Source: a virus. Taken from it: 37,427 nucleotides of DNA. The notes beneath the pieces are model-generated. The model saw only the letters and a list, made by a program, of their open reading frames with translations, was not told the origin of the DNA and did not search any database. Made by a program: the position numbers and the translations under genes. Shown in pieces: positions 1 to 37,427 of the stretch. Position 1 is the first letter of the stretch; every line of letters starts with the position of its first letter. The stretch covers positions 1-37,427 of the IMG/VR virus record IMGVR_UViG_3300030098_003003. The stretch is one strand, 5' to 3'.

Positions 1-3000
1 TCTATCCATTCAGCTAAAAAATTAGATCTTACATCTCCAATAGCTCCATCGCTTAATAAATCAGAAGTTATACTTTCAGCCAACCAATAATCTTTAGGTT
101 GAGAATAACCTTCGTCTTTTTTAGATATTAAACCTATGGCATCCGCATAAGATTGTAACTCAGGATTGTTTTGTACAAAACTTGTTAATCCAGCAAGATC
201 TCTCTTTGACAAACCTGGTATTTCAAAACCAGCTTTATCCCAAAGGTAAACTCTAATAGCTTGATCGTGAGTATAGTCCATTCCTTCTATACTTTTGTTT
301 AGTAGTTTTTTTATTTTAGGAAATGCTTTATTTAAATTTTTAAAGTCATTCGCGGCGGTTTGTCTTGAAGAGTTTAATTCGTTTATACCTCTAGCAAATG
401 GATCTATTAAAGCTTTTTTAAAGAAAGCCATATCAGCTTCTCCCTTTTTTCCTTTACCTAAAAAGCTATATAATAATCCTTGAAAATCTTGAGCTGAAGC
501 TGGTATTATACTTTTGTATTTAGTTTTAGCTCCTCTAATTTTAGCTTGAGCATCAGAAAATTGTTTTTGTGATTCTATACCAGTTGAACCTTCTAATATA
601 TCATTAAAATCTACACTCATTGATTCGCTAAACTTAACTTTAGCTTGTTGTACTTTGGACTTAACATCAAATTGATCCAACATATTTTGTACAGCTTGTA
701 CGTTTTGAAGCGCATCATCAGCAAAATAAAAATCATTATATCCTTCGCCAACTTTATCAGCTATCCAAAGCGCTTTAGCTTCTGATGTAGAATTAGCTAG
801 GCCAGTTATATTTTTTAAAGGTATATTTAAACCATTAGCTTTTAAGAAATCAAATATAGCCTTAGCAGCTTGTGGTGGTCTTGCTGTTAACACAAACATG
901 TTTTCAGGACCAAACTTATTTTGTAGTTTTATAGCTTTATTAAATAGAGGTGCTAATTTTCCTTTTACAACTTTATTAAAATCTGAAAAATCAAAAGTAT
1001 AACCTTTGTCTAATAGATCTTCGTAGGTATTAGCGTATTGTTCCGCGTTTAAAGTTCCAGTAGTTCCATCTGGTCTAGTAAACTTAACCAAAGACTCGGT
1101 CGTAGCTAACGTGTCATCAAAATCTAGAACTGTAATACCTTTAGGTTCTGTTTTTACTCTTGATTTTTTAATAGCTTCATCTAAAATTTTATTTTCCTCG
1201 TTTTTCTTTTTGATAGCATTATAAGCATCTACAAACGCTTGAGATTTAGGATCAACTTGTCCAGTTGTAACATCAATCAACTTTAAGTTTATTTTACCAA
1301 AAGTTTTTAAATTAAAATATCTCTTAAGAACATTGTCGCCTAATGACCATTCCGCTGGCATAGAAGATTTGTAATGCGCATCAAATATTTCTGCTTGCTT
1401 ATCTGGTACTATAGCAACCGAAAATTGATCTAATAATTTTTTTATATCAGCTTTGGTTGTTTTTCCTGTAACATAGTCACCTAAATACATTTGAACAACG
1501 TCTCTAGGTATAAGGTGCTCGTAAGTATGCGTTGAAGATTTTATAGGGCCATCGACAGTATGTGAAACATGAGCTGCCGCAAAAAGAGGTCCAGACGTAC
1601 CACCCTGTATAGACTTCATGATCATAGCGTAATCATTTAAAGTTATACCTTTTTTTGGGTCCATTTTATTTAACTCTAATAAATCTCTACAAATATCACT
1701 AAGTTCAATTAAAAATTCTTTATTTCTATTTGCCGAATCTTTATTTACCTTTGCTTTAGCTGGTGTACTTACATCTACATTAACACTTTGCGAAGCATCT
1801 GCAGGTATATTATTTTTATATTTAGGTGTCCACTCTTTAAAACCAACACCTATCCTAGCATCCCAATGTTCTCTTCCAGCGAACAAACCTGTTCTAAGAC
1901 TTTCTAGTTCTGTTAAAGCCCTTTGTTTAGCTTTTTTTATTTTATTCTCCCAACTTTTAATAGTTGCTTTTGGCTTACCTTCATCTTTTGCTTTTTGTAA
2001 ACTTTTTTCTAGTTTGTCAATTTTATTTTGATCAAACATAGCATCTATTACGTAACCAATATCTGGAATCCATGTATATTTAGTACCTCCAATTTTACCA
2101 GAAGAACTCAAGATAGGTCTTAAAAATCTATCTGCTTTTTCGTAACCTATTATATGGGCAATTTTTTCTACAGCTTTTATAGCTGAATCGATTTGATTTA
2201 TATCCCTAAAGTTCATAGCATCTTTAGCCAAACCTAGCATTTGCTTATAACTTTTATCAAAGTCACGCATAGCGGTTTCGTTAATAATGTATTCCGTTAA
2301 TGGTTGAATTGGAGCGCCTATTAGATCATATAGTTTTTTACCCTCAAGATATGTGTCAACATATTTTTCTAGATCTTTTATTATTTTGTCTCTCATTTTG
2401 TCTCCAAACAAATCCGGATCTTTATACGTTTTATTAAAAGCTATACGAACATTGTTACCGTGGTTAGCAAGTTCTTGCCCAAGTACAGGTAGTAAATCAT
2501 AAAAAATAGCTCTTTCATCTTCGGGTAATAAAGCAAAACTCTCACTCATTTTAACACCACCACGTTCAATATCTTTTGATATTTCGTTAGCTATGTTTTC
2601 AGATACTATTCTATCTCTTAATCCTTCTTTATTTTTAAATAATTCATACAAAGGACCTTTGTTTGCGAAGTCATTATGTAATAATTCTAACCCTAACTCA
2701 CCTATTATTTGAGTAGCTAATCCTTCTTGCTTACTTTGTATAGGGCTAACCGTACCCGTTTTGTTATTTACTTTTATAAAGTTCTTATCAAAATCTGTAA
2801 CAGCCGCAATAGCTTGTGGGTTTCTACGCATTATTTGGTGTTGTGCTGTTCTCTTGTGTACCGCTGCTATTTCTTTATCTATTTTTTTACCTTTCCAATT
2901 TTTGTATTTTACAAACTTAGGATTAAAACCAATAACTTCTCTTTTTCCTGTTTCTGGATTTATTCCATACACCTTTGTTCCACCAACAGATTTTTCTATG

Positions 3001-6000
3001 GCCTCAGGAAAGTTTCTAGATAACCAAGAGGTTGTCATTGCTTTTAAAATGAAAGGTTTGTTATCTATTAAAAAATTTTGAAAATCAATACCTTTTCTAC
3101 CCATGAAGTCTATAGTTCCAAATTGACCACCCTCTAATCTATCACCTAATTTTTTCTTTATCGTGCTAATAAAATCAGATGTCTTTTTGTTTTTAGATGT
3201 TGTGGTATTTATAAGTGGAAGTTCTTGCGCTATTATGGTACGTAGCTTATCTATTACATAGTCACGATAAGTTGTTTGCTTACCTTCTATAGTTATCTTT
3301 TTATCGATGTCTAAATTATCCATCAGTTTAGGTTGGATCTCTTTTTCTTCTCTAACTTGTCTTTCTTCTCGAGTCTCTACAACGTCTTCTGTTGTTGGAT
3401 CTGTTATAATATCTTCTAAACCTTCTATGGCTTTAGTAAATACAGTATCTTTTACTTTACCTAATCTTTTATTAGCTATATCAATAGGTTTTAATTTTAA
3501 CCACCCAAATATATGCTTTGCCATTGTGACTGGTTTACCATCTTTACCAATTGTTCCAGGTTTAAACCTCATTATCGCTGTTTGGACACCGTACACTGGA
3601 TCATATAGTATATCGGTGTAAATATCTTGTTTTAAAAGTGGATAATTAGGTCTTCTATTAAATCTTGTTGTATTTCTCCATATGATATCTTTGGCTTGAC
3701 CTGGGCCTCTATATTCACCATCAACCCAATGATTTCCTCCAGCTTCAAGGACTTTAATAATATCTTCATAACCAAGTAAACCTTTTTTCTCGTATATGTC
3801 ATTTATTTTATCAACAATAATACTCTCAGACATTTTAGTAGTTGGATCGTCTTCATCCATTCTACCACCTTTAAACTTTGGACCAAAATATATTCCCGTA
3901 CCATTAAAAACATTGTAACCCTTAATAAAATCTAAGGCATCGCCAGCACGTAAAGCGGTATAATCTATACCAATCCTTTTGCCCATAACATCTTTTGCTA
4001 CATCGTTTATTAAATCTCCAATTCTAGAAAATGTTACACCACCTTCTGTTGTTAAATCTGTAGCGTGTACATATTGTAAAGCGTCTGACATCGAAGTAAA
4101 CATCTCTTCGATTAATATTCTTTCTGCTTGTTGTGGTGTTAACTTCTCCTCTTTGATTCTTTGAGGCATTTTCTTTTGATAATCAGCAAGTCTCATGCTC
4201 ATAAGTGTAGCCGCTGCTTTAACTTGAGGGTCTTTAGACGTCTCCAACTCTAAAAGCATTTGCATCCCCATTTCTTGCAAATCTTGTGTTGGTATATTAT
4301 CAAGTATAAAATGTAAACCATCGTGATAAATAGCATTAGCCGCAAAAATATCTTTTTTATTTCTAATATTATCTATTATTACTTCTTCAATAGCTATAGC
4401 GGTATTACCAAAATTAGCAGCGTTTCTTTGCCCTTCTATTAAAGTTTCTAAAGTAGCAACGTTGTTATTATCATTTAAATCAATACCATAGTCCTCCATG
4501 AATTGATCTTTATCTTTCATTGCGTTTTCAAGTTCTTTTATAGTTGTAAAAACTTTAAACTTTTTATCTTTAAAATTAGGATCAGTTTGGTTATCGTTAA
4601 TATATTTAGCTATACCACGAGCGCTTTTTATAGTACTACTAACTAAACTTTCTATTTTAACAAGTTCATCTATTCTACCAATCTCCTCGTTTATTTTCTC
4701 AACTTCCATCATGTCACTAGCGTGATCACGTATATCGTTGTTTGATTTATAATGTTTAGTAAGTTTGTTTCTCCGATCTATTTCGTTTTGAAGTCTGTTT
4801 CTTTTCCCTTCTAATAACTTTTTTTCAAGTAATTTATTTACAACATCTTCTTTCTGATCTTGGTTTAAATTAAAAAATTGCTGATTATTATAAGCCTGAT
4901 CTTCGATCGTCTCTAAAGCATCATATATTTTATCTCTTTTTTCTTTGCTTATAATATTGTCATTAAACTTTTGATCAGCTTTTGCTTTAGCTTTTGCGAT
5001 AACAGTCTTGATCTCATTAGGTTTACCTCTAAATTGATCTATTATATCTAAAGTACTACGTGTGGTTTTTTGAATAGTATAATTAGCCCCGATTAATGGC
5101 GCCGGGATTATAAGAGCGGTTAAAAAAGAATTCCAATATCTTTCTTTTGTATGCTCGTATTGTCCCGTTGCGTTACCAACGTGTACAATTGTTGATAGTT
5201 CTTGTCCTACTTCTGTAAGTCCAGATTGAATACTTGGAACTGTAGCCCCATAAATTCCTTTTGCAACTGGGGTTAAGGCTTTTTTAAACCTAGCCTGTAT
5301 GATATCTCTCATGAATTTTGTAGGAATAAAATCAGACGGTTTAACACCTAGTAGTTTTGGTAAAACTAAAGCAGCTTCAGTTAGTTCTAACAAAGCATTT
5401 GTTGCTCCAGTTGACATAGCCATATCCAAATCACCTTCACCTTTTTCAATAATGTCTAACCATATAGCTGCTTTTAATTGATTTGGAATATTATTATAAT
5501 CTAATCCCATTAATTTAGCTTTTTCAGCAGCTTTTATATTCATTATCTCGTCGAAAGCACCACCAGCCTCTTGTGCCACCGTGCTACCCGTACCAGTAAG
5601 AGCCCCAACTAATATTTGCATAAATTGAGTACCAAACATACCTCTAGTCTCAGTGAAAGATGGCCATTCAAAATTACCATCATCATCAAACCAATCACCT
5701 TGTTTTGGTAATAAATCAAGCATATCTTGATATTCTTGACTTCTAACCATGTGGTCCCAAAATCTCTTTCTATGCTTTAAAGATATAGTTTCTAATTTAG
5801 GTATTAAATCTCCAACTTTATATCTACCTGGAGATATTTTTTCTTCCTGTTCCATCATAGGGTGCATGTACACTACTTTTTCTGGATCAAGCTTTTTAAG
5901 CGCTACTAACATTTTTTCTACTTCTTCAATTTTTATACCAGAAGTTAGTTGTTGCCAGTCATTATAAGCCTTGGGAAACATTACCGCGGCTTGTCTCCAA

Positions 6001-7373
6001 GCACTACCAATAAACCCTTTGCCTGTTTTAGCTATTTCTGGTAGATTCATAGCGTCTAATTTTTCCGCTTTAGATAAGTAACTTATCCTATTGGTAAATA
6101 TATTGTTTACAGTGTTTTCAATTTCCTCTGTTTGTTCTTGATAATCTTCATTAGCGTTTAATATTTCATCAAATCTAATATCATATTTATTACTAAACTC
6201 ACGAGTAGCCATTTCTACCTGAATAGGATCGTTTAAATTGTATTTAACTTGTAAATCCTTTATTAAATCATTAGCATATGGTTTTAAAGCCTCTTCGATT
6301 GTTGGATATATCGCGGCAAAATCATCGCCATCAAAATAATCTTCATATGATCTCTCATAAATGTTGTCCCGGTGTATTGCTAAATCAGTTGCATCTAAAT
6401 CATTTACATTTACTGGGTTTTCGTTCGCATCTACAACATGTGTAGGTGTGTTTAATATTTTTTCTACCAACGGTGTTTGCTCAACATTTGCACCAATAGC
6501 TGCTTTGTCAATAGTTTTCCTAGCGGTTTCTTTTGTAATACCAATATTATCAGGGTGACTTCCAGTAATGTTAAAATATTCATCTTTCCAACTTTCTGTT
6601 TCTTCTTCAGGCGTTGTTATAGGATCGTCTTCGTCAATTGTAACAGGTTCTCCGTCTTTTTCTACAACTTCTTCTTTTTTGTCACCAATAAAAGGATTGT
6701 TATAATTTATAATATCTAATACACTTGGAACCCGCCCACTACCAAGCCCACCTGTTTTCTTAAAATCAAAAGTTGGATCTTGTGTAACATCTTCTTGTGT
6801 AACATCTTCTTTTATATCTTCTTCTACAACTTCTTCTACATCTTCTTCTACAATATCTTCTTGTGGTTCGGGTTGTGACCACGTGCTAATGTTAAAATCA
6901 AAACCTGGCTTTTGTTTTTTTAAATCAAAACCTGGCTTTGTTTTTTCTTTTTCTTTACCCCAACCTTCTTCCCAGTATCCAGCCTCTTCGTTGTATCCAG
7001 ATCTTTTAACACCCTGTTTAAAGTTGTACGGTGCTATAGGTACCCAATTGTCAACCTCTGGATTATACTGTAAGTAAACACCCTTTTCTCCATCTATATT
7101 TCTTATATTGCCTTTATAATCTTTATATTCATCATCTCCTTTACGGGCAATTTTATATCTTCTAACATGTTTTGGATCTTCTACGATTTCTTCTTCTGCA
7201 ACTTCCTCCTCTGCAACTTCCTCTTCAACCTCTTCCTCTTCTTCTACAACTTCCTCCTCTTCGATTTCCTCTTCTACACCATGCTTTTCATCGTGCTCTT
7301 TCTTAGTAAGAGTGTTGTGTAAAACCTCACCTTCTACTTCGTTATGTTTTAATGGAGATAGTTTCTTTAACAT
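1..7373 (-). CDS. Giant probable ejection/internal virion protein with embedded HAD phosphatase domain (3' end outside window)
   Basis: An open frame runs without a stop from an ATG at 7373 to the left edge, giving at least 2457 residues. It starts MLKKLSPLK and continues into a Glu-rich low-complexity stretch (about residues 30-65). Residues about 580-770 hold hydrophobic and Gly/Ala-rich segments with a TEVGQEL motif, a pattern seen in very large phage ejection or polyvalent proteins. Residues 1948-1960 contain a STHTYEHLIPRDV motif of unknown role. Residues about 2078-2225 form a HAD-type hydrolase domain: DFDDT (2084-2088), LTARP (2162-2166), a Lys-containing helix (K2200 or K2207) and FADD (2217-2220). 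The gene is last of three tandem genes (313 aa, 469 aa, giant) that resemble a T7 gp14-gp15-gp16 set in order and size trend. Function as an injected virion protein is inferred; the HAD substrate is unknown. Its start lies 1 base after the upstream stop. Confidence 0.85.
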   Translation of the reverse strand, partial: MLKKLSPLKHNEVEGEVLHNTLTKKEHDEKHGVEEEIEEEEVVEEEEEVEEEVAEEEVAEEEIVEDPKHVRRYKIARKGDDEYKDYKGNIRNIDGEKGVYLQYNPEVDNWVPIAPYNFKQGVKRSGYNEEAGYWEEGWGKEKEKTKPGFDLKKQKPGFDFNISTWSQPEPQEDIVEEDVEEVVEEDIKEDVTQEDVTQDPTFDFKKTGGLGSGRVPSVLDIINYNNPFIGDKKEEVVEKDGEPVTIDEDDPITTPEEETESWKDEYFNITGSHPDNIGITKETARKTIDKAAIGANVEQTPLVEKILNTPTHVVDANENPVNVNDLDATDLAIHRDNIYERSYEDYFDGDDFAAIYPTIEEALKPYANDLIKDLQVKYNLNDPIQVEMATREFSNKYDIRFDEILNANEDYQEQTEEIENTVNNIFTNRISYLSKAEKLDAMNLPEIAKTGKGFIGSAWRQAAVMFPKAYNDWQQLTSGIKIEEVEKMLVALKKLDPEKVVYMHPMMEQEEKISPGRYKVGDLIPKLETISLKHRKRFWDHMVRSQEYQDMLDLLPKQGDWFDDDGNFEWPSFTETRGMFGTQFMQILVGALTGTGSTVAQEAGGAFDEIMNIKAAEKAKLMGLDYNNIPNQLKAAIWLDIIEKGEGDLDMAMSTGATNALLELTEAALVLPKLLGVKPSDFIPTKFMRDIIQARFKKALTPVAKGIYGATVPSIQSGLTEVGQELSTIVHVGNATGQYEHTKERYWNSFLTALIIPAPLIGANYTIQKTTRSTLDIIDQFRGKPNEIKTVIAKAKAKADQKFNDNIISKEKRDKIYDALETIEDQAYNNQQFFNLNQDQKEDVVNKLLEKKLLEGKRNRLQNEIDRRNKLTKHYKSNNDIRDHASDMMEVEKINEEIGRIDELVKIESLVSSTIKSARGIAKYINDNQTDPNFKDKKFKVFTTIKELENAMKDKDQFMEDYGIDLNDNNNVATLETLIEGQRNAANFGNTAIAIEEVIIDNIRNKKDIFAANAIYHDGLHFILDNIPTQDLQEMGMQMLLELETSKDPQVKAAATLMSMRLADYQKKMPQRIKEEKLTPQQAERILIEEMFTSMSDALQYVHATDLTTEGGVTFSRIGDLINDVAKDVMGKRIGIDYTALRAGDALDFIKGYNVFNGTGIYFGPKFKGGRMDEDDPTTKMSESIIVDKINDIYEKKGLLGYEDIIKVLEAGGNHWVDGEYRGPGQAKDIIWRNTTRFNRRPNYPLLKQDIYTDILYDPVYGVQTAIMRFKPGTIGKDGKPVTMAKHIFGWLKLKPIDIANKRLGKVKDTVFTKAIEGLEDIITDPTTEDVVETREERQVREEKEIQPKLMDNLDIDKKITIEGKQTTYRDYVIDKLRTIIAQELPLINTTTSKNKKTSDFISTIKKKLGDRLEGGQFGTIDFMGRKGIDFQNFLIDNKPFILKAMTTSWLSRNFPEAIEKSVGGTKVYGINPETGKREVIGFNPKFVKYKNWKGKKIDKEIAAVHKRTAQHQIMRRNPQAIAAVTDFDKNFIKVNNKTGTVSPIQSKQEGLATQIIGELGLELLHNDFANKGPLYELFKNKEGLRDRIVSENIANEISKDIERGGVKMSESFALLPEDERAIFYDLLPVLGQELANHGNNVRIAFNKTYKDPDLFGDKMRDKIIKDLEKYVDTYLEGKKLYDLIGAPIQPLTEYIINETAMRDFDKSYKQMLGLAKDAMNFRDINQIDSAIKAVEKIAHIIGYEKADRFLRPILSSSGKIGGTKYTWIPDIGYVIDAMFDQNKIDKLEKSLQKAKDEGKPKATIKSWENKIKKAKQRALTELESLRTGLFAGREHWDARIGVGFKEWTPKYKNNIPADASQSVNVDVSTPAKAKVNKDSANRNKEFLIELSDICRDLLELNKMDPKKGITLNDYAMIMKSIQGGTSGPLFAAAHVSHTVDGPIKSSTHTYEHLIPRDVVQMYLGDYVTGKTTKADIKKLLDQFSVAIVPDKQAEIFDAHYKSSMPAEWSLGDNVLKRYFNLKTFGKINLKLIDVTTGQVDPKSQAFVDAYNAIKKKNEENKILDEAIKKSRVKTEPKGITVLDFDDTLATTESLVKFTRPDGTTGTLNAEQYANTYEDLLDKGYTFDFSDFNKVVKGKLAPLFNKAIKLQNKFGPENMFVLTARPPQAAKAIFDFLKANGLNIPLKNITGLANSTSEAKALWIADKVGEGYNDFYFADDALQNVQAVQNMLDQFDVKSKVQQAKVKFSESMSVDFNDILEGSTGIESQKQFSDAQAKIRGAKTKYKSIIPASAQDFQGLLYSFLGKGKKGEADMAFFKKALIDPFARGINELNSSRQTAANDFKNLNKAFPKIKKLLNKSIEGMDYTHDQAIRVYLWDKAGFEIPGLSKRDLAGLTSFVQNNPELQSYADAIGLISKKDEGYSQPKDYWLAESITSDLLSDGAIGDVRSNFLAEWI
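640..1150 (-). other. HAD-superfamily phosphatase domain inside the giant protein
   Basis: The four HAD motifs are in order. Motif I is VLDFDDTLA (nucleophile D2084, acid/base D2086), motif II is FVLTARP (T2163), motif III is a Lys in the EAKALWIADK helix, and motif IV is YFADDALQNV (D2219, D2220). Spacing between motifs I and II is about 75 residues, with a TRPDGTTGTLNAEQY segment as a likely cap or insert. All expected catalytic residues are present, so it looks active. The substrate cannot be read from sequence; nucleotide or nucleic-acid phosphate is a reasonable guess for an injected phage enzyme. Confidence 0.8.
5085..5640 (-). other. Hydrophobic, possibly membrane-active segment of the giant protein
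   Basis: Residues about 580-770 contain Gly/Ala-rich hydrophobic runs (FMQILVGALTGTGSTVAQE and FLTALIIPAPLIGA) around SGLTEVGQELSTIVHVG. Similar Glu/Gln-punctuated helices next to hydrophobic stretches are common in giant phage proteins thought to cross the host envelope during DNA entry. This is a pattern-based reading and could also be packing helices of a soluble protein. Confidence 0.4.
6778..6866 (-). repeat. Imperfect short tandem repeat encoding acidic VTQED/VEED units
   Basis: On the plus strand the unit is close to TGTAACATCTTCT, repeated with drift, and the minus-strand product reads EDxxxED-type acidic units such as EDVTQEDVTQD. It is an in-frame low-complexity linker near the N-terminus of the giant protein, likely prone to length change by slippage. 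Confidence 0.6.
6894..6940 (-). repeat. Short direct repeat (KPGFD x2)
   Basis: Two nearly identical 19-base copies beginning AAATCAAAACCTGGCTTT lie 28 bases apart and encode KPGFDLKKQKPGFDFN in the giant protein linker. This is a small in-frame duplication with no evident regulatory role. Confidence 0.6.
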
Positions 7374-7374
7374 A

Positions 7375-8784
7375 TTATTGATTTAATTGTGTATTATCTA
7401 AAGGCGCTTGTCCAGTGGCAGCAACACCTTTGTCAACCATTTCTTTTTTCTCTTTATCTTGTTGTGCAATGTCAGCATCAGTTAATCCCGTTGGATATAC
7501 TTGACCATCAAAAGTAAATTCTTTTCTACCTTCTTTTTTTGCCTCTGCTTTGTCTTTTTTAAATCTAACTTTTATTAATTCTCTTTGCTTTAGTCTCATT
7601 ACACTTAATCTTCCCTCGTCAAAGCCCATGCCTTTCCACCAAGCGTTTTCTAATTTAATGGTGTAATATTCCTTTACTAATCTTCTTAATAATTCCATGT
7701 CAAAAAATGGATTATCAACATCTACTATAGCATCGGCAATTTTAAACTTATCTATCTCAGATATCATATCTTTCCAATCTCTTACATCTCCTTCTCCTAA
7801 CGCTAAATTTAATTCGTCAAACCTATCTAATTCAAGCGAACCATAACTAAGATTTTGTATATTAGGATGTTCTAACAAATGTCTTATAAACGTACTACCG
7901 TCTTCTAAAATAGCATCGTCATGCGCAAAAGCTAATACTAATTCATTTTGCTCGTCAGTAGCTTCGCCATCAAAATACCCAAACAATTGATCTATTTTGT
8001 AGTTTATAGATCCTAGATTTATTTTAACTGCAGATTTATTTTTTCTAGCTTCAACAGCATCTCTATTTGTTTTTCTTAAAAAGTTTAAATATTCTAATAC
8101 TTTTACTTTATTAATAAGAAACATATCTTTATTTGCTTCCACAACAGGTATTAAAGCAACTCTATCATAAAAATCATAAACTACAGCATATTGAGTACCC
8201 TCGAGAACTAAATTACCGTAATAATCTCTTTGGTTTCTCGCTATATCTTGTTTAGTAGCAAAAGTAACTTTTAAATCAGGGTTGTCACAAAATATTTGAG
8301 TGGCAAAACTTATCTGTTGCTTAGAGACACCTTTAGATAAATGACTTCCTGGCAACAAATGATCTTCATAAAATAATTGTCTTTCTTTTATCATTAGCTG
8401 GTTAAGTCGATCTAAAGCTGCTAATTTTACCATTATCTCTTTTTCTAATGTTTTATCATTATTGTTTATTGCTTCCCATATTTCACCATGCCACATTTTA
8501 ATTTGTTTCGTGTTAGCAACGGTAAACGCATGTGGTAAAACTGAGTCTTTACCTTCTACTTCAAAAAGTCTTCTCAAGTTCTTTCGCAGCATTAAATCTT
8601 TTGCTTTTCTTCTACGCATAGAATCTGGTTCAGAAGCTTTATACATAAATTGTAATTCTTCCCAGTTTTTACGTCTTTGATTTTCTGATAGTATATCCAT
8701 ACCGGCATCCATAGCGCTTTCCATTCGTTGGGCCTGCTCTTGGAGATCTCTTTGTTTTAAAGGTGATGGTATTACTTTTTTCAT
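7375..8784 (-). CDS. Probable internal virion/ejection protein (469 aa), SPLK-tagged
   Basis: The protein begins MKKVIPSPLKQRD, followed by a charged helical region rich in Arg, Lys, Glu and Met (about residues 11-80), then a mixed alpha/beta body with no motif I can assign. The C-terminal quarter is Lys/Glu-rich and contains KEFTFDGQVYPTG, then a Gln/Asn-rich tail. It has no signal peptide or membrane segment. It sits between a 313-aa coiled-coil protein and the giant HAD protein, all three sharing an N-terminal SPLK. Position and size suggest the gp15-like member of an internal core; this is inference and no catalytic role is visible. The start has an AT-rich leader (AATTAAAAATAAATTATC) and no Shine-Dalgarno. 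Confidence 0.8.
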   Translation of the reverse strand: MKKVIPSPLKQRDLQEQAQRMESAMDAGMDILSENQRRKNWEELQFMYKASEPDSMRRRKAKDLMLRKNLRRLFEVEGKDSVLPHAFTVANTKQIKMWHGEIWEAINNNDKTLEKEIMVKLAALDRLNQLMIKERQLFYEDHLLPGSHLSKGVSKQQISFATQIFCDNPDLKVTFATKQDIARNQRDYYGNLVLEGTQYAVVYDFYDRVALIPVVEANKDMFLINKVKVLEYLNFLRKTNRDAVEARKNKSAVKINLGSINYKIDQLFGYFDGEATDEQNELVLAFAHDDAILEDGSTFIRHLLEHPNIQNLSYGSLELDRFDELNLALGEGDVRDWKDMISEIDKFKIADAIVDVDNPFFDMELLRRLVKEYYTIKLENAWWKGMGFDEGRLSVMRLKQRELIKVRFKKDKAEAKKEGRKEFTFDGQVYPTGLTDADIAQQDKEKKEMVDKGVAATGQAPLDNTQLNQ

Positions 8785-8804
8785 GATAATTTATTTTTAA
8801 TTGT

Positions 8805-9746
8805 TTAAAAGATACTGAACATAGATCTTATACCTTCATCTCTTTGAGCTCTAGAGGCAGCCTCCATAGCATCTGCCTTGTCTTCGTCTGATCTAGCTCT
8901 ATCCATTTCTAAGTTAGCTTGACCCAACATAGTTTCTGCTCTTTGCATTTCTCTAGCTTGTACACCTTCTTCACCTCGTGCTTCTGCCATTTGTATATCC
9001 ATTTGTGCCCCGGCTGTTGCCATTTGCATATCACTAGCCGCTTTGAGTTCGGCAGCCTGCATAGCGCCTTCAGCATCCATAATAGTTTTTTGAATATCCA
9101 TGTCGGCTTGATTAGTTTGAGTATCAAGTCTACTTTGTTCAGCCGCTGTTTTTATTGATATATCTTGACTTGCTTCCGCTGCTAATTTGGCATTTGCAGC
9201 TTCTTGAGAACCAATAGTTGCTGATGCTCTTTGTGCTTGTAACGCGCCTTGATTAGCCATAGATTGTGCTAACGCTGCGATACCAGAACCACCTGCCGCA
9301 GAAGACATTTGAGACATAATATTAGCTTGCATTTGTTGGTTTTGTTGTGCTTCAAATTCTGCTTGTTGTTGATTTACAGTAAGATCTTCAAAAGCATTTT
9401 CCATATCTTCAAAAGCATTTTTTTGTTGCGCAAATTTATTTTCCATATCTGCGTAAACATTCTCTTGATCTTCATAAACATTATCTAACCCCTCGTAAGC
9501 GTTTTGTATATCCTCAAAAGGATTGCTTATATCTATTTCTTGTACATCTTCTAAAGCTTGTGTAATCGCAGTTTGAGCTGCTGTATTTGCGTCTCTAGCG
9601 TTTGTTTGCCTTTCTTTAGCATCGTTTAATGATCTTTGACCACTTATAACATTCATTACAGCCCCAGGTCCCATAATTTTAAGAGGAGAAGGTTTTAATA
9701 ATTTATTACCATTTTTGTCTAACATATTTATATCTTTATTGTTCAT
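8805..9746 (-). CDS. Probable internal virion protein (313 aa) with heptad repeats, SPLK-tagged
   Basis: The N-terminus is MNNKDINMLDKNGNKLLKPSPLK. Residues 82-123 are six exact heptads of the form N-[A/V/K]-[Y/F]-x4. The rest is rich in Gln, Ala, Met and Glu and predicted helical by eye, with a Gly/Ala/Ser segment near residues 150-175 (SSAAGGSGIAALAQSMANQG) that could be a membrane-interacting or flexible region. The protein ends in a short hydrophobic SMFSIF. Ala/Gln-rich helical proteins just upstream of larger ejected proteins are typical of podoviral internal cores (T7 gp14 position). Direct homology is not claimed. It could alternatively be a tail-associated coiled-coil protein. Confidence 0.8.
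   Translation of the reverse strand: MNNKDINMLDKNGNKLLKPSPLKIMGPGAVMNVISGQRSLNDAKERQTNARDANTAAQTAITQALEDVQEIDISNPFEDIQNAYEGLDNVYEDQENVYADMENKFAQQKNAFEDMENAFEDLTVNQQQAEFEAQQNQQMQANIMSQMSSAAGGSGIAALAQSMANQGALQAQRASATIGSQEAANAKLAAEASQDISIKTAAEQSRLDTQTNQADMDIQKTIMDAEGAMQAAELKAASDMQMATAGAQMDIQMAEARGEEGVQAREMQRAETMLGQANLEMDRARSDEDKADAMEAASRAQRDEGIRSMFSIF
9378..9503 (-). repeat. Six tandem heptad repeats (N-x-Y/F-x4)
   Basis: Within the 313-aa protein, residues 82-123 divide exactly into NAYEGLD, NVYEDQE, NVYADME, NKFAQQK, NAFEDME and NAFEDLT. An Asn recurs every seven residues with an aromatic two positions later. The regularity indicates a coiled coil or helical bundle and an origin by short tandem duplication. 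Confidence 0.85.
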
Positions 9747-9769
9747 TTTATTATCACACTTTCTGGTTA

Positions 9770-10153
9770 TTATTTACTACTTTCTACATAATCTACAGCT
9801 GTAGCAAATATTTCAGACGGTAAAGAGGAATCATTTACAAATGTTGTTTTTGCATAATATCCAACAATACCAGACGTGTTCGCTCTATTGTCTTTACTAA
9901 AAAATATATAATCCACGTTACCCGTTGGTCCAGCACTTGTGTATCCATTGTCATCATAAAAAACCTCGTTTGTATTATGATTTACTTGTGTAACTACTCC
10001 AAACGGTGTAGGTTTTGAATTTTGATATTCTGAAACTGTTCCTGGATGATTTCTACCACCTTGTCCGCTTACTGGTGTTGTCTTATATAATATATCCCCA
10101 GGTTGTATTGATACGTTTATCTGGTGACTAAAATTTATCATTTGTATTGCCAT
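9770..10153 (-). CDS. Small beta-rich virion-type protein (127 aa)
   Basis: The protein starts MAIQMINFSHQINVSIQPGDILYKTT and looks all-beta, with VSIQPGDILY and PFGVVTQVNHNTNEVFYD resembling strands of a small barrel or decoration-type domain. It has no Cys pairs, signal peptide or membrane segment. It lies between a 565-aa structural candidate and the internal-core genes with gaps of 11 and 23 bases, so it is almost certainly co-transcribed with the tail genes. A role as tail accessory or virion structural protein is inferred from place and composition only. The leader CTTAAAAATAAATAAC fits the local AT-rich start pattern. Confidence 0.75.
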   Translation of the reverse strand: MAIQMINFSHQINVSIQPGDILYKTTPVSGQGGRNHPGTVSEYQNSKPTPFGVVTQVNHNTNEVFYDDNGYTSAGPTGNVDYIFFSKDNRANTSGIVGYYAKTTFVNDSSLPSEIFATAVDYVESSK

Positions 10154-10164
10154 GTTATTTATTT

Positions 10165-11862
10165 TTAAGGATAACTTACACTTAGGAAGTTAAGTAAATT
10201 TAATGGTATTGTTATATCATCTGTACCAAATTCAACACCATAAACATTACCACGAAGGGATATTTGATCATAAGTAGCAACTGCCACGCTATCTAACTCA
10301 TATTCAACAGCGGTTCCTAATCCTTCTGCTGTTAACTTTATATTATATATATTACCTTTGTTATCTGAAATGTTGTAATCCATTACAACAGCATTACCAC
10401 TAGCGTCAAGTAATCTGTAAAACTCATCATCTGTATCTGTTCCCCAAGCCGCGTACGTACCACCATAGGTAAATCTTGGTTGTCTAGCAATATATACTCT
10501 TTTAGATGAACTTGTAGCTGACACAAGTAAATCTATAGTAGGAATGTCATTGTTATCTATAGTTGTACCTGAAACACCAGGTCCAACAATTAAGTTTGTG
10601 CTAGCTGCCACATCTTCATTTGCTTGAGTTACGGTCATTCCAGTACCAGCAAAAGTAAATGTTAACGTAGGAGATTTAATTTGTTTAGATACCGTTGATG
10701 TAGGAACTGTATTTCCAAATTTATCTACTTCTCCAATATCAATATACGGATTTAATACGTTAACATCTGATATAATTCTAGCAACAACATCGTTACTTGT
10801 AGAAGCTGTTGATATAGGTTTTGGTATTGATACCTTATATATACCATAACTTTTACCATTTTTAGCACCTGGAATAACACCTTCTATAAAACTACCACCA
10901 ACATCGAACACACCTGTTTCAGCATTTAGTATTTTTTTACTAGAATCTTGTATTAGTAATTTAAATTTTGATCCTGGAACACCTTTAACAGTAGCTATTT
11001 GATTACCCCCATAGGAACTTACATTACTAGTTTCATAAGAATATATTGCTTCTTTTTTCTTTACACCTGTGGGAGTACATGAACCATCATCATTATGTAT
11101 TTCGGTATAATCATCACGAATAATAGCACATGCTTTTAGTTTTAAATCTATAATATCACTATTAGATATTACATTTTCTTTGGGAAAAGTATAGTTAAAT
11201 ACAATTGCTTTTTTTGCAATAGAATTTTTAGCATATTTAACACTATCATCACTTTTACCTAATTGTGTTTTAATTTTATAATTTTTTCTATTTTTACTAT
11301 TAATAACATAATCAGCTTCACATAAATAATTACCATCTAAAGCTACAATGTCAACCTTTAATAAATCTTGATTTGTAGAAGATTTAGACGCCATAACATA
11401 TGTAATTGATTTTTTATCATCACAAACAACTCTGCTGAATTCTCTTAATTCATTAGCAGGTGTAACACTAGTTAATAAACCATCTTGATTTGGAATATTG
11501 ATAGTTAATTTTAAAATATTAGCTGAAACTTTACCCGAACCACTAACAGGAATATCTATATTGATAAAATCTTTAGGCATAACAAAGTTATCTTTTAACT
11601 TAACAACAGCGACAACTCTATTATCTTCATTTATTTTATTAGTAGTATTTTCATATGTAACAGATTCAACTTCTTTTGGTAAATAACCAGACGTAAAATC
11701 ATCAGCATTTAATATATAACCTTTTTTAGGTATAATATTCAACCTTGTGATAGCGTCTAAATCTCCTTTAGCTACACTACCACCAGGTTTTTCTTTCGAC
11801 ACATTGTATTCAACGGTGAAATTTTTATTAAAAGCGCTTGATCTAATTACTTTGTTTGCCAT
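10165..11862 (-). CDS. Beta-rich structural protein, probably tail-associated (565 aa)
   Basis: The protein begins MANKVIRSSAFNKNFTVEYNV and is rich in Val, Ile, Thr, Ser and Asn with many alternating hydrophobic stretches, as in stacked beta-sandwich domains. A middle part (about residues 260-345) contains SYETSNVSSYGGNQIATVKG and FKLLIQDSS, suggestive of an Ig-like or jelly-roll domain. No enzymatic motif was found. It follows the giant muzzle-like gene after 18 bases and shares the AAATTAAAATTAAAAC leader. Tail fibre, tail collar or head fibre are all possible; I do not recognise the family. Confidence 0.75.
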   Translation of the reverse strand: MANKVIRSSAFNKNFTVEYNVSKEKPGGSVAKGDLDAITRLNIIPKKGYILNADDFTSGYLPKEVESVTYENTTNKINEDNRVVAVVKLKDNFVMPKDFINIDIPVSGSGKVSANILKLTINIPNQDGLLTSVTPANELREFSRVVCDDKKSITYVMASKSSTNQDLLKVDIVALDGNYLCEADYVINSKNRKNYKIKTQLGKSDDSVKYAKNSIAKKAIVFNYTFPKENVISNSDIIDLKLKACAIIRDDYTEIHNDDGSCTPTGVKKKEAIYSYETSNVSSYGGNQIATVKGVPGSKFKLLIQDSSKKILNAETGVFDVGGSFIEGVIPGAKNGKSYGIYKVSIPKPISTASTSNDVVARIISDVNVLNPYIDIGEVDKFGNTVPTSTVSKQIKSPTLTFTFAGTGMTVTQANEDVAASTNLIVGPGVSGTTIDNNDIPTIDLLVSATSSSKRVYIARQPRFTYGGTYAAWGTDTDDEFYRLLDASGNAVVMDYNISDNKGNIYNIKLTAEGLGTAVEYELDSVAVATYDQISLRGNVYGVEFGTDDITIPLNLLNFLSVSYP

Positions 11863-11880
11863 GTTTTAATTTTAATTTAT

Positions 11881-14800
11881 CTAGTTTGGTACAGTAATTT
11901 GTGAATATGGATAACCATCGTGATTATTAGTAAAACCTTGAATTCCACTTGATCCATGTATACATTCCCAAGTAACATTTAAACCACTTATTGTTGTTCC
12001 ACATTCAACATCAACACTAAAACTACAAGTATCATTATTACATATTGAACTAGCAACACTTTGGGGACCACGATAAGAGGCGTATTGATAGTTTCCAAGG
12101 TGTATTTCGTACATTAATTGCATTTCTCCGAAACACACACCTGATTCAGGCCCGTAATGCTGACCATCACCAGGTCTTGTGCCAGTTTGAGAAACTCTAA
12201 TAGGAGGCATATTATGGTTAACTGCTTGGTAACCATTTCTCGGCCACGTAACAGTCATTGTTCTGTGATCCCCACTAGACGCAACACCAGCCATACCATT
12301 CCCGTTTGTTGTTGTAAATTTAGGTCCAAATGTAACGCCTTGATTTGGTATAACTATACCATATACACTTCCACCGCCATTTGGACCAGAAAACGTTGAA
12401 GGCTGAGGACAATCTGTACAAAAACCTGGACTTCCATGGGTAACAGTTGGAGTGCACCCACTAGAACATTCTCCATTTGGAGGACAATCATCATAACATT
12501 CATGTATACTTGCATATATCCCACTACCATCTCCCGGATCTACACAAGCATCAAAATGCGTATAACCACCTAGACAATTGTATGATACCTCTGAAAGTGG
12601 AGGAGGTGGAGGTGGTTGAGGATTAAGACAATCGGCGAGTCCATTGTTATCACACTCATGCCATGTGTTAAATGAACCACCTGTACCATTTATTAACGTA
12701 CACACACCTTCAAAACACTCAAATGAGTCCGCACAGTGCACGGTAACTACTTCACAAACCTCGCATCCATTAGCGTCAGTTAAGTGAATTTTATAATTAC
12801 CTTCTGGAACACCGCCTGTTAAACTACTAGGGTTGTTAAAATAAGAAGTACTAGCATATCGAGTTGTCCATGGTGCTTGATTTGGCCCATCAACAATAAC
12901 TCCAGTGTCCGCGTTTGTTATAGTATAAGTATAACTTATACCACTCCCTATATTGTATTGAGGAAGACCCGCAATTTGCGAACCAGTACCATGTGTCCAA
13001 GGCGTAAAATATATAATCCCATTACTTTCCCCACATGTCGCGGGTGTTGTTGTTCTAAAATCAATTCTAGGTGGATCAAAACCTGCACAAGCTGGAACTG
13101 GATCACAATCCGGAGGTCTACAACTAGTTTGGCAATCAGCTAAAGTACTATACGCTCCGCTTCCATCACCAGGATCAGTACAAGTCCAGATCAAATTATT
13201 ACCAAATTGTTGAGGAAGAAAATGTGTATACATCCAACCACAATCATATGATTCAGAAATAGGAGGTATACAATTAGTTTGACAAGTAGCTAAATCCGCG
13301 TACGTTCCACTACCATCTCCTGGATCTATACAATTACCATTAACACACTCCCAAGATTCTGGTACATTACAATTTTGTTGACAAGCAGCTAAACCACCGT
13401 TTCCAGCGTGATAATCACCACTACCATCACCAGGGTCAATACAACTACCAACATCTGAGTGACAATTCCAAGTTACAGGCGTACAATTTGTTTGACAAGC
13501 GGCTAATCCACCATTGTTTTGATTGTACTGTCCATTACCTGTTCCTGGATCTACACATGCGCCATTAATACAATCCCATGATGCCAAAGGAGCTGTTGTA
13601 TCTGTAGCATATCCAAGACCCTGAACTGAAAACTCTGCAGTATCTATACTATCATGTATACCAGCATCTTCAAATCCACGTATATAATTATACCATTTAC
13701 TACATTCTTTTCCTATAAATTCTGGTATATAACCATCTTGACAATCTGTAGTTATTTCTTCAACTTTCCAACCATTTTTATCCCAATTGTTATAATTAAC
13801 AATCGCAGAATTAACTAAGTTATTATTGTTATCATAAAGATCATTAGTATCATTTAAATCCCGTGTTATCTCAGCTTGTGAACCTTCGTAATTTATTGTT
13901 TTAAATCTTTTTACATTACCTTGTTTTCCATTGTATACAGTAGTAATAGTTGATAAGCTTTGTATACCATAAAAATTATTTCTAGGATACTGAATAGTAA
14001 CTTCAGTTCCACTATTAATAGCAACATCTTCAGAAACCTCAATATTACTAATTTCTTTTTTACTAGGAGTTGATGCATGAATAAAACCAGGTCCAGTAGC
14101 TAGATCAATAGCGGTGACCGTTGTACCGTGTCTAATACCATCACCAATAACATTAGCTCCTATTACAACTTCTTTTGAGTTAATATCATTAACCTTTGAT
14201 CCAAGTTGACTAGTAATAGATACTATTTTAGTATCAATATTTCTATGGTGCTCCCACATCTCACCAATAGTACCATGACCAGGTATACTATAATAATCGT
14301 TATTAGGTACCGTATAATAACTATTGTTATGACTAAACCCGTCTTGTTGAATAAAACTTTTAAAACTAACCCAACCTTTAGTGCTTTCGGAATAACTTAA
14401 CGTATAAGTTTTATTTTCTGGATTATGAGATTTTTCAGTTGTTTGTATGGTTAAATTATATTGATCTTTTACTTCGTCATAACTACCTATTATACTTTTA
14501 CCATCTTCTTTTTTTGCACCATATAAATAATCTTTAAACCAATCTTTCATACCGTAATTAGATATATTGGTTATACCATCTCTCGATAATCTTAATACAG
14601 AACCTTTAGTTTGATCTGTAAAGTACAATCTATATGATTCAGCGGCAAATGATTCTGGATGTTTACCTATTCCATATTCACCAACAAAAGGTATTGTTTG
14701 ACCTAAAACATTAGCACTAGCGGTAACATTTGTATTTCCATCAGCGTTAAATAAAGCATCTTTTTTAGCAAGTATTTTGAATACTTTATTTTCACAAAAC

Positions 14801-17800
14801 GTAACTAAATCTGTATCTCTAGCATATAATTTTTGAATACTACCATTTTCTGGATTTATATCTTTAGTTATAGGCTCCGCTTGTATAAATTGATTTGTTT
14901 CATTTATTCCGCTTGTAGAGTTGTATATTCCAGAAAATATTAATCCTGATTTTTTTCTTTCTTCTTCATAAGCTTCAGCTAAAGGAGCAGAAGCTTTAAC
15001 ACCTTTGTCTATAGTAACGGCGTTATAATCATCTCTTATTCTATTTGACTCCACACCATTACCAAATGAATAACAATTAAAGTAACTTAACGTACGTCTT
15101 TCATTATGCGTTATTGGTTCTATTTCTATTAAAGTTGGAGAATAAACGGCTAAAATGTTAGCTTTAATTGTAAGTTCATCTTGTTGGGCACCATACCATC
15201 TTCCTTGTCCATTAAATTTAAAAGTTAATTGACTACCAATAGGTGGATTTGTTGGTGTACCAGCTGGAACTGTACCTTCATAAATATGTGAATTTAACCA
15301 TATTAAATTATCTTGAATACCATCTACTATACCACTTAGTGTGTTACCACTAGCATCTGAAGCACCAATTGTACATGTTGATAGAACTGGTATGTATTCT
15401 TCATCTCTATAATGGTAATCAACCCAACCATCATCATTTGGTAAAAGAAGTTCTTCATTACGATGTCTTTTTAGTGATATAGGATATGATGGACTTGCCG
15501 CATAATATATATCTAAACCTACATCTTCCATTGGTTCTGTTTCAAAAATAGCAGGATTAGTACTCATAGGCTTATCTGTTTCATCACCTTCGTAGACACC
15601 AACTATTTCTATAGTAGTTTGGTTTAAACCTCTTTCATGCAATCCAATGTGTTGGCCGGTCGCTTGACTTGCTGCGTCATTAGACTGTTCATAATCTTTG
15701 TAAGTCGCAACATTGGTACCAACGTATGCTGGTACAGTATCTGCATTCCAATAACTACTTAAATTATACATACGGAATCTACGACCAAAAGATGTTGGTG
15801 TAGCACCTTTAGCATAACCACCTGTAAAATCAGTAAAGTCCATACCACCTGGTACACCCGAAGGTTGAGATCCACTTCCTTTAGCTAAGTGAGGGAAAAT
15901 ACCTCCCATATCAACATCATACACTTTTCTACCACCTAGTATATTAGCTTTACCATTTTCATCAACGTGTCTCGTTATTGGATGGAATCCATTTGGCCCC
16001 ATACCTATTTTTCTATCTAATTTTACGGTATATCTTATTCTTTTATTTAAAAAGTGACTACCATATGCCCAACTTTTAGGCCAAGATAAATTACTAGGAT
16101 CATTGTAAAAATCAGATAAAAACGATGTTTTACCAGCTAATGATTGTGTACCATTAACACCTTCCGCGTTAAGACCTCCCAAAGGTGGGTTTACACCAGC
16201 AGTTGCTCCGGCGCCCATATCTGGAACAGGAGAACCACAACCTAGTGAAGGTTGCCATGATGGATCAATAGGATATCTTCCAATTGGTGCTTCGTAATTA
16301 TAAACTTCTTGTGGTGGAGAGCATGCTGTTATAGTATATACTATTTGATCTGGATCTTGTTTAAATCTAAATTTAGTACCAGGTGTTTTAAGATATTGTG
16401 CAAATTCTAATTCTCCTTGATATTTATCTAATTCAGCTTCCCATTCCCCGTCTATTGGTCTATTAGTTGTCCCTTGTGTATCTCCTATACCAAAATACGA
16501 TATATCCATATACGAAACATGTTCACCATCCCAAATACCATTACCTGAGTAACCACTAGCCGCGCCAACTTTATCTATAAACCATCTATCCCAATCTTTT
16601 GATGCTGCCCATCTAATATCAGGATTATCTGCATCTATAGCACTTTGTCTTAATAAATCATATCCTTCGTAAAGTGCAGTCCAATCTTCAGATAATTTTT
16701 TTATAGTATTTGCGTCGTAAATCCATTTACCATAACTATTACCAAATTCATCTTCACCTTTACCTTGCCCTACATCATTACCAGTAGGTGAGTAATAAGG
16801 AGATCTAACATCTGTAGCTGGATATGTATCTATATTTGTTCTTTGAGAATTACATAATATACCAAACCCCATATTATCACCCCATATAGCGGGTTTATTA
16901 AAAGGATTTATACCCGCCCAAGTTGTGGTGGCTACCGAATCTAAAGTTGTTGATGGAACAACATTAGGTGGAGTACCAGTACAATTATTAAACTCTCTAC
17001 CAACACTAGCCATAGCGCCAATACCAGTATGTGCATAACCAAAGTTTGTATGATCTGCTGGTGTATTTGGACTACCAGGTTGCGGTATATGTGTATTTTC
17101 TACTAAAGCCACGAAATCAGTTCCTGGTGGCGACCAAAAACTAGGTATAAACGAAGGCCAATCATTAGATTGTCTACCTAACATTGTCCCCCAAATAGGA
17201 TTACAATCTGGAGTTTGTGTTGGTCTACAATCAAATATAAACCAATCATATAAATTACTTAAAAACGTAGTACCACCATGAACATTTGGAGGTGATGGCA
17301 CAATTGTAGCAGAGCCTGTTGGTGCTGCTCCAGAATAACATCCAGGACCAAAAGGCCAAGGCCAGTCAGCGGAGCTAAATGGTTGTATTCCTGAGTTACC
17401 ATCTATATTCCACGCTCCATAACCAGTCCAATAAGTAATTCCAGTTGGTGGGGTAGGTGACCATTGATTTAAGTAAGTATACGCTTGGAATCCAGCAGGT
17501 AAATCTGGTGGGAAAGTAATAGATGATTGATTTGGTTTTTGCCAACCAGCTTCCCCAGCGTATTGATGCAAACTACTCATTATTTGAGGGTTTTCTACTC
17601 TACACGCGTTATAATCTGGTTGATGCCCCAAAGGATTTTGATAACCAGAACCTTGACCACCTAATGTGCTCATATCATAACCACCGTCAACAGGGCCATG
17701 AGGAATATAATTTGTAAATTGTTGAGGACCCGTGGTTCCTATTACTTGTTGTCCAAATGCGTTATAGTGTATAGGTGTAGAACGTTGGTTAGGATAAACA

Positions 17801-20800
17801 TCTGCATCTACCATTGGTGACATTCTAGACCAATCTTGTACACCCGGGTGAGCAGCGCTAATATATTTTATATCCCTACTCATTAATACTTGATAATCAG
17901 CAGATGCAGCTGTCTTTGCAGCTATTATATTGTTTTCAATAATACCATCTCTATGTATTTTAACGAAAAATCTACCATCAAACTGTGCTTTATCTCTTAC
18001 TATAGTTGTTTTAGCTTCTACTGATAACCCTCTTGATAATTCTAAGTTATCAGTTGGAGTACAAAATCCTAAATCACTACCCATAACTTTTTCAAGCACT
18101 ATACTAACTAAAGATGTGTCCACACCTGCCTCTTCTTCTACAGTGGTAATTGTTCCACCAGTAGAAGGATCTGGTACTTCAATTTCTTGTAGTTGTGGCG
18201 AAGCACCAATACGAGCAAAGTGAGCTACATCATACCATTTTGATTTATTTGATAAAAGATTAGCTGTACTACTATAACTAGAAGAAAAACCAGGGGCTTG
18301 TACTACCCTAACTTGAACTGCTCTTTCAGAATCTAATTCAGCAAAAACTGATTGATCCCAGTATTCGGCATATATATCTAGATTTCTACGTTCTGGTAAT
18401 GGTAATCCCGTTGAATAAAACATACCCGAAGCCCAACCGCCAGGTTTACCACCTGTTCCCCAACCAGGAGGAGGTAACATAACTGGTAAACTACCCCAAA
18501 ATTGCTCTTCTTTCTTTATAAAAGGAGGGGCATCGTTTTTTATAGATAAAACTTTATAAGTAGTTTCATCAATAACTGCTTTATCATTATCATGTTGCTT
18601 TTTTAGTATTAAATGGGTTTCATCTGTTATTTTATTTCTTTCCGAAGAAGGAAATGACAACCATATACCACCATCTTCGGCGTCATACCATCTATCTAAT
18701 GCTAAATTATAATATTCGTTTGAAGTTTCTTTTATATAAAAAGTATAAGATTCAGCCCACTCAGGATAATCTGTATTTAAAGATACATTTATCTTATTAA
18801 ATTTTACAGCTTCTGATTTAGAAATTTTAAAGGTACCTGATTCCGAAGTTAAAACAGGTGTTTCTCTACCATATCTATCTCTATATACAACGCCCAACTG
18901 ATAATTTCTCATTGATTTTAGAGATTTAGCTGGTAATCCAGACGTCGTAGATTGTCCTGATGCTAAACTAGTAGGATCGAAAGAATCTATATCAACACTA
19001 AATATTGGCTTTATAGGTAAATCACTATTATCTAAAACATTATAATTTTGTACATAATTAGCATAAATCAATCTATTAGCTGTTATTTCTTGTGCTTGAG
19101 CTACTCTAGGTACATTATCCCATGGTCTTAATAATTGATTAGAAGGAAGTACGGCATGTATTAAATCTGTAGTAATTGTATATACACCTTTGTTTTCTGT
19201 TTGCGAATTACCTACTGTATGCCAAGGGTTTGTTGTTAATGGAGCTATGGCTGGATCAATTGGTTTAAGACTATCAACAGTATAAATATTTGGAGAATTA
19301 GATTCTTTATATAAAATATCTATTTGAACAACATCTTTAGGTATATTTTTAGGTACCCATTCTGTAACTTTTAATGATCTAACATTATTTGACATACCTA
19401 AATTATAACCTTTTTTAGGTAAATAATCAAATTCACCAGGTATAAAAGCTACTTCTGACCAAGGACTAAAAACAGAATATTCTCCATCTTCAAATTTATA
19501 TCTATAACCAAATTTAGGAAACTTTTTCTCAAACATTGGTGGTTTTTGAACAAGTTTTACATCAAAAAAGCTACTGGCATCAATAATAACAGGTGTGTTA
19601 GCTGATATCGATGTGATTCTAACTTGTAAAACACCTGTTGGAAACCCGTTTAACGTAGGGTTCGCTGTTGTTGGTGTCATATGGGGATTAGTTATAATAA
19701 CATTAATATAACATGTTTGTGTATTACCGTAAACATTTAAAAATGTACCAGTTATTTCTAACTTATCATTAATTTGCCAATCCTCACCACTTTGACTTGG
19801 TATTATAGGTATAAGTATTTCATCTCCAACACTAGACAATTCCTTAAACTCATTACAAAAAATACTGTAATGTGTCATACCAACAGTGTCTCCCGTAAGA
19901 GGATCTTGCATAGGTGTTGATAAGTCTGGTCTTGAAGCACCAAGTACATTTGTACCACTAGGATAAAAAGGATTGAAATTAGGATCGCTAGGATCAGTAG
20001 GAAAAGGAGTTGTGTTTGTTGGTGGGTCTAAAAACTCATCGTATGTAACACCGGAAAAATTACCACGTATATCTATTACACCATCGTTGTTAACGTCTGG
20101 TTGAATATAACTAAACATTTCTAATTTAGGAGGAGTTGTAGGACCTTTTCGTATAACAGAAATATGTTTTTCTTGTACATATAATGGTCTACAAATACAA
20201 TAATTACTATTATAATATCCAGACATTCCAGTGTGACAAGGATTTATTGTAGGATCATATCTGTCATCAAGACCTCTGTTGACACCAGTATATTCGGTTA
20301 ATACTGCATCATCGAAAACAAAATTTATACTTGGATCAACTTGTACCCATTGCTGTAACCCATCATCAATTAAGGTAGTTGTAGTTTGGTTAAAACTACC
20401 ACCAACAGAACTTAAAGTTTGAGTATATATTTGTGTGGTAATTCCAGTACCTGTTGGTCCTTGTGGTGCTAATGGAGGCGGCGCAGCTGCCATGTAACTT
20501 ATAGATGGCGTATTTTCAGCATCATTTAACAATTCAACAAACGAAGATAAAGATTCATCTCCATAATCTATTGATGAAACACGTTGGGTTGTACAACCTT
20601 GACTTCCATACTGTGTAGTGATTGAAGATGTTGGTGTGAGTGTATTTGTATTAACAATATCATTAGTATATTGTGTTGAAGTTGAATCATTACAACTTCC
20701 ATCGTTAATAGTAGCTGCTGGATTATAATTTTTTGATAAAGGATCTGTACAACCCATTATACTACTTAATCGCTTTTTTCCTCCTGAATTACAAAGATCC

Positions 20801-21960
20801 CACTCGTTCTTCATACAGTCAACAGGATTTTTATCATCAACAATTAATAAAGTGTGTTGATCAAAATCCGACCAAGTTCGATGATCTATATTTGGAGTGT
20901 AATACTCTCTATCATTGTTATAACCATTATTTTGAAAATTAGCACTTAAAGAACCAGCTTTACATCTTTCTATATTTATTTTTTTTGGTTCAGAAAAATT
21001 ATCCGTCCAAAATAACATTCCATCAATAACGTTTACACCTGTTATATGTCTGTCTTTACTAAAATTAAGTACTCTATCAGATACTAATTTAAATGGAATA
21101 CCCTGACCATATGACATTGTATATAAATCAGGAATCCATTTGTCTATTGTTATCTCCACCATACCTATATCAGTCTGGGGTGAACCTGATGGTTCTAATA
21201 CACGTTTAACATTAACTACATTAACGTCATCATCTAGTGTTATCCCAGGAGAACTATTACCTGGAATAGTAACTCGACTATCGTCGGTTAATAATTGCAT
21301 ACCCCATCTCATTTGATATGAGTTATAAGATGCGTAAAAAATAGTTTGTTTATAACAAGCTTCATCTAGGTCACGATCCGCGTAAGGATCAGGATGTATA
21401 AGTTGACCACCTAACATTGGTGGACCTTTGTGAGCTAAACTATGTACCTCGTATATATCTATTAAAACAGCTCTTTCGTGCTCATGCGCATAACCATCTC
21501 TATTTTCATCAGTTAATCTTGGGTCATATTCAATAATACGATCCATTTTAAACGGATGTTGATCAAGAGGATCACCTACTCCAAATCCAAGCGCGGGGTT
21601 TTGATTTCTATAAGTATGTGAATCTTCGCATTCTAAACATCCAGGAACTTCTGTATGGATAAATCTATATATCTTATTATTTTCTACATCTATAGCGTGT
21701 GCAATATGTTCATTGTTACCAGCATAACGTCCTTCTTCTTGATAATTATCTTTGTCAAGAGTCATTGCTCTACCTAATCCACTAGCTGCCCAAGTTGTAC
21801 GTCTATTACCTAATATATTTTGAGCAGCGCCTACATCAGAATCTTCCGAAGTAGAAACTTCAATATTCAAAGCGTCTCTATATTCGCCTCTAGGAACGAT
21901 TCTCTCGTCCATATCTTTGTTCATTTTCCCACCTGTAAAGGTGTTTTTCAACTCTGGCAT
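11881..21960 (-). CDS. Giant tail muzzle/nozzle-like protein with adhesin-type C-terminus (3359 aa)
   Basis: The N-terminus (MPELKNTFTGGKMNKDMDER ... GEYRDALNIEVS ... AAQNILGN) matches the start pattern I associate with tail nozzle/stabilisation proteins of podoviruses. FWTDNFSEPKKINIER and FGYRYKFEDGEYSVFSPWSE, and a late block (AESYRLYFTDQTKGSVLRLS, SRDGITNISNYGMKDWF), fit strands of a beta-propeller nozzle like T7 gp12 or the crAss muzzle. Residues 403-423 carry a GCTDP...NYNPAA...DGSC repeat, and residues 622-631 a DVNNDGVIDI Ca-binding-type loop. From residue 2795 the protein is Cys-rich: six CxDPGDGSG-type repeats interrupted by a SprB-like domain (about 2964-3075). The protein is several times larger than T7 gp12 (794 aa), so a receptor-binding function may be fused to the nozzle. 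Fusion is read from one unbroken frame; roles are inferred. Confidence 0.85.
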   Translation of the reverse strand: MPELKNTFTGGKMNKDMDERIVPRGEYRDALNIEVSTSEDSDVGAAQNILGNRRTTWAASGLGRAMTLDKDNYQEEGRYAGNNEHIAHAIDVENNKIYRFIHTEVPGCLECEDSHTYRNQNPALGFGVGDPLDQHPFKMDRIIEYDPRLTDENRDGYAHEHERAVLIDIYEVHSLAHKGPPMLGGQLIHPDPYADRDLDEACYKQTIFYASYNSYQMRWGMQLLTDDSRVTIPGNSSPGITLDDDVNVVNVKRVLEPSGSPQTDIGMVEITIDKWIPDLYTMSYGQGIPFKLVSDRVLNFSKDRHITGVNVIDGMLFWTDNFSEPKKINIERCKAGSLSANFQNNGYNNDREYYTPNIDHRTWSDFDQHTLLIVDDKNPVDCMKNEWDLCNSGGKKRLSSIMGCTDPLSKNYNPAATINDGSCNDSTSTQYTNDIVNTNTLTPTSSITTQYGSQGCTTQRVSSIDYGDESLSSFVELLNDAENTPSISYMAAAPPPLAPQGPTGTGITTQIYTQTLSSVGGSFNQTTTTLIDDGLQQWVQVDPSINFVFDDAVLTEYTGVNRGLDDRYDPTINPCHTGMSGYYNSNYCICRPLYVQEKHISVIRKGPTTPPKLEMFSYIQPDVNNDGVIDIRGNFSGVTYDEFLDPPTNTTPFPTDPSDPNFNPFYPSGTNVLGASRPDLSTPMQDPLTGDTVGMTHYSIFCNEFKELSSVGDEILIPIIPSQSGEDWQINDKLEITGTFLNVYGNTQTCYINVIITNPHMTPTTANPTLNGFPTGVLQVRITSISANTPVIIDASSFFDVKLVQKPPMFEKKFPKFGYRYKFEDGEYSVFSPWSEVAFIPGEFDYLPKKGYNLGMSNNVRSLKVTEWVPKNIPKDVVQIDILYKESNSPNIYTVDSLKPIDPAIAPLTTNPWHTVGNSQTENKGVYTITTDLIHAVLPSNQLLRPWDNVPRVAQAQEITANRLIYANYVQNYNVLDNSDLPIKPIFSVDIDSFDPTSLASGQSTTSGLPAKSLKSMRNYQLGVVYRDRYGRETPVLTSESGTFKISKSEAVKFNKINVSLNTDYPEWAESYTFYIKETSNEYYNLALDRWYDAEDGGIWLSFPSSERNKITDETHLILKKQHDNDKAVIDETTYKVLSIKNDAPPFIKKEEQFWGSLPVMLPPPGWGTGGKPGGWASGMFYSTGLPLPERRNLDIYAEYWDQSVFAELDSERAVQVRVVQAPGFSSSYSSTANLLSNKSKWYDVAHFARIGASPQLQEIEVPDPSTGGTITTVEEEAGVDTSLVSIVLEKVMGSDLGFCTPTDNLELSRGLSVEAKTTIVRDKAQFDGRFFVKIHRDGIIENNIIAAKTAASADYQVLMSRDIKYISAAHPGVQDWSRMSPMVDADVYPNQRSTPIHYNAFGQQVIGTTGPQQFTNYIPHGPVDGGYDMSTLGGQGSGYQNPLGHQPDYNACRVENPQIMSSLHQYAGEAGWQKPNQSSITFPPDLPAGFQAYTYLNQWSPTPPTGITYWTGYGAWNIDGNSGIQPFSSADWPWPFGPGCYSGAAPTGSATIVPSPPNVHGGTTFLSNLYDWFIFDCRPTQTPDCNPIWGTMLGRQSNDWPSFIPSFWSPPGTDFVALVENTHIPQPGSPNTPADHTNFGYAHTGIGAMASVGREFNNCTGTPPNVVPSTTLDSVATTTWAGINPFNKPAIWGDNMGFGILCNSQRTNIDTYPATDVRSPYYSPTGNDVGQGKGEDEFGNSYGKWIYDANTIKKLSEDWTALYEGYDLLRQSAIDADNPDIRWAASKDWDRWFIDKVGAASGYSGNGIWDGEHVSYMDISYFGIGDTQGTTNRPIDGEWEAELDKYQGELEFAQYLKTPGTKFRFKQDPDQIVYTITACSPPQEVYNYEAPIGRYPIDPSWQPSLGCGSPVPDMGAGATAGVNPPLGGLNAEGVNGTQSLAGKTSFLSDFYNDPSNLSWPKSWAYGSHFLNKRIRYTVKLDRKIGMGPNGFHPITRHVDENGKANILGGRKVYDVDMGGIFPHLAKGSGSQPSGVPGGMDFTDFTGGYAKGATPTSFGRRFRMYNLSSYWNADTVPAYVGTNVATYKDYEQSNDAASQATGQHIGLHERGLNQTTIEIVGVYEGDETDKPMSTNPAIFETEPMEDVGLDIYYAASPSYPISLKRHRNEELLLPNDDGWVDYHYRDEEYIPVLSTCTIGASDASGNTLSGIVDGIQDNLIWLNSHIYEGTVPAGTPTNPPIGSQLTFKFNGQGRWYGAQQDELTIKANILAVYSPTLIEIEPITHNERRTLSYFNCYSFGNGVESNRIRDDYNAVTIDKGVKASAPLAEAYEEERKKSGLIFSGIYNSTSGINETNQFIQAEPITKDINPENGSIQKLYARDTDLVTFCENKVFKILAKKDALFNADGNTNVTASANVLGQTIPFVGEYGIGKHPESFAAESYRLYFTDQTKGSVLRLSRDGITNISNYGMKDWFKDYLYGAKKEDGKSIIGSYDEVKDQYNLTIQTTEKSHNPENKTYTLSYSESTKGWVSFKSFIQQDGFSHNNSYYTVPNNDYYSIPGHGTIGEMWEHHRNIDTKIVSITSQLGSKVNDINSKEVVIGANVIGDGIRHGTTVTAIDLATGPGFIHASTPSKKEISNIEVSEDVAINSGTEVTIQYPRNNFYGIQSLSTITTVYNGKQGNVKRFKTINYEGSQAEITRDLNDTNDLYDNNNNLVNSAIVNYNNWDKNGWKVEEITTDCQDGYIPEFIGKECSKWYNYIRGFEDAGIHDSIDTAEFSVQGLGYATDTTAPLASWDCINGACVDPGTGNGQYNQNNGGLAACQTNCTPVTWNCHSDVGSCIDPGDGSGDYHAGNGGLAACQQNCNVPESWECVNGNCIDPGDGSGTYADLATCQTNCIPPISESYDCGWMYTHFLPQQFGNNLIWTCTDPGDGSGAYSTLADCQTSCRPPDCDPVPACAGFDPPRIDFRTTTPATCGESNGIIYFTPWTHGTGSQIAGLPQYNIGSGISYTYTITNADTGVIVDGPNQAPWTTRYASTSYFNNPSSLTGGVPEGNYKIHLTDANGCEVCEVVTVHCADSFECFEGVCTLINGTGGSFNTWHECDNNGLADCLNPQPPPPPPLSEVSYNCLGGYTHFDACVDPGDGSGIYASIHECYDDCPPNGECSSGCTPTVTHGSPGFCTDCPQPSTFSGPNGGGSVYGIVIPNQGVTFGPKFTTTNGNGMAGVASSGDHRTMTVTWPRNGYQAVNHNMPPIRVSQTGTRPGDGQHYGPESGVCFGEMQLMYEIHLGNYQYASYRGPQSVASSICNNDTCSFSVDVECGTTISGLNVTWECIHGSSGIQGFTNNHDGYPYSQITVPN
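12484..13578 (-). repeat. Six Cys-rich CxDPGDGSG-type repeats in the tail protein C-terminus
   Basis: Residues 2795-3159 contain six units that follow aromatic-x-C ... C-x-DPGDGSG-x-Y ... L-x-x-C-x-x-x-C. Clear copies start at WDCINGACVDPG, WNCHSDVGSCIDPG, WECVNGNCIDPG, YDCGWMYTHF and YNCLGGYTHFDAC. A weaker one starts at FECFEGVCTLING. Synonymous codons differ among copies, so they are old or selected rather than recently duplicated. Four conserved Cys per unit suggest disulfide-stabilised extracellular modules. Confidence 0.85.
12735..13068 (-). other. SprB-like repeat domain in the tail protein
   Basis: Residues about 2964-3075 read TTPATCGESNGIIYFTP, then YTYTITNADTGV, then VPEGNYKIHLTDANGCEVCE and VVTV. 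This follows the SprB-repeat pattern: a Cys and Gly near the start, an aromatic Tyr-Thr strand, a GxYxxxxTDANGC strand, and a final VxV strand. SprB repeats are known from flavobacterial gliding adhesins. The domain sits between Cys-rich repeats four and five. Confidence 0.65.
20692..20754 (-). other. GCTDP...NYNP...DGSC repeat motif
   Basis: Residues 403-423 of the tail protein match a short Ca-binding/thrombospondin-3-like repeat commonly seen in secreted Bacteroidota proteins: a GCTDP start, NYNPAA in the middle and DGSC at the end. Only one copy is present here. It supports a Bacteroidota-linked origin for the insert. Confidence 0.7.
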
Positions 21961-21963
21961 ATT

Positions 21964-23442
21964 CTAGTGTTTAATCCATTTAGATTTACCTCTCATTATC
22001 TGAGAGATTTCTTCAATTTTAATGTTTGATATTCTTATTTTTGCCTTCCTAGTTTCAGCAAATTTTTCTTTTTTATATCTTTGAACAATATTTTCAGGTA
22101 CATCAGCTCTTGCAGATAAACATCCATAAGCTATCCACTTGTACATTGCTTCTTCTGCTAACTTAGGTACTATAGCTTCTCCATCGGTACCATGACCATC
22201 ACTTAAGTAATGTAATATTATTGTTTTACCAGATAAATTAGAACCAAAGTGTATATTACCACGCATACAATCTATATACCAAGAACCATTAGTTTGTGCG
22301 TGTTCTGGTTCTATACCATATCTTTCTCCAGTGTTTAAAAAGAAAGCACTATTGTCAACAGACGGATCTGAACCACCAGCTGTTCCTATTGAATTACCAC
22401 CACCACCAGCGGAATAAGAAGTCCAAGTAGAACTTTCTGATTCACAATCCGTAGGTGTAACAATACCTGTAGATCCTAGATCTGGCCATTGTCCGGTTGA
22501 TATCCAATTTTGATAATCAGGACTATCCCACACGTGAGGCATTTGCATAAAATGATATGGTACTGGGGTACCACCAGCGTCTGTTTGACGTGTATATGCA
22601 CCACTTGCAAATTGTCCAGCTGCCATTTGTGTAACCCATACCTCATCATATACAAGAAAACCAACAGCACCTATTACATTTCCTCCTTTCCATGTACCAC
22701 AATTAGGTGTTATACCTTCTCTCTGCAAACAATCACAAAATAGATTTACTTGCTGTAAATAATTCTGCATTCTTGTTTGAAATTCAGCAAATGATACTTG
22801 GGGATAAACATTGTTAGTAAGTCCAGGCGTTGAAAGATGACTTGGTACAACCCAAGCACTACGATTTGGGTTTCCCGGGAAGAGCGTTGGATCATCCTGA
22901 TATGGTATTTTAAAAGGAACACCAGTACCTAATTTAGCAGCATCGTTTATTATTGTTGCATCACAAAGTATAGTACCGCTAAGATCAGTACACGTTTCTT
23001 CGGTAGAAAGTCCCCCACTCCCATCGCTATCAAACTCATAACCACAATCATCGTCTTGACTTACGGCAAATGGATGACTAGTGTGCCTCGTTGGGTATAT
23101 TATATGTTCTATACCGTTATCATCAACAGTAGTTAATTTTACATAATTAACATAGTCGTGAGGTAGCGGCATTTTAAGAGATGGACATACTTGTATTTCC
23201 TGTGATTTGCAAGATCTTAAAGTGTCATAATGTAATTCTTGTAATGCTCTATGCGCATGGAAATTTACATCACTTTTTAAAGTACTAGCTAATATTTTAC
23301 CCTCTCCAACATAAGTAGCCATGAAGTTTTCTACTATTTCCTCTAAATTTACAAATTGATATTCACCAAATTGAATTGGTGTATTGTAATAAGTTTGTGG
23401 GGTTGTAGCTCCTCCACCACCGGGTACTGGTACTATAGGCAT
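21964..23442 (-). CDS. Probable tail ring/adaptor (tail tubular A-like) protein (492 aa)
   Basis: The N-terminal part (FGEYQFVNLEEIVENFMATY ... NFHAHRALQELHYDTLRSCK ... PSLKMPLPHDYVNYVKLTTV) is the helix-then-strand pattern of short-tail adaptor proteins such as T7 gp11 and P22 gp4. The C-terminal part (IILHYLSDG, EAIVPKLAEEAMYKWIAYGC, RKAKIRISNIKIEEISQIMR) returns to the helical core. The central roughly 250 residues are Gly/Asp/Cys-rich and look like an inserted loop or surface domain, making it more than twice the length of T7 gp11 (196 aa). It ends 3 bases before the muzzle gene, fitting a ring on which the muzzle sits. Assignment is by pattern and position. Confidence 0.7.
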   Translation of the reverse strand: MPIVPVPGGGGATTPQTYYNTPIQFGEYQFVNLEEIVENFMATYVGEGKILASTLKSDVNFHAHRALQELHYDTLRSCKSQEIQVCPSLKMPLPHDYVNYVKLTTVDDNGIEHIIYPTRHTSHPFAVSQDDDCGYEFDSDGSGGLSTEETCTDLSGTILCDATIINDAAKLGTGVPFKIPYQDDPTLFPGNPNRSAWVVPSHLSTPGLTNNVYPQVSFAEFQTRMQNYLQQVNLFCDCLQREGITPNCGTWKGGNVIGAVGFLVYDEVWVTQMAAGQFASGAYTRQTDAGGTPVPYHFMQMPHVWDSPDYQNWISTGQWPDLGSTGIVTPTDCESESSTWTSYSAGGGGNSIGTAGGSDPSVDNSAFFLNTGERYGIEPEHAQTNGSWYIDCMRGNIHFGSNLSGKTIILHYLSDGHGTDGEAIVPKLAEEAMYKWIAYGCLSARADVPENIVQRYKKEKFAETRKAKIRISNIKIEEISQIMRGKSKWIKH

Positions 23443-23444
23443 AA

Positions 23445-24152
23445 TTATTTATTTTCTTGTTGTATATTTTGTGATTCTTCTCGTCCAGCTGCTTGATATA
23501 AACTTTCGTCTTCAGTAGATATACCAGCTAATTCTAATATTTTAATAACTAAGTCAGCTTGCTCTTCATCTGGTAAATCAAAATTTCTACTTGTAGTAGC
23601 ATCATATGTTGTCTTTTCATTAACTATTATATAATTCCAATAAACTAATCCAGGTTTACCAGTAACATTCTCACATGTTACACCTGTTGTTACTTGGGCA
23701 CCACTTGACCAAACTTGTATTCTTTTAAACCCATCTTCAAAGTAAACAGCTTCATCAAGTCCCGCGTTATGCCATCTAGATCCTATAATATTTTGTATTT
23801 GATCCGCACTTACTAAACGCAATGTTTTTCTCAAACCACCAATGGTAACAAATATTTTACCAGTTCTACCGGTTGGTAAACTTACACCACCACCAACAGA
23901 AGCTGTATTTGTATATGTAACACCACCTGTATTTTGTATTTTTTCTTTTATTAGAGATACCATGTCAGCAACTTCATGCTCTTCTGACTTTCGTTCTCTC
24001 ATAGCATTTAAATCGTAGAAGTATTGTTCAAAAATATCCATTTGAGCTTGATTAGCAAATAAATTAAACTCTTGAGGTGTTATATAACCACGTTGTTCTT
24101 TGTTAGCTAAAGCTTGTACTGTTTGATATACTGTATCTACGTTTACTGGCAT
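23445..24152 (-). CDS. Probable tail ring/head-tail adaptor protein (235 aa)
   Basis: The N-terminus MPVNVDTVYQTVQALANKEQ ... GYITPQEFNLFANQAQMDIFEQYFYDLNA is a helical pattern I recognise from short-tailed phage adaptors adjoining the tubular proteins. A central beta-rich part (GKIFVTIGGLRKTLRLVSAD) and a short acidic helical C-terminus (DEEQADLVIKILELAG) follow. It lies 2 bases before the next ring candidate and just after a small Cys-containing protein. In crAss-like phages several ring proteins lie between portal and muzzle, and this would be one of them. Which ring it forms cannot be told from sequence. Confidence 0.65.
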   Translation of the reverse strand: MPVNVDTVYQTVQALANKEQRGYITPQEFNLFANQAQMDIFEQYFYDLNAMRERKSEEHEVADMVSLIKEKIQNTGGVTYTNTASVGGGVSLPTGRTGKIFVTIGGLRKTLRLVSADQIQNIIGSRWHNAGLDEAVYFEDGFKRIQVWSSGAQVTTGVTCENVTGKPGLVYWNYIIVNEKTTYDATTSRNFDLPDEEQADLVIKILELAGISTEDESLYQAAGREESQNIQQENK

Positions 24153-24158
24153 TTTGTT

Positions 24159-24335
24159 TTATTTTTTATATGGAAAAGCTTTATTTAAAGCTTGTTGTCT
24201 TTTTTTACAACCACAATCTTTTTTACCCATAGCTCTAGCCCCCATTTGTGCTAAACTATTAATACCTGTGTGTTGTGTAAATTTTGCTATTGAATCTCCC
24301 AAACCTCTTGATTTATTATTGTTATTATTACTCAT
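24159..24335 (-). CDS. Small CGC-motif protein (58 aa)
   Basis: I place the start at the internal ATG MSNNNNNKSRGLGD, because the AAATTAAATTAT leader directly precedes it and the longer frame's ATG lies inside a terminator hairpin. The C-terminus reads KKDCGCKKRQQALNKAFPYK. A Cys-Gly-Cys next to Lys/Arg and LNKxFP is a pattern seen in many small phage late proteins of unknown function. Two Cys are too few for a full zinc site alone, so it might dimerise or bind a partner. The neighbours are head-tail adaptor genes, so a small connector or assembly role is plausible. Confidence 0.7.
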   Translation of the reverse strand: MSNNNNNKSRGLGDSIAKFTQHTGINSLAQMGARAMGKKDCGCKKRQQALNKAFPYKK

Positions 24336-24354
24336 ATAATTTAATTTTAAATAA

Positions 24355-24378
24355 ATGGTCGCCCCGAAGGGCAACCAT
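24355..24378 (-). terminator. UUCG-capped hairpin after the 284-aa gene
   Basis: The minus-strand RNA folds as AUGGUUGCCC-UUCG-GGGCGACCAU: ten pairs including one U-G wobble, closed by the very stable cUUCGg tetraloop. It begins 14 bases after the stop of the 284-aa gene. The following TTTATTTAAAATT tract is only partly T-rich, so it may attenuate transcription or protect the RNA 3' end rather than fully terminate. Confidence 0.75.
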
Positions 24379-24391
24379 ATTATTATTGTTA

Positions 24392-25246
24392 TTATTCATT
24401 TAATCTTTTTTCTATATTAGAATAAATCTCCATACCTTCATCGGTTTTAAACCAATGTGCTAATGCTGTATATGGATGCTCATCAAATGGTATAACCATT
24501 AACTTTCTACCGTTACTACCCCATAAAAAGTTTCTTCGATCAGAAGATAGTCTTAATATACCAGCTTCTACAGCTCTAATACCAAAATTTCTTAACATTA
24601 CATTTTCATCATCCGCTAATTCTAAGAACAGTTTAGGATTATTACGAGCAAATACTAGTAAATCACGTCTAAGTTCTTTAGAACTCAACTTAGATACCTC
24701 AGAACCTTTTTCTACACGCATAATAGCTTCCGCCATATCTATATCTATACTTCTAGCCGCCGTTAATGCGTCTACTTGCATTTCTAATATATCTATTTCA
24801 TCGGCTGCTATTGCTGCTGGTTTATATTCTTTGTATACGGTATCTCTATCTGGGTGATATAAACTTAGTAATTTTTGTAAAGTTGTTTTTTCCTTTTCTA
24901 CATATAGATTACCAGATCTAAATATAATATGTTCTAATCTTTGATCACCATTCATTTCATCAACAAATGGTGTTTTTTGATTTTGACAATATTTGAGCTC
25001 TCTTTCATAACCTTTTTCTTCATCAAACCAATATATGTTCGCAGATTTAATCATTCTAGACAAAGGTTTTTTACCACCGTTTAAAATATACAACCTATCT
25101 TTTATTTCCCATTCATTAGATGGTTTTTTTCTTTCTCTTACTTTTGGTTGTTCTACAACCGATGGAGTTTCTAATACTACTTTTTCTGTATGCTCATCTC
25201 CAGGATCTGCCTGTGGTGAGACTTTTGTTTCTTGTTTTTTTGCCAT
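24392..25246 (-). CDS. Capsid-adjacent protein of unknown function (284 aa)
   Basis: The first 45 residues are charged and Pro-rich (MAKKQETKVSPQADPGDEHT ...). The rest looks folded and helical, with NEWEIKDRLYILNGGKKPLS, MNGDQRLEHIIFRSGNLYVE and LQKLLSLYHPDRD as notable segments, and an ARNNPKLFLELADDENVMLR region. No catalytic motif is visible. It directly follows the capsid gene but is bracketed by two terminator-like hairpins, so its expression may be set apart from that of the capsid. Head completion, capsid auxiliary or head-tail joining protein are the likely options by position. I do not recognise a named family. Confidence 0.7.
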   Translation of the reverse strand: MAKKQETKVSPQADPGDEHTEKVVLETPSVVEQPKVRERKKPSNEWEIKDRLYILNGGKKPLSRMIKSANIYWFDEEKGYERELKYCQNQKTPFVDEMNGDQRLEHIIFRSGNLYVEKEKTTLQKLLSLYHPDRDTVYKEYKPAAIAADEIDILEMQVDALTAARSIDIDMAEAIMRVEKGSEVSKLSSKELRRDLLVFARNNPKLFLELADDENVMLRNFGIRAVEAGILRLSSDRRNFLWGSNGRKLMVIPFDEHPYTALAHWFKTDEGMEIYSNIEKRLNE

Positions 25247-25270
25247 AATATAATATATAATAAAATTAAT

Positions 25271-25303
25271 AAAAAGAAAGGGTCGAGGCCGAAGCCTCGA
25301 TCC
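25271..25303 (-). terminator. Rho-independent terminator after the capsid gene, UUCG loop
   Basis: The minus-strand RNA forms UCGAGGC-UUCG-GCCUCGA, a seven-pair stem extended by two G-C pairs after one A-C mismatch, followed by UUUCUUUUU. It starts 17 bases after the capsid stop codon. This is the strongest terminator in the window and would raise the ratio of capsid mRNA to downstream tail mRNA by partial termination. Confidence 0.9.
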
Positions 25304-25319
25304 TTAATATAATAAATGC

Positions 25320-26822
25320 TTACTTCATTAACATAAAGTTGTTAGCACCTTGAGTAATTAAACATCTTTCAGAAAGCATGTGAATCTGCATCGCGTCAAG
25401 CGCTGACGTAGCAGCACCAACCGAACCAGTAACCCATGTTTTCATTCGTCTGTCATCAGTTTGAGAAGCTCTGTAACGAACATGTAAAAATGGACGTTTT
25501 AAGTTTTTCCCTAACATTTGGTCATAAACAGTAGATGTACCAGCTGGGACTATTACCCCTCTAATAGCAGCACTACCTGCTCGATCGTTGATACCACCTC
25601 TTGTAGCTTTATCGTTTAAGTATCTCATATCTGATTTGTAGAAGTCATAAGAACCTCTTCGGAATCCAGAGAAACCTAAATTTAACGCCATATCTTCAGA
25701 GTTGTTGAATACTCCATAAGAAGTACCACCAGCACCGTAAGAATTCATTGAAGCCAACATGTCGTCCATCGCTAACGAAGTAGCTCTGTTTACAAACATC
25801 ATGTTTTCTTCAATAGCACCTTGTTTATCAAACTCAGCTAAGATAGCATCAAACTCTGCTAGATCAGTAGCAGGATTAACACCAGTAACACCAGAAGTTA
25901 AATTACCTCTATCTTCGATAGCTGCAAATAAACCTTCAGTACCAGCACCATTAGCACCAGCATCAGCAGATCCTCTAGTTTGACCATTTTCACCAAAACC
26001 AATAACAGATGCAGCAGCTGTTTTTTCAGCTTCTAACATACTCATTTCTAAGTAATCATTGAAACGTGCTCTTGTATCAGCCTCAGCTTTTAAGTACCAC
26101 ATGTATCCAGCAGCACCACCTTCAGAAGCTACTTCAACCCAACCGATTCTAGCTGTATCAGAACCTGATACTTCGTAGTAATCTTTTAAAATGATTGGTT
26201 TGTTAGAGAAACTTTTGAACGTAGGCTCGTTAGCACCTCTTGATTCAGTTTTGTACGTACCAGTTTCGTCTGAATAAGACATTCCTTTACCGTACTCAGA
26301 ACCAATAACTAATACAGTTGCTGTACCATCAGATAAAGTTGATAAAGCAGCGGTAGCATAAGGCTCAACTGAAACAACGTTTGAATCTGGAGTTTCAACA
26401 GCTAATGCTTTAACTACAACACCAGACTGTGCTATTAATAACATATCATTAACTCTAATACCGTGAGCTCTACTTGTTGTACTACCAACTGTTGTATCAC
26501 CATCAATATCAGAAGTAATTGCTAATGTACCGTTTGTATCACCATCAGCATCTACCGTACAAACGTACGATAAGTGTAATCTTGATTGTTCAGACCAAAC
26601 AACTTGGTCACCCATCATAGATTCTTCAGCTCCAACTTGTGAAAGGAAACCAGATATAGTCCTAGGACCAAATACCTCAGCTTCTTTCTCCATTAGATCT
26701 GGTAAATATTGCTGCGCCCAACCTTCATTAGCTGTAGACGCAAGATCTAAGTAATTTGTAGATAATGTTTGCTTCTGTGAAGCTGGAACACTATTTAAAT
26801 TACTTCCTGCAGTAATTGCCAT
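25320..26822 (-). CDS. Major capsid protein (500 aa)
   Basis: The protein lies directly after the portal and probable scaffold and has the length and composition of a HK97-fold capsid protein: Ala/Gly-rich, no Cys-rich or signal regions, and a helical N-arm (LDLASTANEGWAQQYLPDLM). An Asp/Gly/Val-rich beta insert at about residues 88-175 (DADGDTNGTLAITSDIDGDT ... VNDMLLIAQSGVVVKAL) looks like an added domain. The backbone-like part continues with WYLKAEADTRARFNDYLEMS and IAEFDKQGAIEENMMFVNRA-type helices. The strong terminator just downstream and an optimal AT-rich leader agree with very high expression. Size and the run of neighbours are like crAss-like capsid proteins (about 490-500 aa). Some of the insert could be a decoration domain. 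Confidence 0.85.
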   Translation of the reverse strand: MAITAGSNLNSVPASQKQTLSTNYLDLASTANEGWAQQYLPDLMEKEAEVFGPRTISGFLSQVGAEESMMGDQVVWSEQSRLHLSYVCTVDADGDTNGTLAITSDIDGDTTVGSTTSRAHGIRVNDMLLIAQSGVVVKALAVETPDSNVVSVEPYATAALSTLSDGTATVLVIGSEYGKGMSYSDETGTYKTESRGANEPTFKSFSNKPIILKDYYEVSGSDTARIGWVEVASEGGAAGYMWYLKAEADTRARFNDYLEMSMLEAEKTAAASVIGFGENGQTRGSADAGANGAGTEGLFAAIEDRGNLTSGVTGVNPATDLAEFDAILAEFDKQGAIEENMMFVNRATSLAMDDMLASMNSYGAGGTSYGVFNNSEDMALNLGFSGFRRGSYDFYKSDMRYLNDKATRGGINDRAGSAAIRGVIVPAGTSTVYDQMLGKNLKRPFLHVRYRASQTDDRRMKTWVTGSVGAATSALDAMQIHMLSERCLITQGANNFMLMK

Positions 26823-26845
26823 AATTTTTTAATTTTAAATTGTTA
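26823..26845 (-). promoter_or_regulatory. AT-rich, Shine-Dalgarno-less translation leader of the capsid gene
   Basis: The minus-strand sequence before the capsid ATG reads CAATTTAAAATTAAAAAATT, with no GGAGG-like element. The same ATTAAAATTAAA-type leader occurs before the portal, the 565-aa, the 469-aa and the 58-aa genes. Bacteroidota are known to initiate on A-rich leaders without Shine-Dalgarno pairing, so this is read as the host-type start signal. Confidence 0.7.
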
Positions 26846-28075
26846 TTTTTTATTTTTAATTTTAAATTTAAAATCACCAGAATCTTCTCCTAACACTCTA
26901 ACTTTAATCCCGCTTTGATTTGGATTTGTATCCAACTCTTGTCTTGGATCCATATTTATATTTTTAGATTCAGCAATACTTTGTTTTAAAGCATCAGCTC
27001 TACCTTGTTCATAAAAATGTTTAGCTATAGTATCAGAATTCATAGCTGAATACAAAGCTTTGTGATAACCCGCCTCGTCTTTTATCTGTCTATTTTCATC
27101 AAGAAACTTTCCTATGAAATTATTGATATCGCTTTGGGTCTTTCTAACTCCTTCAACATCATTAATACCTAATCTGTAGTTTTTTTCTCCGACATTATAT
27201 TCAAAACCTTTGAACTTATCACCAAAAAACTTGTTAGTTTTATTTAAAAATGTTGAATTAGCTTTTTTCTCGTACTCTGCTATTTCTCGTGATTTGTTGT
27301 AGAAATTAATAGCATCTTGTTGCTCTTTTGTAAGCTTAGATCCACTTTTAATTTCTGAGTAATATTTGGATTTAGTCTCTTCCAAGTGAGTTTTAGCGTT
27401 GGCAACTTGCTCTTTTAACGCTAATTTTTTTCTTCTTATTTCTTTCTCATCATCTATTTCTTCATCGAAAGAAAATTGATCTTCCATAAGGAAGTTAATT
27501 TCTTCTGCATTTAAATGGGGTTTTGTATTCTTATAATACTCGTAAAGTAGATCTTGATTATCTAGTTTAGAATAATCTTGATTTAATTTAACGTAATCAT
27601 TTAAATCGCCACCGGTCTCTTCCATAAAGTTAACTAACTTTTGAATATTTTCAGGTAAAGGTTTTCCAGTTTCCATTGACTCTTTAATAGCTTCTTCAGC
27701 TACATTAGCAACTTCTTCTGTCTCTTTATTTTCATTAGTAACCTCTTCTAGTATTGAAGTTTCTTGTGTTTCACCTTCCGGTTGTACTTCTTTTTGTTTT
27801 TGTGAGGCATCGGCATTTTCAGACTCCGCAGCCACTCCGCTGTTGTTAGTGTTATCTTCTTTAGTTTCATTTTCTTCTGGTTTTGTTGGTTTGTTTAAAT
27901 CAACTTTGGTTATAGTTTCTTCTATAATCTCTGCTGGTTTTTTCATTTTTGCTTTAACCTTGGTAACATTTCCTTTTGTTTCGTTGCCATCTGGTTGTTT
28001 TTCAACTTTTTCTTTTACTTTTAATGAACCAGTTTCGTTATCCACGATTGGTTCTTCTTTTTTCTTTTTTGCCAT
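26843..28075 (-). CDS. Probable scaffolding protein (410 aa)
   Basis: The gene lies between portal and capsid, the usual place for a scaffold. The first 150 residues are low-complexity, rich in Glu, Lys, Thr and Asn (EENETKEDNTNN, ETEEVANVAEEAIKESMETG), with a Lys-rich start (MAKKKKEEP). The middle is long charged helix (EIDDEKEIRRKKLALKEQVA), consistent with coiled coil. The C-terminus is basic (VLGEDSGDFKFKIKNKK), as expected for a capsid-binding helix-turn or tail. No protease motif was found, so a separate or absent prohead protease is likely. The function is inferred from place and composition. Confidence 0.7.
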   Translation of the reverse strand: MAKKKKEEPIVDNETGSLKVKEKVEKQPDGNETKGNVTKVKAKMKKPAEIIEETITKVDLNKPTKPEENETKEDNTNNSGVAAESENADASQKQKEVQPEGETQETSILEEVTNENKETEEVANVAEEAIKESMETGKPLPENIQKLVNFMEETGGDLNDYVKLNQDYSKLDNQDLLYEYYKNTKPHLNAEEINFLMEDQFSFDEEIDDEKEIRRKKLALKEQVANAKTHLEETKSKYYSEIKSGSKLTKEQQDAINFYNKSREIAEYEKKANSTFLNKTNKFFGDKFKGFEYNVGEKNYRLGINDVEGVRKTQSDINNFIGKFLDENRQIKDEAGYHKALYSAMNSDTIAKHFYEQGRADALKQSIAESKNINMDPRQELDTNPNQSGIKVRVLGEDSGDFKFKIKNKK

Positions 28076-28112
28076 AATATAATATAATAATAATTAATAA
28101 ATTCCCACGTGT

Positions 28113-30509
28113 TTAAATCAAACCTCCTAAAGTATCATTTTGAGATTCAAAATTTTGAGCAGGTTTTTGGTTTTCTTTTTGATCGATCATTGCCGACTGT
28201 TGTGTTGCTTGCATTTTAGTTCTGTCATCTTTACGGTTTTCCGCTAGTATTTGTGTTTCTGTTTTTGTTTTCGCTTCTAATTGTTTTAATTGCATAGCGT
28301 ATTGAAACTCTAATTGCATTAATCTTTCTTTGATACTAGCTTCTTGATTTAAAACTTTCTGCTTACCAACCGTTTTAGCATCTTCTAATTGTAATTGAGT
28401 TTGCACAATAGCTTCTTGCTTTTGAGTTTCAGCTTGTGCCTGTGCTAAAGATGCTTGTGCTTGAGCTTCACCTTGTGCTTTGGTTTGCTCTAGTTTGTTT
28501 TGTTGATCTATTTCTCCTTTTCTTTTTCTTCTAAGTTTTAGTAATTGGTTTGAAAGTTTTATATTTTTAATTGATCTTAAATCAATAGCATCCTCTAGTT
28601 CTATACTTTCTTGTGATAAAGCAGTTTGAATATTGTTTTCTAACATTTGCTTTTCTTCTTCATCTGGTTCTAATTCTAGGAAAATACCAAAATCATATAA
28701 ATGTAATTCAGACATCTCTTTAAGAGTAGCTACATTATGAGCCCCAATAGATTCTATAAAAGCATCTTTAGTTGGAGAATATTCTATAATATCTGATATT
28801 CTTAAGGATAATTGTTCAGCGACATCAGCGGTTAAAAATAGACCTGCATTTAATATATGTCTAGTTGCTGTATTAGAGTTTGCAGCCGCTAGTTTTTGAA
28901 CCCCAACCAATGATCTTTCAGCTGGCATAGAACCGTCACTAGCCTCATTTAAACCAGTCACATCTCTTATCATCTGTAGATAATAATTATATGTTTGTAT
29001 TAATCCTTGCATTTTACCAGCAGCACCAGCACCATTATTAATCTCTTGAATAGGTACTTTACCAGCGTTACCATCTCCATCTTGAGTGTACGATCTACCG
29101 ACAATACTACCTGTTTGGAAGAACATATTTAAAGCTTCTTGTGGATTGTAATTGGTTCCATTACCTAAATCAACTTCTGCTAAACCATCTACATCTAAAA
29201 ATACTCCATCTGGAGTCATTCTAGACATTACTTGTTGTATTTTTAAATGAGTTAACTGAATCATATCAGCAAAACCTGTCACACGGTTAACTAAAGAATC
29301 AATTCTTCCTTCATACATTCTAGGAGCAACTATACTATAGTTCATTTTAACTTTAGTATAATCACTTTTAGATCTCATCATGTTATCGGCTTTTTGCCAT
29401 TTAATAAGCTTGTCAGCACCTAATATATAAGCACCTTCGTATAAACACTCTAACGATCTAGCTACCTTTTCGTATCTATCATCTTTTGGTGGATTAAACG
29501 AATCATCTTTTCTAATAACTTTATCATAACCAGTGTTTGTTTTCTTCATTTTATAAACCTCATTCATATAGGTTTTATAATTAAAGTATAACACATCTAC
29601 TTTGTTATTATCTGAATCAGCATTTCTAGCATTATTACCATAATAATTAGCATGTGTACCAGAACTGCTATTAGAGATTTCTTCTAAGTCTTCGTGTTTT
29701 AAATAAGGAAATTGTTTTACTAATTCATTTATTGGTATTGATTTAACTTCACCACAATAATATATATCATCAAAAGTAGGTGATTCTGTATAAGAATAAA
29801 CTAAATTAGCAGGATCAACGTAGTCTATAACAACACCTTCTGAGGTGTTAAATGAAGTTTTAACAGCACCTATACCTAATACAGTTAAATCTCTATAAAA
29901 TCTTCTTTTAATTAGATCGTATTGATTTCCTCGCATTAACATATCTATAGCTTGTTCTTCTGCTATTTCAATTGATTGTTTATAATCTAACTGCATGTGT
30001 AAAGCTAGTTCATCTTCTGAATCTGGAAGAACTTTAATTTCACTTTCCCTCATTGATATGTCAAACTTTAGCTTTGCGAATTCTTCAAATTCTCGAAGTT
30101 TCATATCTTTTTGAATATTTTTCATATATTCAGTTCGTCTTACAACACCAAAAGGATCTTGTGAATAAGCTTTTATATCATATAATCTTTCCGCTATACC
30201 ATTAACTACTATATCTACAAATTTAGATATTATAGGTACAGGTGTCCAGTCTAAATTTAAATAGGACAAATCGCCATTGATTGACAATTCATCCTTATAT
30301 TTTTGTATAGATTGTTCGCCTCTTGCATACAATCTTAAGTTATGAAATCTAGAAACGTTATAGTTATGTCTACTACTATCACTATGTGATTTTATAAACC
30401 ACTCATGCTGAATTGCTTTAGCAACTTTTTCCCCATAATCAAAACTCATTTTTTCTAAGTCACTAACAACTTGACTTGGGAAATGTCTATTTATAATTGA
30501 TTCAGCCAT
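28113..30509 (-). CDS. Portal protein (798 aa)
   Basis: The gene follows terminase after 2 bases. The N-terminal two thirds have portal-like features: NVSRFHNLRLYARGEQSIQK near the start, a wing-like middle (VVIDYVDPANLVYSYTESPT), and a stem/crown helical part (LIQTYNYYLQMIRDVTGLNE, VGVQKLAAANSNTATRHILN). The last roughly 130 residues are Gln/Ala/Lys-rich coiled coil (AQAQASLAQAQAETQKQEA), which may form a barrel extending into the capsid, and the protein ends DTLGGLI. The length agrees with crAss-like and N4-like portals and is much longer than T7 gp8 (536 aa). The leader AATTAAAAATTAAAA is the host-type start. Confidence 0.85.
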   Translation of the reverse strand: MAESIINRHFPSQVVSDLEKMSFDYGEKVAKAIQHEWFIKSHSDSSRHNYNVSRFHNLRLYARGEQSIQKYKDELSINGDLSYLNLDWTPVPIISKFVDIVVNGIAERLYDIKAYSQDPFGVVRRTEYMKNIQKDMKLREFEEFAKLKFDISMRESEIKVLPDSEDELALHMQLDYKQSIEIAEEQAIDMLMRGNQYDLIKRRFYRDLTVLGIGAVKTSFNTSEGVVIDYVDPANLVYSYTESPTFDDIYYCGEVKSIPINELVKQFPYLKHEDLEEISNSSSGTHANYYGNNARNADSDNNKVDVLYFNYKTYMNEVYKMKKTNTGYDKVIRKDDSFNPPKDDRYEKVARSLECLYEGAYILGADKLIKWQKADNMMRSKSDYTKVKMNYSIVAPRMYEGRIDSLVNRVTGFADMIQLTHLKIQQVMSRMTPDGVFLDVDGLAEVDLGNGTNYNPQEALNMFFQTGSIVGRSYTQDGDGNAGKVPIQEINNGAGAAGKMQGLIQTYNYYLQMIRDVTGLNEASDGSMPAERSLVGVQKLAAANSNTATRHILNAGLFLTADVAEQLSLRISDIIEYSPTKDAFIESIGAHNVATLKEMSELHLYDFGIFLELEPDEEEKQMLENNIQTALSQESIELEDAIDLRSIKNIKLSNQLLKLRRKRKGEIDQQNKLEQTKAQGEAQAQASLAQAQAETQKQEAIVQTQLQLEDAKTVGKQKVLNQEASIKERLMQLEFQYAMQLKQLEAKTKTETQILAENRKDDRTKMQATQQSAMIDQKENQKPAQNFESQNDTLGGLI

Positions 30510-30511
30510 TT

Positions 30512-32728
30512 TTAATTTTTAATTATTTTACTCATATTACCTTGTTGATTGTATTTAGCAAAACTTATATCTACTGGTTTTCTTTCTATTTTAGCATTTG
30601 GAGCATACAAATGTCTATTGCAAGCCATTATAGCTAAACCAGAACTTATAGTTGCATCATAAGCGGTTCTTTTAGTTATATCAAACCTACTCCAATCATT
30701 TAGTAACTCATTGAAATATAAGTTACCAAAAGTTCCGTCTTTTTGTAATCCAACATGATTTTGTATATACATCTCAATAGCGGCTGCATGTGCTTGTTTT
30801 ATATCTTCACTTGAGTTGGGAATGCCGCCAACTTCTTTTTCTGCTACTGATAATTTGTTCCAAACTTTATCAGGTCTATTCATACTAAAACCTCTATATC
30901 CTCTTCGTCGTAAATAATATAATAATCTAGGTTTATTATTTTCCGCAAGTATAGGCATACCATAAAACACTATTGCCATTAACATATCTTCAAAAAATAT
31001 CTCAGCGGTTGGTGGTCTTGATAAATACTCTAAAAAGAAACTATTTGCCGGGGCATCTTCCATGCTAAATTTAGTTAAACCGTGCAAAGCTCCTTTAGAT
31101 CCTTTACCGTCTACAGTACCTGATATATCATAAGAATCACAACCAAACGCCCCCATGTGTTCATTACCAGGGTATTTTACACCATTTTTAAGTATTACTT
31201 TATTTTGCAAATGAGTTGGTGGTGTCCAACTTACCTTAAATCTTCCTTTTGGATCTGGATAAAATATAACTTGAGAATCTTTAATCCCATTTACCCATTG
31301 AAAATTACCTTTTGAAACTCCTAGAGTTCTAGCCATTTCTTCGTTGTAATCTATTTGTTCGTATATTTTTACTAAATTAAATATAGAATTTTTAGATTCA
31401 TCTCTAAACGCATGTTCAGTAGTTCTAGGAAATTGTCTGTAAAACTCATTTAAAGCATCGTGATCAGATTTTAAACCATCTACTTCGTTTTGCCAATTAT
31501 CTATTACACCTACATCTATTAATTCACCGTCTGGGGCAAACACATCTGTGTCAGGAGTAGTGAATACTGGAACTCCGTACTCGTCAATAAATCCTTCGTA
31601 GTTCCACTCCATTGGGATAAACAAAGAGTATAAACCAGACTTCGTCTGACCATTTCTATTTCTTTTAGTGACATCTGATGCATTGTATAGTTTTTTAAAA
31701 TTTTCCCCACCTTTATCTAAAGCATTTGATGTTGAGCCCATCATACACTTACCTATAATTCTACTACCCAATCTAAGACATGTTTTTGTAACACGCCAGT
31801 TGTTTAATATATTATCAGGTCTTTCCCACTTACCACTTTCATCGTGTACTAATAGTGCTAATTTTTCACCATCATAACTATTATCACCTGTATTTTTCCA
31901 ATCTATAGTTGTATCTAATCCTTGTATATCTTCTAATTTTTCATTAGCCGTAATCTTTCTTCTTGTAAACTTACTAGCGGGTACTCTATAAGCAAGTTCA
32001 GATTTAGGTCGATCCATACCATCTTGGATAGGTTTAAAGAAAAACGGATAATTTATACTAATAGGTACAACTTTATCAGTAAACATTTTTTTAGCATCAG
32101 CACCCGTTTTAGATAGTATACCATATCTACTATCACTTGCAAGAGTGGCTAAATTAACTGTTTCTGCAGATGACATGAACGAAAACCCTGATCTTCTGTT
32201 CTTTAGGTAACACATACCATAACATCTTTTATCTGCTTTGCAGGCTTCCCAAAATATAAAAAACAATCTATTTGCCTCTCTAAAGTCCGGAGCGCCTACA
32301 TCTATCTTACTCCATTGTAGATACATGTAGTGCGTACCAGTTATCCAGGTTGGTTTACTGTTGTTCACAAACCAGAACCCCTCTTCTCTTCTTTTAAATT
32401 CTTGATCTATGTATTCGTACCATTTTTCTTTATTGCTTTCCGGATAACTTCTCCAGTCAAATATATTTTTAAGACGAGCTAATTCCTTTGGTTGTTCAAA
32501 CTTAACCCATTTATTTTTCTCATGTTTAAAAACATCTTTAGGTACTTTAGGTAAGGCTATAACTAAATTTTGAATTTCTATAATTTCACCTATTTGTCCA
32601 TTATGAGAAAGTACAATTAAATCATGTTCTTTGTTGTAACCGTATTTCCATTTTTTACCTTTGTTAAGTCTACTAATAGTAGTTTTCTTAATAGGTTTAA
32701 CTGTTTTAACTAAATCTTGCTCGTACAT
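30512..32728 (-). CDS. terL: Terminase large subunit (738 aa)
   Basis: This is the packaging motor ATPase and nuclease. The N-terminal ATPase part has a deviant Walker A at residues 177-183 (NRRSGFS, lacking the classic GKT/S), then ILSKTGADAKKMFTDKVVPI, a Walker B with LALLVHDE (D296, E297) and a coupling motif GSTSN (331-335). The RQFPRTTEHAF stretch (431-441) is typical of terminases. The nuclease half has GCDSYD with Asp 531 and 534. A roughly 120-residue N-terminal extension precedes the ATPase. The ATG overlaps the previous stop codon (TAATG), so translation is probably coupled. The deviant Walker A with Arg-Arg-Ser is common in large terminases. Assignment is firm. Confidence 0.93.
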   Translation of the reverse strand: MYEQDLVKTVKPIKKTTISRLNKGKKWKYGYNKEHDLIVLSHNGQIGEIIEIQNLVIALPKVPKDVFKHEKNKWVKFEQPKELARLKNIFDWRSYPESNKEKWYEYIDQEFKRREEGFWFVNNSKPTWITGTHYMYLQWSKIDVGAPDFREANRLFFIFWEACKADKRCYGMCYLKNRRSGFSFMSSAETVNLATLASDSRYGILSKTGADAKKMFTDKVVPISINYPFFFKPIQDGMDRPKSELAYRVPASKFTRRKITANEKLEDIQGLDTTIDWKNTGDNSYDGEKLALLVHDESGKWERPDNILNNWRVTKTCLRLGSRIIGKCMMGSTSNALDKGGENFKKLYNASDVTKRNRNGQTKSGLYSLFIPMEWNYEGFIDEYGVPVFTTPDTDVFAPDGELIDVGVIDNWQNEVDGLKSDHDALNEFYRQFPRTTEHAFRDESKNSIFNLVKIYEQIDYNEEMARTLGVSKGNFQWVNGIKDSQVIFYPDPKGRFKVSWTPPTHLQNKVILKNGVKYPGNEHMGAFGCDSYDISGTVDGKGSKGALHGLTKFSMEDAPANSFFLEYLSRPPTAEIFFEDMLMAIVFYGMPILAENNKPRLLYYLRRRGYRGFSMNRPDKVWNKLSVAEKEVGGIPNSSEDIKQAHAAAIEMYIQNHVGLQKDGTFGNLYFNELLNDWSRFDITKRTAYDATISSGLAIMACNRHLYAPNAKIERKPVDISFAKYNQQGNMSKIIKN

Positions 32729-33003
32729 TATTTAGATCTACCCTCTGCGAATCCCTTAAATATTTCTTTTTTTGTCTCTTCAGGTGTCTTGCCTTCGAGT
32801 AAGTTTTCTTCTTCTTGGATTCTATTAAGTATTTCAAACGCATCGAATATAGCTAGTTTTTTAGTAGCTGCAGCATTCTTTAATCTATCCGCTGATATAT
32901 CGTCATCTGAATCTACAATTGGTTCTTTAGCAACTTTAATTAATTCATCTACTGCTTTCTGCCCAGCTTGGATTATATTCTTCTTCGTTTCCTTGATATT
33001 CAT
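32728..33003 (-). CDS. Small helical protein, possible small terminase subunit (91 aa)
   Basis: I place the start at MNIKETKKNIIQAGQ, because the TTTTATTACAATTAAAT leader precedes it and the longer frame adds a hydrophobic segment that only reflects the overlap with the upstream gene. It overlaps the 197-aa gene by 59 bases. The protein is helical and charged, with a DSDDDISADRLKNAAATKKL segment followed by IFDAFEILNRIQEEENLLEG. Its position directly before terL with a TAATG coupling, and its size, fit a small terminase, but I see no clear helix-turn-helix. Call is tentative. Confidence 0.6.
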   Translation of the reverse strand: MNIKETKKNIIQAGQKAVDELIKVAKEPIVDSDDDISADRLKNAAATKKLAIFDAFEILNRIQEEENLLEGKTPEETKKEIFKGFAEGRSK

Positions 33004-33538
33004 ATTTAATTGTAATAAAATTAGATAAAACTCTATATAGTCTCTCGCTATCAACGACAAACTCATATTCACTACTTGGTCTAAAACCAACCAAATCATT
33101 AACCTCTACGGTACCATCTGAATACTTAACAACGCCTTGTAGTGGTTTTTCAGATTCAATATTAAATTGATCTACAGCTTTCAAAGGTTTTACAAAACAA
33201 TATCCTTTTGGAGCTATCCACTTATTATTTCTTTTGTATAAAAAGATTTGATCATGGTTTATAAGATAAGTATCTTCATTAAAATAACTTCTACTATTTT
33301 TTTCGACACCCCTCACGTCGTTCCATCTTCTAAAAACATTATGATGTACTATAACCGTATCTCCTGGTTTTATATCTGTATCACCAATTATAGGTGTTGA
33401 TATAATAATAGCTTCTCTATTTGTAAACTCGTGTCTATAAATATCGGTGTTTAATATTAATTCTGAATCACCGACTTTTTTAGTATTATTATATCTTTCT
33501 CCTTTTGGTTTTACAACAAAGTTGTAAACGCTTCTCAT
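32945..33538 (-). CDS. Probable tandem GroES-like co-chaperonin (197 aa)
   Basis: Two halves show the same order of elements. The first half (1-105) has FVVKPKGER, REAIIISTPI, KPGDTVIVHHN (58-67) and YLINHDQIFLYK. The second half (106-197) has GYCFVKPLK, LQGVVKYSD, EVNDLVGFRPS (146-155) and LYRVLSNFITIKYE. This fits two GroES-type beta-barrels, with VxVKP near the start, a GDxVxF strand and a final xxILxI strand. Phages such as T4 (gp31) use a co-chaperonin so that host GroEL folds their capsid protein. If real, this one would partner host GroEL for capsid folding. It starts within the upstream stop (TAATG). Call is by internal symmetry and pattern. Confidence 0.55.
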   Translation of the reverse strand: MRSVYNFVVKPKGERYNNTKKVGDSELILNTDIYRHEFTNREAIIISTPIIGDTDIKPGDTVIVHHNVFRRWNDVRGVEKNSRSYFNEDTYLINHDQIFLYKRNNKWIAPKGYCFVKPLKAVDQFNIESEKPLQGVVKYSDGTVEVNDLVGFRPSSEYEFVVDSERLYRVLSNFITIKYEYQGNEEEYNPSWAESSR

Positions 33539-33759
33539 TAGTATTCTAAATTATACTCTACAGATACAGCCATGTTTTTATTAAAGTCTTTCCAAGGCAG
33601 TACATCTTTGTTCTTTTTAATATAGACAGAATACTTATCATCTTCCTCTATAATATCACAAATAGTATGACCTCCATAAACTTCTTGACCAACGGCATAA
33701 TGCATGGCATCGTTTTTATAATCTTTACCTACACTAATTTTTCTTATCAGCTTCGCCAT
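33538..33759 (-). CDS. Small uncharacterised protein (73 aa)
   Basis: The protein reads MAKLIRKISVGKDYKNDAMH then VGQEVYGGHTICDIIEEDDK and SVYIKKNKDVLPWKDFNKN. It is a small alpha/beta protein with several YxxY and GG turns, typical of conserved accessory late proteins in marine phages. It overlaps the upstream gene by 26 bases and the downstream gene by one base (TAATG), indicating coupled translation. No function is proposed. Confidence 0.65.
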   Translation of the reverse strand: MAKLIRKISVGKDYKNDAMHYAVGQEVYGGHTICDIIEEDDKYSVYIKKNKDVLPWKDFNKNMAVSVEYNLEY

Positions 33760-34033
33760 TTTCCGGATATCTTATAGTACCATCTTGAATATTTACATCG
33801 TCAGTACCGTATTGATCTTTAAGTTCGTTTTGTATAACACTTAGTTGGTCGTTTACACTAGCCATATAATGTAATACTTGATGTTTACGAGCCTCTAATT
33901 GACCAATTTCCATTTGAGAACGATTAATATTATCTACAACGTTTTGTATTTTCTTTAATTGTTCTTCTGAAACTTTTTCGGTTTTTGGAGCTAAGTCTAT
34001 TGTTTTTTCTTTTTTTGTTTTTGTTTTTGCCAT
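33734..34033 (-). CDS. Small coiled-coil protein (99 aa)
   Basis: A Lys/Thr-rich start (MAKTKTKKEKTIDLAPKTEK) is followed by a long amphipathic helix (EEQLKKIQNVVDNINRSQME, QLEARKHQVLHYMASVNDQL) with heptad spacing of Leu, Ile and Val, and a short acidic tail (TIRYPENGEADKKN). It has no Cys or membrane segment. It overlaps the next gene by 26 bases. Assembly factor or virion accessory roles are possible; I recognise no named family. Confidence 0.7.
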   Translation of the reverse strand: MAKTKTKKEKTIDLAPKTEKVSEEQLKKIQNVVDNINRSQMEIGQLEARKHQVLHYMASVNDQLSVIQNELKDQYGTDDVNIQDGTIRYPENGEADKKN

Positions 34034-34065
34034 CTTTTTTTATTTAATTTAAGTTAATTTTTGTT

Positions 34066-34794
34066 TTAAATTTTTCCTTGTAACACTAACTGTATAGGAC
34101 TAACAGCGTATAAATCTTTATTATTAACAGTAGCGTTTGCTAGATTTTCTACTGTTTTAAATTCTGTAGCACTTGTTATGTTAAGTATAGTACCTATTAA
34201 TCTATCATCTTCGTCATGCACAACATCCCCAACTGCTAATGTTGTTAATGCAGATGTAGTCTTAACAGTTACTACGTTTTGAGTTACCGCGTGAACACCG
34301 TCGCATTGAACTGTAGATCTAAAATCTAAAGCACCTTTTGCAATTGCTGCAACATATAAATCTTGGTCAACAGGTATATTTAATCCTGATTTAGTAGCTA
34401 TATTTAAAGTTACTAAATCACCATCATTAAAATCACCTGAAGCAATAGGTACATAAGCTATCAAATTGTTTTTCCATAAATAATTATCTACAGCTGCACC
34501 GGTTGTACCTAAAGTAGGAGGTGATCCTAAATTGGTTGAATCATCACCAATACTAGAGTTATTTATATAGTTTCTTGTGTTTATAATATTACTTGTTGCA
34601 AAAAACAAATCTATACCAACCATTGTTTGGTCAGCACCATTTGTTCCTCTTACTATAACTTGTATACCTTCTATTGATGAGCCTTCAAAATCTTTAACTT
34701 CATGCCAGTCAAATAATATTTCTGTATCAGCATAAGCGGATGTTTGTATACTCGCTGGCATAACTGGATATACCCTTGTGGTTGTGTTTTTCAT
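34066..34794 (-). CDS. Beta-rich probable virion structural protein (242 aa)
   Basis: It starts MKNTTTRVYPVMPASIQTSA. The sequence is all-beta in appearance, with repeating V/I/T strands and Gly/Asn/Asp turns (GIQVIVRGTNGADQTMVGID, NDGDLVTLNIATKSGLNIPV, TLAVGDVVHDEDDRLIGTIL). No catalytic motif or signal is seen. The genes around it are small virion or assembly proteins and a holin, so this may be a head decoration or fibre protein. It shares with the capsid insert a VGD/VND-type barrel pattern, a weak similarity. Confidence 0.7.
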   Translation of the reverse strand: MKNTTTRVYPVMPASIQTSAYADTEILFDWHEVKDFEGSSIEGIQVIVRGTNGADQTMVGIDLFFATSNIINTRNYINNSSIGDDSTNLGSPPTLGTTGAAVDNYLWKNNLIAYVPIASGDFNDGDLVTLNIATKSGLNIPVDQDLYVAAIAKGALDFRSTVQCDGVHAVTQNVVTVKTTSALTTLAVGDVVHDEDDRLIGTILNITSATEFKTVENLANATVNNKDLYAVSPIQLVLQGKI

Positions 34795-34797
34795 TGT

Positions 34798-35184
34798 TTA
34801 TTTTTTTACTTTTTCTAGTGATCTACCACCGAAGTAGGCACCGATCACGGTTATTAATACCAATTGTAATAGATCCGTCCACTTATCTTGCACAGTAAAT
34901 GAAATAGCTCCAGCATCGATAAATATCAACAATACTGTAGCTACTACTAAAAATACTAATACTAATGGACGTATATTTTTGCTTAACCAAGAGTCTGACT
35001 GCATATCCATTTTCCATCTCTCGGTTATTGTTTTTTCTATTTCTATCTCGTAATTAGAGACTAATTCTTTTATTTTTGCTTCAGCTGCTAATTTTTCTTC
35101 ACCAGATGTATGTAAGTCATCTATAACTCCACCCACACCTTTTATTAGTTCTGTAGCTCCTCCTGATAATAATCCTCCTAACAT
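34798..35184 (-). CDS. Holin, three-transmembrane type (128 aa)
   Basis: An N-terminal Gly-rich amphipathic helix (GGLLSGGATELIKGVGGVID), a charged helix (EEKLAAEAKIKELVSNYEIE) and two hydrophobic membrane segments (residues about 72-90, PLVLVFLVVATVLLIFID; about 104-119, DLLQLVLITVIGAYFGG) end in RSLEKVKK. The pattern SDSWLSKNIRPLVLVFL then GAYFGGRSLEK is that of the phage 3TM holin family found in gene transfer agents. It would permeabilise the inner membrane late in infection. No endolysin is seen beside it. It ends 3 bases before the 242-aa gene. Confidence 0.8.
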   Translation of the reverse strand: MLGGLLSGGATELIKGVGGVIDDLHTSGEEKLAAEAKIKELVSNYEIEIEKTITERWKMDMQSDSWLSKNIRPLVLVFLVVATVLLIFIDAGAISFTVQDKWTDLLQLVLITVIGAYFGGRSLEKVKK

Positions 35185-35193
35185 AATTTTATT

Positions 35194-35556
35194 TTATTCG
35201 GGGTTTTCATAAGTTTTCATTTCATCTATTTTTTGATGATATTCTTTTGCGGAAATTTTCTTAGCTCTATATTGTTTCAAAAGTTCAGCTGCTTTAGCTT
35301 TATTTTGTTCTTTTAAATCCGCAAGATCATCTACATCAAATGGTTTTGCAGCTGTTGCTCCTAATCCACTTTTTGCTGGTAATGGTGTTTTTTCGCCAAG
35401 ATCATGTGGGTGTTCTGCTTCCGCATGTCTTTTATTCATCATTGCCGCCTGCGATGGTGGTATACCATTTGGGTCATGTGGCATGTCTTTTGCTGGAGAA
35501 GATCCTAATTCTTTAAACGGAACAGCTGAATTTCCGCGTTTCATTGTATATCCCAT
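35194..35556 (-). CDS. Small SPAK-tagged helical protein (120 aa)
   Basis: The N-terminus MGYTMKRGNSAVPFKELGSS contains the shared MGYxMKRGN start and then SPAK at residues 20-23. A Pro/His-rich middle (MPHDPNGIPPSQAAMMNKRH) precedes a C-terminal helical part (DLADLKEQNKAKAAELLKQY, RAKKISAKEYHQKIDEM) that resembles a SHOCT-like short helical pair. No enzyme motif is present. It is one of three neighbours sharing the MGYxM start. A virion cargo or assembly role is inferred from the shared tag. Confidence 0.65.
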   Translation of the reverse strand: MGYTMKRGNSAVPFKELGSSPAKDMPHDPNGIPPSQAAMMNKRHAEAEHPHDLGEKTPLPAKSGLGATAAKPFDVDDLADLKEQNKAKAAELLKQYRAKKISAKEYHQKIDEMKTYENPE

Positions 35557-35568
35557 AATTGTTTTTTT

Positions 35569-35943
35569 TTAGTGTTGTTCCCAAGGAAAATCAGTACTAC
35601 CTTCCGGTGTCCACTTTCCATTGTAATTTATTTTACCATTTTTTCTTTCATACGTTTCACCCATCCAAGTAATATCATTATCTGTATAAGATAATTTACC
35701 AACTTTCATATCTACTAAATGACCCATTTCATGCATTAAGATTTTTCTTTCTTCCGCGCTACCAGGTTCTATTTTATCACTTATAAAAATACTACCATCA
35801 ATATTAGCTTCGCCAAGTACACCTTTAGCTAGCTTTTTTCTAATAACAGGTACCCCAGGAATAGACGCATCATCTTTATCAAAACGATTCTTATGAGATC
35901 CGTATGTATTTTTTCTATTTTCGCTACCTAGTTTAAACGTCAT
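35569..35943 (-). CDS. Zincin-like HExxH protein (124 aa)
   Basis: Residues 71-75 are HEMGH within KILMHEMGHLVDMKVG, the zinc-binding and catalytic signature of zincin metallopeptidases. The segment before it (GSIFISDKIEPGSAEERKIL) forms the expected strand and helix. After the motif, ITWMGETYERKNGKINYNGK leads to a PWEQH end, where E122 may be the third zinc ligand. The protein is very short for a peptidase, and it lies among tagged small proteins just before the holin-side genes. It may process virion proteins or act on host protein after injection. Activity is inferred from the motif only. Confidence 0.75.
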   Translation of the reverse strand: MTFKLGSENRKNTYGSHKNRFDKDDASIPGVPVIRKKLAKGVLGEANIDGSIFISDKIEPGSAEERKILMHEMGHLVDMKVGKLSYTDNDITWMGETYERKNGKINYNGKWTPEGSTDFPWEQH

Positions 35944-35945
35944 AT

Positions 35946-36227
35946 TTATCTTCTTTGGATACTTGCGGCAGATATTTTTTTATTATGCGCTCGTTCGAAC
36001 TTAGCGGCATCTTGTTTTAATATATCTACACCAACATCTATTAATTTTCCCATGTATTTACTTGGAGCGTTTTCATTAAAATCTCCATCATTATCGTTGT
36101 TTACTTTTTGCTCTTCAATATTAGCTTTTCTCTGTTGTTCTGTGGCGTCGATTATAGCTTGGTTAGATTCGCTCATGATATCTTGATAAGATACTCCTTT
36201 GTTTCCACGTTTCATTATATACCCCAT
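35946..36227 (-). CDS. Small MGYxMKRGN-start protein (93 aa)
   Basis: The start MGYIMKRGNKGVSYQDIMSE shares MGYxMKRGN with the 120-aa protein. The middle is charged and helical (QAIIDATEQQRKANIEEQKV), then acidic (NDNDGDFNENAPSKYMG), with a basic end (HNKKISAASIQRR). No enzymatic or membrane motif was found. It precedes the HExxH gene by 2 bases and is likely co-translated with it. A virion or assembly accessory role is inferred. Confidence 0.65.
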   Translation of the reverse strand: MGYIMKRGNKGVSYQDIMSESNQAIIDATEQQRKANIEEQKVNNDNDGDFNENAPSKYMGKLIDVGVDILKQDAAKFERAHNKKISAASIQRR

Positions 36228-36252
36228 TTTTTTTGTTTTATTATTAAACTTA

Positions 36253-37065
36253 TTATTCGTTAACGTTTATCTTATATTTCTTACGAAAAGATTCAATATC
36301 TTTGCTAACAGGATTTAAATCTTTCCAAATTCCTTTCTTCTGACGTTTTTTTTGTTGGATTTCTTGAAATGCCGAAGTTTGGGTGTGTGGATCTATCGTA
36401 AACGATGGTAGTGTTGGTAAATTCGCATCGTATTCATTTTCTTTTTTCTTAGCTTTTATTTCCTTACCTTGTGATATAGCGTACATTGCTCTAGCATCAT
36501 CATTAAATCTAGCTGTTAAATATGCTTGTTTTTCCCTTCGTTTTGCTTCTTTTTGTTCTATTGTAAGTTGATCATATGCTTCAGATTTAGCTAATTGCTC
36601 TCTTGTTCTATCTTCTTTTTCAGAAGCTCTTTTATGTTTTCTCTTTGCTTTTTTTCTTCTAAAATGACCACCAAACAATCCTTTGCCATATTTACCCTCT
36701 TTCTTCTCTGCTTTTTCTCTTTCAATATTTGTTAACTCAACATCCTCATCTGCTTTCGCAACGTCTCTTCTTAAGTTTTTAGTTTTCTCAGATGTTTTAG
36801 CTTTATCTTCAGCTATTTTTTCACTAACTTTTTCCGTGGTGATTTTAGAAGCTTCTTTTTCAATAAACGCTTTATCAGCAGCTATTTGTAATTTCAGTGA
36901 TTTAGCTCTTTCTTCTTCCAGTTTCTTTTTTAAATGAGCAATGTCTTCATCTTTAGCTTTAGCTTTAGCTTTATCAGACTTAGTTTGCTTTAAAGCAGAA
37001 GCGTGTCCTGAAGTTCCTTGTATTGTACCCAATTTGGCTGGGCTACCGTTCATTTTATATCCCAT
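36253..37065 (-). CDS. Charged coiled-coil SPAK-tagged protein (270 aa)
   Basis: The start MGYKMNGSPAKLGTIQGTSG has both the MGYxM start and SPAK (residues 8-11). Most of the rest is highly charged helix rich in Lys, Glu and Ala (KAKAKDEDIAHLKKKLEEER, EKASEKIAEDKAKTSEKTKN) with a very basic stretch around FRRKKAKRKHKRASEK (residues about 132-147) that could bind nucleic acid. A C-terminal segment (NLPTLPSFTIDPHTQTSAFQ) is less charged. A virion-internal, DNA-associated role is possible; this is inference. Confidence 0.7.
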   Translation of the reverse strand: MGYKMNGSPAKLGTIQGTSGHASALKQTKSDKAKAKAKDEDIAHLKKKLEEERAKSLKLQIAADKAFIEKEASKITTEKVSEKIAEDKAKTSEKTKNLRRDVAKADEDVELTNIEREKAEKKEGKYGKGLFGGHFRRKKAKRKHKRASEKEDRTREQLAKSEAYDQLTIEQKEAKRREKQAYLTARFNDDARAMYAISQGKEIKAKKKENEYDANLPTLPSFTIDPHTQTSAFQEIQQKKRQKKGIWKDLNPVSKDIESFRKKYKINVNE

Positions 37066-37070
37066 AATAT

Positions 37071-37304
37071 TTATATTACCGCTCCATGAATTGTTAAACC
37101 ACCATCATAATCTACTTCTTTTCTATTAAGACCTTCTTTTTTTGCATCCCCTGTATCTTCAATATCTTCTTTCTCTGTAGTTGTCGTATCTTCTTTCTCT
37201 GTATCTTCTTCAAATTTTACAGGGTTTTTATAATGCTTAGCACTACCATATTCTACTGGTGAACTCTTTTTTCTTCCATCTCCAAATCCTAATTTACTTG
37301 GCAT
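37071..37304 (-). CDS. Small acidic protein with EKED repeats (77 aa)
   Basis: It starts MPSKLGFGDGRKKSSPVEYG, with SPVE at residues 15-18, similar in place to the SPxK tag. The middle has EKED-type repeats (DTEKEDTTTTEKEDIEDTGD) encoded by a repeated TATCTTCTTTCTCTGTA block on the plus strand. The end is VDYDGGLTIHGAVI. It starts one base after the upstream stop. No function is proposed. Confidence 0.6.
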   Translation of the reverse strand: MPSKLGFGDGRKKSSPVEYGSAKHYKNPVKFEEDTEKEDTTTTEKEDIEDTGDAKKEGLNRKEVDYDGGLTIHGAVI

Positions 37305-37305
37305 A

Positions 37306-37427
37306 TTATCTATCTTTATCTTTAATCATATCATCTATAGCTTTATTGTAAACTTTATCTGTATATGATTTATTCTTATAAAATACACTTCGTTCTGAAG
37401 TGGGTAAGTCTTCCTCACCTAATAGGA
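37306..37427 (-). CDS. Partial gene, 3' end only
   Basis: An open frame enters from the right edge and ends at the TAA complementary to 37306-37308, one base before the next ATG. About 39 residues are visible, reading LLGEEDLPTSERSVFYKNKS then YTDKVYNKAIDDMIKDKDR. It is charged and likely helical. Too little is visible to assign it. Confidence 0.6.
   Translation of the reverse strand, partial: LLGEEDLPTSERSVFYKNKSYTDKVYNKAIDDMIKDKDR

Follow-up and report, generated by a model that had tools for sequence, protein, structure and literature searches.

Phages express RNA-repair enzymes such as T4 Pnkp and Rnl1 after infection. Could an enzyme of this kind also enter the cell ready-made, as part of a giant virion protein? 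The question is raised by a phage contig of 37,427 b (the window), which constitutes the whole virus record. Its minus strand carries a giant ORF (3..7373) of at least 2457 aa, open at the contig end with its 3′ end lying beyond it, which encodes a probable ejection or internal virion protein of the polyvalent type and contains a HAD phosphatase core (645..1142, minus strand; residues ~2078-2243). If this domain heals nucleic-acid ends and enters ready-made alongside the genome, its action would precede any block of phage expression by defence nucleases.

Genomic setting and probable delivery

The terminase large subunit (TerL), portal and major capsid protein (MCP) genes of the window, together with five neighbours, are homologous to and colinear with gp90-gp97 of Cellulophaga phage phi38:1 (blastp 1e-9 to 1e-154). 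All lie on the minus strand: TerL at 30512..32728 (PHROG_6681, 4.1e-169; 46% to elemo phages), the portal protein at 28113..30509 (PHROG_6547, 4.9e-149; 39.5% to elemo phages), a major capsid protein-like homologue of phi38:1 gp93 at 25320..26822, and a 3359-aa homologue of the virion structural protein gp97 at 11881..21960 (blastp 2.5e-48). Judged by this TerL-portal-MCP-gp97 block and its conserved order, the window phage is a phi38:1-like podovirus of the Pervagoviridae/Pachyviridae neighbourhood. The clade appears to match “group 2” of PMC5332604, and from this correspondence the host is probably a marine Bacteroidetes.

The last three genes of the window occupy the places of phi38:1 gp99, gp100 and gp101. 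A 313-aa ORF (8805..9746, minus strand) and a 469-aa ORF (7375..8784, minus strand) are the syntenic counterparts, without blastp matches, of gp99 and of the structural protein gp100, and form the third and second candidate ejection proteins. By position, the giant gene corresponds to phi38:1 gp101, elemoA gp21 and phi19:3 gp129. All three are labelled (virion) structural proteins, a label that for these isolates is record annotation. A profile built from the giant proteins scores elemoA gp21 and phi19:3 gp129 at 41 bits each and phi38:1 gp101 at 20.6 bits over the whole sequence, and reports none of 200 shuffled sequences. Taken alone, the homology to phi38:1 gp101 is weak. The ejection-protein position assigned in the original prediction is thus upheld by synteny and by profile homology to the giant “structural proteins” of phi19:3 and elemoA, and less strongly by that to phi38:1.

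Packaging and injection are proposed by analogy with the polyvalent proteins treated in the main text of PMC5512222 and with ejected giants of the N4 vRNAP type (PMC12633501). On these grounds the giant protein is probably packaged in the virion, and synteny and homology make its delivery into the cell likely. It is quite unlikely that the protein is instead retained in the virion, or made late as a non-virion protein, with the HAD domain acting late. Such a role would be compatible with isolate labels that stem from record annotation. Against it stand the position of the gene directly after the tail and head genes, its gp99- and gp100-like partners, its homology to giants that carry a (virion) structural protein label, and its polyvalent layout.

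A short SP[LAV][KE] motif (e.g. LSPLK, PSPLK, GSPAK) lies near the N-terminus of the three candidate ejection proteins, whose genes are consecutive, and of three further window proteins (minus-strand ORFs 3-7373, 7375-8784, 8805-9746, 35194-35556, 36253-37065 and 37071-37304), and is possibly a targeting or processing tag. It is absent from the phi38:1, elemoA and phi19:3 counterparts of the three candidate ejection proteins, and as a packaging tag it was not used as evidence.

Layout of the giant protein

Across relatives, the giants share a virion-type N-terminal core, an HExxH metallopeptidase motif, the HAD domain and a conserved C-terminal module of ~650 aa. Complete ORFs that hold the HAD domain span 1478-3450 aa (all 123 first examined), and in these motif I mostly falls 840-960 aa from the C-terminus. 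The HAD domain is always found inside a giant protein and is co-conserved with the C-terminal module. Mean column conservation reaches 0.56-0.78 for the HAD domain and most of this module, and 0.23-0.34 for the upstream two thirds. The module itself (e.g. residues ~2430-3100 of the relative L067) is strongly conserved but bears no Pfam name except for a weak DUF5763 at its extreme C-terminus; it has weak homology to Tenacibaculum phage Gundel_1 gp074.

The zincin-like HExxH motif lies 700-1300 aa upstream of the HAD domain in 220 of 238 relatives. Its window counterpart, HDGLH (4311..4325, minus strand; residues 1017-1021), carries Asp in place of Glu. This HDxxH form recurs in a few other relatives (L158, L164 and L172) and suggests that peptidase activity has been lost or altered. 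Between 100 and 240 aa upstream of the HAD domain lies a conserved but unnamed region, marked by an EH..P motif (140/238 relatives), which in the window reads EHLIP (1506..1520, minus strand; residues 1952-1956). The giants therefore combine several unrelated enzymatic domains (the HExxH region, the HAD domain and, in some, a kinase), of which the window copy has the HAD domain and the altered HDxxH.

Domain databases say little about the window protein. Neither Pfam nor NCBIfam gave a match over cut-off, DUF2608 falling just below (22.5 versus a cut-off of 22.6). LPD14 was matched once, weakly (0.0054), among 14 relatives, and no LPD match was seen in the window protein. Sequence searches of the PDB by phmmer and by profile returned chance-level matches only, none of them for the HAD domain. 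These include shikimate kinase (0.019) and Certhrax (0.064), the latter covering a non-HAD stretch; an Anti-RecBCD_p2 match (0.032) was likewise treated as chance.

Conservation of the HAD active site

The original prediction described a giant protein of at least 2457 residues with all four HAD motifs intact at positions 640-1150. The motifs are indeed complete, the limits are right to within a few codons, and the strand is minus. Motif I, DFDDT (1110..1124; residues 2084-2088), supplies the nucleophile D2084 (codon 1122-1124), the acid/base D2086 and T2088, and is followed by a flap or cap segment (1053..1091; residues ~2095-2107). The motif II threonine is T2163 (885..887) in LTARP, with LTAR at residues 2162-2165; the motif III lysine is K2200 (774..776) in EAKALW (residues 2198-2203); and the motif IV pair is D2219 and D2220 (714..719) in FADD (residues 2217-2220). 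All of these features are read from the minus strand.

Scanning IMG/VR with the 180-aa HAD domain yielded 93 relatives, of which 80 were retained; further scans with a profile and with divergent members yielded at least 572, at least 444, and 198 relatives. Conservation was tallied with an HMM search that did not require the motifs, which gave 366 domain hits in 342 related marine viral loci, with 308 distinct sequences among the matches listed. Counting aligned residues, with a deleted residue scored as a gap and left out, the two motif I aspartates are Asp in 342/342 and 343/343 relatives, the motif II threonine is kept in 341/341, the motif III lysine in 340/340, and the motif IV aspartates in 338/338 and 339/339. 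Retention of the nucleophile, which the original prediction had named as a check, thus holds in all aligned relatives. All catalytic residues are also invariant in an alignment of 34 sequences. Pairs of 78-88% identity give dN/dS values of ~0.08-0.24, showing that the domain is under purifying selection. Taken together with the intact motifs, this makes the window HAD domain very likely to be catalytically active.

Two relatives depart from the common form. In L075 (HAD near 9275-10459 of the locus), an 11-residue in-frame deletion, genuine or due to misassembly, removes the start of motif IV including an Asp, while a nested kinase is intact. In L271 (HAD match 8001-8684), the cap region holds a different insertion, of ~45 aa, between motifs I and II. 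Other odd motif spacings seen in relatives are mostly regex artefacts.

A cellular origin was also considered and rejected. Twelve hits fell in genome contigs, all metagenome-assembled, and the complete reading frames among them are the same kind of giant ORF; for this reason the twelve were treated as misbinned phage contigs. Among cultured phages, tblastn found either no HAD match or matches at E ~0.6 to PNK genes, and the domain was not found in the cultured relatives phi38:1, elemoA and phi19:3.

The confinement of the HAD domain to the giant protein and its co-conservation with the ~650-aa C-terminal module could also mean that it serves protein processing or virion assembly, either dephosphorylating a protein or being purely structural within that module, with or without a kinase. 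The L075 copy without motif IV, unless an assembly error, would suggest that catalysis is dispensable in places. This reading is nonetheless unlikely, for the catalytic residues are strictly invariant next to an upstream part with a mean column conservation of 23-34%; fold and kinase evidence bearing on it is given below.

Fold and family affinity

The original prediction called for structure prediction and a fold search, and these returned a HAD Rossmann core. AlphaFold2, run on the 34-row alignment, modelled the domain with a pLDDT of 87.7 and a pTM of 0.80, the order of strands and helices being that expected for a HAD core. Foldseek against the PDB ranked one GPDH entry first, followed by the class C acid phosphatase e(P4), the Legionella HAD effectors Lem4 and Ceg4, and AphA. 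Because the matches have probabilities of 0.93-1.0 but low TM values (~0.35-0.45) and E ≥ 1e-3, they support the HAD fold but not a subfamily. The presence of Lem4 and Ceg4 among the best folds would suit a domain that acts on proteins.

A search of BFVD viral models gave uncharacterised proteins from uncultured viruses as its top matches (81%, 44% and 73% identity); PNK-type phosphatases also appeared, more weakly. Three BFVD entries annotated as cytidylyltransferase-like or deaminase-like (A0A6J5MBE6, A0A218MMM0 and A0A6J5KPZ7) contain a similar HAD domain, and HAD domains of this sort may thus occur in other enzymes too. By sequence profile, 29 of 34 HAD members match PHROG_415, “polynucleotide kinase” (best 5.4e-7), the window domain only remotely at 3.4e-4; when whole related records were searched, PHROG_415 landed on the giant ORF in 8 of 16. 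The isolated HAD domain is as similar to class C acid phosphatases as to polynucleotide kinase/phosphatases (PNKPs).

This ambiguity feeds a different proposal, in which the HAD domain would be a virion-delivered small-molecule phosphatase, a 5′-nucleotidase or signal-nucleotide phosphatase that either dampens nucleotide-based signalling in the host or serves nucleotide recycling; a kinase insert, of UDP-sugar, nucleotide or zeta-toxin type, would have small-molecule substrates as well. The best PDB matches of the HAD domain alone (class C acid phosphatase/NMN nucleotidase e(P4) and AphA, probability 0.93-1.0) and the annotation of the BFVD relatives with cytidylyltransferase- and deaminase-like domains speak for it, as do the signal-targeting enzymes of polyvalent proteins discussed in the main text of PMC5512222. 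The proposal is a possible one, on the doubtful side, and the kinase found in some relatives bears on it directly.

A kinase nested in the HAD cap

In a subset of relatives (L067, L068, L069, L075 and further loci), a P-loop domain of ~200 aa separates DFDDTLATTKSG from the remainder of the HAD domain. It is present in 14 of the 282 distinct relatives scored among the matches listed, missing in the other 268, and absent from the window HAD domain. The insertion falls exactly at the cap position after motif I, with constant spacing. The domain scores above the Pfam cut-off for both AAA_33 (39.7 bits against 27) and Zeta_toxin (32.5 against 22.3), and among the PHROGs it hits the polynucleotide kinase family PHROG_505 (1.7e-7). 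Its Walker A lysine, the aspartate of VN(S/Q)D and the lid arginines are invariant. The divergent loci L190 and L191 hold a diverged version (GGPGAGKT) at the same insertion point. Small proteins of HTVC008M and Melnitz are homologous to this kinase, as is part of a longer protein of Atu_ph07.

On a tree of the HAD remainder and adjacent C-terminal sequence, built by a quick method with SH-aLRT support only, the distribution of the kinase needs at least five gains or losses, all forced by well-supported branches. The kinase has thus been gained, lost or moved by recombination several times. Such repeated traffic of a second phosphate-transfer enzyme at the active-site cap argues against a purely structural or protein-processing role for the HAD domain.

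The composite of kinase and HAD domain was modelled moderately well (pLDDT 74.8, pTM 0.49), and at this pTM the relative placement of the two parts is unreliable. Its fold search placed the CthPnkp kinase and T4 Pnkp ahead of all other structures, with Pnkp1/Rnl/Hen1 in the first 20; adenylate and dephospho-CoA kinases were also among the fold matches of the kinase. By profile and fold search, the pair appears closest to polynucleotide kinase/phosphatases. The original prediction had listed nucleotides, nucleic-acid ends and signalling molecules as candidate substrates, and of these the ends are favoured: the PHROG profiles of both HAD domain and nested kinase name polynucleotide kinase, and Pnkp enzymes head the structural matches of the composite. 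Its suggested nucleotide-based defence fared less well, as no finding points specifically to it and PADLOC gave neither a HAD match nor a signalling link. The same results weigh against the small-molecule phosphatase, to which the Zeta_toxin score and the adenylate and dephospho-CoA kinase matches would still lend some support.

Of 22 related records, 4 (those of L056, L094, L278 and L316) contain RNA_ligase (PF09414) genes that score over cut-off; in most of the 22, which are incomplete records, none was found. The L094 phage has both an RNA ligase and the kinase-in-HAD arrangement. As far as gene content can tell, the ligases of some members fit an end-healing-and-sealing pathway.

Proposed function

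The preferred reading, with a probability of about 0.4, is that the window HAD domain is a virion-delivered, PNKP-like 3′-phosphatase for end healing, kinase-free in this phage. Its polynucleotide-end substrate, argued from the kinase pairing and from profile and fold affinities, is about an even call. In the proposed course of events, the giant protein would travel inside the capsid and exit together with the genome. Within the first minutes of infection, the HAD domain would strip 3′ (or 2′,3′) phosphates from broken nucleic-acid ends, either those of the incoming genome or those of host tRNA or RNA cut by host defence nucleases. Some relatives would add a 5′-kinase in the HAD cap, creating a nested two-activity end-healing unit. 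The upstream metallopeptidase-like region may free domains by self-cleavage, although the HDxxH of the window phage may be inactive.

More tentatively, a widespread lineage of marine Bacteroidetes phages might package a ready-made end-healing enzyme, kinase-nested in a subset, which would act before phage gene expression and pre-empt tRNA- or DNA-cutting defences. The conserved active site and the natural variants with and without the kinase make the hypothesis directly testable.

Comparison with known systems

Like the polyvalent proteins of Iyer et al. 2017 (PMC5512222, main text), the window giant belongs to a class of very large multidomain proteins with a zincin-like HExxH region, a virion-type core and enzymatic domains aimed, as proposed here, at early infection. 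Zeta-toxin-like kinases are already known in that group, whereas the main text of the survey describes neither a HAD/PNKP-type phosphatase nor the nested kinase-in-HAD arrangement of the marine phage giants. The ejected giant virion RNA polymerase of N4 and DEV (PMC12633501, PMC10925440) is likewise a giant enzyme-bearing ejection protein with two smaller partners, assigned here by position; no RNA polymerase domain was detected in the window giant, which has the HAD domain instead, joined in some relatives by the kinase. The giants of phi38:1, elemoA and phi19:3 (gp101, gp21 and gp129) share the gene order from TerL to the giant gene and a homologous N-terminal core, yet lack the HAD domain of the window giant. 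The class C acid phosphatase/NMN nucleotidase e(P4) (PDB 3ocy) shares the HAD fold and is the best HAD match of the isolated domain in the PDB, but with a TM of only 0.45 and no sequence-profile match.

The multi-enzyme ejection protein is therefore already known as a kind, and what is new is the HAD domain with its nested kinase. None of the papers searched was found to describe a P-loop kinase inserted into a HAD cap, and this topology is not described for the PNKPs compared. T4-type Pnkp (PDB 1ltq, 2ia5) and the PNK-HAD family of jumbo phages (PMC7824862) also join a P-loop 5′-kinase and a HAD domain in one polypeptide, as the kinase-bearing relatives do. T4 Pnkp, however, is a small soluble enzyme with its kinase N-terminal to a complete HAD domain, and the window member has no kinase at all. 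In the kinase-bearing relatives, the kinase interrupts the HAD domain downstream of motif I, and a virion-type protein of 2100-4000 aa contains the whole unit. Repeatedly gained or lost at one cap position, the nested arrangement usefully illustrates how enzymes within virion proteins evolve by modules.
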